Source: Aquilaria yunnanensis
Lineage: Eukaryota; Streptophyta; Magnoliopsida; Malvales; Thymelaeaceae
Reading direction: 5' to 3'
Length of the DNA: 64,000 nt
Assembly (NCBI GenBank): GCA_039654915.1
Contig: CM077594.1
Location: 94,564,893-94,628,892, forward strand
Shown here one piece after another: positions 1 through 64,000 of this stretch. A program made the position numbers and the translations under genes. Each line of letters opens with the position of its first letter. The first letter of the stretch is position 1. The notes beneath the pieces are model-generated. The model did no database searches. It saw only the letters and a program-made list of their open reading frames with translations, and was not told where the DNA came from.

Positions 1-510
1 TACTAACCCTGTTGAAGTATTGTGGAAGAAGAAGTGATCCGATCCGTTTTGCTTGTTCTTTAGTTTTATTATCAGCATTTTCTTTCGTGTTTTAGTTTTT
101 CTTTCAGGGAATTTCTTTTTTTCTATCTTATAAGATAGTTTCATCCATGCTGATATTAAAACCATAGAACAATGCCTTTAGGTTGGAATGGCTGAGTAAA
201 GAGTAATTTTTATTGCTCTTGAGACGCATCCTATTAGGTCTACTAGGCATAACATTTTGGGATAGTTAAGCTTCAACCTTATTTGGATGACATATCTCTC
301 AAGCGAATCTATATTTACTAAAGAAAATATTAGATGAACCTTGGATATTGATTCCAAACATCCGTTCCCTTTACATAATTTGTTAGCGATATTGTCATCA
401 TCAAGATTCACTCATTTTATCGAAGTCTAAAATTTCGCACTCGCCTATTATGCAAATTCACACTTTCGAAGAAAATTATTCCAATTCTAATTGCTTTCAT
501 ATAAATTTCG
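1..510 (+). other. Element A 3' untranslated internal region, homologous to 48491-48990
   Basis: This segment is collinear with the sequence following the LOG-like frame of element M, including the shared stretch around TTTAGTTTTATTATCAGCAT. A 77-codon antisense frame (178-411) is open here and in element M, but its differences between copies mostly change amino acids, so I do not call it a gene. Confidence 0.75.
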
Positions 511-3245
511 CTCGAGGTTCAAGGAGATTTCCTTAACCTCATTCCATCAATTTTCCTTCAAACGATAGGAGAGTTCCTATCGTCGAGGTTCTAAGGAAGG
601 GCCCTTAACCTCAAATCATCAATTTTTCTTCAAACGATAGGAGAGTTCCTATCGTCGAGGTTCTAAGGTAGGGCCCTTAACCTCAAAATCATCAATTTTC
701 CTTCAAACGATAGGAGAGTTCCTATCGTCGAGGTTCTAAGGTAGGACCCTTAACCTCATTCAAACAATTTTCCTTCAAACGATAGGAGAGTTCCTGTCGT
801 CGAGGTTCTAAGGTAGGACCCTTAACCTCAAAATCATCAATTTTCCTTCAAACGATAGGAGAGTTCCTATCGTCGAGGTTCTAAGGTGGGACCTTTAACC
901 TCATTCAAACAATTTTCCTTCAAACGATAGGAGAGTTCCTGTCGTCGAGGTTCTAAGGTAGGACCCTTAACCTCAAAATCATCAATTTTCCTTCAAACGA
1001 TAAGAGAGTTCCTATCGTCGAGGTTCTAAGGTGGGACCCTTAACCTCATTCAAACAATTTTCCTTCAAACGATAGGAGAGTTCCTGTCGTCGAGGTTCTA
1101 AGGTAGGACCCTTAACCTCAAAATCATCAATTTTCCTTCAAACGATAGGAGAGTTCCTATCGTCGAGGTTCTAAGGTAGGACCCTTAACCTCAAAATCAT
1201 CAATTTTCCTTCAAACGATAGGAGAGTTCCTATCGTCGAGGTTCTAAGGTAGGGCCCTTAACCTCAAAATCATCAATTTTCCTTCAAACGATAGGAGAGT
1301 TCCTATTGTCGAGGTTCTAAGGTAGGACCCTTAACCTCAAAATCATCAATTTTCCTTCAAACGATAGGAGAGTTCCTATCGTCGAGGTTCTAAGGTAGGG
1401 CCCTTAACCTCAAAATCATCAATTTTCCTTCAAACGATAGGAGAGTTCCTATCGTCGAGGTTCTAAGGTAGGACCCTTAACCTCATTCAAAACAATCAAT
1501 TTTCCTTCAAACGATAGGAGAGTTCCTATCGTCGAGGTTCTAAGGTAGGGCACTTAACCTCAAAATCATCAATCTTCCTTCAAACGATAGGATAGTTCCT
1601 ATCATCGAGGTTCTAAGGTAGGGCCCTTAACCTCAAAATCATCAATCTTCCTTCAAACGATAGGAGAGTTCCTATCATCGAGGTTCTAAGGTAGGGCCCT
1701 TAACCTCAAAGTCATCAATTTTCCTTCAAACAATAGGAGAGTTCCTATTGTCAAGGTTCTAAGGTAGGACCCTTAACCTCAAAACCATCAATTTTCCTTC
1801 AAACGATAGGAGAGTTCCTATCGTCGAGGTTCTTAGGTAGGGCCCTTAACCTCAAAACAATCAATTTTCCTTCAAACAATAGGAGAGTTCCTATCGTCGA
1901 GGTTCTAAGGTAGGGCCCTTAACCTCAAAACAATCAATTTTCCTTCAAACGATAGGAGAGTTCCTATCGTCGAGGTTCTAAGGTAGGACCCTTAACCTCA
2001 AAACAATCAATTTTCCTTCAAACGATAGGAGAGTTCTTATCGTCGAGGTTCTAAGGTAGGACCCTTAACCTCAAAATCATCAATTTTCCTTCAAAACGAT
2101 AGGAGAGTTCCTATCGTCGAGGTTCTAAGGTAGGATCCTTAACCTCAAAATCATCAATTTTCCTTCAAACGATAGGAGAGTTCCTATCGTCGAGGTTCTA
2201 AGGTAGGACCCTTAACCTCAAAATCATCAATTTTCCTTCAAATGATAGGAGAGTTCCTATCGTCGAGGTTCTAAGGTAGGACCCTTAACCTCAAAATCAT
2301 GAATTTTCCTTCAAACGATAGGAGAGTTCTTATCGTCGAGGTTCTAAGGTAGGACCCTTAACCTCAAAATCATCAATTTTCCTTCAAAACGATAGGAGAG
2401 TTCCTATCGTCGAGGTTCTAAGGTAGGACCCTTAACCTCAAAATCATCAATTTTCCTCAAAACGATAGGAGAGTTCCTATCGAGGTTCTAAGGTAGGACC
2501 CTTAACCTCAAAATCATCAATTTTCTTTCAAACGATAGGAGAGTTCCTATCATCGAGGTTCTAAGGTAGGACCCTTAACCTCAATCATCAATTTTTCTTC
2601 AAACGATAAGAGAGTTCTTATCGCAGAGGTTCTAAGGTAGGGCCCTTAACCTCAAACTTGCAACGATAGGAGAGTTCCTATCGTCGAGGTTCTAAGGAAA
2701 GTTCCTTAAACCTCAAACAATCAATCATCAATTTTTCTTCAAACGATAAGAGAGTTCTTATCGCAGAGGTTCTAAGGTAGGGCCCTTAACCTCAAACTTG
2801 CAACGATAGGAGAGTTCTTATCGTCAAGGTTCTAAGGAGAGTTCCTTAAACCTCAAACAATCAATCATCAATTTTTCTTAAACGATAAGAGAGTTCTTAT
2901 CGCAGAGGTTCTAAGGTAGGGCCCTTAACCTCAAACTTTCAACGATAGAACCTTTCCTATCGTTAGAGGTTCTAAGGACCTTTCCTTAAACCTCAAACAA
3001 ACAATCAATCATTCAGTCCATCTTACAACGATAGAACCTTTCCTATCGTTAGAGGTTCTAAGGACCTTTCCTTAACCTCAAACAAACAATCAACCATTCA
3101 GTCCATCTTACAACGATAGAACCTTTCCTATCGTTAGAGGTTCTAAGGACCTTTCCTTAAACCTCAAACAATCAATCAATGAGTCTATCTTACAACGATA
3201 GGAGCTTTCCTATCGTCAAGATTCTAAAGAGGATTCCTTAACCTT
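511..3245 (+). repeat. Tandem array of about 37 paired-hairpin units (about 72 bp each)
   Basis: Each unit contains two adjacent inverted repeats. The first is CGATAGGA, loop GAGT, TCCTATCG. The second is GAGGTT..AAGG, a short loop, then CCTT..AACCTC. They are joined by an AT-rich spacer of the type TCAAAATCATCAATTTTCC. Towards the right (from about 2590) the units change to the stems CGATAAGA/TCTTATCG and CGATAG/CTATCG with different spacers. Several changes are compensated on the other side of the stem. The array ends about 90 bp before the polypurine tract, so it would lie in the 3' untranslated part of the element's RNA. Confidence 0.95.
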
Positions 3246-3336
3246 ATAATTTAGGCGACGAGAAGGTTCTCAATGCTTAGCCAAGCCGGACGAAATTTGG
3301 TAACTACTTTGCATACATCATGTCCCATGAAGCATG

Positions 3337-3350
3337 CAAAGGGGGGCAGC
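3337..3350 (+). other. Polypurine tract of element A
   Basis: The purine run AAAGGGGGGCAGC immediately precedes the 3' LTR start TGTTGACA. The same run stands in the same place in element M (51275-51289). In LTR retrotransposons this is the plus-strand primer site. Confidence 0.85.
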
Positions 3351-4560
3351 TGTTGACACCTAATTTCGTCCGACCTTCATAAAAAAATTAATTAATTAAA
3401 AAAATATTAATTAAAAATTAATTAAATTAAAAATAATATTATATATTGATAAAAATTAATTTAGGAGGGGGCATTTTTGTTTTATAAGTTTAGTCAAAAT
3501 ATAATAATATATATATCTGTTTGTGTGTGTTTAAAAAAAATTATTATTAATTAATTAAAAAAATTAATTAGTTAAAAATCAAATCAAATCAAATCAAATC
3601 AAAAATATATATGTAATAAAAAATATATATATATAATAAAATAAATAAATAATAATAAAAAATTAAAAATATCTCCCTTCTCGATCCTTCTGAGGGGGAT
3701 TATTAAACGGGGGCACTCGGCCTCTCTCGGGGACACGCTCAGAGCTCTCTCTTTAAAAAAAAAAATTTCTTTCTCCTCTACCTCGGGGCTGGCTCAGCTT
3801 CTCCTTCTGCGAGCTCTCTGCTACGCTTCTCTCTCTTTCTTCTCTCTCCCACAGACTCAAACACACGGACAATAGACAAAAAAAAATCACAGAGATCTCT
3901 CTCAGCTCTCTCTCACGCTTTCTCTTCTCTCGCTTCTCTCTCTCTCTTCTCTTCCCGCTCTCACTCTCGTCTCTTCCCTCTCTGTCTCAGGAATTCTCTC
4001 TTCTCAGACGCCAGCTCCGCCCCTGCTGTCGCGCCTCGCCCTCGCCTCAAGCACCGCCCCTGCCGACGCCCAGCTCCAGCCGCTTCTCCACTGTCGCCCC
4101 TCCCCTGCTGGTCGCGCTCTGTTTTTGGGCCCATCGCGTCTCCCCTCCGCTACGTCGCGCGCGTGCACCTCCTTCCCTCGCCGTCTCCAGCTTCGCGTCG
4201 CCCCCTGCCGCGCCCAGCCCGCCGTGCGCCTTCCCCCTCCTCCAGCCCCCTGTCGCGTGCGCCTTTCCCCCTCCTCCAGCCCTCCGCTGTCGCGCGTGCC
4301 TCTCCCCCTCCAGCCAGCCTCCGTGTTGCCTCCCACCAGCCTCCTTAGCCACCGACGCCACTCATCGCGACACCATCGCGTCTCCCCCTCCAGTCCCCTG
4401 CCGTCGCGCCCCTTCGCCTTGTTGTCCCCTTTTGCTGTAGCACTGCCACCGTCCCGACGCCGGAAAAACAAAAGAAGAAGACGAAGACAGCAAAAAAAAA
4501 AGAGACGCGTTTACGCGTTTTCAATTTTTTTACCGAGTCAAATTTTATTTTATTTTATTT

Positions 4561-4563
<3 letters not shown>

Positions 4564-4635
<72 letters not shown>
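4564..4635. repeat. (TA)n microsatellite inside LTR of element A
   Basis: About 35 uninterrupted TA dinucleotides. A long open frame across the preceding GC-rich block reads into it and is composition-driven. Confidence 0.95.
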
Positions 4636-4637
<2 letters not shown>

Positions 4638-5063
4638 GGCTAAAATCCTTATTTAGCCCCTATTTCTTTTTGTTTTATTCATTTAAGTCATTAATATATT
4701 TTATTCTTGCATATACGTCACTGACAGTAAAACTCTTTATTTATTTTATTTATTTTATTTTTTCGATTTTTGCTTAGATCTGATTAATGTGAATTGTTGT
4801 GTGGATCTAATTAAATATCGATTGTTGTGTTGATCTGATGAATATGGATTGTAGTGATTGCTTGATTGTTAGTTTTCTTTACTGCTCCTGATTACTTGAT
4901 TAATTAAATTGCTTATTTATATGGTAGTCTATACTGCAGTATGGTTATTCCTTTTGTGGTTTCTACTGTTTTCTGTGTTTTGCATTCTGTGTTTTGCAGG
5001 TGGTAAAAAAAATGAACACTGATTCATAGTAGCATTTCATGATCCGCTTACTACAGAGGTGAC

Positions 5064-5935
5064 GTGGGCGTTCTCCTCGTCTACAATAACCCTCACAGAG
5101 CCACCCCCACCAAAACCGCCTGGATTGATCTCTTCAAGAACTCTATTCCATCTTTCAGAAGCGAGCTGAGAACAATACAACTGTTCCAGATGCAGACGTT
5201 AGAGCTGAACAATTTCCTCGGAAGTATCTCTCTATTCATTCCAATTTCTTGGAACTAAGAACTGTCAAGGCCATAAGTATAGAACGTTTATCCATGATAA
5301 CTGTGTATTGCTGACTGAAATATTTCACTCATGATTTTTGTTTTATGTTTTCCCTGCGGTATTTTGCTTTATGAAGTAGTCTTCTAGAAGTTTCCTACTT
5401 CTCTGTTAACTGATCAACCTATGTAGGAGGGTTTTCCAATAGTCGGGTTTAATGTTATATATTGAGCACTTCCTGTGCAAATTATTTAGTGACAGGATTA
5501 TAAAGTCATAAAGATCATTTGTATACGGTGGCATATAGTTTTAATAGGGATACCTAGTTTGTGGATACTCTTATGCCTTCAACCCTAGAGTATGGAGACC
5601 CTTTCTTTTTATTTCTATAGTTTTATGTTGTTGTATGAATTATTGTGTGCAAGCAATACCTGGTGGTGATCTTCCTGTTTTCCTTGTCATCCGTCTATTT
5701 GTCTTGCACTACTTCACTGATTGTATCCATGCCATACTACCAGAATAAGACTATTGAACTGGAACTTCTATGTGCAAAAAGATACGCAGATATTTTTGAA
5801 GACATAAAAGAGATCCTGAAAGCCATGGGGGACCACATGATTGTATTCTGCGCTACTGACTTCCTGAGCGAATCCTTAGAGAACTTGGATTTTGAGATAT
5901 TCAAGAAAATCAAAGACGAAGAAAAAGGTTAAGAC
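5064..5935 (+). pseudogene. Captured fragment of a DUF89 damage-control phosphatase (At2g17340-like) gene
   Basis: Two blocks of coding sequence lie inside the LTR. Block 1 (5064 to about 5220) reads NNPHRATPTKTAWIDLF then NSIPSF; after a one-base frame change it continues NNTTVPDADVRAEQF. Block 2 (about 5770-5930) reads RYADIFEDIK and, in a shifted frame, DPESHGGP, then RELGF and IFKKIKDEE. I recognise these as the N-terminal part of the plant DUF89 (4'-phosphopantetheine phosphatase, At2g17340/PANK2 C-terminal type) proteins. The roughly 540 bp between the blocks has no similarity and looks like a retained intron, so genomic DNA rather than cDNA was captured. Frameshifts and a stop show it is not functional. 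The metal-binding C-terminal part of the domain is absent. Confidence 0.75.
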
Positions 5936-6069
5936 TATATTATTTTGGTCATAAAATTGACATATGAGAATAACATGAGATTTTTGATTTGATATGTATT
6001 TATTTATTTATTTATTTAGAATAGTTTAATTTTAATTGTTGTAATGCATTAAATGTGTATCAAATTATT

Positions 6070-6450
6070 AGAAATCCGTCTTAAGACAGATCATAAAATC
6101 CATGTCCAGATGATTCGGTTAGAATCCATGGCTTGGATATTAACTAAACATTATTAAAAATAAAATTAAATTAAATAACGAATCCTAAGACGGATCATAT
6201 CCATGTCAAAATGATTCGGTTAGAATCCATGGCTTGGATATTAAATTCCATATCCGGATGATCCAGCAGGATTTACGGTTTGGAAAATATCAAACTTTTA
6301 AAATAAATAAATTAAATAAAAAGATAAAAATCCATATTTTTACGATATGGATTAAAATTTCACTAAATTCCGTGTCCAAATGACTCGGCAGAGTCCATGG
6401 TTCGGAATCAAAATCTTCCGTGTCCAAATGACTCGGCAGAGTCCATGGTT
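6070..6450 (+). repeat. Iterated stem-loop boxes near the 3' end of LTR A
   Basis: At least five copies of a box of about 40 bp. The last two read TTCCGTGTCC, then GACTC-GGCA-GAGTC, then CATGGTTCGGAA. Earlier copies read ATCCATGTC...GGCTTGGAT or TTCCATATCC...TTTGGAA. Outer and inner arms change together, so pairing is kept. The same boxes occur in the LTRs of M, R and the reverse solo LTR. Confidence 0.8.
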
Positions 6451-6726
6451 CGGAAGTAATAAAATTTTATATAAATTAATTTAAAAATCCACATCCGATT
6501 AATTCAGTTAAAATTTCTAGTTTGAAAATTAACTGAATATTTTCTAAAAGCAAAGCAAAACAAAATTAAAATCAACTAAGGTGCCAATTTTGGGCGCTAT
6601 AACAAAGTTGTTTTAGCGTAACCGTACTCCCGATCCCCGAACTCTCGCAGACCAATTTTAAGGTGACCAATCGACCTAAACATAAACAGATTGGTGGCGA
6701 CTCCAAGAAAACCTGACGTTGCCACA

Positions 6727-8289
6727 AGAAGAAAAAATTTTTAATGACATCACTAAAATTACAATTAATCAAAAATTAATTAACACAAAATAAATGGGAA
6801 AGACCGAACTAAATCACCAGAAAAATGTAGAATGAACAGTCATAATACTAAAATTTTAAGTACAACATAAATAAATAAATACATATTCTTTCCCAAAAAA
6901 AGAATTAATTCGGATAATTAAAAAAATTTAATAACTTACCTCAACCAACTTGCCATACTATTTGAAATTAAACTAAATAATTTCACAGATAAATATACAA
7001 CCTGAATAATTTACTTCCAACCAAATTATTTATTATCCACAAAGTATACAAACTAATTTTACAGAAATATTAAATATACTACCTAATCAATTAACTTACA
7101 ACTAATTTTTCACAATTTTTAATTAAACTCAATATTTTGACATATACATATATTACCCACACATTTTACTTAAAAGTAATTATTTTCTATTTTTAATTTA
7201 ATCCCAAAATTCAAAAAAAATGTACATAAATGTTAAATTATAATGGGTCACCCAACTAGTTCAAATCCAACCATCAACAACAATACATCACCAATATTTC
7301 ACAAATTTTACTACAAAATACCATGAAATAATCGGAATATTACCTATTTTTTGGAAAATAAAAAAATTAAAAATATGTTCTAAACAAATAAAAATTTAAG
7401 TGATAGTAAATTTAAGTGTAGATTACTTACATAGTAATTTTACACAACAATTAAATAAACTACCTAATCAATTTACTTACAACTTATTATTAACTATTTT
7501 AAATTAAACTAAATAATTTCACACATAAATATACAACCTAAATAATTTACTTCCAAAGTACTTATTTATTATATCTAAATATAGAAACTAATTTTACACA
7601 AATATTAAATATACCACCTAATCAATTAACTGACAATAAATTTTTCACTATTTTTAATTAAACTCAATATTTTGACATATACATAAATTACCCACACATT
7701 TTACTTAAAAGTAATTATTTTCTATTTTTTATTTAATCCAAAAATTCAGAAAAAACTAATAAATTGCACATAAATGTTAAATTATAATGGGTCACCGAAA
7801 TAGTTCACATCCAACCATCAACAACAATAAATCACAAATATTTCAAAAATTTTACTCCAAAATACAATGAAATAATCGGAATATTAACTAATTTTCGGAA
7901 AATAAAAAAATTAAAAATACGTTCTAAACAAACACACCTCAAATCTGACTTCAGTTGCTTCAAATACCTCCAAATAGCTTCAAATCAGCTACAACAACGA
8001 AAATCAAAACCCATTATCAACAAACAACCGATCCAAATTCGATAAAAAAAATTGAAAAATATTCACACTAACCTACAGATCAACGAAATGAAGACCAGAT
8101 CTACGTTTTACTAAGCTCAACGAAGCAATTTTACCCATTGGTCTTCAAACGAACGTGCTGTGTGTGCGTGTGGGATGTCAATAACGCAGAGGGAGACAGA
8201 GGCGAAGAACAAAAGAAGAAGAAGAAGAAGACGAGCTGGGTTTCGCGGCGCTGGGGGGGGGGGGTTTTAAAACCGAAAAATCAAAACGC
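6727..8289. repeat. AT-rich region with a tandem duplication of about 535 bp
   Basis: Positions about 6970-7390 and 7505-7930 are imperfect copies of one another (shared landmarks: AACTCAATATTTTGACATAT, AATTATAATGGGTCACC, AATAATCGGAATATTA). No coding potential is seen. It continues into the CACTA-end region at 8290 and may be interior or subterminal sequence of that transposon. A (GAA)n and G-run stretch lies at 8205-8270. Confidence 0.6.
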
Positions 8290-8753
8290 ACCGTTTCACT
8301 AAAAAATTTTCCAACGGCTTGTAAAGTTCCAAAAAAAAAAAAAAAATTCACCAACTGCTGGAAGTTGGAATTTTACCAACGGCTATGACCGTTGGTAATT
8401 ACCAACGGTTTGCACATTTGAAAAAAAAAACTGTAAAATTTTTTTGAAGCCCTCACCAACGCGTGCACGTTGGAAAAGATTTACCAACAGCTAGCCGTTG
8501 GTAAATCAGCCTTAAAAAAAAAAAAAATTTACCAACTGCTGGGAAGTTGGAATTTTACCAACGGCTAAGACCGTTGGTAATTACCAACGGTTTGCATGTT
8601 GGAAAAATAAAAAAAAACTGTTAAATTTTTTTGAAACCCTCACCAATGCGTGCACGTTGGAAAATAATTACCAACGGTTCTACGCGTTGGTAAATACCAA
8701 CGGCTACGCCGTTGGTAAATTAGCAGTTGGAAAAGCGTGATATTTTAGTAGTG
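8290..8753. mobile_element. Right terminus of a CACTA (En/Spm-like) transposon with subterminal repeats
   Basis: The end reads TATTTTAGTAGTG, which on the other strand is CACTACTAAAATA, the CACTA hallmark. Internal to it is a dense set of subterminal motifs, TACCAACGG and its complement CCGTTGGTA, many arranged as small palindromes. A block of about 185 bp carrying them is duplicated (8346-8520 and 8527-8700). The other terminus was not found and may lie left of element A. No transposase is visible. Confidence 0.65.
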
Positions 8754-9432
8754 CAAGTGTTGCTCAACTTGATCGATTGAACTCAAAGCTTCAGATATAT
8801 TGATTCAACAATGTATTGGCAAATAGAATCCTAGAAAAGGAAGAAAAGCTCACAAGAAGCGAAATAAAAACAAAACAAAAAAAAAACTTATCAATCGACT
8901 TTCCCGTGTTGAAAGAGCTTGGTCCTGGGAGAAGAAAGAATGAGAAGAAAAAAAGTTGTGCCCTGGATGGTGGTCAAGAGGAGAAAGGGGGAGACATTCG
9001 ATCGATCGAGATGTGTAAAAGGGAGGGAATTTATAAAGAGATAAATGGGAGGTTTAGGGAGTTCAATTAGCTCACTCTTACTTTCAGGTTGGTCCGTTGG
9101 TGGTGGAGCCAGGAGCAAGGAAAAAATAAAGATGAGATGGTGGGCAACGAAAGGATGGTGATCAAAATGAGACGTGAGAGCGGCGGGTTATGGAGATAGT
9201 GATTTGATTATTAAATGAAAATGTTTCAAGGATTCTAAAAAAAGAAAAAAAAATTGAGGGTTAAAATTGATTTTTTTTTTTATATCCTTTTTCCATCCAA
9301 CTTAACAACTTCTATCTATAATAGGTTCAAAATGAAACACTTAAACGAGATTGATGGTTTTCTATGTAAAAAATTGAGGTTAAATGTTAGAATAATAAAA
9401 GATTAAAAACCACATATGCAATTAATCCATAA
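8754..9432. other. Intergenic, nothing recognised
   Basis: Purine-rich stretch with short open frames on both strands (8816-9070 plus, 8891-9118 minus). None has a recognisable domain. The sequence is AT-rich with poly-T runs near 9275. Confidence 0.4.
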
Positions 9433-9442
9433 AAATATAGAT

Positions 9443-10542
9443 GACAAAAATAATGAAAAAACTACTAATGTTTAAGGTTGGGCCAAATCACCCACTAATA
9501 CTTTTTTTTTTTTTTTGCCAAATAAACTATTAACGTTTTCGGGTCAAACCAAGTTCCCCACTGCTATTAAAACAAGTATAGCTTGACATCTTTTTTTGCA
9601 CGTCTCCTTCTTCTTGAGTCAGCCAACTAGACTTTGAGTTTCCTTAAACAACAAACATCCTTCCTCTATGAAACATTTTGTCAAACACCTTTTTTGCATT
9701 CCCACTAATGAGAATAAGCTTGAATAACTTGAATTGGTGTTTGAAACCATATCATTCAAAATTGTACAAAAATGAAAATACTCGATGTCGTTCAATTCTC
9801 AAATCAATGATGTTTTCACTTTGTTAGTGATGATGTTACTTATTGGTCTTGTGGTCGGTCCACCGGAGACAAATCAATGGCGAACAAAAAGGGTGGGGGT
9901 TTCAAAGAGGTGAAAGAAGAAATCTTTCTTCTTGGCGAAGGGGCAGCTGAAATCATAGTAGGATTTGGAGATAATTTGCCAATAATCGCATGGGAGAAAA
10001 GTCTCCCGAATGGCATTAGATTCGGCAGTTGATCAAAACAAAGGACAGACAACGGCAAATCGCTAAATGTTCTTGGGAGAGGTGAAGGAGAGGATCCTAG
10101 CAATGCAACCTTCTGGCAATGATTGCCTGCAAACTTTGAAGGATTTTGAATGCTTCCCATTCAACTATGTATCAACAATTTTTGTTCACTCCTACTAGCC
10201 GAGAAGGAACTTGCAGAAGCACACTCGAGTTGGGACATTGTTCTCTACAAAATCAATTTCCAACCCCAATTCTTCATTCAATTTTGACTTGATCTTCGAC
10301 TATCCCTTCCCCAATTCAAACTTCCTCCACGACAACCTTCTATTTGGCCTTTTTAAAGCCACATCAGCATTCTATTGATGAAATATGCTCTAGTTTGAAT
10401 GAAATATAATCATTCAATTAATGACCAATGGGCTATTTGGCTTGTTTTCAAAAGATAAAGTGGTTTATTTGGCCCCCCAAAAAATTAGTGGCCAATTCAC
10501 GCCAAACAAATAACATTAGTGGTTTTTTTTATCAGTTTTGCC
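9443..10542. mobile_element. Non-autonomous Mutator-like (MULE) element, 1.1 kb
   Basis: Terminal inverted repeats of about 90 bp: the left one begins GACAAAAATAATGAAAAAAC and the complement of the right one begins GGCAAAACTGATAAAAAAAA. Both continue to the shared CACTAATGTT-type and CCAAATAAAC blocks. They are flanked by AAATATAGAT (9433-9442) and AAATGTAGAT (10543-10552), a target duplication with one mismatch. A 106-codon minus-strand frame (9840-10160) fills part of the interior. I do not recognise it; it could be captured sequence (Pack-MULE). Confidence 0.75.
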
Positions 10543-10552
10543 AAATGTAGAT

Positions 10553-12154
10553 AGTCCACCACTTTCGATATGGGCGAAAGTAAACTGTAGACGCTGATGA
10601 ATTGAAAGCGGAAGGCCCATTTTCGAGTGGCCCCAAAAACTAGAATGTGTATATTTTTTTTTCGGCCTAATAGAATGTCTATCCTGTCTATGGTTAACCC
10701 ACGTGCTACTGGTTTTAGATTCTATGAAAAAGAAACTGTTAAAACATACGAGAAGAATTTTCTTCCTAAATTATGTAAAAGTATTTATTAGGTAGACAAG
10801 TACTTGTACATCCATTAAAGTTTAGAGAAAATTTTCTACAATATTGTGGGCCTATAGTCTAGTTGATTTTTTTCTCAAAAAAAGCAAATAATTAACTTTT
10901 CGATCAATATTTTAAGAATAAAAAATAATATTCTTTCTATTTCATATTCTTGATCTATTTCACTTTTTTAGACTTAAGTTTGATTTCGATTTATTCATAT
11001 TATTATTTACTAGAAAGTTTTAAAAAATAAATTTAAAAAATATAAATCTTCATTTATCATTTATATATAGAAATTATACATTTATATATTAAAATATTGA
11101 AGATAGAAATTGTAGATTAATTAGTATAAATAGTAGTAAAAAGTTGTAAGGAACTTGAAGCAGATAGATTATGACATATGTTAACTCTTTCAGCATATTC
11201 AACATTTTCTTTTTGATTTTTGGGAATTTATACTCTTAATCAACTATTTCCCTCATTATTTAGTACGAGAAACTTTTACAGAACAGGTAGGCAACTAATA
11301 TTATTTTGGCATCTGTGGCTGTGCACACAGAATGAGTAAATTCAGTAGCGGCATAAGATGCAATCATCAAATATGTTCCATATTTTTTAGTATAAAATAA
11401 GTTTAAACAATTCAAATCATTTTTCTTCCCTTCTAAAAAAATTGGTGATATGTAAAAATCAAATACTTGATATATACAAACTTGATATATATACAAAGAA
11501 AGTGTGAAATCTATAGAAATAACATGTGACATATGTATAAATTAGATTAAAGATATATTACCGATATGTTCAATAGAATGTATGAGTTCAACCTCTCATA
11601 TGAAAAAATGTGTTAATGAGTCAAATCACATTTTTTGTCAAAATTTTAGATATGTACAAATTAGATAATGAATATATATGAAATTTGATATATAAAGTAA
11701 GTGATTAATATATACAGAACATGTGACACATATACATAAATGGGATCAAAGATATGTTACAAATATGTAAGTGAATAAACAATTACAAATGAATAATAAT
11801 GTACGTGATATTATTTGTACAAATGAGTTTATTTTTTTGTACATATGTAATTACTATATGCTAGTATAATTTTATTTATTTATTTAATGACATACATATG
11901 TGATTAAATGTTTGTACAATTCTACTTATATAGTCAATTATGTTATAATTGGATAATAAACTTGTTGAGCTATTATTTTTGTATGCATATAAATTTTTTG
12001 ACTTTGTACACATCATTTTTTTTTTGCATATATACATATGCTTATCTAAGAAAACATTAAGGTTCATTTGAAGAAAGGTGTAAAAAAAATAAGGGATAGA
12101 AAAAAGGTTTGACCCATCTTGGTTTCTCTCTTCCCTTCCCTAGTGTAGTGATGG
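10553..12154. other. AT-rich intergenic DNA, no gene seen
   Basis: Low-complexity AT-rich sequence with many ATATGT/ACATAT steps between 11500 and 12010. Short open frames exist on the minus strand (11260-11532, 11876-12067) but have AT-rich random composition. Confidence 0.5.
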
Positions 12155-12650
12155 CTAACCATATCCTCCATACGGTGGCGGCAGGTATCCATACTCTAGT
12201 GGCGGATACCCACAATCAAGGTAAGGCAAATAACTCTCAAGTGTAGATACCCATGCCTGTATTGGGGCGGCAGAAGGTATTCGTGCCCATAATCAGTTGG
12301 TCACAAATTGTAATGGCTCCTTGGTGGACCAAACCCATGCCCATCTTCTGATGATGATACATCGAAACTTTCATCAAATCTATACGAGAAGGTTAGCATT
12401 CAGTTGGGCAAAGGGTTTCTTAACCTGGTAGCTAACGCACTTGAAAGAATTGTTGCCATTAGCGTAGTGCAGGAGCTCCTTAAGTGGAATTTTGACTTTT
12501 CCCACGTCTTTGTTGCTGAGGGTGTGCTCTGATCCTAAGCTGGAATACTAGTTTGAATTTGTCCTTCTAGAGTATCAACTTGTATGGGACTAGATCTTTA
12601 GCTTGTAGTCTTTGTCGCCGACAATCAACTTCGTCACTGACAGTAAAAAA
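12155..12650 (-). pseudogene. SRC2-like C2-domain protein pseudogene
   Basis: On the minus strand the reading KDVGKVKIPLKELLHYANG continues to KCVSYQVKKPF and LNANLLV, which is the second half of a C2 domain as found in plant SRC2/BAP-type small C2 proteins. After several frame changes the sequence ends with the codons for YGYLPPPYGGYG and a stop at 12155-12157, matching the Gly-Pro-Tyr-rich tail of SRC2 proteins. The N-terminal half is degraded (GDKDYKLKI is still readable, followed by stops). There are multiple stops and frameshifts. No intron is visible, but SRC2 genes usually have none, so retroposition cannot be inferred. Confidence 0.7.
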
Positions 12651-14970
12651 ATCAGAATTGATTGTTGGTTATGAGTTGATACTGTATTCTTCACCTATAA
12701 ACACTACGAATTGTAGGTTGGATTTAGAATGAGGCATTGATGAAGGAAGATAGACAATGAACAGAGAAAGGATATGACATTGATTAATTAATTTAATTGA
12801 GGGTAAAAAGGTGAAACATAAGAATAGGGTGCATATAAGGATAAAGAGTTAGATTGTCAAAATTAGAATTTCATGTGAAATCATTTGTGACTTTGAGTAA
12901 CTCATAATCATAAAATTGGATCAAAATTATTAATTGTAATCATAAAATCTAATTGTACCGTTTAGCATATATCAAAGAGTAAAATCGCAAGATTTTAAGA
13001 TTTAAATTTAGATTTTAACATTTTTTATGGGGAGTATTTTTAACCAACAGCCCACAGTTTTGGGTTTATTTACACGAGTAGACAGTGGAAACTGCAAAAC
13101 TTTTTATTCAAAACCCTCTTCATTTAATGCACTCAACTGTTTTGGCCATTCCCCCAGTCAAATTTTTTCCTGGATCCAACAAAATTTATTTAGCAGTAGC
13201 AGCCTTTATGAACTTAGGCTTGAAATGTCCTTTCATTTTCTTATCCGGGTGAAAAGAGTTTGACATAAATTGAAAAACAGATAACATTGGTTGAGTTGAG
13301 ACATATGCATCTAAGAATTAAGTTATGAGTTGAAATTCTTGCTTTAATTAGTTAGCATACTCATTACAAATATTCTTCGTCTAATTAATATATATAGTTT
13401 ATGAACCATATTCTGATTTTATATAATTAATTTTGGGCATACAATGAAAAGTAGTACGTAGTAGTTGTTTATGGGGTGACATTATATTTCAACAGAGGAA
13501 ACCAAATCCATCAATTCAAAAGCAAGTGCACTTTATACAAAGCTCACAAATTCTTTTCATAGACCAATCAGCGAAGGTTAGCTCAACGGATAAATAAAGG
13601 TTTGCCTTGTTTAATCGGTCATCCTAGTGTTAATTTATACTATTAATTTTGATGCCCAAGAAGAGGGTCTTTTTAATTTCTTCTCTCTCCTTTTTGGTTT
13701 TCTAAAATCTCTCTCGCTAGCTGGACTGGACTAGAAAACGGATAGAATTACTGTTTCATGGATAGTTGGTGCATTTTTTCTTTTTTCTTTTTATTTTCAC
13801 CAGCATCTATTATTAAAATAATTTTGGCAACTGTAAGATTTATTAGTAGTAGTAGCTAGATCCTAGATAATTCAATATTTATTTTCATAATAAAACGTTT
13901 ATGGAGAAAAAGAAAAAACACGGCAGGTACATATATATATATAGGAGAGGTGGATATAGAATCCGTACGCAAATCCTAACTTATCTACTGCAATTTGTTC
14001 CTCAAACTTCTACAAATTTATCGACCTAGCCCCTGAACAAATGTTTATTCCAAATAACGCCTCAAACTTTTTATCACCTGCCAGTTGAATCATTAGTGGA
14101 TTAGTTGAAAAGTAAACTGATCAGATTCTGATGAGCGAAAGTAAAATTTTGCCGATTGATTTTACAAACTAGTTTTTATACGTCTACAAATTTTCTTGAT
14201 ACCTAAACGGTTATATATAGAAACCTAGACAGTTAATAGGACCGACGATGCTGATAAATTTTCAATATTGGCACCTCCTATTCCTATAGCATAAGCTTTA
14301 TTTGCAATTGCAATAGGATGTCACGAAAATGAATATTAGTGAAATAAACATGACGAATTCAGTGAGACCCAGTGGATTTATTTCATCTTTTTACAACTTG
14401 TCATATTATCGATATCAACTTTTTAGCTGACCGCCAACTACGAAGTACATAACTCAAAATTGATAATTTTCCAATCCTTAAGAGGACGTCAGGAGAATAT
14501 TGAAGATTAGCAAAATGCAACAATCTGTTCACCTATAAAGCTGAGGCTATAGTATATTGACTAAAGAGCACTCTGGTCACTAGAATTTTTAATTTCAATT
14601 CGAATCGAGCAGCCAAGGCTCGCTCGTGATTGGGTACAAACCATAAAAGGTTGAGGGGCGGTTGGAACCATTAATTTATTTAGAACCTAGGTTGATAAAT
14701 ATATAAAAGTTAATGGGCGAACAGTGAACACATCAAGTTGCAATTGCAACCACCCGTATCAAAGAATTTGTAGGTGGGAATTAAATAAACAACGTCGTAC
14801 GTATACCTAATATTGCCCGGTGAAGAGTGAAAATTTACTCGCTTAATACTGTTGGACGTAGAAAGGTGTCGTCCGTATTTAATAGGGCCCATTCCCATCT
14901 AACTCTGCCCACAAAAATGATTGTCGCACACAAGTCTGACTTATAAATGTGCTTTGTTATATATATATGT
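12651..14970. other. Intergenic region, no gene seen
   Basis: AT-rich DNA. A 78-codon frame at 13027-13263 has no recognisable domain. The block 13980-14120 (CCCCTGAACAAATG and neighbours) looks like decayed transposon end sequence, but no partner inverted repeat was found. Confidence 0.45.
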
Positions 14971-16035
14971 GGCTTAACTACTCTACCGGTCACTTAGCTT
15001 GACCAACTCGAGCGAGTTGGTTCCTTAATTAAAAATTTATTTGTTAGTCCCCAAACTTGGTAAAATATCATGGCTTAGTCTTTGAAGTGAGTTACATCAG
15101 TATGTGTCATCATGTAGGGGTAACATCGTCCACGTTTTATTGTCCAGGATTCTTGGTCGCCCTTCCCCCCCTTTCGGCCTCCTTTCCTCTCCCCGCCTCG
15201 GTCACTCTCCCTTCCTCTCACCGCCTCCCCACCTCTATTGAAGCATCTGATTGAAGAACGGAGATTTATCAAAGATTGATGTTGGGGACGTGGGAGAAAA
15301 AGCAAATTGATGGATTGAGATTGGCGATTAGAGAAAGGAAGCGAATTCAACAAGTGAATTGAGGATGAAAGTACAGGGTTGCCGAAGGAGAGGGAGGAGA
15401 ACGGAGCGTCGGGAAATTGTGACGACAGGGATACGCAATTTGGGTGAGGACAAGAGTGAGGGAAGGGAGAGCGATGGCAGCGGGGAAAGGAAGAGAGGTC
15501 GAGAAGGATGGAAGGAAGAGCAAGAGTGGCAGGGGGAGAGGCCGGAGAGGGACAACGGTGACATAAGGAAATCGAAGCATCTGATTAACACTGGGGACAA
15601 GAGAGTGAGTGAATCAGTGGATTAACACTGGAGATGGGAGGTTGATGACGGGTTGCTGGATGAGAGGGAGGTGGACGGAGGATGGTGAAATCTTGATGAT
15701 GGGGATGTGCGAATCGGGTGATGCTGAGAGGGAGGGAAGGTAGAGCGATGCTGGCGGAGAGAGGAAGGCAGGGCGAGGGTGGCAGGGGGAGGAATGCTGG
15801 AAAGGGACAGTGGTGATTGGTGAGAGCAAAGCCGGAGAGGGAGGTTGGGCATTAACTGTGTAGTGACGGTGTGTGACCGCGTTATTCCATGTGAAAACAC
15901 ATGCTGTTCCAACTCGCTTCAGGGACTAAGTCAGCACGTTTTGCCAACTTTGAGAACTAGTTGAAAGCAATTTTTGGTTGAGGGACCAACTCGTATGAGT
16001 TGGTCAAGTTAAGGGACCAGTGGAGTATTTAAGTC
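14971..16035. mobile_element. Non-autonomous Mutator-like element next to the FAO promoter
   Basis: Inverted termini of roughly 120-140 bp: the left begins GGCTTAACTACTCTACCGGT and the right, read in complement, begins GACTTAAATACTCCACTGGT. They share CTTGACCAACTC, GAGTTGGT and CTTAGTC blocks. The likely 9-bp flanks are TATATATGT and TATATATAT, inside a TA microsatellite and therefore weak evidence. The interior is strongly purine-skewed on the plus strand and contains two imperfect copies of a block of about 260 bp (15360-15560 and 15640-15830). Open frames on both strands inside it follow from the base skew. Confidence 0.75.
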
Positions 16036-16049
16036 TATATATATATATA

Positions 16050-16058
16050 TATATAAAG
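16050..16058 (+). promoter_or_regulatory. Probable TATA box of FAO copy 1
   Basis: TATATAAAG lies about 100 bp upstream of the chosen ATG and 15 bp after the end of the adjoining Mutator-like element. It is part of the TA microsatellite into which that element appears to have inserted. Confidence 0.55.
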
Positions 16059-16158
16059 CTCAAGTCTTGCAATTTCAACACTTGTAATTAGGTTGCTGTT
16101 GATCGATCAGAGAGCTATAGCCAGCATTTTGAATTGGACAGCGAGGTGGAGACAGATC

Positions 16159-19100
16159 ATGGCCATGGGAGAAGAAATTAAGCAAGAGCGCAAGTACAAA
16201 CATGGGTTTGCCTCCATTGAGATGGAAACCCTGGCCAGCATGTGTGAGGTTATTTTGCCATCTCTATCATCACCACCAACCGGTTTCGACCAAGCCGATG
16301 ATCGGCCGGCCGACGCCGTCAACTCATTCCTCCAGATATCGGGATCTCAACCTCCCATACCCAATGAGGTGAACAATCAAAAACTTAATTTCTACACATA
16401 CACACACGTGCGCGCGCTCACACATATATGATACTTTTACACGATGAAATTAACTAATTAGTTAGTGACTCGCTCTTCGTTTGGGCCGGGGTGATAATTT
16501 AATTGGGAATAATTACAGACGGCGGAACTAATGATGAAGAGGTGTTCACCAGAAGCAGTACTGGTGGTGAGAATTGTGCTGGTGATGCTGTGGACGAGGT
16601 TGGGGACTCTGTTGCTCTGTGGATGGCTTTGCTGGGAGGGCAGGTGGCCATATGTCCACAGCTTCAAGCAAATGTCGAGGGAGAATAGAGAGAAGGTGTT
16701 GCAGAAGTGGTGCAGGCACTCCATCTTCACTTTCATGCGAATGGCCTTCGTCTGCGTTAGGGTTTCTTGCCTCTACGCCTTCTTCTCTCGGGTAATACAA
16801 AAAATCTACCCCTCCTCTTCTTAGTCTTGTGTTTTTCTTTTCATTTCTTAATTAATTGCCTGCCTTTATCACACAGCGTTACATAGCCGTTCTATATGTT
16901 TATGTTTGCTGATAATATTGCTCTTAAATCTTTCAACTACTACATTAGCTTTAAAATTAACCGTAAATATAATACTATTTCATCCCAAGTTCTTTGTTTC
17001 ATTTTAATTTTCAGCTTATTATTTAACTTTCATTTTATTTATGTTATTATACGATAGTTTTTTTCCTTAAAAAAGTTATATTTAGAAACTGTAAACTGTA
17101 AAATTTCTAGTTTTAAATATAATTTTTTTAGCAAATTATTAAGAGTACTATTTATAAATGGCTTTTTTAGTTTGGCGAACTTTTAATTAATGCTATTAGT
17201 TGATTGCAACATGAACCATCCATATATCAGTGGTCATGAAAATGACATGAAATTTAGTTACAAAACAAACCAGATGGATATGCATTTATGGTTATCTAGG
17301 CAGTTCTCCAGTTTGGGACGCTCTTATCTTGTTTGGTTTGGGTGGGAATTACAGAAAATTAAGAACCCCAATTACTAATTATGAGCTGTGGTTTCTGTAT
17401 TAAAAATTCCTTAATAACAAGTCTGGTCTTAATTAACGTGGCCGCTAATCCAACGTTACCAAAATCACAAATTGTCATATATGTACGTATAGTATTAATT
17501 TTGGTTTAGGACGTACGTACGGAACGCTAGTTATTTGTTATGGGGATCCTACCAGTTATATTAATTGTATGATATGGTGACACATGGTAAAGGGCAGAGT
17601 GACGCCAACGCCCTCACTCTTTATTTCTCTTCTCCCGGCCCATTCCTCCATTTATATCCCTAACTTAATAATTGTTTTATGAATTCTATATCTGAATTAA
17701 TTTGCTTTTTTTTTTATTGGGCAAGAGAATTAATTTGTTTAAAGAAAGCTAGCAAACGTACATAACTGAAAGTGAGATTATAAACATGATGATCGATGCG
17801 TACGGAGAAGGGAGCCTAAAAAGCGAATAGAAAAACCTAACCTTTCTATAGGATTAATGAAATTTAGTGTAGAGGATATAATGTGGCTTAATTAATGATG
17901 CTTACCAACATGTGACCCCAAAAACCCATAGAAACAATGTATATAAAATTGAATTAGCACTAATCCACTTTTGGCGATATGCCCAAAACAAAACCACACA
18001 CAAGTTCATACGACTCTATTGATCGCCCGTCCACCAACTCCACCACCTACTAATTATATAATCCACCATCACCTCCTTCATTTCAATCCAAGATTAAAAC
18101 AACGTGACCATATTTATTAGTATATAATCCATCACAGTGATGGACTGGTCTTTGATAAGTGCTATTTAAAATCTTGTTATAATAAATGGTGAAAAAACCT
18201 TAGATATAGACAAGCAAAAAAAAAAAAAAAATCAGTAAATAAATAAAATAAAAATAAAGGAAAAGTCCGGAAAGAAAATAGAAGCCTGGGGAAAGTTGAT
18301 TAATTATTCAAGGCAAGGGTTTCAAATTAATAAATGAAGTTTCAGCAGTGGACGTTAGGAGTTGTATCATTGTCATTTGTCACTTTCACCCTTCCACCAA
18401 AACATGCTCATCGAATAGAATGTTCACGTATCGGTAGCCAGTGATAGATAACTTGCTTGGCTTGCCAAAAACTTTTACAGGTTAAAGTTTTGAATTCGGA
18501 GTCATTTCTAGCTCCTAGTTAACGTTTATTGCGTCAAAAGGAACAACTCACCACCGGCTAAGAGATTTTTCTTGATGCATCCAGATATTGCCGTCAATAA
18601 TATATAATATAAGGTGGCCCAATAACTCTCTTCTGGGTTTCCATCGATCTATTTTTCCATTTAAAGCGTAAATAAGCCCAACCAGTCCAACTTTCAGTTT
18701 CCCTGTTCCTGGAAAATCTTTTATGTAACACTACAGTCTACAAGGTCAGCCACACCAACTTAATTTCACAAACCGGTCATGTGGCGTACAATTCTGACTA
18801 AACTACAGTAAGCTGGCCTCATTAAGGATCCGAAGATATCCTTAATTCGACCTTGTTGCTACCTGCATGCATATATATATATGTCACATTATTCAATTGT
18901 TAAAATATAGTATTCTGAATCAGAGTCGGTTGCTTTAAATATTTGATTCTTCAGTTCAAAGTAGGAGAAAAGTAGTGATTGGCTCAGTGAACTAATTAAA
19001 TGGCTATCGATCCTTTTCATTTACAGGTCGACGAAAATGGGAAAAATCCGGCGTGGGAAGCGATTAACTATAACGTCAGCGATGAGAACGCTGTCCCCAA

Positions 19101-20745
19101 GCGAACAAAAGAAAGGCCTCTTGAGAAAGGAATGGTTGAAACTATGCACGAAAAGGATTCGACCCTAGTCCAATCTCTCGCCCAGAAAGGCCTACAAGTC
19201 TCCGACAATCCTGAACTTTATAAAATAAAATGCGACGCAGTGGTTATAGGGTCCGGCTGTGGCGGAGGCGTGGCAGCCGCTGTGCTTGCATCTTCTGGAA
19301 GGAAGGTCATCGTACTCGAGAAAGGAAACTACTTTGCTCCGGAAGAGTATCCCCCAGTTGAAGGTCCCTCCACGGAGGAAATGTACGAAGCAGGAGGAGT
19401 GTTTCCCACCATAAAAGGGAACATGCTGCTGATGGCCGGCTCGACGGTTGGTGGTGGCTCCGCAGTCAACTGGTCAGCCTGTATCAGGACGCCGAACTCC
19501 GTGCTTAGGGAATGGGGGGAGGGCCAAAAGCTTCCACTTTTTTCCAGCCCAGATTATGTTTCTGCCATGGACATTGTCTGCGAGAGGATTGGAGTAACGG
19601 AGAATTGCACGACAGAGGGATTTCAGAATCAGGTTTTGAGAAAAGGGTGTGAAAATCTTGGCCTCAAAGTCGAAAGGGTTCCAAGGAATTCCTCAGAGAG
19701 CCATTACTGCGGATTCTGTGGCTATGGATGTCGTAGAGGAGACAAGAAGGGAACTGATCGTACATGGCTGGTCGATGCGGTTGATCACGGCGCGGTGATC
19801 TTAACAGGCTGCAAGGCCGAGAAACTTGTGTTGGAGAAGAGCAACAGCGGCAGTGGGAAGAAAAAGAAATGCCTTGGAGTTATTGCAACGACTTTCAACA
19901 GCAACATCAATAAAAAACTGCAGATAGAAGCCAAAGTAACAATCTCAGCTTGTGGAGCACTTTTGACACCTCCATTGCTGAGGTCTAGTGGTCTGAAGAA
20001 CCGCCACATTGGCCGAAACCTCCATCTCCACCCCGTCGCCATGACATGGGGGTACTTCCCTGAATCAAATACGGAGCTCAAGGGCAAAACATACCAGGGT
20101 GGGATTATTACGTCAGTACACAAGGTTGAGTCAGAAGAGAGTGATGTGAGAGCCATCATTGAAACTCCTGCATTAGGGCCAAGCCAGTTTGCAGTCCTGT
20201 GCCCTTGGGAGTCTGGAATGGACATGAAGAGGAGGATGCTGAATTATGCGAGAACTGCTCATTCCATAACCATCGTTAGGGACAAGGGGTGTGGCAGAGT
20301 TATATCAGAAGGAAGGATAAGCTATGACGTGGCCGCTCTGGACCGAGAGAATTTGAGGGCTGGAATGAGGCAGGCATTGAGGATATTGGTTGCAGCTGGG
20401 GCAGAGGAGGTGGGGACTCATCGCAGCGACGGCCAGAGGATCAAATGCAAGGGAATTAGCAACAAGGAATTGGAGGAATTCCTTGACACTGTTTACCCAG
20501 AAGGAGGACCATTGTCCAATGTAGAGAAGTGGATGCCTTACACTTCTGCTCATCAGATGGGGAGCTGTAAGATGGGGGCTACTAAGAAAGATGGTGCAGT
20601 TGATGCAAATGGAGAAAGCTGGGAGGCAGAAGGGCTGTTTGTTTGTGACGCAAGTGTTCTGCCAAGCGCTGTTGGTGTGAATCCCATGATAACAATCCAG
20701 TCCATTGCTTACTGCCTGTCCAGAAAAATAGCGGGAGCCTTCTAA
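16159..20745 (+). CDS. FAO: Long-chain fatty alcohol oxidase (FAO), copy 1, intact three-exon gene
   Basis: Membrane flavoprotein of the GMC oxidoreductase family that oxidises long-chain fatty alcohols to aldehydes (omega-oxidation, lipid mobilisation). Exons: 16159-16368, 16519-16791 and 19027-20745, all joined in phase 0 at GT-AG borders, giving 733 residues, close to the usual 740-750. Exon 1 carries the plant FAO signature [20 protein letters not shown]. Exon 2 encodes hydrophobic segments (about residues 82-109 and 141-160) followed by the typical FFSR exon end. Exon 3 starts [15 protein letters not shown] and has the FAD-binding motif [16 protein letters not shown] (about 232-248), a Cys-rich CGFCGYGC stretch, and the C-terminal [11 protein letters not shown] with the conserved His (about 670) and the GVNPMI Asn (about 713). 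The start is the ATG in MAMGEE; an upstream in-frame ATG at 16093 would add 22 residues without family similarity. No stop or frameshift was found, so it is probably functional. Confidence 0.92.
16792..19026 (+). other. Intron 2 of FAO copy 1 (2235 bp)
   Basis: It begins GTAATAC after the CGG codon of exon 2 and ends TTACAG before GTCGACGAA. The interior is AT-rich. CATGAAAATGACATGAAATT near 17233 is also present in intron 2 of copy 2 (about 56253), confirming paralogy outside the exons. Confidence 0.85.
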
Positions 20746-21048
20746 AACTTTAAGTTATTTAAGAAATTAAGTGGTTCTGTGTAGATTCGATTAAGAAATT
20801 AAGTTGTTTTATGGTCTGTGAAGAGGGAGGAGTGAAAACTAGTGGAATACAAACATAATTCATTTAAAAGTTATTGTAACAAAACACAAAATACACAAAA
20901 ACATGTAAGCTTAACTTAATAGTTCCAAATATATACTCCTTGAAGCGTAAGGCAGAACACACAAAAACATGGCACAACTTAACTTAGCTCAGTCTAATCC
21001 TAGAAATATTAACCAGCTAGCACATTCTGCATTAAATTTAATATATTT
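20746..21048 (+). other. 3' flank of FAO copy 1
   Basis: AT-rich sequence following the stop, with AATAATTC-type and CATTTAAAAG stretches but no unambiguous polyadenylation signal. The 3' UTR presumably lies here. Confidence 0.4.
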
Positions 21049-21909
21049 CTCCCTTCGTCTCAGGTTTTCTGCTCCATTTGCTATTTTGGGCTGTCCCATA
21101 TTCTCTGCATCATTTTCTCTTTTAGTAAGTTTTATCATGCTTAATGACCATATTACCCTATTCTTCTTCTTTGAAAAAACGAAAGTAAGGAGTTAGAGCA
21201 AGCGCATCAATGGTTGCCAGCGGTTGGATGCGGAGCTAGTTGACCGACGTCGCTGATGGCAGAGCTAGTCCACCGACTCTGTTGACGGCGGCCAGCGAGG
21301 AGATTTAGGTTGAGGTGGAGGGAGATCGCCAAATCGAGGAAATGGCTGATTCGAAGGTAGGCGACGAGGTGAAGAGATTGAAGGTAATAGACGAGGAGAT
21401 CAGAGGTGAGAGGCAAGGGTAAGTGACGAGATCCGAGGTGATAGGTGAGGAGATCGGAAGCGAGAGGCGAAGGTAGGCGAGGAGATCGGAGGCGAGAGGC
21501 AAGGAGATCAGAGGCAAGAGGCGAAGGTAGGCGACGAGGCGAGGAGATCGGAGGAGAGAGGCAGGAAGAATGGAGGCGAAAGGTAAAAGTTGACAAGGCA
21601 GAAGATTGAAGGTGAGAGACGATGAGGCGAGGAGGTGAGGAGATTGGAGTACAAAATCGGAGACGAGGCGAGAGGCGCCGAATCGAGAAGATGGCTGACG
21701 TGGGAAGCCGAATCAATGAGATGAGGAGATCGGAGATGAGAGGCAATCAGGCGAGGAGAAACAGTAGCAGATTCCATGTCTGGCGTGTAGCAGTGGGAGA
21801 GGAGAAATGTTAAACTAAGGGTAAAATTGGAAAATGATACATATTTTTACCATTTCTCAATCTCCGTGTCAAACACAAATGAAGCAGAAAACTTGGGACG
21901 GAGGGAGTA
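21049..21909. mobile_element. Mariner/Stowaway-like non-autonomous element
   Basis: The right end in complement reads ACTCCCTCCGTCCCAAGTTT, and the left end reads TTCTCCCTTCGTCTCAGGTT, the terminus typical of plant Mariner-like and Stowaway elements. It is bordered on the right by TA. The inside (21220-21780) is a degenerate array of 20-35 bp units of the type GGAGATCGGAGGCGAGAGGC, which explains the long spurious open frames on both strands. Confidence 0.65.
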
Positions 21910-22759
21910 TTATGTTATTCTTATATAAAGTGACTAGTTACCAAATTATACGTTTATTGAAAACCTGCCCTTTAAGAAAACAAACAATTATTTTTACAAT
22001 AGTTTTTTATGAAAAGAAAATATTTTTTTATTAATTTTTATTTTTTTAGGTTGGTTAAGTTAATAAAAAAAACTTTTTTATGTAAAAATATCCTAAAAAT
22101 AATTTTTTGGACTTTTTAAAATATAATATTTTAATAAATTGATAATTTGAACAAATAATCACTTTATTATATAACAATAATGTAAAATAAGATATTAAAA
22201 TTAATGCAAAATGAATTCTATTCTTAATTTTTTTTTCTTTTTCTTTTCCACTTGAGTGTTGCATTTTTTCATCTAACTTAGAAGCGTGACCAAGACTCAT
22301 TGCAAATTTTTCATTCATCATTGAGAGGCTGCCACTTGAGCTACCAAATGATTACCCAGCTTTCATTTAAGCAAGTGAACATCTTCATAATTCATGTCTG
22401 GATTAAGGTGCAGCATGATATGATGATGATCTTCACAATTTAGATTCTAAATCCCCATCAAGAATTTCTTTTCTATTCATCTTAAACCTTCTCAACAGCA
22501 ATTCTTCCAACATTGTGATGTTTAAAATGTATGTTGGGACTAGCAAGAAATAAGATGCAATTCATGATAGGTAAATTTTTTGGACAAACTAGGCTAAGAT
22601 TTCTGCTCATTAGTAAGTGCTTGAGAATTCATTATATCAAGAAGAGAATGATCCATCAAGAGGCTAACATGCAACTGAAGCCATCTGGGTTCACTAACCA
22701 TTTCTCTTTTTCCTTTGATGGATTAGCTAGGCTTGAGGCCTTCATTTGTGACCTACTAG
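21910..22759. other. Intergenic, no gene recognised
   Basis: AT-rich. A 119-codon plus-strand frame (22531-22890) runs into the direct repeat that follows. It has no recognisable domain, and its second copy near 24730 is not open. Confidence 0.4.
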
Positions 22760-23180
22760 AAATTAAAGTTGCCTTTCCTTCTGATGTCCAACTGAGATTG
22801 ATGGGTCGAGAGATGAAGAGAGTAATGAGACCTGTAACCAAAGATAAGGTTAAAAATCCTCAGAGTTGTGTATCCAAGGAAATCCTTTGATGCCCAAGTC
22901 ATAGATGGAGCCAAGAGGTAGCAAGTAGGAGAATTATAAGAGTGAAGCAAACATACCAAGCGTTTTCTACCACATCCTTCATATAGGCAATGTTCCTAAC
23001 CCACCAAGCCAAGAGTTCTCCTTTAAGTCGGATTGTAATCAAGATTAATTGAGGGATAGATAAGAGTTAGTTTCCTAATTGGCATTGATCTCTTAATTAC
23101 AAATTTGGGCCCGTCTTTAATAAGCCAATGAGCTTGACTCCAATGGCTGTAGGCTATGCGCTTGAGCCCAATATGGTATT
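22760..23180. repeat. Direct repeat, left copy (partner at 24728-25105)
   Basis: About 400 bp that recur, diverged, some 1.95 kb to the right. Shared landmarks include ACCTGTAACCAAAGA/ACCTGTAACTAAAGA, GATTGTAATC and ACTCCAATGG. The spacing and size would suit the LTRs of a small decayed retrotransposon, but no PBS, PPT or TSD was identified. Confidence 0.55.
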
Positions 23181-24727
23181 AACGGGCCTCTTCTCTTTAG
23201 TGAAATGGAGGAAAATAGGTATCCTACATTTTGAATTGCTTGGCAAAGGCAATACCCCACAAATGGGGATTAAAAGAGTGTGCCACGTAGTAGCTGGCAA
23301 TCAGGTAAGAGGCCTTATTTCAAGGTAAAGTCCAATCTTGGTTTTTATCCAACCTTTCTAGACGTGAAAGAATTACCCAAATTTTGACCTGAATTCAAAC
23401 CCGAAACGTCGGGGTCAATGAAGAAAAAAACTTATTTGAGTTAAATCGAACTTGATCCAAATTAAAAGTCAAAGTTCGAGTTAGGGTCTAGTAAAACCTG
23501 AATAACCCAACTAAACCTGAATTTACCTAAGTCTATGATTACCTACAAACCGCCAAATATATAATTCACTACAACCTAGCCCAAGTTTATAATTAACTAA
23601 AACCCAACCCATATTAATGCCTAGTAGGCCCATACACACGCACACCCTAACTCTAACACAACATACACACGTTGTCTGCTCTTCCTTCTAAATCTCTGAT
23701 CCTCTCAATACCTCTTTTTCCTTCCTCAAGGTCAACACAAACTGAGCCCCTTGCCCAGCTACCTTAACTTTTTCCTGTTCGCAACTTCTTTTGCACAAAT
23801 TTGAGTCCCTTAATCTCGCACAGAACTGAGCCCCCTAATTTCTCTTACCCTATTTTTCGTTGTCCTCATCCTCATTGAATCACTCTTCTCGTCCTTCTCC
23901 GCTCCTCGTCTTCATCTTTGTCCTCATTTTTGTCGTCTCACTATTTTTCTCACAGATCATCCTCTTTCCCACTATAGCCTCAGATGCATTCTAATAAGTT
24001 GTTCCATGTCTCTCACGATAGCAATAAGTGAGCTATCCCTATTGGATGCAATTTGACAAGATTTCTTTTTTGTTTACGGGTAGAATAGTTGAATTATGAA
24101 AATTGGTGTTAGTTTGGAGAAACATTTTTTCCTCAAGTGTGTTTTGCTGATACTAAACTTGAAGAAACCTTAATTTCAAGTTGACATGATTTCAGGAAAC
24201 TTGAATTTAAACTATTCAAGTTTGGGTCAGGTTTGGTTAAGCCTAAATCAGGTCCAGTTCTATTCATCTTCAGCAAAAAAAGAATAGGCATATTTTGGGT
24301 CAAATTTCGACCTGAACCCAAAAAATTTGACTCGACTTTCACCCCCAAACCTTTCCTACTCATTGTCTTCAGCCTCTCACCGTGAAGAAGAAAAAGTTTC
24401 CTTTGCTCATTGTTGCTAATGACCTTGAGGAATACAATCAAATAGAAGAATAATGATTCCTTAAACTTCTGTTACCGCAATATGGGGAGCTTTTGAAGAT
24501 AGCCTTTGGTGTGTTGAAGTTTTCCCCTACTACATCTTGGGGATAATGAAGGTAAATTGCTTTCTTCATCGTGAACCCTAAAACCTAATCTAAGCATTTA
24601 GGATCGTCATGGGTAACATGATCTGCCCTTATCTCGGCATTGTCACAGTCCTCTTCTCAGTTAGTGCCTACATGCAAACGAGACGTTTGTGTTTCTAGCA
24701 CTATTATTATTTTTTTTTCACAGATAA
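23181..24727. other. Segment between the direct repeats, no gene seen
   Basis: Contains CT-rich sequence (23680-23990) and a minus-strand frame (24133-24441) without recognisable similarity. If the flanking repeats are LTRs, this would be a coding-free interior. Confidence 0.4.
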
Positions 24728-25105
24728 GGCCAAGTTGATGTCCAATCAAGATTATGCGCTGGTAGATGAAGATAGTAATAAAACCTGTAACTAAAGACAA
24801 GGTTAGAAGTCTTCAAAGTTGTGTTTAGGGAAAACCTTTTAGTACCTAAGTCAGCAAAGGAGCCAAGAGGCAACAAGAGGAAACTTAGTATAATGATGCG
24901 CATGCATCTAGAAATTTCCTCTGAGTCCTTTATATAGACATTGTTCCTTGTCTACCAATCCAAAAGTTTTTCTTTAAGTTAGATTGTAATCGCATTAGTT
25001 AAGTAATGAAGGAGATTTAGTTCCCAATTGAGTCTATTTTTACTAAGGCCATGAGCATAACTCCAATGGATGTATATTATAGGTTTGAGCCCAATATTAT
25101 ACCAT
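24728..25105. repeat. Direct repeat, right copy (partner at 22760-23180)
   Basis: See left copy. Alignment by eye runs from GATGTCCAA to TTGAGCCCAATATT, with many substitutions and small gaps. Confidence 0.55.
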
Positions 25106-26389
25106 ATTTCACCTACTAGGAGTATAAAAAGAAAAAAGGGAATGACTTGAACTTTTCCTATATGATAGTCCTAGAAATTTCAAAAATCCTGGTTAAGAAA
25201 TTATGAGCTCTAGAAAGCAAAACTATTTAGACAGGATGAATTGGTAAACAATAGTTATCTATATTTAAAATGTTTTTTTCCAAATTATTATAATCATAAG
25301 ATAGGAATTATCACATTAACTATACAACAAGATACTAATTACAGTAAATATTAACTTAGAGCTAGAAAAGTAGCTGAACCTGTAGAGGAAAGAATTATAG
25401 AAAAATAGAAAGAAAAAAACTCCAAATGAATTGATGGCCTACTTATAAGAGTAGAAGTAGGACTTAGAAATTGATGGTTAGCAATGAGAGATGATTGCGA
25501 GAATGGAGCAAATCGCTGTGAAATTGAAACCAAACCCATGGCAAGATTCATCTTTTTAGCTCAAAAGTCACTCCAAGTTTGAGTTCAAGGATGATTAGAC
25601 TATTAAAACATCTAACTCAAAATTAATTGGATAGGTGATAAAGTCTTCACTAAACCTTTTCTTAGCCATGTCGATTTTCCCACTTAATGTGGCACATCAT
25701 GTGTAGGACACTTTAACTCTACTGTATGGGTTATTTTGGCAATGATTGGGGCAGCTTCAAATCTTAGGCTCTGATACTATATTAAAACATTCAGCCCAAA
25801 ACTAGTTGGCAATAGGTACCCATTTTCTTGGTCATTTGGGACTTTCCCACTTAACATAGGGTCTAGAAAATTTGGCTCATCCTTGAAGAATCAAGTTGTG
25901 GCTGCCATAGTTTTAAATCCTACAATGGACAACCTACTATTTTTTTAATGGTATGTTATAGTATTAGTACCGTATCATATCGTTTCAAATGTACCAATTA
26001 TATATACACACACCATCAAATTATACATGGAGCATATCAACATATTGAAAATTTCAATATTCACCTCTAAGGTTCAAGCCACACATAAGACATAACAAAT
26101 TATTAGCATATTAAAAAGAAATTTAAAAGCATAAGCAAGCAACTCTTTATTTTAACATTTTCATCCATTAGTTTAACAAGTAAAAAAACATAGTAGAGTC
26201 CTTCCAGAAAAAAAAAACATAGAGGTGAATTACAAATAATATATAAAAAAGATGATGAAATGGTGAAACATAAGTGAAAGTTAAAATATCATATTTAGAA
26301 TTGACCTTAAAAATAATGTAATCATTAATTGGTTAAAAAAGTAGTGAAGATGTGATAAAAGTAAAAATTGATTGGTAGGCATTTCAACA
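25106..26389. other. AT-rich intergenic DNA with a partial dispersed repeat
   Basis: No gene recognised. Around 25915-26060 lies a partial copy of the repeat family with GTACCGTATCATAT and AATGTACCAATTATATAT, also seen at 26400-26560. Confidence 0.4.
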
Positions 26390-27735
26390 TATTGGCGCTG
26401 AAATGTTTTAAATTTTATACAGAATGTCGTACCATTTTTGAAGTGGTATGATACAGTATAGATATTGTATCACTGTGTTTTGAATGTACCAATTATATAT
26501 TATGCATATTATATATGCACACATAAACATATGGAACATATATAGTAACTATTGAAAATGTATGTGTGTTTAAAGTGCATATGACATATATTTAGAATTT
26601 TTCAATCATAAATAGTATATATTTATAAAATAAAAATATAACTTTAATGGGCATAGAAGAAATAAAAATATAAAATTCTTTCAAATATCAAAAAAATTTT
26701 GTTATGCAATCATTCAAACAATGGCGTGGCTAGAAAAGTGGGATTCGAGGTGTGAAATTAGTCCTTATTTTTTTGTTTGTTGCTTGATAGCTTTCAATCA
26801 TTTCCAACCTTTATTAAGTTTTTAATTACCTTTGGCCACTAAGTCTGATAAGAATTTTAATAAAATTTTGTAGCACATATATATAAGTTAATCATATAGA
26901 GGTCTTATCTATATAGAAACAAAAATTAATAACTAAATTTGTAAAGTAATTAGCAAAGTGTAGGATGGTGATGAAATTTTTTCAAAAAATTGATGAAATA
27001 TATCAAAAAGAGTCAATCTACTATTCTCATCTAAAGTTGAAAATCATCAAGCACATGAAAAAAAGCTTGAGGGGGATTTACAACAAGAAGTGAAAGTTAT
27101 GAACTTCTCGCACAATTTACCTAGTAATAATATGTGGTAATTTTATATCATTAGAATAATATTAAATTTGAAGTAGATGCTTTTTATAACCACAAAAAAC
27201 TTTTTTTTTAGCTAATTAGAAAAATAATATATAGTTGTGTGCTAATATCTGTTAATTGAGAGCATTTTTATGCATATTTCAAAAAATTTATTTGAGGATA
27301 TTTTGTTTTATATAGAAGTTGAGTGGAATATACCATTACTTATTATGTTGTAAGTAAATTACTCCAACATTGTTGGGAATAATTTTTTTTTATATAAACA
27401 TTGAAAAATAAAATAAACTAATTTGATAATATTAGTAGTTTTTTATAAATATATTTTTACCAATATACTCTATAATTCATTTTTTAAAAATTGTTGAGGG
27501 TGCCACCACACCTCCCCACACCATTTCTCTATGCCATGACATTCAAATAAATATAATAATTACATATTTTACTTAAAAATATCAAAAACCAAAAACAACA
27601 TTTAAAAATATGCATTTTCCTCAATTTTGTGACCCTATAATCTGGTACGAATGACAGAACGAGACACACCCTTCTTAGACTATTTTTTCACCAATACATG
27701 ATAGTACCAATTGGTACAATATAAGATTTAAAATC
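26390..27735 (+). repeat. Dispersed AT-rich repeat copy, interrupted by a hAT element
   Basis: The two flanks of the hAT insertion together match, in complement, the segment 28440-28870. Landmarks are ATTGAAAATGTATGTGTGT, GAAGAAATAAAAATA and the terminal TGGTACAATATAAGATT. Related pieces occur near 33890-34100 and 56290-57060. Confidence 0.55.
26719..27539. mobile_element. Non-autonomous hAT element, 821 bp
   Basis: Perfect 8-bp target duplication CATTCAAA at 26711-26718 and 27540-27547. Terminal inverted repeats: left CAATGGCGTGGCTAGAAAAG, right in complement TCATGGCATAGAGAAATGG. Length, TSD and the CA..GGCGTGGCTAG type of end fit hAT. There is no open frame of note. Confidence 0.75.
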
Positions 27736-28283
27736 TTGGTCTTTCATTTTCTGCACTTGGTTATGGCTTTTTCCTATTACCATGAATTGGTGAGTTTGAA
27801 TTCCCTCAAACGTCACTTCAAGTTTTTTGTAGGATTTCTGGTATGGGAGCATACCGCCCAAGACAGGCGAGACAACCGTATTGGCCGGTACAAGCCGATA
27901 CACTTTGATACAGAGGATGGGATAAAATTTGTTGGTTTGATACTATCCGGATGGCGGTACTGAGATGTACTAGATGTATCACTCGGTACAATATAATATT
28001 AAAAACCATGATGACCATTAATCCTAGAAATCAAACAAACAATAGGTCAATTTAGAGAGAATGTGTGTTTGTTTTCAAAAATAAAATTTTTTAATGCTTT
28101 TCATAGTCTAGGATGTAAGTCTCCATTGACAACCCATGAAGGAAGGTGGTTTCACCCTAGAAAAAAGGATATGGAAGTTGGTATTCACTTGATCTTGGAA
28201 TGGGTTGCCATGGCAGCTCAGTAGATCCAAGTAACGGGGAAGGCTAAGGTTGGTGTCAGTAAAGGCTTCCTAGGGTTGCAGTC
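27736..28283. other. Intergenic with GGTAC-rich repeat ends
   Basis: Around 27870-28010 are GGTACAAGCCGATAC and CGGTACAATATAATATT, related to the ends of the dispersed repeat family. No gene seen. Confidence 0.35.
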
Positions 28284-28439
28284 TGTAACAGCCCCATATC
28301 CCAGATGGAAGAAATATAAAAAACCTTATATGAATATATAGGTTCATGTTCCAAACCATAAGCAATTAGCATTTATCCTTTTCCAAATAACAGCCCACAT
28401 GTTATAGGCTGGTATTTCATTGATCAATTTTGGACTTAA

Positions 28440-28870
28440 GTTGTTACATAGTTATTGTTTTGAATCTTATATCGTATCGTTCGTATTGGTAAAAAAATGG
28501 TACGAGAATGGTGTATCTTGTTTTATCCTTCATATAGGACTATACTAGCTGATATCGGTATCTCAATTATTTCATGTCGTATCACATAGTTTTGGGATCA
28601 TTAAAATGTACTTTTTTAATTTTTTTTCCTCTTGATATTTTTAAGTAAAATATATAATTATTATGTCTAATTCATTACTTGTATAACAAAACAAAAATTA
28701 TGCTTGAAAGAATTTTGTATTTTTATTTCTTCTATACCTTAAAATCATGCTTTTATTTTATAAAATATATTATTTATGTGTAAAAGACAATCAATCTATA
28801 TATAAGTCACATTAACTTAACACACCTGCACATTTTCAATAATTACTATATTCTATTCGTTTACGTTATA
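28440..28870 (-). repeat. Dispersed AT-rich repeat, inverted copy
   Basis: Complementary to the flanks of the hAT element at 26390-27735; begins GAATCTTATATCGTATCG. It lies within the putative solo LTR. Confidence 0.5.
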
Positions 28871-29127
28871 TACACTTCTTTTGTCCCAAAAAGGATGATA
28901 TATAAGTATTTCTTTTCAGGTTGTCCCAAAAAAAATAATTTTTTTTCTTTTTGGAAAGTATTTAACATATAATTTACCTTACTACCATCATTAGACTCTT
29001 TCTACACAAAATCAAAAGAAGAATTGTTTTTCTTTAATTATCATTTAAACTTCTTTAATTATCATTTAAACTATCACTCTACAAAACCAAATAGGAAAAT
29101 ATTATAAAAATAAATATTTAGAGATAG

Positions 29128-29412
29128 GAATTAAGGACAGTTAACCATCACTATTATGTGACTAAAGATGGTGAGTCATCGCTAATTTCACTTTTGCTAA
29201 ATCATTCAATGCTAAGTATCTAGCGACTGCCACTGTCACTACTTTCAGACAATTTAGTGTGACAACAACTATAGTCACAACTTTTCTGGCACCGGTGTCC
29301 TACCAACGTATTAATGATGGCTTGCCGTATCTAGTTTGAGACAACTGCCATCACAAGTTAGAGACGATCGGCCGTCCCTATTTAGAGATAGGCTGTAAAG
29401 GCTCTCCTAGTG
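29128..29412. mobile_element. CACTA-like subterminal sequence ending at a TAGTG terminus
   Basis: Repeated motifs of the type TAGAGACGATCGGCCGTC and CCATCACTA, also abundant at 32100-33873. It ends GCTCTCCTAGTG (complement CACTAGGAGAGC). The left end is uncertain; no matching 3-bp TSD was confirmed. Confidence 0.4.
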
Positions 29413-32099
29413 TTTCCCCTACTTTGAATGTCAAGGTAAGTAAATCCCAGGTTGTTTCCCTTAAATAAGTTTTATTAAGCAAGGAAAGCAAACTAAGTAA
29501 GTTTAAGTTGAGTTCCAAAATGTAATTGGCACCTAAAGGGCAATGAGAGCAAAATAGTAATTTTAACCCAAGTTAGTGGCATGACCGTAATTTCAGTGAA
29601 ATTAGGTTCATGCAAGTGTTTTGAGATAATTAAGTTAAGAACATAAGTGTTTTCAGCCATTTAAACCAAAAGTGGAAGTTAAGGGTGAAAAATGCACTAA
29701 GTGAAAAATTGAGCTACTATGTCTTATAATAGCTTAAGTGACTTAAGGGCAAAGTGTTTCGGTAAGAAAAATCTCTTTATGAGACCAAGAAGTGATGGTG
29801 AAGGAAGAGTTTAAGTGGCCTAAGTGAATCAAAGTTAAGTTTGAGGGCCAAAGTGTCAAGTGGAGTAGTTGGCTTTATAAGAAGAGATGAATAACACTAT
29901 TCACATCATCTTCACTACATTTTCGTGGCTTTCTCTCCTCCATAGCTCCTTCTCATCAAAGCTCCCAAATCACCTAAAATTCCATGAAATTTAAAGGTTC
30001 CAAAGCTATCTCAACAAGCCCTTAACTTGTTTTTTGTGTATTTGGTGCATTTGGAGTTATTCTTGCAAGTTTTTGGTTCAAACCCAAAGGTAAACATCTT
30101 TGATCATTGTGGATTAGTTCTAAGCTTGTTAAATGGTTAGAAATGCTCTTAATTTTGTGCCCTTGGTGTCCAATTTGGTTGAATTCAAGCTTGGAACTTT
30201 AATGAATTCCGTGGAGCTCAAGTGTGCTTATTGCTTGATTCTTGCTTTAAGGATGATTTGAGGTAAAGGATTTAAGTTAATTTAGCTCAAATATGCATAG
30301 AAATGTAGTATTACATGTGGGAATAAAGTAGAAATAAGGCCTATATGAATTGGCTTTGCGGATTGAAAGATTGAGCAAGTTTCATGCAAGTTCGCACGCA
30401 GTTGCACAATGCTGTAGAGCATTGGCGACGTATCGCCGTTGACGATGCCATTTGGTGACACATCACTGGTGGTGACACAAGTTGGCGACGCATCGCCAGT
30501 GATTTTCCAGGAAGCCCGAGCATTGATGTTGTTGGTGACGCATCGCTGAAGGTGTCGTCAAGGCATAAGTCACTTAAGCTCAAGGTATCATAAAAATGTA
30601 CCAATCTCTTAATTATCATCCTTAGGCTAATTTAAGATGTTTTATAGCCTCGGTTGGATCTATAACTCATTCTGAAGTTGGGAATTATGCATTATTTAGG
30701 TGGTAGCTAAATGATATGGTTAAGGTAGGGTAAGTAATGGTGGCTAAAGGGGTTAAAGTACTTAAGTTGCTACGGGAGCACTAAGGGGATTTAGGAGGGT
30801 TTTAGATTCTTTGTTGGCTCAAGTGGGAGGTCATAGACCTTCGAGCAATGGAAAGGAAACCCAAGAGGATCCCAATCAAACATTGTGGTTTGGTAAGTAA
30901 ACCACTAAGGAGCCATAAGCTAAGCTTGAAGAGCTTGGTAAGTTGAACCACATAACGCAAATACTCTGCACAATAAGCTAAGGGGAGAGACGGGTAAGGA
31001 TGGAGTAAACGGTGACTTACTCTAAGTAACTCGTCAAAGGTGGTCAAGGGCTAAATAAGTAAAAACCTATTCTAAGGTGCCTGTAAAAGGACTTCATGGG
31101 GTTGATTAAGTGCTAGCATAAGATACGAGGGCCAGTATCCAAGTACCCCGGCCATATGTGCTCATGGCAAGTCTAGCACCTACTGGTATAAGAAAGTTCT
31201 AAGTGCATTTGTATATGCATATTTCATTTGTTCATCCATTCATCCATTATTTGCATTGTTTTTTGTTATTCTTATTCTTGTTTCTGGTTGTGTTGTTGGT
31301 TGCTTGCTTTGCTTTGTATGTTATATGTATATATATGTATGTATGTTTGTCATGCTTTGCATGCTTGCATTTGTTTCCCCCCTGCAGGTACCAAATCCCT
31401 TACTAAGTACTTTAAAGTACTCACTCCTTAACTGTTGTACAAGTTAAGCGAGTTAGTCAGGCTTAAGAGTTGGTAAGGGGTAGTTGTTAAGGCTAAGTTT
31501 TATTAGTCTAAAGTTACTGTCTAAGTTACTTTTGGCATAAGCTAGTACTGACCAAAGTGTTTGCTTTTCAGTTTGAGGCTAAGTGAGTACAAGGAAAGTA
31601 TGGTTCATCACTTGAAATTAGCTTGCTTGGGTGAAGAGCTAAGGATAGATCTTAGTAGTTGTATATTGCTTCTTTTATATGTATGATATTTTCATACAAA
31701 GAGATTGCCTCTACTAGTGTCCATTGGTCTGTGTAATACTAGGGTTATATTTAGGTACATATAAGATTGAGATGTATGCACATAGTTGTTACTTGAAGTT
31801 AAAGTAACTTGAAGTTAAAGCAACTAAAGTTTTTATGTCTTGGCTTGCTTTGAATTGTGTTTTTATGAACTGCCGCAGCAAAATTTTCAATGTTGTTTTA
31901 ATTTATTGTTATCACATAGGCAGGACAATACATGCATATTTTCTATGCAGGGTAGGCTAAGTAACTAATTACACGTAAAAACTTAAGATACTTCACGAGT
32001 AATAACTAGCAAATTGTAACCTAAGTGGAATCATAGTTCTCAAAGAGCCTACCAGTATTAGTAAAATCAGGGCACTGGACCCTTGTTCTGCCACACAGG

Positions 32100-33873
32100 C
32101 TGCCATCACTAAATAGGGACAAGTTGTTGTCTTTAATTAGAGATAGCTGGCCATTACTAACTAAAGATAGCTTGTCGTCACGACTTAAAGACAATTGGCA
32201 ATCCTTAGTTAGAGACGGGAGGCAGTCACTAATATTTTGTAAATTAGTGACGACTAGGCATCCCTATTGTTTCCAAAGTATTTATCCTGTCCCAATCTTT
32301 CAATATTTCATATAATCTGTTTACAATAAAAAATCCAACAGTAAAAGAGACATGCATCCATAAATACGTATTGGATCCATAAAGTTGGTAAAACATTAAG
32401 TTAATACACCCTTAAAAGTAGAATATTTTGATACATCCATAAAGATAAATAGTAAATAAAACAACACATGAAATAGAACTTGCATATACGTCCTGCAAGA
32501 GTGTTGCAACACAGATATATCTAGACATGATCTAGCCTAACTTTGATCAACACATAAAGAGAAATACTTCTTGGCCTGGAGCATGAGTACCTAATCCAAG
32601 GATGGTGGTGCTAGCGGTGGACTCTTCCTTAATGCCTGCCAAATGTTAGTACTGGTCTTGATATTGGCGCTTCATTTGTAAAACGTGAAGCGGTCCTCAT
32701 AGTGGCATTTTATTTAGGAAACACGGCTAGTAAGCTGGTCCTTATAATGACGCTCTATCTCCTCAACCCGCCTATTCATGTCCGCATTAACCTGGGTCTG
32801 CAATTTAGCAACACACTCATCCACAGGATGATTAACCTCTTGTGGAAACTGGGGTATTTGTGTGAATGGAATATGCATACCCTAACAATCACTGTTATTT
32901 ATTACCTTTCAAATTACCTTTCAAATGCTGCCATTAGTCCGAATCCCCCAAAAAACAACCTGAAATTTCAAAACAAGGAGAAACATAGCTAATTTAAAGA
33001 CTAAAATTCACATAAAAGTTTTAAAAAATGCAATAAATTAAAAACAATGTTTAGGGTGAAAACATGGCCAAATGAACCATTTTTTACCTTAAAGAATGGC
33101 GCATCGTAGTTAGGAAAAAAGTAATATGAAAGATTTGTGGGGCTGCATTGGGTGGATTGGGTGATTGGGGGAGAATGGGTGAAGAGGAAGCTATTGTTAG
33201 TCATAAAGAAAGGCTGCTTCTTCTGGTGAAATTAACAAGGAAGGGGGTTGGATTTAGTTTTAATGAATTAGTGCAGGCCAATGGAGGCTGCCAAGCTGTC
33301 ACTAAATTTTAGGCACATCTCCCATCCACCCCAGCAATGAATATTTAGGGACAATCTAGCCTGTCACTAGCCATGGGCCAGGCCTAGAGGCAAACAAGCC
33401 TATCTCTAAATTCTAGGCCAAACCAACAACGACAATCCCCAGCCGTATGCAAAATTGAATTTGGCCATGCTTAGAGACAAACAAGCATGTCACTAACTAT
33501 AGGCTAAGCTTATAGACGAACTAGCTTGTCTCTAGTGGCTGGGAAAGAGTAGCAATGGCTTGGCCGTCTTAACTCTCTGGCAAACTAGCAACGATTAACT
33601 TGTCGGTAACCTCCACCCAAGCTTATCTATGGCTTAATTGTTGCTAGTTTTGTGAACTTAGCAATGGTGTGACAATCGCTAGATTACCCATTAACTTAGG
33701 TCAGGCAAGCTTTCACTGTGTGCTTCCATTTTAGTGACGGCCGTCCGTCACTAAATTATTTAGCGATGGTAATTGTTGCTGGAAAATTAGAGGCAGTTTA
33801 CTGTTCCTAATTAGAGATGGTTTATTGACGTCATAAGTTTTGCAGTCGCTAATTGCATGCTTTCTAGTAGTGG
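32100..33873. mobile_element. CACTA transposon end with subterminal repeats
   Basis: The right end is GCATGCTTTCTAGTAGTG (complement CACTACTAGAAAGCATGC). Many copies of a motif of the type TAGAGACAA-CTAGCCTGTC-ACTA occur at 32100-32260 and 33280-33860. The middle (32300-33270) carries no recognisable transposase. Start position is approximate. Confidence 0.55.
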
Positions 33874-34799
33874 GAAAATTTTCTTATTTAAGTTTCAAAA
33901 GGAAAAATAGAAAGAATAATACAAATAATACACATTTTAATCTATTTGCCCAAAAAAACAATCATTCAAAATGGAATAGGGAAATATAACATATATAATA
34001 TACAATCGGTACATCTGAAACACTGTCGAACGATACCAAATAATGTACTGTACCATTGAAAAAATAATGCAACATCCAGTATAAGATCTAAAACTTTGGT
34101 TACAGTGGTTGAAGCAAAGTCAATTGAAGCAATATTCAGCCACCAAAATGGTGACGAATAAGTCACTAGTGTTTTAAAGATGAGCCTCATTTTAGTGTCA
34201 GATTACTAAAACTACGCGGCACGTTAAGGAACATGAGATGGCAATGATTTCAGACAAAATTCCAAGAGTTGGCACAGATGCAAAGGCTTCAGCCAAAGTA
34301 ACCCACAAGCCACCAAAGTGCGAGCTAGGGCTATTAATGAATTGAAGGAATATGAGCACGTCATGTTTATAGTCGTTCGTTTAACTTTTAACAAGCAGAA
34401 AAATAAACACAAACAATAAATGAGCATATTTGCTATATTCAATTTCGTTTGTTTATAACCAGATAGTGTTTGTTTTCATTCATTTATAATAACATTGTCA
34501 TGATTCAAATGAATATGTGTGTGTGTTTATGTGTGTGTACATATATACATGAATATGAATAAATGCTTTTGTTAACCCTAAACGAACCATTCGCGGACAA
34601 TATTAAATAAACATATATGAACGTACTCGTGAACCCTAAACCAATTGCTTGTGAACATAAAAGAACAAATATACAAATATATATAATAATAAATATATAA
34701 CTAAGATATAAACAAACAAACGAACATAAACGGGCAATAACTAAATTGCTTGTGAACATAAATGAATGAACAATGCTTTGTTTGTGTTTGTTCGTTTAA
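33874..34799. other. Intergenic host flank of the reverse solo LTR
   Basis: Contains a dispersed-repeat fragment (33890-34100) and, from 34370, AT-rich sequence with many TTCGTTTA/TAAACGAAC motifs that resumes after the solo LTR at 54759. No gene seen. Confidence 0.45.
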
Positions 34800-34804
34800 C
34801 TAAT
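34800..34804. repeat. Target-site duplication of the outer solo LTR, left copy
   Basis: CTAAT, identical to 54754-54758. Confidence 0.85.
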
Positions 34805-36917
34805 TGTGGCAACATGCGGGGTTTTCTGGAGTCGCCACCAATCGGTTTTCGCTCAGGTCGATTGGACACTTAAAATATGGTCTGCGAGAGTTCGGGAGTT
34901 CGGGAGTACGGTTACGCTAAAACAACTTTGTTATAGCGCTCAAAAATTGGTACCTTAGTTGATTTTAATTTTGTTTTGCTTGCTTTTAAATAAAATTCAG
35001 TTAATTTTCAAAACAGAAATTTTAACTGAATTAGTCGGATGTGGATTTTTAAATTAATATGGGCTTTAAAATCTTCGGTAATTAATTTATATAATTTTTT
35101 TACAAATTTGATATTTCCGAACCATGGACTCTGCCGAGTCACTGGACATGGAATTTGATGAAATTTTAATTAAACATTTTAATTAGTAAACAATCCATAT
35201 CATGAATTCTGCCGAATTATCAGAATATGGATTTTTATCCTGATATTTAATTTTATTTTAATTAAAAGTTTGTATATTTCTCCAAGCCATGAATCCTATC
35301 GGATCACCCGGACATGGATTTTAATTTAAAACTTATTGTTAATTATTTAGATTTTTAATTCTTATTATTTTTTTATTTAATTATTAATTTTGTCATAATT
35401 TTTATGAAATTTTAGATTTTTTTTATGATCTTAATGTTAAAAAAAAATTTCTTTCTTTTCTTTCTTTTTACTTCTTTCTTTTCTTTCTCTTTTTATTTTC
35501 TTATTCAATGAAAGATCTTTATTATTTATTTTTTAAGTAATTACTTAATTTATAAAGGAACCAAAAAAGTAATTTTTTAAATTATCTAATATCAAGATTC
35601 TTTATTTAATAAAGAAACTAAAGAGTTATATAATTTTCTAAAAAATCTTGACATTCATATATTTTATTTTATTTTTATTCTTTTGATTTGATAAAAGATG
35701 AACCAAAAAATAATTATTTAATTATTTAATATCAAGATTTTATTTATTTACTAAAGAAAACAAAGAGTTATATATTTTTCTAAAAATAATCTTGATATTC
35801 ATAGATTTTATTTTATTTTTGTTCTTTTTGTTTGATAAAATATTTTGAAATAGTTTTCTAGTTTATAAGTCTTAATATATATATATAATTGATAAGTTTA
35901 AAATATATTTAAAGTGAATTTAATTATTTTCTATTTATTTTTATTATCTTTATTTGAAATCATTTGGTTAAGATTTTTTTTGTTTAATAAAGGAACCAAA
36001 AAGTTATATTTTTTATTATTTTAAAATAAATAATTAAAATATTACTGGATAAAGAAATAAGTAAAATATTACCCAAAGTTTTTTTTTCTTTTTTTATTTA
36101 CTCCTTTATTCTTTTTACTGGATAAATAAAAATTTAAAGTAACTATAAAAAAAATTTAATTTTATTTATATACTTTATTTAAAAAAATATTTTTTCATTT
36201 TCCAAACCATGGATCCTGTCGGATCATTTGGACATGGAATTTAATTTAAATTTTTTTTTATTTAATTAATTATTAACTTTAATAATAATTTTTATTGGAT
36301 TTTATTATTATTTTTATATTTTTATTAAATTTTTAATTATCATTACTTTAAAGATATATTTGAAAAAGCATTGATTTTTATTTTTTGGAATTATTTAATT
36401 ATGTTTGTTTAATAATTTTAATAAAAGTGGAATAAAAGGTTAACTTTTTAAAGAAATGAAAAAAAATAAATAAAAATATGTGTTTCAAAATAATAAAGGA
36501 TGGGGATTTTTTTTTAAAAAGATTTTTTTGTTAGCACTAAAAATAAAAAATGGAATAAAGTTAATTATTAACAAAAAAAAATTCTTCTTTTAATTTGTTA
36601 TTATTTACTTATTTATTATTTTTATTTTTTTATGGCTAAAGGTGAAATAAGTAAAATGAGCTTAACCATCTACATAATTAAAATTTGCATAAATTAAGTA
36701 AATGAAAATTAAAGGAAAATAAAGTGGGGCTTTTTGACCATCGACTTAAAAATTGCAGAAATTAAATAACATATGCGAATAAATAAATAAATAAACAAAT
36801 AAAAAGCACATAAAGTAAATAAAGGAAAGTGAAAGGTCAATAAATAGTAAATAAAGTGGGGCTTTTTTGCCATCCACTTAAAAAATAAATAAATAGGAAG
36901 TATTACCTTCCATGAAC

Positions 36918-36921
<4 letters not shown>

Positions 36922-36979
<58 letters not shown>
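36922..36979. repeat. (AAT)n microsatellite in the solo LTR
   Basis: About 19 uninterrupted AAT/ATA repeats. Shorter runs of the same trinucleotide continue to 37090. Confidence 0.9.
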
Positions 36980-36981
<2 letters not shown>

Positions 36982-37548
36982 GTTAGTAAAGTTAGTAAAG
37001 TTAGTTGTTAATAATAATAATAATAATAATAAAATTTAGTAAAGTTAGTAATGTTAGTTGTTAGTAATTAGTCGTTAATAATAATAATAATAACAATCAA
37101 TAATAAATAAACAAGTAAATATAAAAGAGTTAGTAATTAGTTTTCTGCAAGGATAAAAGGAATGTTAGTGACTTGAATGAAAGAAAATAAGAAGATGAAG
37201 AGTTTAACAACGGTTTTACCCAGAAAATTAAAATTTTGAATCTCCTGGGACGAAAAACAGAGAAACGCAACGGGAAAATGGCAGGGGAGGTGGCTGGCGG
37301 CTGGCGCCGGCGGGATGGAGGGAGGTGGGCACGATGACGGTGCGACGGGAGGTGGCCGGCTTGCGGAGTGGAGGCGGCCCGAGCGACGGCAGCGGGAGAC
37401 CGCTAACGGAGCGGATAAAGAGAGGGAGAAGAAGGGAGGCTGAGAAGCGTGGAGCGACGGGACGGCGTGGACGACGACGGGCGGTGCGGCTGGAGGGAGA
37501 ATGGCGGTGGCTGTGGCGGTGTCGGCGGCGAGCAACGGCGAAAGGAGC

Positions 37549-37553
37549 GTCGG
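37549..37553. repeat. Target-site duplication of element M, left copy
   Basis: GTCGG directly before the 5' LTR, identical to 53921-53925 directly after the 3' LTR. Confidence 0.92.
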
Positions 37554-37629
37554 TGTTGACATCCAATTTCGTTCGGCCATTAAAAAAATTTTTCATTAAA
37601 AAATTAAATTAAATATTAATTCAAAAAAA

Positions 37630-37664
<35 letters not shown>

Positions 37665-40162
37665 TAAAAAATTTAATTAGTTTAAAATATATTTTTGTTT
37701 TGTGAAGATTTGATTTAAAAAGATATATATGGGTATATGTGTATGTTTGAAGTAAAAATTAAAACTCCATAAATGACAAAATTAAAAAGTTTGAGGTAAA
37801 AATGACAAAATTGAGAAGTTTCGGAAAAAATTGACAAATTCTGAAAGTTTCAGGAGCTTTGCGTAATTTTTCGCATCAATTTTGGGCCAGACGGACGTTT
37901 CTGGCCCAAATTGACAGAAAACGACAAAATTGTCAGAATCAGAAGCATCTGATACTTATCCAGAGGATAAGACACGTAAAGGACTGAAACTGTCATTTTA
38001 CCAATTTAAGAGATAAGTTTTGATTATTTTTATTATTTAATTAGGAACAGTTCAGCCAAACTTCCTCTATAAATAGGGGTCCAAATTTGATGCTGGACAG
38101 GAAAAAAGACAGAAAAAAATAGAACGAAAGCTTGGAGCTCCGTTTTAAAAAAAGGAAAAATTACAGTCTTAGCCCTTCAGCCTTTCCTTCTTTCTTCAGA
38201 AGAACATAAATTGTTTTTAGTTTTTTCTGCCCCCCTGCCGTTTATCACCGTTTCTCCTCTTTCTCTCACTCCGCCGTCGCCTCCGCCCGCCGCCGCCCAG
38301 TCGCCGTCGCTTCCCCCGCCGTCGCTGCGCCGTTACCCTTCCGGCCCGCCGCTCCGTCGCCCTCCGACCAGCGCCCTCGCCGCCCCTGCCGTCTCGCATC
38401 GCCGTCGCCCCTGCCGTCCCGCGTCGCCGTTGCGGCCGCCGTCGCCCTTCCGCCCCGCCGCCCCGTCGCCCTCCGTCCAGCACCGCCGTCGCCTTCTCTT
38501 CCTCCGGCGTGCCCCTCCTCCTTTCTCCTCCTTCTTTTTCTCTCCACACCGCCGACTGCCGCCGTCGTCCTGCCGTCTCTCGCCGCTGCGCCCAGCCGTC
38601 CCGCTGCCGTCGCCCCTCCGCCTTGCCGCCCCGTGTCCGTGCCGCCGCGCCAGCACCGCCAGCCCCACCCCTCCTCTTGCGTCGCGCTGCGTTTCGCGTT
38701 TCCAGAAATTCAAATTTCAATTACTAAAGGTACAACTCCCTTTTAGTCCTCTATCTTTTTAATTTATTTTACTTTGGTCACTAACCTTTTATTTTGATCT
38801 TGCAGAATTAATTACTAACTCTTTTAATTTTTACTTGTTTATTTATTTGTTTGTTATTGTTATTATTACTAACCCTTTTTTTTATTATTGTTATTAACTC
38901 ACTAACTTACTAACTTTACTAACCTTTTATTATTATTATTGTTACTAATTTACTAACCTTTTATTATTGTTATTATCATTATTAACATCTAACTTTTCTA
39001 ACTTTTGCTAACTTTTATAATTCATGGAAGGTTATACCTCCTATTTATTTATTTTTTTTAAGTGGATGGTCAAAAAGCCCCACTTTATTTATTTATTTAT
39101 TATCTTTTAATATTCCTTTATATGTTTACATGTGTTATTTTATTCATTTTTTTTATGTCTAAACTAAAAAAAAAACCTCCCCTTTACTTTACTTTATTTA
39201 ATTTTCCTTTATGCCAAAATTTTACTTCATGATAAAATTTATTTCACTTATTTAATAATAAATAAAATAAATAAGTAAATAATAAATAATTATAAATGAA
39301 AAAAAGAGAAGTTTTTATGTAAATAATTAACTTTCTTCATTTTTAAGGCTATCAAAAAAATCTTTTTCAAACAAAAATCCCCATCCTTCATTATTTCAAA
39401 TCTTCATTATTTTGAAACATCAATTTTATTTCTTTAAAAAAATTAACCTTTTATTAAAATTATTAAAAAATCATAATTGAATAATTCTAAAGATACAACA
39501 AAAAATCAATTCTGTTTTTTTTAAATATATTTTTAAAGTAATAATAATTAAAAATTCAAGAAAAATAATAAAATAATAATAAAATCCAATAAAAATTATG
39601 ACTAAAATTCATTAAATAAACAATTAATTAAAAATTTAATTTCTATATCCGGATGATCCGGCAGGATCCGCGGTTTAGAAAATATCAATTTTTTTGAAAT
39701 TGAATAAAAATAAATATAAAGATAAAAATCCATATTTTACGATATGGATTAAATTATTTAAAATTTCGTCAAATTCCGTGTCCGGGTGACTCGGCAGAGT
39801 CCATGGTTCGGAATTAAAACTTTCGTGTCCGGGTGACTCGGCAGAGTCCATGGTTCGGAAATATCAAATTTTTATACAAATTAATTACTAAATATTTTTA
39901 AACCGGTATTAATTTAAAAATTCACATCCGATTAATTCAGTTAAAATTTCTAGTTTGAAAATTAACTGAATATTTTTTTAAAGTAAAGCAAAACAAAATT
40001 GAAATCAACTAAGGTACCAATTTTTGGGCATTTTAACAAAGTTGTTTTAACGTAACCGTACTCCCGAATCCCCGAACTCTCGCAGACCAATTTTAAGGTG
40101 ACCAATCGACCTAGGTGAAACAGATTGGTGGCGACTCCCGAAAACGACCCGACGTTGCCACA
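37554..40162 (+). repeat. 5' LTR of element M (2609 bp)
   Basis: TGTTGACATCC...GTTGCCACA. It holds a TATA box at 38067-38076, a CCG-rich block (38220-38700), splice-like borders AAAGGTACAACT (38725) and CTTGCAGAATTAATTAC (38800), and stem-loop boxes at 39645-39860. Confidence 0.92.
38067..38076 (+). promoter_or_regulatory. TATA box in 5' LTR of element M
   Basis: CTATAAATAG within CTTCCTCTATAAATAGGGG. The same box is found in the 3' LTR (51802-51811) and in the LTR of element R (about 59290), followed by the presumed start of the R region. Confidence 0.75.
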
Positions 40163-40165
40163 GCT

Positions 40166-40183
40166 TGGGGACTCCACTGGGGA
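40166..40183 (+). other. Primer-binding site of element M
   Basis: TGGGGACTCCACTGGGGA, starting 4 bp after the LTR. Element R has TGGCGACTCCACTGGGGA at the same place, so M carries one mismatch. From the literature on Ogre elements I expect a tRNA-Arg primer; this needs alignment against tRNA 3' ends. Confidence 0.65.
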
Positions 40184-41046
40184 GTCGACGTTAGTGAGTC
40201 GAGCCTACAAGTTGATTTGTTTTGATTTGCTTTGCTTATATTTATGTGGATTTATATGTTATATTTACTTAGGTAAACATGCATTATGCATTCACAATAT
40301 GAAGCTCTATACCTGAGCTTCTTCAAAGCGAACACGTTCTTTCTAAGCAGAATTGGTGTTGTTGTCCTTGAGAGGCCATGGTCTCCAAGCCTTCACCGGT
40401 TTCAAAGTAGCAAAGTAGTGTATTGCCTTCTGAGACGGTTAGTCTCTGCATGGGCCCATGAAAAGCTACGACTCGAATTAATCCATTCTTTACATAAACC
40501 CTAGAGGGTAAGGAATCGGGCTGTCACTATAATTTAGTGACGGGATTCGGGAACTATCCCTTGCCTTTTTGATAAGCCACCTTATGCATATAGAACTCCC
40601 CACTTAACCATAGAACTGACCATAGAATTTCTACCATTTTACCAACGCCATAAGCATATCCTTGTTATGCTGTGTTGTTGCTCTACACTTTTATTTTTTC
40701 GTGTCTTATATTTATGATTTTAATTCATTTTTTTCATAATAGTTCATGAGTTGTTAATTGCTATTTAACTTGTTAATAACCTTATTTTTCTTTTGTTATA
40801 CTTCTGTTTTGTGCAATTTTCTCCATGCATCAAAACCACGCATCAAACTATAATAACTTTTGGTCTTTCTAATGATAACTAGAAGTCTTGAAGTTCCATG
40901 ATAATGGATAATCAAACTCACTTATTGCATGCATGCATCCATTGCATCAATCACATACACATAGAATCTAAAAAAATAAATCTTACTTTTAAAAGGATAA
41001 AATTGGACCTCAACACCGATATTCAACTCTGCTCCAAACAAGATTA
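40184..41046 (+). other. 5' leader of element M
   Basis: Collinear with 61404-62377 of element R. A 72-codon frame (40286-40504) is open in both copies, but all visible differences change the amino acid, so coding is doubtful. No other feature seen. Confidence 0.6.
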
Positions 41047-43137
41047 ATGGCAGAACAAATCGAAGGACGTCTCATAAAGATAGAGTCCAAGATAGAAGGT
41101 ATGGCCGAACAAATAAGACAATTGATGGAGCTAATCAAGGGGAAAGCAATTCAAGTTCCCATCAAAGAAGCACAAGTTCAGCCACCCATGACAGAAAGAG
41201 AAATGCTTACTTTATTTGTTCAGACACTGAAGCACCCATATTATGACAAACTCATTGGCAATTCAGCAGCTAATTTCTCTGACGTCGTCATGTCTGGAGA
41301 AAGGATCGAGCATGGGATTAGGACCGGGAAGATTACCGAGTCCTTTAATGATCCTATGAAAAGAGAAGGACCATCTAGAAGAAAGGAAGACGAAGTACAA
41401 CAAATAGGACGCGGAAGAGAGATTCCCCTCGTAGGTACTGTGGCTACCGGGCCTCGCCTATCCTATTCTACCAATTGGCCCAACAATTATCCTGTCCACA
41501 GGCCTAATCAATTACAGCCACCTGTTCTGACCCCTCCAGTACCTGCACAAAGACAAAGAGAAGTCTTTGCGCCAATTCCTATGACTTACACTGAGTTGTA
41601 TCCAAAACTCATTAAAAGACAATTCATCTGTCCAATTCCTACAAAGCCATTCAAACCCCCATATCCAAGGTGGTATGACCCCAACATAACTTGCCCATAT
41701 CATGATGGCGTTACAGGCCATGGCCTGGAAAATTGCATAGCATTGAAACGTACAGTCCAACAATTAATCGAGTCAAAATGGTTGGACTTTTTCGATGAAC
41801 CAAACATCGCTCACAATCCATTGCCGCCTTATCAATCAAAACCAGTCAATGTAATAGAAGAACACTGGCCGATAAAGAAGTCAGTCAACGATATCATAAC
41901 CCCTCTTAAGCATGTATATTCATGCCTTCTGAAAGAAGGGGTTATCATCCGGAAGTCTTCTTTTAAACATGAAGAAGTCAAAGATGAGGACTGGTGTGAC
42001 TTTCATGATAGTAAAAGTCATTCTATCCAAGAATGCTCAGAATTCCGTGAAAGTCTACAAAGGCTCATGGACTCATCCCAACTTATCATTTTTACGTCGG
42101 ATAAAGATGATGATGTAAATGTGATCACTAAAGAACGGGAAGTCAATGCTACGCCAAAACCACTAGTTATACCAATTTCAAAATCTATTGTCAAGCCTTT
42201 AAGAACTCGAGTCCCGAGGTCATTCCTCTACAAATCAGACAAGGCTGTTCCATGGAGCCATGATTACACTTCCAACATCACATCAACTCCGTTAGAAGTT
42301 AGGAGTATGACTAGAAGTGGTCCATGTTACTCTCCAGAACAAATGTACAAGTTTCAACAAGATAAGAACGTCATAGACCCAACAAGTGAGCCTCTAGATA
42401 CAGATACATCCAAAGAGCAAGAGATGTCTCAAGAGGTGACAGATGAACAAACTACTGAGTTTCTCAAACTCATGAAGCAAAATGAGTACAGCACCGTGGA
42501 GCAGTTAAACCACCTGCCAACAAAGATCTCCATACTTTCACTACTCATAAGCTCTGATGCTCATCGAGAAACCCTAATCAAAGTCTTGAATAAGGCCTAT
42601 GTTGAGCCAGATATTTCAGTGAATAATTTTGACCACCTCGTCAACAACATCATCGCACAGAATCTCATCACATTCACTGACGATGAGATACTAGCAGAAG
42701 GAAGGGGTCACTCTAAGGCTCTATATATTTCGGTTAAATACAAAGATCGAACTATGACTAGAGTTATTGTTGATAATGGGTCAGCTCTAAACATAATGCC
42801 AATTGAGACCTTACACAAGTTTGGTATAGACTCATCATACCTCAACTACAGTCATATCACTATTCAAGCATTTGACAGGACGAATAGAAATGTCGTTGGA
42901 AAAATAGAGCTGCTAATAGAGATCGGCCCTTGTGTCTTTCATATCACATTCCAAGTTATGGACATTAATCCTTCTTATACTTGTCTGTTGGGAAAACCAT
43001 GGATTCATATGGCCGGAGCAATTCCCTCCTCATTACACCAAAAAATGAAATTCATTTTTGAAGGAAAGTTAATCACAGTCTTTGCTGGTGAAGACATTCT
43101 GCTATCATCCATATCAACGGTAGCAAAGACCAAGTAA
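41047..43137 (+). CDS. Gag-protease protein of element M (696 aa), N-terminally shortened gag
   Basis: Structural protein plus aspartic protease of a Tat-like Ty3/Gypsy element. Residues 1-37 look like a short coiled coil (IKIESKIEGMAEQIRQLMEL). Next comes only the C-terminal part of the gag domain (MTEREMLTLFVQTLKHPYYD, then GERIEHGIRTGKI). Two zinc-knuckle-like modules follow: CPYHDGVTGHGLENC at 216-230 and CDFHDSKSHSIQEC at 317-330, both C-x2-H-x4/5-H-x4-C. The protease lies at about 560-690, with the catalytic motif DNGSALNIMP (Asp at 576) and the flap and C-terminal LLGKPWIH. The frame has no defect and stops after the protease. The homologous frame in element R has the same shortened gag start, so the shortening preceded transposition. 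The missing gag N-terminus and pol imply mobilisation in trans. Confidence 0.85.
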   Translation: MAEQIEGRLIKIESKIEGMAEQIRQLMELIKGKAIQVPIKEAQVQPPMTEREMLTLFVQTLKHPYYDKLIGNSAANFSDVVMSGERIEHGIRTGKITESFNDPMKREGPSRRKEDEVQQIGRGREIPLVGTVATGPRLSYSTNWPNNYPVHRPNQLQPPVLTPPVPAQRQREVFAPIPMTYTELYPKLIKRQFICPIPTKPFKPPYPRWYDPNITCPYHDGVTGHGLENCIALKRTVQQLIESKWLDFFDEPNIAHNPLPPYQSKPVNVIEEHWPIKKSVNDIITPLKHVYSCLLKEGVIIRKSSFKHEEVKDEDWCDFHDSKSHSIQECSEFRESLQRLMDSSQLIIFTSDKDDDVNVITKEREVNATPKPLVIPISKSIVKPLRTRVPRSFLYKSDKAVPWSHDYTSNITSTPLEVRSMTRSGPCYSPEQMYKFQQDKNVIDPTSEPLDTDTSKEQEMSQEVTDEQTTEFLKLMKQNEYSTVEQLNHLPTKISILSLLISSDAHRETLIKVLNKAYVEPDISVNNFDHLVNNIIAQNLITFTDDEILAEGRGHSKALYISVKYKDRTMTRVIVDNGSALNIMPIETLHKFGIDSSYLNYSHITIQAFDRTNRNVVGKIELLIEIGPCVFHITFQVMDINPSYTCLLGKPWIHMAGAIPSSLHQKMKFIFEGKLITVFAGEDILLSSISTVAKTK

Positions 43138-44290
43138 CCTTCTCTTCCAAGTTGGTGTGACCCAAATCCCAAATGTAACTGAAAATTCTGTGGTACTGAA
43201 ACTCAAGGTCCAACAGTTGGCCGAGTCCAAGTTGCTAGGCCCGATGTGATTGGTAATTGAAAGTGAAGATTTTGAGCTGGAATTACATTGATTTTGGAAG
43301 GGCTCCAAGTCAGATCTGACCTAACAGTTCGCACACACTTTTGAATGATAGGGAATCCTTTGAATAAACTTGTATCATTGATAGCTTGCCAAAGTAATTT
43401 AATAGTAAAAATCTCCTAGATTTAGTCCAGAATCTAGGGTGTAGTCTTTGTTAAATGGACACCTGGTATTCTTTTTCTGGTACAACAAAAAGATGTAATG
43501 TGTGCATTCTACCACTCTTTACCAAAAATTCCATTTTTACATCTATCTCTCACTCTTACACTACCCATTATTGCCATCACATTTTACTTTGTAAAAGATA
43601 CTACTCGTGGGTAAAAATGAAAGTTAAGGGAGATTTGATAGTAGTGACCTTGAAAGTGCTGCCAAATCTAGTAAGAAGGATTTCAAATGTTGCACCTCAA
43701 CTCTAAACAAAAGAATTCACAGTGGTTATCAACATTCTTGCAAGAAGTCTCGGGTTAGCTTCCAAAGAAGGTAGCTCTCATATTAAATGACTTCAGTGGC
43801 CTCCCAATTCTCACAAATGCTCAACACAAAAAAAAAAGGGTTCTCGGTTCTCCGCAACACAAACTCCAAAAAGGAAAGAAGTTTTTCCCTTCCATCAAAA
43901 GCCATAAAAGGGAAAATTCAAAACCAAAAAAAAACAGAGAGACTGAGAGCAAGCACGAGCAAGCAAAACCACTTGAGTCATCTCATTTCAAAAGAGTTAT
44001 CAAGTATGTCATCACCATAGCTCACACAAAAAAAAAAAAAAACAACAACAACGAAAAAAAAAGAAACAAAAAAAAGAAAAGAAAAGAGGCTCAAGTTAGA
44101 GCAAAAGAAAAAAAAAAGTGAGTTATGAATTCTAGACTAAAAACCTGCAAAGGCGGTTTAGAAGACAAAAGCAACCCTCAAGCCAAGCGTACATAAAGAT
44201 TACGATAGTTGGGGGTAACAAATGAGGTCCAACTTTCTAGAAAACGTGGCAAGTTTGAGGTCATCACTATTAAGTTTTTTACCATAATCA
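43138..44290 (+). other. Collapsed pol region of element M
   Basis: No reverse transcriptase, RNase H or integrase core motif is readable. A short stretch at about 43610-43670 (KMKVKGDLIVVTLKVLPN) may be a trace of the integrase C-terminal GDLV.KK.LP motif. From about 43790 the DNA is A-rich, followed by AAAACCTGCAAAGGCGG, a type of sequence that follows pol in Tat elements. This suggests a deletion of several kb between 43137 and about 43600. Confidence 0.5.
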
Positions 44291-44293
44291 GAT

Positions 44294-44640
44294 CTGCTCA
44301 CGAGTAGTATTAAAAGACCCTTCTTCCACACCACTTAAACTTAACTTTCCTCAGACCGAACATCCTCATTCAGTTAAAAGACTATCATTGTGAATCATGT
44401 TTCTACCTTATTTAATACTGCTCACGAGTAGTATTAAAAGACCCTTCTTTCACACCACTCAAACTTAACTTTACTCAGACCTAATATTTACCTCTTAATA
44501 TTATTCTCATTCAGCTAAAAGACTGCCACAAAAAAAAACATTCAAACTTAACTTTCCTCACACCTAACATTTACCTCTCGATATCATCCTCATTCAGTTA
44601 AAAGGCTATTATTGTGAATCATGTTTCTACCTTATTGCCT
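44294..44640 (+). repeat. Tandem duplication, 124-bp unit, about 2.5 copies
   Basis: CTGCTCACGAGTAGTATTAA recurs at 44294 and 44418 with following CCCTTCTT.CACACCACT and CTCATTCAG blocks. A third partial copy from about 44530 shares ATTGTGAATCATGTTTCTAC. Confidence 0.75.
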
Positions 44641-45895
44641 TGCACAGTTTATGTCTTCGAGTTGGAAAGGGAAGAATGGCAGGATATTTTAATTAAAAAC
44701 AAAGACCGTAAATTACTTTGTCAAGCTTTGCAAATTGATGAAAGTTTTTCTTTAAGGCCAAACCATTATTCATTAATGTATGTAGACTTAAAAGTGAGGA
44801 GATAGCTTGAGTCTTTCTTTAATAAGATGTGATTCTTGTAAGAGAAATTTACGATCAAGTACCATCACAAAGGTCTAGAAATGCTCGACCTTCTGTTAAA
44901 TCAAAGGCGAGATGATACCTTTTATCCACATAAATACCATATTCAGGGGGGCAAAGTAGTCTCTACGAAGCGTAAGAGGAGTACTGCTAACAAAGAAGTT
45001 CAATAGACAAGGGGGCAAGTCTTATGGATCAAAACATGAGTTCAAGGAAGAGCAATCATTCAGATTATAACATGGGGATAAGTAAGTGTCGGCACGGTCA
45101 CAAGAAAAGGGGCAAAGCAGACATTGAAAGTAAAACCTTTGATGGTATCAAATCCATGACAATGGATGAGTACCCGAAAGAGATATAAATTATGAGGCGG
45201 GCCAATTTTAAAGAAATTGAGGCCAAAATTCAAGAACAAGTCAAAGAAAGGGGATTTTGAAAAGAGTTGGGCTTTTGAGGCAGTGAACAAAAGCTGGAAA
45301 GCATAAAGAGATTTAATGATAGCCCAAGAAGGCAATTATAAAAAGGATCCAGTAAAGCAAAGATATGAAGAACTAGATCACTCCAAAAAAAAAATAAAAA
45401 AATAAAATAAAAATAAAAATAAAAAAGAACCATCAATTACACATGCTTTGCATTCATGCATTTCACATCATGCATGCATGACTTTTACATGATAGGAATC
45501 AAATGGGAAACACATCCACCGCACCGTTACAGCAGTATAAGCTGAGATCTCAATAACATCAGCTCTTACCAATCTATCACTAGATGCACAGCTGATATAC
45601 TGTACCCAGCCTCATCAGCAATTCAAAGATAAAGTAGACAATATTGTCAAAAGCCTGGTAATCGATTCAATAATCGAGGTTACACCTGGATGGACAGAAT
45701 TGACGCCAGCTTAGCAGTATCCAAGATAAGAGATAGCTATGGTAAAAAATAAGGCGGACATTAAGAAATATTGTCGTTGAAAATTTGTCAAAAGCAGACA
45801 AAAGATTCAATAAGCAAGGACTGGATCGACGTCAGCTGGACGGAATATCAAAGATAAGAAATATCAATTACATCAAAATAAAGTAGGATCCACTT
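44641..45895 (+). other. Non-coding internal region of element M
   Basis: A frame at 44614-44805 lacks an ATG and has no recognisable domain. Poly-A-rich runs occur at 45385-45425, and an imperfect repeat of about 100 bp at 45620-45850 (ATATTGTC..AAAGC and GACG.CAGCT blocks). No gene called. Confidence 0.45.
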
Positions 45896-46004
45896 TTCCG
45901 GTTAAGCGGCGGATACGGTACTCCGTGACTCTCAAGTCGGTTCTCTCAGTTGCCCATAATAACTGATTCTTTCCTCTCTTCTTTCTTTTACTTCCCTCTA
46001 GAAA

Positions 46005-46577
46005 ATGGATCCTACTCTTTCTGTCTTACGAAAATATTTTCTTTCTCTCCCAATGAACATTCTTAAAAAGATCTACCAAGTTCGCTGTGAACAATTAAGA
46101 GTTCTGATGCACAAAGGAATCCCTGAAGATGTGCACAAAGGAATCCCTGAAGATGTGCGGTGGTTAATCGAAGCCAAGGTTCGTCTGGCAGGTGAAATCC
46201 CAGAGACATTTGTGTCTCACATGCCTAGTATAGGCAAAAGCTCTTATGCCAAAAAGCGAAGAGCGAAAAGGTTACAAGTCTGCCATAAATGTGGACGGTG
46301 GACTTGTAATACTAAATGTCGTTCTTTAGGAATGATCTCCGATAATCGAGAAGATAAAATACGATTCATCAAGAATGGCCTGAGTAAGGACTCATTGGAT
46401 GATATCCAATTGACTCTTGAGACGCATTCTTGTGGATCAGTGCAACGCGAACTTCTTGGTTTATGGAGCATTTTTCATGAAGAACGAGAACGATACAGTC
46501 CCGGGAATCTGACTGTAAATGACCCTGTTTGCCAGCTTGTAAGAAAACTGGATGGAAAGCAAATCCTCGACTCATAG
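46005..46577 (+). CDS. Small basic Cys-rich protein resembling betaflexivirus nucleic-acid-binding proteins, copy 1 (190 aa)
   Basis: Starts at ATGGATCC after a CT-rich leader. The N-terminal half is a helical-looking region (LPMNILKKIYQVRCEQLRVL). Then comes the core: GKSSYAKKRRAKRLQ, a strongly basic patch, directly followed by CHKCGRWTCNTKC (C-x2-C-x4-C-x3-C) and, about 15 residues on, DKIRFIKNGL. The order of a G-[KR]-S-x-[YF]-A-x-[KR]-R-R basic patch, a Cys cluster and a conserved [RK]-[IL]-R-F-[IV]-x-x-G is what I know from the 3'-proximal Cys-rich nucleic-acid-binding proteins of carla- and vitiviruses (Betaflexiviridae), several of which suppress RNA silencing. This is inferred from motif order only. 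An 8-codon tandem duplication (HKGIPEDV twice) is peculiar to this copy. The frame is intact. It could alternatively be a retroelement-specific zinc-finger protein of independent origin. Confidence 0.65.
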   Translation: MDPTLSVLRKYFLSLPMNILKKIYQVRCEQLRVLMHKGIPEDVHKGIPEDVRWLIEAKVRLAGEIPETFVSHMPSIGKSSYAKKRRAKRLQVCHKCGRWTCNTKCRSLGMISDNREDKIRFIKNGLSKDSLDDIQLTLETHSCGSVQRELLGLWSIFHEERERYSPGNLTVNDPVCQLVRKLDGKQILDS

Positions 46578-46738
46578 AAGCCGTTAATGCCGTTACTGGA
46601 CGTAAAGCCAGTGGAAGATGTGAGCCACAGTCACAATTACTATACATACAATTTGTCATATTTGGAAAATTTACATTTTCTTTTAACAATAATGTACCTA
46701 CTCCCATAAGTGTAATCGACACGCTATCCTTTCATCAC

Positions 46739-46746
46739 TATAAATG
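46739..46746 (+). promoter_or_regulatory. Possible TATA box before copy 2 of the virus-like gene
   Basis: CTATAAATG in ATCACTATAAATGCATG, about 115 bp upstream of the ATG at 46862. The corresponding place before copy 1 has no such box. Confidence 0.4.
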
Positions 46747-46861
46747 CATGTTTTTCTTTCCGGTTAAGCAGCAGATACGGTACTCTGTGATTCTCAAAGT
46801 CGGTTCAGTTTCCTACAATAACTGATTCATTTCCCTCATCCATTAAATTCTTCTTTCATCA

Positions 46862-47410
46862 ATGGATTCTACTCTTTCTACCCTGCAAAAGTACTTTCCT
46901 TCTCTCCCAATAAATGTTCTTAAAAAGATTTATCAAGCTAGATGTGAACGATTCAGAGTATTTATGCACAAAGGCATTCCTGATAATGTGCGGTGGCTAA
47001 TCGAAGCTAAGGTTCGTTCAGCTGGTGAAGTTCTAGAAGCGTTCTTTCCCCGTATGCCCGGCTTTGGTAAAAGCGCTTATGCCAAAAAAAGAAGAGTAAA
47101 GAGGCTAGGCGTTTGTCATAATTGTGGATGGTGGATTTGCGGCAATAAATGTCGTTCTCCAGGAGTGATCACCAGAAATAGTAATGATAGAATAAGATTC
47201 ATTAAGAATGGCTTGCGTAAGGAATCTCTAGAAGATATTCGAGAGATTCTTGAAGCGCATTCTTTCGGAATAGTGCAATTTGAGATTGTTGGATTATGGA
47301 TAATTCTCCAAAAAGAATGAGATCATTATAGTCTTGGGAATCTGACTTTAAACGACCCAGTTTGCCAGTTTGTGAGAAAACTGGATGGGATGCAAATCGC
47401 CGATTCATAG
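46862..47410 (+). CDS. Virus-like Cys-rich nucleic-acid-binding protein, copy 2 (open for 152 aa, then a premature stop)
   Basis: Same layout as copy 1: helical N-terminus (LPINVLKKIYQARCERFRVF), basic patch GKSAYAKKRRVKRLG, CHNCGWWICGNKC, then DRIRFIKNGL. The Cys spacing C-x2-C-x4-C-x3-C is kept although most neighbouring residues differ, which suggests selection on the core before the copies decayed. The frame ends at a TGA (47318-47320) where copy 1 has CGA (Arg). Homology continues without frameshift to a TAG at 47408-47410, so the last 30 or so residues are lost. The basic and Cys core lies well before the stop. Confidence 0.6.
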
Positions 47411-47439
47411 AAGGCATTGAAGCCGTTACTGGATGCAAA

Positions 47440-47790
47440 ATCAGTGGAAGACGTGGACCAAAGTCACGATTACTGTACATGCTAGCTGTCACTTTTAAAA
47501 TTATCCTCCCAATAATGTACCCACTCATGACATGAGGTACAGTTATGACTACTGAATATAGTTGCCACTTTTGAAATTTTCCTTCTCATCCGACAATCAC
47601 GTGCCTACTCCTGACGTAAGCTATAGTCACGACTACTGTGTATGCCGTTGCTTTTGAAATTTTCCTCCACTTTTGACGATAATGTACCCATTCCTGACAT
47701 AAGTCATAGTCACGATTAATATGTATAACTGTCACTTTTGAAAATTTTCTCCTCTTCCGAAAATAATATATCCATTCTTGAAAATAAAAT
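47440..47790 (+). promoter_or_regulatory. Four tandem units of about 83 bp upstream of the LOG-like gene
   Basis: Each unit has a GTCACGATTACTGT-type start, CTTTTGAAATTTTCCTCC and an end of the form AATGTACCCACTCATGAC. The junctions read TGACATGAG, TGACGTAAG and TGACATAAG; TGACGTAA is the core of as-1/TGA-bZIP sites. The array lies immediately upstream of a TATA box, so an enhancer-like role is plausible but inferred. Confidence 0.55.
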
Positions 47791-47804
47791 TATCTCTTTA
47801 TCTC

Positions 47805-47815
47805 TATAAATATAT
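47805..47815 (+). promoter_or_regulatory. Probable TATA box of the LOG-like gene
   Basis: CTATAAATATA, 38 bp before the ATG at 47853, followed by a CT-rich stretch suitable for initiation. The leader would be very short. Confidence 0.55.
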
Positions 47816-47852
47816 CCTCTTTTCTCCTTCTCTCACAAGGGTGAGGATAGGA

Positions 47853-48482
47853 ATGGAGAAAACCCCAACTCGTAAATCCTGAAGTATTTGTGTATTTTCT
47901 GGGGCTTTTCCTGGAAAAGATGAAGAGTATTTAAAGGCAGCCAACCATTTGGGTAGAGTATTAGCTGAGCGAAAAATACATTTAGTTTATGGAGGAGGTA
48001 GTGTCGGATTAATGGGAGGTGTAGCATCAGCAGCATCTCTAGGAGGAAGCCAAGTTTTGGGCATCATCCCTAGACCTTTGAAATTTGTTTCTGGGGGCAC
48101 GATTGGAGAAGAATTAGTGTTTAGAAATTTGCAAGAGCATGTGTTACAAATGCTTTTAAATGCTGATGCTTTTATCGCTCTACCAGGTGGTTTTGGTACA
48201 TTAGGAGAAGTCTTCCAAATTGCTTCCATGGCCCAACTTAATTTGCATAAGAAACCCATTGGGCTTTTGAATGTTAACAATTTCTTTACAGGTCTGATAG
48301 CTTTTATGGATTATGCTATGCAGAAGAATTTCATATCAAGAGTGGCACAACGAATCATAATATCCGCAACAACTGCTGAAGAATTGCTAGATAAAATACA
48401 AGCTTTTGTTCCTGAACCAGATCCAGCAATGATTCAGATAGACTGGACACGACAGTCTTTCCTAACTAGTTCACTCCTATAA
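47853..48482 (+). pseudogene. LOG: LOG-like (cytokinin riboside 5'-monophosphate phosphoribohydrolase) gene, intronless, with an early stop
   Basis: LOG enzymes release free cytokinin bases from their ribotides. The frame from 47853 begins MEKTPTRKS and meets TGA at 47880-47882. After it, the same frame is open for 199 codons to 48482: ICVFSGAFPGKDEEYLKAAN, HLVYGGGSVGLMGGV, ADAFIALPGGFGTLGEVFQI, KPIGLLNV and so on. Length and order cover the whole LOG fold, including the PGGxGTxxE motif. The Arg-Lys pair expected about 14 residues before PGG reads His-Val (QEHVLQM), so catalysis is doubtful even without the stop. Host LOG genes have several introns; none is present here, consistent with capture of a cDNA. 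The next in-frame ATG lies after the first glycine-rich loop begins, so no good downstream start exists. It sits between the virus-like pair and the hairpin array of element M. Confidence 0.82.
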
Positions 48483-49029
48483 TGGTCCTCTACTCACCCT
48501 GTTAAAGTATTGTGGAAGAAAGAAGCGATCTGATCTGTTTTTCTTGTCCTTTAGTTTTATTATCAGCATTTTCTTTCGTGTTTCAGTTTTTCTTTTCAGG
48601 GAATTTCTTTTTTTATAAAATAGTTTCGTTCATGCTGATATTAAAACCACAGGACAACGCCTTTAGGTTGGAATGGCTGAGTAAAGAGTAATTTTTATTG
48701 CTCTTGAGACGCATCCTATTAGGTCTACTAGGCATGACATTTTGGGGTAGTTAAGCTTCAACCTTATTTGGATGACATATCTCACAAGGGAATCTATATT
48801 TACTGAAGAAAATATTAGATGAACCTTGGATATTGATTCCAAACATCCGTTCCCTTTACATAATTTGTTAGTGTTATTGTCATCATCAAGATTCACTCAT
48901 CTTATCGAAGTCTAAATTTCTGCACTCACCTATTATGAAAATTCACACTTCCGAATAGAACATTTCAACTTCGATTGTCTGAGGTACTTAAAAAAGAGGA
49001 AAGAGTTTTTCTCCACAATCAATTTCAAT
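48483..49029 (+). other. 3' untranslated internal region of element M
   Basis: Collinear with positions 1-500 of element A. No gene called; the antisense 77-codon frame at 48663-48896 is discussed under rejected items. Confidence 0.7.
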
Positions 49030-51190
49030 TTCAACGAGGTTCTAAGGACGGAACCTTTGCCTCGTAATCAATCAATTTCAATTTCAACGAGGTTCTAAGG
49101 ACGAAACCTTTGCCTCGTAATCAATCAATTTCAATTTCAACGAGGTTCTGAGGACGGAGCCTTTGCCTCGTAATCAATCAATTTCAATTTCAACGAGGTT
49201 CTAAGGACGGAACCTTTGCCTCGTAATCAATCAATTTCAATTTCAACGAGGTTCTAAGGACGGAGCCTTTGCCTCGTAATTAATCAATTTCAACGAGGTT
49301 CTAAGGACGGAACCTTTGCCTCGTAACCAATCAATTAATCAATTTCAATTTCAACGAGGTTCTAAGGACAGAACCTTTGCCTCGTAATCATCAATTTTTC
49401 TTAAACGATAAGAGAGTTCTTATCGCAGAGGTTCTAAGGTAGGGCACTTAACCTCAAACTTGCAACGATAGGAGAGTTCCTATCGTCGAGGTTCTAAGGA
49501 GAGTTCCTTAAACCTCAAACAATCAATCATCAATTTTTCTTAAACGATAAGAGAGTTCTTATCGCAGAGGTTCTAAGGTAGGGCCCTTAACCTCAAACTT
49601 GCAACGATAGGAGAGTTCCTATCGTCGAGGTTCTAAGGAGAGTTCCTTAAACCTCAAACAATCAATCATCAATTTTTCTTCAAACGATAAGAGAGTTCTT
49701 ATCGCAGAGGTTCTAAGGTAGGGCCCTTAACCTCAAACTTGCAACGATAGGAGAGTTCCTATCGTCGAGGTTCTAAGGAGAGTTCCTTAAACTCAAACAA
49801 TCAATCAATCAGTCCATCTTACAACGATAGGAGCTTTCCTATCGTAGAGGTTCTAAGGACCTTTCCTTAACCTCAAACAATCAATCAACCAGTCCATCTT
49901 ACAACGATAGGAGCTTTCCCATCGTAAAGGTTCTAAGGACCTTTCCTTAACCTCAAACAATCAATCAACCAGTCCATCTTACAACGATAGGAGCTTTCTT
50001 ATCGTAGAGGTTCTAAGGACCTTTCCTTAACCTCAAACAATCAATCAACCAGTCCATCTTACAACGATAGGAGCTTTCCTATCGTAGAGGTTCTAAGGAC
50101 CTTTCCTTAAACCTCAAACAATCAATCAAGCAGTCCATCTTACAACGATAGGAGCTTTCCTATCGTAGAGGTTCTAAGGACCTTTCCTTAAACCTCAAAC
50201 AATCAATCAACCAGTCCATCTTACAACGATAGGAGCTTTCCTATCGTAGAGGTTCTAAGGACCTTTCCTTAACCTCAAACAATCAATCAACCAGTCCATC
50301 TTACAACGATAGGAGCTTTCCTATAGTAGAGGTTCTAAGGACCTTTCCTTAACCGCAAACAATCAATCAACCAGTCCATCTTACAACGATAGGAGTTTTC
50401 CTATCGTAGAGGTTCTAAGGACCTTTCCTTAACCTCAAACAATCAATCAATCAGTCCATCTTACAACGATAGGAGCTTTCCTATCGTAGAGGTTCTAAGG
50501 ACCTTTCCTTAAACCTCAAACAATCAATCAAGCAGTCCATCTTACAACGATAGGAGCTTTCCTATCGTAGAGGTTCTAAGGACCTTTCCTTAAACCTCAA
50601 ACAATCAATCAAGCAGTCCATCTTACAACGATAGGAGCTTTCCTATCGTAAAGGTTCTAAGGACCTTTCCTTAACCTCAAACAATCAATCAATCAGTCCA
50701 TCTTACAACGATAGGAGCTTTCCTATCGTAGAGGTTCTAAGGACCTTTCCTTAAACCTCAAACAATCAATCAACCAGCCCATCTTACAATGATAGGAGCT
50801 TTCCTATCGTAGAGGTTCTAAGGTAGGACCCTTAACCTCAAACTTTCAACGATAGGAGAGTTCCTATCGTCGAGGCTTTAAGGAGAGTTCCCTAAACCTC
50901 AAACAATCAATCATCAATTTTTCTTTAAACGATAAGAGAGTTCTTATCGCAGAGGTTCTAAGGTAGGGCCCTTAACCTCAAACTTTCAACGATAGAAGAG
51001 TTCTTATCGCAGAGGTTCTAAGGTAGGGTCCTTAACCTCAAACTTGCAACGATAGGAGAGTTCCTATCGTCAAGGTTCAAAGGAGAGTTCCTTAACCTCA
51101 ACCAACCAATCAATTATCAAATTTTCCCTTCAACGATAGGAGAGTTCCTATCGCAGATGTTTTTAAAGAGGATTCCATATCCTCATAATT
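49030..51190 (+). repeat. Tandem hairpin array of element M, four successive blocks
   Basis: Block 1 (49030-49390): about seven 50-60 bp units with CGAGG..AAGGACGGAACCTT..CCTCG stems. Block 2 (49390-49800): compound units alternating CGATAAGA/TCTTATCG and CGATAGGA/TCCTATCG stems. Block 3 (49805-50820): about 13 units of about 75 bp with CGATAGGA-GCTT-TCCTATCG and GAGGTT..AAGG/CCTT..AACCTC. Block 4 (50820-51160): mixed units like element A. Unit types are shared with the right end of the array of element A, but their numbers and order differ. Confidence 0.93.
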
Positions 51191-51274
51191 TAGGTGGCGA
51201 GAAAGTTTTCAATGCCTAGCTAACCCGGACGAAATTTGGTAACGACTTTGCATACATCATGTCCCATGAAGCAT

Positions 51275-51289
51275 GTAAAGGGGGGCAGC
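51275..51289 (+). other. Polypurine tract of element M
   Basis: TAAAGGGGGGCAGC immediately before the 3' LTR, matching element A. Confidence 0.85.
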
Positions 51290-51364
51290 TGTTGACACCC
51301 AATTTCGTCCGGCCATTAAAAAAATTTTTCATTAAAAAATTAAATTAAATATTAATTAAAAAAA

Positions 51365-51399
<35 letters not shown>

Positions 51400-53920
51400 T
51401 AAAAAATTTAATTAGTTTAAAATATATTTTTGTTTTGTGAAGATTTGATTTAAAAAGATATATATGGGTATATGTGTATGTTTGAAGTAAAAATTAAAAC
51501 TCCATAAATGACAAAATTAAAAAGTTTGAGGTAGAAATGACAAAATTGAGAAGTTTCGGGAAAAATTGACAAATTCTGAAAGTTTCAGGAGCTTTGCGTA
51601 ATTTTTTGCATCAATTTTGGGCCAGACGGACGTTTCTGGCCCAAATTGACAGAAAACGACAAAATTGTCAGAATCAGAAGCTTCTGATACTTATCCAAAG
51701 GATAAGAAACGTAAAGGACTGAAACTGTCATTTTACCAATTTAAGAGATAAGTTTTGATTATTTTTATTATTTAATTAGGAACAGTTCAGCCAAACTTCC
51801 TCTATAAATAGGGGTCCAAATTTGATGCCGGACAGGAAAAAAGACAGAAAAAAATAGAAAGAAAGCTTGGAGCTCCGTTTTAAGAAAAGGAAAAATTACA
51901 GCCTTAGCCCTTCAGCCTCTCCTTCTTTCTTCAGAAGAACCTAAATTTTTTTTAATTTTTTCTGCCCCCCTGCCGTTTATCACCGTTTCTCCTCTTTCTC
52001 TCACTCCGCCGTCGCCTCCGCCAGCCGCCGCCCAGTCTCCGTCGCTTCCCCCGCCGTCGCCGCCGCCGTTACCCTTCCGTCCCGCCGCTCCGTCGCCCTC
52101 CGACCAGCGCCCTCGCCGCCCCTGCCGTCTCGCATTGCCGTCGCCCCTGCCGTCCCGCGTCGCCGTCGCCGCCGCCGTTGCCCTTCCGCCCCGCCGCCCC
52201 GTCGCCCTCCGCCCAGCACCGCCGTCGCCCCCACGCCGCCGTCTCCTTCTCTTCCTCCGGCCTGCCCCTCCTCCTTTCTCCTCCTTCTTTTTCTCTCCAC
52301 GCCGCCGGCTGCCGCCGTCATCCTGCCGTCTCTCGCCGCTGCGCCCAACCGTCCCTCCGCCGTCGCCCCTCCGCCTTGCCGCTCCTCGTCCGTGCCGCCG
52401 CACCAGCGCTGCCAGCCCCACCCCTCCTCTCGCGTCGCGCTGCGTTTCGCGTTTCCAGAAATTCAAATTTCAATTACTAAGGGTACAACTCCCTTTTAGT
52501 CCTCTATCTTTTCAATTTATTTCACTTTGGTCACTAATCTTTTATTTTGATCTTGCAGAATTAATTACTAACTCTTTTAATTTTTACTTGTTTATTTATT
52601 TGTTTATTATTGTTATTATTACTAACCCCTTTTTTTTTATTATTGTTATTAACTCACTAACTTACTAACTTTACTAACCTTTTATTATTATTATTGTTAC
52701 TAATTTAGTAACTTTTTATTATTGTTATTATCATTATTAACATCTAACTTTTCTAACTTTTGCTAACTTTTATAATTCATGGAAGGTTATACCTCCTATT
52801 TATTTATTTTTTTTAAGTGGATGGTCAAAAAGCCCCACTTTATTTATTTATTTATTATCTTTTAATATTCCTTTATATGTTTACATGTGTTATTTTATGC
52901 ATTTTTTTATGTCTAAACTAAAAAAAAAACCTCCCCTTTACTTTACTTTATTTAATTTTCCTTTATGCCAAAATTTTACTTCATGATAAAATTTATTTCA
53001 CTTATTTAATAATAAATAAAATAAATAAGTAAATAATAACTAATTATAAATGAAAAAAAAAAGAGAAGTTTTTATGTGAATAATTAACTTTCTTCATTTT
53101 TAAGGCTATCAAAAAAATCTTTTTCAAACAAAAATCCCCATCCTTCATTATTTCAAATCTTCATTATTTTGAAACATCAATTTTTATTTCTTTAAAAAAA
53201 TTAACCTTTTATTAAAATTATTAAAAAATCATAATTGAATAATTCTAAAGATACAACAAAAAATCAATTCTGTTTTTTTTAAATATATTTTTAAAGTAAT
53301 AATAATTAAAAATTCAAGAAAAATAATAAAATAATAATAAAATCAAATAAAAATTATGACTAAAATTCATTAAATAAACAATTAATTAAAAATTTAATTT
53401 CCATATCCGGATGATCCGGCAGGATCCACGGTTTGGAAAATATCAATTTTTTTTAAATTGAATAAAAATAAATATAAAGATAAAAATCCATATTTTACGA
53501 TATGGATTAAATTATTTAAAATTTCGTCAAATTTCGTGTCCGGGTGACTCGGCAGAGTCCATGGTTCGGAATTAAAACTTCCGTGTCCGGGTGACTCGGC
53601 AGAGTCCATGGTTCGGAAATATCAAATTTTTATACAAATTAATTACTAAAGATTTTTAAACCGGTTTTAATTTAAAAATCCACATCCGATTAATTCAGTT
53701 AAAATTTCTAGTTTGAAAATTAACTGAATATTTTTTTAAAGCAAAGCAAAACAAAATTGAAATCAACTAAGGTACCAATTTTTGGGCGTTTTAACAAAGT
53801 TGTTTTAACGTAACCGTATTCCCGAATCCCCGAACTCTCGCAGATCAATTTTAAGGTGACCAATCGACCTAGGTGAAACAGATTGGTGGCGACTCCCGAA
53901 AACGACCCGACGTTGCCACA
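51290..53920 (+). repeat. 3' LTR of element M (2631 bp)
   Basis: TGTTGACACCC...GTTGCCACA, collinear with the 5' LTR along its whole length. The CCG-rich block (51960-52450) contains the clearest indels between the two LTRs. TATA box at 51802-51811; stem-loop boxes at 53395-53620. Confidence 0.92.
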
Positions 53921-53925
53921 GTCGG
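53921..53925. repeat. Target-site duplication of element M, right copy
   Basis: GTCGG, identical to 37549-37553. The reverse solo LTR resumes after it. Confidence 0.92.
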
Positions 53926-54753
53926 GAAGTGAGAGAGAGGAGAGAAACGGGATAGACGGCAGGGAGGGAGGGGGGACTAAAAAAATTTAGGTTTTCTGGG
54001 GAGGAAGAGAAGAGGGCCAGGGACCTAGGCTGTAATTTTTCCTTTTTTCAAAACGGAGCTCTAAACTTGATTTATTTTTTTCTCCTCCTTTCTTTACAGA
54101 ATTGGACCCTTATTTATAGGGAAAGGAGTACTGGACTGTTCATAATTAAAAAATAATTAAAATCAAACTTTGGGGATGTTCCTGAAACTTCTGATTGAGA
54201 CAATTTTGTCTTTTTCTGTCAATTTGGGCCAGAAGTCTGGCCCAAAATTCATGTGACAAACTACCAAATGCTCCTGGAACTTTCATATTTTGTCAAAATT
54301 TCCCAAAACTTCTTAATTTTGTCATTTTTACCCCAAACTTTTCAATTTTATTTGTTTGTTTGCTTTTTTTTTTTATGGAGTTTTCTTTTGTAATTCCTAC
54401 ATACATACATACACACATATATTATTTTTAACTAAACCCCTATAAAACAAAATATATTTTAAACTAATTAATTAAAAATTTTTTTAGTAATAATAATTAA
54501 TTAGTTAATAATAATAGTTTTTTAATTAATTTTAATTTCTTGAATTTTAATTTCTTTGGATATACACACATAGATATTAACTTAACAAAATGCCCCTTCC
54601 CCAAAACTATTTAATTTAATTCTCTCTTTGTATAATTAATTAATAATAATTTTTATATAATTATTATTTTTTAATTTTTAATTAATTTTTTTTAATTTTT
54701 TTTAATTATTATTTTTTAAAAAAGAAGGGGTCGGACGAAATTGAGTGTCAACA

Positions 54754-54758
54754 CTAAT
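54754..54758. repeat. Target-site duplication of the outer solo LTR, right copy
   Basis: CTAAT, identical to 34800-34804. Confidence 0.85.
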
Positions 54759-55416
54759 CGAACAGAAAAATTTGTTTGTGTTCATTCCTTTACCTAAATA
54801 AATGAATATAAATAAACTTCTAATAAACGGTTCATCAAACACTCTATTCATTTACAATCATAGTACTAAGAGCAAATTAAGAAATAAAAGGAGGATTGAG
54901 ATTCAAAACTTAATCTGATAAGTCTACAACTAATGTTCATTTTTTATTTATAAAATACTAATGTTCATCTAATAGCTGCGTATAATTCTCTTGTTAATAT
55001 AGAACAGTGTTCACCATGAAAAAGGAAAATGGCAGTTTTTCATATTTGCACCACAAGTGTCCAATAAGCATGTCCAAAGGCTTAAATATACTGGGAACTT
55101 AAGACTCATGCTGAAATTAAAAAAAGAAGGGGATAAAAGGAAACTTCCAAACATTGGAGGTATGTGCGTAACTTACATTAAAAATCGGGGATAAAAGTGA
55201 AAAATGACCATAAAAAGGGCGAGCCTACTACATGCTAGCTACAATGTTGGTGTACGGAGCTGGCCATTAAAGACGCAGCCTTTCACCTACCATCGGCCAC
55301 GAAAACGATTGCAATCCATCAGCCTGATCTCCCTGTATAATTATGGAAAACTAACTTGCTTATCTTTTAGAGTCGGAGTTTGAACTGAACAGGGAAGGGG
55401 GAGGGTGCCGATCGAT
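54759..55416. other. Intergenic and 5' flank of FAO copy 2
   Basis: Host sequence continuing from 34799, then the upstream region of FAO copy 2. No clear TATA box; GTATAATTATGG near 55335 is the best candidate. Confidence 0.4.
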
Positions 55417-55963
55417 ATGGAGCAAGAGCGTAAGTACAGACATGGGTTTTGTTCCATTGAGATGGAGACCCTGGCGAGCATGTGTGAGGTTGTCCTGCCG
55501 TCTTTATCATCATTACCGACGGGTTCTGAGCCAGTGGATGATCGGCCGGCCGAAGCCGTCAGATCCTTCCTCCAGATGTCAGGGTCCCAACCTCCCATAC
55601 CGGATGAAGTGAAGATCCATGCTTTTTTCTTATTTACTACCCTGCTATTATTTCGTGTTGGGGTCGTAATAATTAAACACTTGGAAACAGGCTGCGGAAT
55701 TGATGGTGAAGAGGGCTAAAATAGAGGCATTGTTGCTGGTGAGAATGGTGCTGGTTTTGTTGGCGACGAGGTTGGGGACTTTGTTGCTTTGTGGGGCGCT
55801 TTGTTGCGGTGGCAAGTGGCCATACGTTCACAGCTTCAAGCACATGTCACTGGAGAAGAGGGAGAAGGTGCTGCAGAAGTGGTGCAGCCACTGGCTCTTC
55901 ACTTTCATCCGAGTTCCCTTTGTTTGCGTCAGGGTCGCTTGCCTCTACACCTTCTTCTCCCGG
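55417..55963 (+). CDS. FAO: Long-chain fatty alcohol oxidase (FAO), copy 2, exons 1 and 2 only
   Basis: Exon 1, 55417-55608 (64 codons), begins [20 protein letters not shown]. Exon 2, 55691-55963 (91 codons), has [13 protein letters not shown] and ends CLYTFFSR. Borders, phases and exon 2 length (273 bp) are identical to copy 1; intron 1 is 82 bp (150 in copy 1). The N-terminus is shorter by a few residues. Both exons are open and strongly conserved, which suggests constraint until recently. The flavin-binding and catalytic exon 3 is not in the window: intron 2 begins at 55964 and element R starts at 58795. Either exon 3 lies beyond element R, giving an intron of well over 8 kb, or the gene is truncated. 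Confidence 0.85.
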
Positions 55964-58794
55964 GTACTTTACTACTTGTTACTTCTCCCCTCTTCAGTTT
56001 TCAATTCATACCCACTCTCTTTCTTTCATCATTGTCTCAATCAGATTTGAAACTATTTAACAGTCCCTTTAATGTTAGAGATTTGAGAAAGCTATCTCAA
56101 GCATCTATAATTTTTTTCAAATTTATTCCTATACAAAGCCTATAAAAAATGACACTTTCCAATATCTAAAGCTAACAACTTAATTTGTTGTCAAATACAT
56201 ATACTTAGTTTGTGTTGATCACTTTGATGATTAAAATCAACTACATGTGACCATGAAAATGACATGAAATTAGTTGTGAGACAACTAAGGTATTAAATAT
56301 CATTACCGCTAGGTATACCGTATCCCAAATTTTTAACGTATATTACATGTTATATCACACCACATAGTATTATCAATTTTTTGTAAAAAAGAAAATAAAT
56401 GTTAAAATATTATTTTAAGATAACATAATTTAATAATTTTTTTTACATATTTTATATGTATTCTAATTTTTCTCATTATAATTTTTCAAATAAAAATAAA
56501 ATATATATGATAGAATATGCTTTTTTAATACAAAAAATTTTAAAAAAATGTTATATATAGAGTAAAATAAATAATACTAAAAAAGAAACTAATTTATTGA
56601 TATAAAAGAAAAAAATACTTTAATAATAACAATACATTTTTTAATACCATGTTGAGTTCCTAGGTGGTTCAAAGTAACTATTAAATTTTTATGTTAACAA
56701 AGAAAAGTAACCAAAAGAATAAAATTAAATATTTATTTTAGGATATGTGTATTAATTATATTTTAATGTTTTATATATTTATGATATGTTGATGTAAAAT
56801 GACAAAAAAAGAAATAGCTCACACATATCTGTAAAAAATAACATATTGCGGTATGTATCTTACAGTATTTCTAGTATACTATGGTTTTTGGACAAAACGT
56901 ACACAAAAAGTGAGTTCTATATGAAATACTGTGAAATACTGAGCGATAAAATGACAAAGCACTAAAATATTTGTACTGTATACTGCTTATTAATTTATGG
57001 TAAGCTGTATACTGTGGCAAAGGTAAATCCATGTTATACATATGGGGGTCTACGACTTTTTTAAACAAAGTATTAATAAAAGATACATAATTTAATAATT
57101 GAACCCCTTTGAATTTTTTAATGAACCCCCATAATTTTTATAACATTTATTGAAATAAAATAATGAGCATCTATTTATTTGAGAAAGGAAAAAAAAATGG
57201 GTCAGTTATTTTCATGTATTAACAATTTTCTAATGAAAAAAGTCTATATTAGCCCCTAAATTTTCATAAATTTTCCAATCTAATCCATAAACATTTTTTA
57301 ACTCTTTTTTATGTTTAAACATATGAAAAGATTAAGGAGCTAGTTTGACACAGATTAAAACTAAGAACTAAAAAGGGACATTTTTTTTTTACATTTTATA
57401 TAACATGTATATCTCGCTTATCTTTTTTATAATTCATATATAATTTTATAATTGCTATTATAGCTGCTCGACCAATGACAACAAAAATAGATGTTAAATT
57501 CGAGCAATTTTTATATTTTATTTCAAAAAATCTATTTTTTATATGAATTTAAATTTTATGTTACATATACAAATTTATAAGTTTTATTATTTAATCTTGA
57601 GTTTGATATTTATACATATTTATGGATCTCTCTTTGTAAAATTTCTAGTTCCGTCACTAAACGGTTGTATTTAATTGTATTGGGACAACTAGATATCCGC
57701 ATTAATGGGATATTAACTACTGCAAGTTCACTTGTTTTAACCTTTTGCTGGAGGTAAAATAGCATTGTAAGAGGTTGTTAACTTGTTAATTTCTGGACTA
57801 ATAAAAATATTGACATTTTGAATTTAACGTGTCGGAGTAATTAATCCAAATTAACCTAAATCTGATCTTCAAATGCCTAGTTAATTTGGGACGAAACCTA
57901 GCCACCTAGAAGTTGGTAACTTAATTTTTTTTAGCGCCACAGTGGTGAGGTACGATTTTTTTTATCCGATCCATCTCAAAAAGTTTTTTTAAGGGATAAA
58001 ATGCTGTGATTAGTGCTATTTCAGACTCAAGTCCTAAATCTGTCAAAGTTTCGGTACAAATCCTTAAACCTCCGATACCTCCGATACTTGTTGACGTTAT
58101 TTCTTTATATATATATATATAACAACCAGTTTATTTTAGTTTAAGTCAATTAACTCCAGAAAACCCAGTTCATTTTAATTTAAATCAATTAACTCCAGTA
58201 AAATAACTCATGTTTATTCTTACAAATTTTTATCCGGAACTAATTTTAATTAAAATCCAATATTATGTAGCTGTAATAATCTATTGAAAAAATAATTTTT
58301 ATAATCTTACTAAATTTTTATAATTTTTTCTAATTTAAAGTACTAAAAAATTTATAAAAATTTAGCAACAATATGAAAATTTACTTTCAAATAGATTATT
58401 ACATCTACATAATATTAATTTTCAAATAAAATTAGTTCCAGGAAAAAAAATATAAAATTGAAAATAAGTTAGTTCACTTAAGTTAAAATGAATAATTAAA
58501 TGAGAAATTTTGATTGAAAGGGTAATTTACACAACAAGTTCTTAACAAAAGCAAATACTAGGAAATTGTAGTAGTTAGTACAACAATAATTAGTTTTGAA
58601 CTTTTAATAAGTTGAGCACTTTTGTTTTGAAAAAAAATTATTCATCTAAATTTTTTTTTTTGTTTCTTTGTTACATTTGGTAACTGGAATAAAGTATTAT
58701 TACATCTGAAAAAAAAGATTTTTGAATTTAATGTTAAAATAGTGACACCTTTTATCTTTTGTGCCATTTTATCCTTTTCGGATTTGTTTCACAT
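55964..58794 (+). other. Start of intron 2 of FAO copy 2, with dispersed repeat and foldback sequences
   Basis: Similarity to intron 2 of copy 1 is still visible near 56253 (CATGAAAATGACATGAAATT). From 56290 to about 57060 lies AT-rich sequence related to the GGTATACCGTAT-type dispersed repeats; the remainder is AT-rich without coding signal. Confidence 0.55.
58130..58500. mobile_element. Foldback (MITE-like) inverted repeat
   Basis: The arms are about 150-180 bp: GGAACTAATTTTAATTAAAA, then ATTATGTAGCTGTAATAATC on the left, mirrored on the right by GATTATTACATCTACATAAT and AAAATTAGTTCC. The centre is near 58340. No TSD was established. Confidence 0.6.
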
Positions 58795-59744
58795 TGTTGA
58801 CACCCAATTTCGTCCGACCATAAAAAAATTTTAAAAGAAATTAAATAAAAGAAATTAAATAAAAAATTATTATTTTTATTATTATTATTATTACTAAAAA
58901 TTTTAATTAGCTTAAAATACATTTTTGTTTTGTGAATATTTGATTTAAAATGATATATGTGTGCATTTGAAAGAAAAAAAGAAAACTCCAAAAAATGGCA
59001 AAATTTAAAAGTTTGAGGTAAAAATGACAAAATTAAGAAGTTTTGGGAAAAATTGACAAATTCTAAAAGTTCCAGGAGCATTTGGTAGTTTGTCACATAA
59101 AATTTTGAGCCTGCCGACGTTTCTGGCCCAAATTGACAGAAAACGACAAAATTGTCAAAATCAGAAGCTTCAGGAACTTATCCAGAGGCTGAGAGACGTA
59201 AAGGACTAAAATTGTCATTTTACCAATTTAAAAGATAAGTTTGAAATTTTTTTATTAATTTATCCATCAACAGTTCAGCCAAACTTCCTCTATAAATAGC
59301 CACCCAAATTTTGTGCTGAACACAGAGAAAAATAGAAAGAAAAGCTTAGAGCTCCGTTTTTAAAATAGAAAAAATTACAGCCTTAGTCCCTAGCTCTCCT
59401 TCCTTTCCTCAGAAAATCTCAAAACTTTTCATTTTGACGATTAAGCCATCTTCTTCCCCCGTCGCGCGTCCTCTGTTTCCGTTTCTCAGAATTCAGAATT
59501 TAAAATCAAGGGTACAACTCTCATTTAATCCTTCATCTTTTCAATTTCTTTCACTTTGGTCACTAACTTTGTATTTTATTCTTGCAGAATTAATTACTAA
59601 CCCTTTTAATTTTTACTTGTTTGTTTATTATTTGTTTATTACTAACCCCTTTTTTTTATTATTGTTATTAACTTACTAACAACTAACTTTTAATACTATT
59701 ATTGTTACTAACCTTTTAATTTTTGCATTATTACTAACTTTTAT

Positions 59745-60175
59745 AATTGTTGTTAACAATTAATTAACTTTTATTATTGTTGTTAATTAATTAATTTAAT
59801 TAACTTGGCTAACTTTTATTATTGTTGTTAATTAATTAATTTAATTAACTTGGCTAGCTTTTTATTATTGTTGTTAATTAATTAATTTAATTAATTTGGC
59901 TAACTTTTTATTTATTGTTGTTAATTAATTTAATTAATTTGGCTAACTTTTTATTTATTGTTGTTAATTAATTTAATTAATTTGGCTAACTTTTTATTAT
60001 TGTTGTTAATTAATTAATTTAATTAACTTGGCTAACTTTTTACTGTTGTTAATTAATTAATTTAATTAACTTGGCTAACTTTTTATTATTGTTGTTAATT
60101 AATTAATTTAATTAACTTGACTAACTTTTTATTATTGTTGTTTAACAATTAATTTAATTAACTTTGCTAACATTT
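59745..60175 (+). repeat. Tandem repeats of about 48 bp in the LTR of element R
   Basis: About nine units of the type TTGTTGTTAATTAATT followed by AATTAACTTGGCTAACTTTT, not present as an array in the LTRs of M. Confidence 0.85.
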
Positions 60176-60589
60176 ATTATTATTTTTAAAGTGGATGGCC
60201 AAAAAGCCCCACTTTATTATTATTAATTTTTTTTTTCTTTATATAATTTTTTTATTTAATTCACCTTTACCCTTTACTAATTAATAAATAAATGAAAATT
60301 AAAAGAAGATTATTTTGTAATTAATTATTAAGGCTAATAAAAATCATTTTTAAAAAGCCAATTATTTTTATTTTTATATACATGTTTTTAATTCTTTAAA
60401 GATAACAAAAAGTTAAAATTAATTTTAATAGTTATTTTTATCCAGTAAAAATAATAAAAAAATAAAAATAAAACCTGTTTAAAAAAAAAATACATGAAAA
60501 TTAAGACTTTATATTTTACTGATTTATTTAAAATATAACTTTTAAATCCACTAAAATAATAAATATTTTTCATTAAACAAGAAAACTAA

Positions 60590-60790
60590 AAGAAAACTAA
60601 AACAAGATAAGAAAAAGATAAGAAAGACAAGAAAAAGAAAAGAAAAGAAAGATAAGAAAAAGATAAGAAAGATAAGAAAAAGAAAAGAAAGAAAAGAAAG
60701 AAAAGAAAGGAAAGATTAAATAAAAAAGAAAAGAAAAATATAAGAAAGAAAAGAGAGAAAAGAAAAGAAAGAAAATAAAAAATAAAATTT
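60590..60790 (+). repeat. Purine-rich AAGAAA/GATAAG microsatellite region
   Basis: Low-complexity GAAAAGAAAG and GATAAGAAAAA repeats within the LTR. Confidence 0.85.
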
Positions 60791-61386
60791 TTTTATCTAA
60801 AAATTCTATAACAAAAAGAATTACGAATTAGTAATTAAACTAATAATTAATTCCATAAAAGTAATAATTATATAACTAACAATAAATTAAATTTAATTTC
60901 CATATCCGGATGATCCGTCAGGATCTACGGTTTGGAAAATATCAAACTTTTTAAAATAAATAAATTAAATAAAAAGATAAAAAAATCCATATTTTTACAA
61001 TATGGATAAAATTGTTTAAAATTTCACCAAATTCCGTGTCCAAATGACTCGGCAGAGTCCATGGTTCGGAATCAAAATCTTCCGTGTCCAAATGACTCGG
61101 CAGAGTCCATGGTTCGGAAGTATAAAATTTTATACAAATTAACTTAAAAATCCACATTTCGACTAATTCAGTTAAAATCTCTAAATTAACTGAAAATTAT
61201 TTAAAAGCAAAGTAAAACAAAATTAAAATCAACTAAGGTGCCAATTTTGGGCGCTATAACAATATTGTTTTAGCGTAACCGTACTCCCGATCCCCGAACT
61301 CTCGCAGACCAATTTTAAGGTGACCAATCGACCTAAGAAAAAAACTGATTGGTGGCGACTCCAGAAAACCCGACGTTGCCACAGCT

Positions 61387-61404
61387 TGGCGACTCCACTG
61401 GGGA
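61387..61404 (+). other. Primer-binding site of element R
   Basis: TGGCGACTCCACTGGGGA, 3 bp after the LTR. The decamer TGGCGACTCC also occurs inside the LTR about 30 bp upstream. Confidence 0.65.
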
Positions 61405-62377
61405 GTCAATATTAGTGAGTCGAGCTTAAAGTTGATTTGTTTTGATTTACTTTGCTTATATTTATGTGGATTTATATGTTATATTTACTTAGGTAAACAT
61501 GCATTATGCATTCACAATATGAAGCTCTATACCCGAGCTTCTTCAAAGTGAACACGTTCTTTCTAAGCGGAATTGGTGTTGTTGTCCTTGAGAGGCCATG
61601 GTCTCCAAGCCTTCACCGGTTTCAAAGTAGCAAAGTAGTGTATTGCCTTCTGAGACGGTTAGTCTCTGCATGGGCCCACGAAAAGCTACGACTCGAATTA
61701 ATCCATTCCTTACATTAACCCTAGAGGGTAAGGAATCGGGCCGTCACTATGATTTAGTGACGGGATTCGGGAACTATCCCTTGCCTTTTGATAAGCTACC
61801 TTATGCATATAGAACTCCCCACTTAACCATAGAACTGACCATAGAATTTCTACCATTTTACCAACGCCATAAGCACGTCCTTGTTATGCTATGTTGTTGC
61901 TCTACACTTTTATTTTCGTATTTATGGTTTTAACTCATTTTTCCATAATAGTTCATGAGTTGTTAATTGCTATTTAAGTTATTAATAAACTTATCTTTCT
62001 TTTGTTATACTTCTGTTTTGTGCAAATATTCTTCATGCATCAAAACCACGCATCAAACTATGCTAACTTTTTGGTCTTTTTAATAACAACTAAAAGTCTT
62101 GAAGTTCCACGATAGTGGATAATCAAATTCACTCATTGCATACATCCATTACATTAATCACGTGCATATAAAGTCTGATAAAAACATAATCTCATTGCAT
62201 ACATCCATTACATTAATCACGTGTATACAAAGTCTGATAAAAACATAATCTCATTTTTCCTACATGCATCCATTGCATCAATCACATACACATAGGATCT
62301 AATAAAATATACCTTACTTTTAAAAGGATAAAATTGGACCTCGACACCGATATTCAACTCGGCTCCAAATAAGATTA

Positions 62378-64000
62378 ATGGCAGAACAAATCGAAGGACG
62401 TCTCATAAAGATAGAGTCCAAGATAGAAAGTATGGCCGAACAAATGAGACAATTGATCGAACTAATCAAGGCGAAAGCAATTCAAGAAGCACAAGTTCAG
62501 CCACCCATGACAGAAAGAGAAATGGTCACTTTGTTTGTCCAGACACTGAAGTACCTATATTATGACGAACTCATTGGCAATTCGGCAACTAATTTTTCTA
62601 ACATTGTCATGTCTGGAGAAAGAATCGAGCATGAGATTAGGACTGGGAATATTGCTGAATCCTTTAATAATCCTATGAAAAGAGGAGGACCATCCAGAAG
62701 AAAAGATGACGAAGTACAACAAATAGGACGCGGAAGAAGGATTCCCCTCGTGGATACGGTGGCTATCGGACCTCGCCTATCCTATTTTGCCAATGGGCCC
62801 GATAATTACCTTCCAAATAGGCCCAATGATTATCCTCTGAATAGGCCCAATAATTATCCTCCAAATAGGCCCAATGATTATCCTTCCAATAGGCCCAACA
62901 ATTATCCTTTTAACAGACCTAATCAGTCATGGCCACCTGCTCCTACTCCTCCAGTACCTGCACCAAGACCAAGAGAAGTTTTCACACCAATTTCCATGAC
63001 TTATACTGAGTTATACCCAAAACTCATTGAAAGACAATTTATCCGTCCAATTCCTACAAAGCCATTCAAACCCCCATATCCAAGGTGGTATGACCCTAAC
63101 ATTACCTGCCCATATCATGATGGCGTTCCAGGCCATGGCTTGGAAAACTGCATGGCATTGAAGTGTATAGTTCAACAATTAATCGAGTCAAAGTGGTTGG
63201 ACTTTTCCGATGAACCAAACGTCACTCACAATCCATTGCCGCCTCATCAAGCAAAACCAGTCAATATGATAGAAGAACACCAGCCGATAAAGAAGTCAGT
63301 CAACGATATCATAACCCCTCTTAAGCATGTATATTCATGCCTTCTAAAAGAAGGGGTTATCATCCGGAAGTCTTCTTTTAAACATGAAGAAGTAAAAGAT
63401 GAGGACTGGTGTGACTTTCATGACAGTAAAAGTCATTCTATCCAAGAATGCTCAGAATTCCGTGAAAGTCTACAAAGGCTCATGGACTCATCCCAACTCA
63501 TCATTTCTACGTCGGATAAAGATGATGATGTAAATGTGATCACTAAAAAACGGGAAGTCAATGCTACGCCAAAACCACTAGTTATACCAATTTCAAAATC
63601 TATTGTCAAGCCTTTAAGAACTCGAGTCCCGAGGTCATTCCTCTACAAATCAGACAAGGCTGTTCCATGGAGCCATGATTACACTTCCAACATCACATCA
63701 ACTCCGTTAGAAGTTAGGAGTATGACTAGAAGTGGTCCATGTTACTCTCCAGAACAAATGTACAAGCTTCGACAAGATAAGAACGTCACAGACCCAACAA
63801 GTGAGCCTCTAGATACAGATACATCTAAAGAGCAAAAGATGTCTCAAGAGGTGACAGATGAACAAACTACTGAGTTCCTCAAACTCATGAAGCAAAGTGA
63901 GTACAGTGCCGTGGAGCAGTTAAACCACCTGCCAACAAAGATCTCCATACTTTCACTACTCATAAGCTCTGATGCTCATCGAGAAACCCTCCTCAAAGTC
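62378..64000 (+). CDS. Gag-protease protein of element R, open to the window edge
   Basis: Homologous to the 696-residue frame of element M from the same start (MAEQIEGRLIKIESKIE), and open through position 64000 by manual translation. It includes both zinc-knuckle-like modules (CPYHDGVPGHGLENC and CDFHDSKSHSIQEC). A deletion removes a few residues near residue 35. A block of PNDYP/PNNYP-x-NR repeats (about 62795-62925) is expanded to five copies where M has one. The protease part lies beyond the edge. Confidence 0.85.
   Translation, partial: MAEQIEGRLIKIESKIESMAEQMRQLIELIKAKAIQEAQVQPPMTEREMVTLFVQTLKYLYYDELIGNSATNFSNIVMSGERIEHEIRTGNIAESFNNPMKRGGPSRRKDDEVQQIGRGRRIPLVDTVAIGPRLSYFANGPDNYLPNRPNDYPLNRPNNYPPNRPNDYPSNRPNNYPFNRPNQSWPPAPTPPVPAPRPREVFTPISMTYTELYPKLIERQFIRPIPTKPFKPPYPRWYDPNITCPYHDGVPGHGLENCMALKCIVQQLIESKWLDFSDEPNVTHNPLPPHQAKPVNMIEEHQPIKKSVNDIITPLKHVYSCLLKEGVIIRKSSFKHEEVKDEDWCDFHDSKSHSIQECSEFRESLQRLMDSSQLIISTSDKDDDVNVITKKREVNATPKPLVIPISKSIVKPLRTRVPRSFLYKSDKAVPWSHDYTSNITSTPLEVRSMTRSGPCYSPEQMYKLRQDKNVTDPTSEPLDTDTSKEQKMSQEVTDEQTTEFLKLMKQSEYSAVEQLNHLPTKISILSLLISSDAHRETLLKV

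Follow-up and report, generated by a model that had tools for sequence, protein, structure and literature searches.

The window, by which we mean the whole stretch of 64,000 nt that was analysed, contains an LTR retrotransposon with a cassette of two Cys-rich genes of the viral NABP type and a LONELY GUY (LOG)-like gene. It is probably a worn copy, with two NABPs, of an abundant family that lacks pol in the copies examined and keeps a selected NABP-LOG cassette, which would raise transposition. To our knowledge, RNA silencing keeps plant retrotransposons in check, and few of them counter it with a protein. A selected cassette in high copy number, combining a homologue of viral suppressors with a remodelled hormone-enzyme fold, is a testable case of anti-silencing. 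The origin of the flexivirus Cys-rich gene becomes a question as well. The element itself is non-autonomous; its accessory genes are kept and its replication genes are gone.

Structure of the element in the window

The element and its cassette are read within the window, and all coordinates are window positions on the + strand. The initial annotation described a complete element with both LTRs and a TSD. This was borne out, and the finding proved broader than first noted. The 5' LTR (37554..40162) and the 3' LTR (51290..53920) are 96.4% identical, with 63 differences at 2607 compared sites (K2P 0.0246). The TSD GTCGG was read directly at 37549..37553 and again at 53921..53925. Paired LTRs with a 5-bp TSD identify an LTR retrotransposon. 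An open gag-protease frame of 696 aa (41047..43137) has no pol downstream, and its retropepsin-like Pfam matches are under the curated cut-off. The window element has no pol frame and no match to the pol of a related contig, L002 (see below). The copies read are non-autonomous, with no reverse transcriptase, RNase H or integrase of their own. Repeat analysis found a tandem-repeat tract in the 3' region (48963..51180), and a tRNA scan of the window found none.

Both of the tandem small Cys-rich ORFs noticed at the outset (46005-46577 and 46862-47320) are matched by Pfam. NABP1 (class A, 46005..46577) is open and encodes 190 aa. It carries an in-frame 24-nt tandem duplication, which is missing from the class A copies of the 20 loci described below. 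NABP2 (class C, 46862..47410) has a premature stop at 47318-47320, after 152 codons, and the remaining frame continues to 47410. The intronless LOG-like frame (47853..48482) is indeed homologous to LOG, matching PF03641 at 6e-29 from 48012 onward, but it is broken here by a TGA at codon 10 (47880-47882).

Each gene had been credited with plausible upstream elements. This holds for NABP2 and LOG, which are preceded by TATAAAT boxes read at 46739..46745 and 47805..47811, but not for NABP1, which has none within 160 nt. The same pattern recurs among the other copies. TATAAAT lies at most 160 nt upstream of NABP-B in 23/23, NABP-C in 19/19, LOG in 20/20 and NABP-A in 0/21, against a background of 0.078 per 160 nt. 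These counts show that a TATA box precedes every cassette gene after the first among the copies examined. The NABP1 leader (CCGGTTAAGCGGCGGATACGGTACTCCGTGACTC..., 45895..46004) was defined by alignment with 46757-46861 and with L002. Leaders are claimed only where aligned, because a strict leader pattern matched only 8/63 NABPs. No excess stability of leader RNA structure was found in any of three sequences (z 0.09, 0.34 and -0.45), and a comparison with Rfam gave nothing up to E 0.1.

The cassette across the host genome

The host genome (842 Mb) was searched for NABP and LOG, and the best 150 candidates of each were scored. All 150 of the best among 7,655 NABP candidates matched, 148 of them without stops, and so did all 150 of the best among 3,641 LOG candidates, 149 without stops; openness in these sets is biased upward because they are the best ones. 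Twenty loci, chosen for holding NABP-A, were fetched down the NABP list. Three NABPs are present in 17 of them, four in two and two in one, so that every locus has a further NABP besides A. LOG follows the NABPs in the same strand and order in 19/20, and none was found in L018. In all nine loci reached via LOG, with the window excluded, an NABP lies upstream on the same strand. The cassette is therefore multicopy and not confined to one element. Nor are its frames equally disrupted: they are open in 19/20 copies of class A, 16/23 of class B, 17/18 of class C and 15/19 of LOG. Class B, broken in 7/23, is heterogeneous and some of its copies are almost as near to C.

LTR-like DNA lies downstream of the cassette in 16/20 fetched loci, and an LTR pair was found around it in two further elements. 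In one element, L032/L026, the two LTRs show 0 differences at 2487 sites, and its ends bear a 5-bp repeat. Its insertion is recent and the family has been recently active.

NABP genes

NABP1 and NABP2 match PF05515 (Viral_NABP) at 4.9e-7 and 5.7e-6 and PF01623 (Carla_C4) at 1.3e-6 and 2.5e-4, all above the curated cut-offs. At E<=0.01, PF05515 is found in 64/65 and PF01623 in 63/65 aligned NABP members. A basic stretch, [KR][KR]RAK, is present in 97/120 NABP relatives and a CxxCx4Cx3C finger in 104/120. This order of basic stretch and Cys4 finger is that of the Cys-rich NABPs of carlaviruses, allexiviruses, mandariviruses and vitiviruses (PF01623, PF05515). Unlike the viral proteins, which are products of a 3'-proximal gene of a flexivirus genome, those described here are encoded by LTR elements and in tandem repeats. 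They are mostly about 182 aa long (exactly 182 in 58/120) and have extra conserved parts flanking the finger on either side.

Pfam supports the homology of the NABPs to the Cys-rich proteins of flexiviruses. The predicted fold lends it weak support: the model is of poor quality (mean pLDDT 64.5), and the Foldseek list against BFVD is topped by flexivirus silencing suppressors and NABPs, all with E-values of 0.017 or worse. A PDB search gave three unconvincing matches only (E 0.04 or worse), and NABP was not found in plasmid and phage collections. The DNA behind the NABP stop codon is conserved in frame among three sequences, yet readthrough was rejected because synonymous to non-synonymous codon changes there stand at 4:8, 4:8 and 5:10.

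It is plausible that the NABP blocks silencing. It might instead serve the element itself, in the manner of a gag-like or Rev-like helper, as an RNA chaperone or in packaging or nuclear export. The basic region and the Cys4 finger would suit such work, as would a shortened gag, which in the two upstream regions that were read has open stretches of 398 and 279 codons. Against it, the viral relatives include assayed silencing suppressors, according to parts of PMC12172455 and PMC3689765, and a helper role leaves the paired LOG unexplained. We regard it as possible, at rather less than even chances.

Relatives outside the host genome

A protein search with NABP returned 290 homologues at E<=1. 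Populus, Rhamnella, Xanthoceras and Orobanche all have relatives, and we take these hosts to span rosids and asterids. In contig L002 an integrase-bearing pol frame (rve, Integrase_H2C2), which from its motifs is presumably of Athila type, is directly followed by an NABP; no LOG was found within 983 bases behind this NABP. The cassette had been said to use the space normally held by pol. Pol is indeed absent from the window element, but where pol is present, in L002, the NABP comes right behind it. Two gene models show similar junctions. In P0069, from Rhamnella, an NABP is fused to a pol end that shares 70% identity with the L002 one. P0114 joins an NABP to a LOG; its NABP part rests on precomputed PF01623 and BLAST, and a fresh Pfam scan (E<=0.01) gave the LOG domain only.

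The L002 pol found no match in any of the 20 fetched loci, over a span reaching 1.5 kb upstream and 8 kb downstream, nor in L031/L032. Elsewhere in the host, 86 of 27,147 candidate places resembling it were scored. Those at 64-72% identity have stops in 15/15, and many at about 62% lie within open frames of 1,809 aa. No such place adjoining an NABP was noticed by eye among the matches listed, both lists being partial.

Gene flow may have run from retrotransposon to virus, the flexivirus Cys-rich gene being a captured accessory gene. Plant NABPs form a large family whose hosts presumably include both rosids and asterids, and several flexivirus genera are represented among the viral proteins of the fold comparison. 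Scans of viral_contigs, however, gave no NABP; their one LOG-like match, L001, was distant (28%). A shortened query aimed at viral NABPs returned 460 proteins, with no viral name among the 120 listed. We consider this direction of transfer a tentative option.

The LOG-like gene

The cassette LOG resembles the LONELY GUY cytokinin riboside monophosphate phosphoribohydrolases in matching TIGR00730 besides PF03641 and in having the catalytic Arg and Glu and the PGGxGTxxE motif. Residues were counted in 117/120 relatives; three were omitted for length, two of which keep Lys100. Arg99 is kept in 110/117 and Glu122 in 114/117. A copy of the window's own lineage, L013, keeps both, and position 99 is His in the window copy.

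The adenine/prenyl pocket of cytokinin LOGs (Met96, His97, Lys100, Glu125, Trp129; roles of the residues as given in parts of PMC4979012) is not preserved. Lys100 is replaced by M, I or L in 115/117 and kept in one, and Glu125 is replaced by Q or H in 110/117 and kept in two. The other pocket residues are kept to differing degrees (Met96 86/117, His97 58/117, Trp129 114/117). The own-lineage LOG has L, Q, V, Q and M at positions 96, 97, 100, 125 and 129, so that its pocket has lost more residues. The cassette LOG had been expected to activate cytokinin; with the catalytic residues kept and both Lys100 and Glu125 replaced in nearly all counted relatives, this activity appears doubtful. LOG scores of 96.4 and 122.7 bits against NCBIfam equivalog NF058542 fall below its cut-off of 300, in a library for prokaryote annotation and with no plant-LOG control.

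The tail differs from LONELY GUY enzymes in other lineages. In most relatives of other plants it consists of a basic stretch and an EAR-like LxLxL, of the KKRKLDLSLRL type, the LxLxL lying within the last 12 residues of 97/102 relatives of 215-220 aa. LxLxL is absent from the window-lineage LOG, AtLOG3 and AtLOG8.

Selection on the cassette genes

A recent burst leaves many copies open without selection, so only the test on shared variants bears on that question. The pN/pS of shared and singleton variants is 0.25/0.82 in NABP-B, 0.24/0.78 in NABP-C and 0.13/0.56 in LOG (pooled Fisher p 9e-9). With the window copy excluded the ratios are 0.18/0.90 in NABP-C and 0.13/0.49 in LOG, and two NABP-B subgroups give 0.14/0.39 and 0.24/0.55; singletons are not a clean neutral yardstick, because those of the B subgroups and LOG fall below 1. 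Class A (0.06/0.29) is biased because the class A query picked the loci. By NG86, dN is 0.20 and dS 0.81 between NABP1 and NABP2, and 0.19 and 0.92 between NABP1 and L002. Low shared and higher singleton pN/pS indicate that the proteins were under selection while the elements moved. These data show purifying selection among cassette copies, with shared-variant pN/pS well under 1. Neither of the refuting outcomes named in the initial annotation, a cassette in a single copy or equally disrupted frames with dN/dS near 1, holds. Such marks of selection suggest that the genes help the element spread.

A viral and a host gene picked up by chance and carried as decaying passengers would account for the stops in two of three frames of the window copy. 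They would also account for the LOG TGA at codon 10 common to this copy and L029, by which either a broken LOG transposed on or the same site was hit twice. LTR elements with foreign domains are on record (PMC9289625, in part). This account is largely refuted by the shared pN/pS of 0.13-0.25 against 0.56-0.82 for singletons. The low dN/dS of the NABP paralogues and the presence of relatives in several plant families also speak against it, and we judge it improbable. Mere coincidence, of host genes or independent RNA-virus endogenizations beside unrelated LTRs, deserves almost no credence: plants do contain endogenized RNA-virus genes (PMC3136472), but the arrangement is beyond chance because its order and strand are repeated in the 20 fetched loci, and LTRs accompany it as described above.

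Proposed role of the cassette

Under the preferred explanation, that of a pol-less family whose selected cassette raises transposition, the elements would have to borrow reverse transcriptase and integrase, pol being absent from the copies examined. They would keep a typical accessory cassette of NABP-A, NABP-B, NABP-C and LOG, whose genes are probably expressed as separate transcripts. The NABPs may be RNA-binding or nuclear zinc-finger proteins that blunt RNA silencing, change host transcription in the cell transcribing the element, or both. The LOG-like protein could use an altered nucleotide substrate or function as a binding protein, and in other lineages it may do so via its EAR-like tail. 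Jointly, these proteins would make the elements carrying them transpose more.

A broader joint reading is more speculative. LTR retrotransposons of rosids and asterids might carry an old, selected cassette of NABP and neofunctionalised LOG as a virus-like module for host control. In it the NABP would be a zinc-finger suppressor or transcription factor, and the LOG-fold protein, its pocket remodelled, would recruit TOPLESS-type co-repressors by its basic LxLxL tail. The cassette would have outlived pol here, elements without pol spreading because they provide functions of host control, and flexiviruses may have drawn their gene from this pool.

Relation to known elements

Steinbauerova et al. 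in 2011 reportedly described LOG-like frames in Athila-like elements. These are restated in parts of PMC9289625, which also list YgdH in Citrus and Populus LTR consensuses. The proposal that no described family has the pairing thus needs qualification: LOG in Athila-like elements was already known, but no report of a retrotransposon NABP or of an NABP-LOG pairing was found in the literature searched. The terms 'nucleic acid binding', 'carlavirus' and 'silencing suppress' are absent from the main text of PMC9289625. The Athila-like Ty3/gypsy elements with a LOG-like (LOGL4/YgdH) frame are alike in being LTR elements with an accessory LOG homologue. The window family differs from them in lacking pol, in having two to four viral-type NABPs before LOG and in the TATA box of each later gene. 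Orchid Ty3/gypsy elements with an m6A demethylase domain likewise gained a conserved non-canonical domain (PMC9289625, in part), although it is another gene and a single domain. Anti-silencing by a mobile element also has a precedent in the VANDAL transposons. Their VANC protein is an experimentally tested anti-silencing factor, but VANDALs are DNA transposons and VANC is unrelated to the proteins described here.

Structure and copies of the cassette

The element at 37554-53920 of the window is bounded by an LTR pair on the plus strand (5' LTR 37554-40162, 3' LTR 51290-53920; 63 differences in 2607 sites, K2P 0.0246), with the TSD GTCGG at its ends. Between the LTRs lie, in order, a 696-aa gag-protease frame, two frames for virus-like Cys-rich nucleic-acid-binding proteins (NABPs), a LONELY GUY-like (LOG) frame and a tandem-repeat tract. 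No pol frame was found between gag-protease and NABP1. NABP1 (class A) is open at 190 aa and includes an in-frame 24-nt duplication absent from the other class A copies read, NABP2 (class C) runs for 152 codons to a stop, and a TGA interrupts LOG at codon 10 (47880-47882). This copy is among the worse ones because the NABP and LOG frames of most other copies are open. LTR-like DNA in minus orientation occurs on either side (34805-37361 and 53928-54740), and the element appears to be nested in an inverted relative. A second related element contributes its 3' half to window 1-6726: 1-470 is 92% identical to 48491-48955, and the tandem-repeat tract and pieces of LTR come next. Any LOG of this element would fall just beyond the window edge. 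The 5' half of a third, cut at the window end, occupies 58795-64000 (LTR start 82% and gag stretch 94% identical).

The cassette is abundant in the same genome, which was searched as 842 Mb in 345 contigs. The window lies at 94564893-94628892 of its contig and has the content of plant nuclear DNA. Candidates numbered 7,655 for NABP1, 3,641 for LOG and 8,237 for protein P0002; the best 150 of each were scored and all 150 matched, 148 of the NABP1 and 149 of the LOG places being stop-free. Of the best 150 LOG copies, more than 100 scored alike (411.8 bits) and are probably near-identical proteins from a recent burst. Twenty loci were then fetched down the list of the best 150 NABP places. Three NABPs are found in 17 of them, four in two and two in one; LOG lies behind the NABPs in 19/20 and LTR-like DNA behind the cassette in 16/20. 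The reverse start from LOG gave a same-strand upstream NABP in 9/9 loci cut out (window excluded), six open and three frame-shifted. NABP classes A, B and C were set by the nearest reference, the references being 76-82% identical to one another, and class B is mixed, with 8 copies within 92% of its reference and 15 more distant ones, some of them almost as near to C. The 182-aa frame is open in 19/20 A, 16/23 B and 17/18 C copies, and LOG is open in 15/19.

Movement has been recent. Stretches upstream of two copies hold an LTR and a shortened gag frame (398- and 279-codon open stretches) and no pol. In one of these elements, which has a 5-bp repeat at both ends, the LTRs agree at all 2487 sites. 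The LTRs of the other, whose 3' LTR is truncated where the fetched stretch ends, differ at one of 2116 sites. The pol of L002, a contig with an integrase-bearing pol and an NABP, had no match in any of the 20 loci from 1.5 kb upstream to 8 kb downstream. Among 86 scored L002-pol-like places in the genome, all 15 at 64-72% identity have stops, and many of the places at about 62% fall within open frames of 1,809 aa, whose elements could be the source of pol in trans.

Selection on the cassette

If copies merely decay after insertion, their variants should be neutral. Variants shared by at least two copies are mostly carried by moving lineages, and singletons are mostly post-insertion. Shared pN/pS is 0.25 vs 0.82 for singletons in class B, 0.24 vs 0.78 in class C and 0.13 vs 0.56 in LOG; the class A values (0.06 and 0.29) are biased because similarity to NABP1 decided which loci were taken. 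Pooled over B, C and LOG, shared variants comprise 76 non-synonymous and 119 synonymous changes and singletons 109 and 47 (Fisher p 9e-9, a guide only, as the variants were counted as independent and may be linked). L012, which has an in-frame deletion, was left out of LOG, and window NABP1 out of class A. Shared and singleton values are 0.18/0.90 for C and 0.13/0.49 for LOG without the window copy, 0.04/0.32 for LOG without the window, L011, L021 and L025, and 0.14/0.39 and 0.24/0.55 in two B subgroups. Shared pN/pS is low throughout these checks, and some singleton values are not near 1. Each stop occurs in a single copy, except the TGA at LOG codon 10 (47880-47882), common to the window and locus L029, which is either inherited or a recurrent CGA-to-TGA change. 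NG86 dN/dS is 0.20/0.81 for NABP1-NABP2, 0.19/0.92 for NABP1-L002 and 0.28/0.99 for NABP2-L002, and YN00 dN agrees for two of these three pairs. In an element without pol, selection on a gene would require cis-preference, or cells expressing few copies.

Promoter boxes

TATAAAT occurs within 160 nt upstream of the start in 23/23 B, 19/19 C and 20/20 LOG frames and in 0/21 A frames, against 0.078 per 160 nt elsewhere in the same 21 loci. The copies are related and not independent events, and the box recurs ahead of three different genes. The window's class A gene is preceded by a leader that L002 also has; in L002 a splice-acceptor-like tract (tttctctgcag) lies upstream. Class A may be read from the LTR transcript, perhaps via splicing, and the other cassette genes from their own promoters.

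The NABPs

NABP1 and NABP2 both match PF05515 and PF01623 above curated cut-offs. The aligned plant relatives match at E<=0.01 in 64/65 (PF05515) and 63/65 (PF01623) cases, and CxxCx4Cx3C is present in 104/120 relatives among the matches listed. Confidence in the AlphaFold2 model is low (mean pLDDT 64.5); in a Foldseek search of viral proteins, flexivirus silencing suppressors and nucleic-acid-binding proteins top its list at E 0.017 and worse. Flexivirus Cys-rich proteins are described as suppressing silencing in assays, and one, CVB p12, as a transcription factor that induces hyperplasia (PMC12172455, PMC3689765); according to PMC3689765, CVB p12 does not suppress locally induced silencing. 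The targets of the cassette NABPs may be host silencing, host transcription or the RNA of the element. About 70 nt 3' of the NABP stop (window 46578-46650; L002:2348-2415) are conserved in frame among NABP1, NABP2 and L002, with no clear excess of synonymous changes. The longer C-terminus of the relative P0050 resembles this stretch and ends NLSLSL.

The LOG-like protein

The window LOG frame matches PF03641 at 6e-29. Residues were counted in 117 of 120 listed relatives (P0122, P0128 and P0173 were omitted for length; P0122 and P0173 keep Lys100). Catalytic Arg99 is kept in 110/117, Glu122 in 114/117 and Trp129 in 114/117, Lys100 is replaced by M/I/L in 115/117 and Glu125 by Q/H in 110/117. 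The window lineage has changes at Met96, His97, Glu121 and Trp129 too. PMC4979012 describes Lys100 of CgLOG as part of the adenine site, places the prenyl site at Lys100 and Glu125 by superposition, and reports that alanine changes of AMP-binding or catalytic residues nearly abolished activity, with one exception. Judged by its residues, the cassette LOG is no ordinary LOG, and it may have a changed substrate or be a binding protein.

LOG relatives in other plants have a C-terminal basic stretch and LxLxL. The latter falls within the last 12 residues in 97/102 relatives of 215-220 aa and elsewhere twice in 20,469 positions. KKRKLDLSLRL-like tails are found at the end of LOG relatives from Populus, Reevesia, Paulownia and others (P0121-P0240). 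The tail is absent from Arabidopsis LOG3 and LOG8, the two host LOGs checked, and from the window lineage LOG (WTRQSFPTSSLP). LxLxL is an EAR motif, which is described in pathogen effectors binding TOPLESS, and an EAR-like role of the tail is conceivable.

Relatives in other plants

NABP1 matched 290 proteins at E<=1, of which 120 are listed; the named hosts among these are Populus, Rhamnella, Xanthoceras and Orobanche. Parasponia and Striga are named as hosts of shorter proteins. The listed LOG matches include many from Reevesia, and others from Paulownia, Populus and Diplodiscus. L002 (3,330 bases) encodes a pol frame with integrase domains (104-1594), which from its motifs we take to be Athila-type, and then an open NABP (1799-2347); LOG was not found in its remaining 983 bases. 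The record is assigned to a Candidatus Nomurabacteria MAG. Carrying the end of an LTR-element pol and an NABP of plant type, it is likely plant DNA contaminating a bacterial MAG record. Two Rhamnella gene models join cassette parts: in P0069 a stretch 70% identical to the L002 pol end is fused to an NABP, and in P0114 an NABP is joined to LOG. Three sizes (2128, 4511 and 8723) are common to the NABP-list and LOG-list contigs of at least 2 kb, with 0.18 expected, which suggests that NABP and LOG share contigs in other plants.

Steinbauerova reportedly found LOG in Athila-like elements in 2011. That LOG occurs in such elements is stated in PMC9289625 (section 12). For NABP in LTR elements, titles and abstract starts in the open-licence literature (carlavirus or Betaflexiviridae with retrotransposon; Pfam names) gave no report, and an unseen one is possible. 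When plants were surveyed for endogenous RNA viruses in 2011, a betaflexivirus replicase in cucumber was the only plus-strand case reported (PMC3136472).
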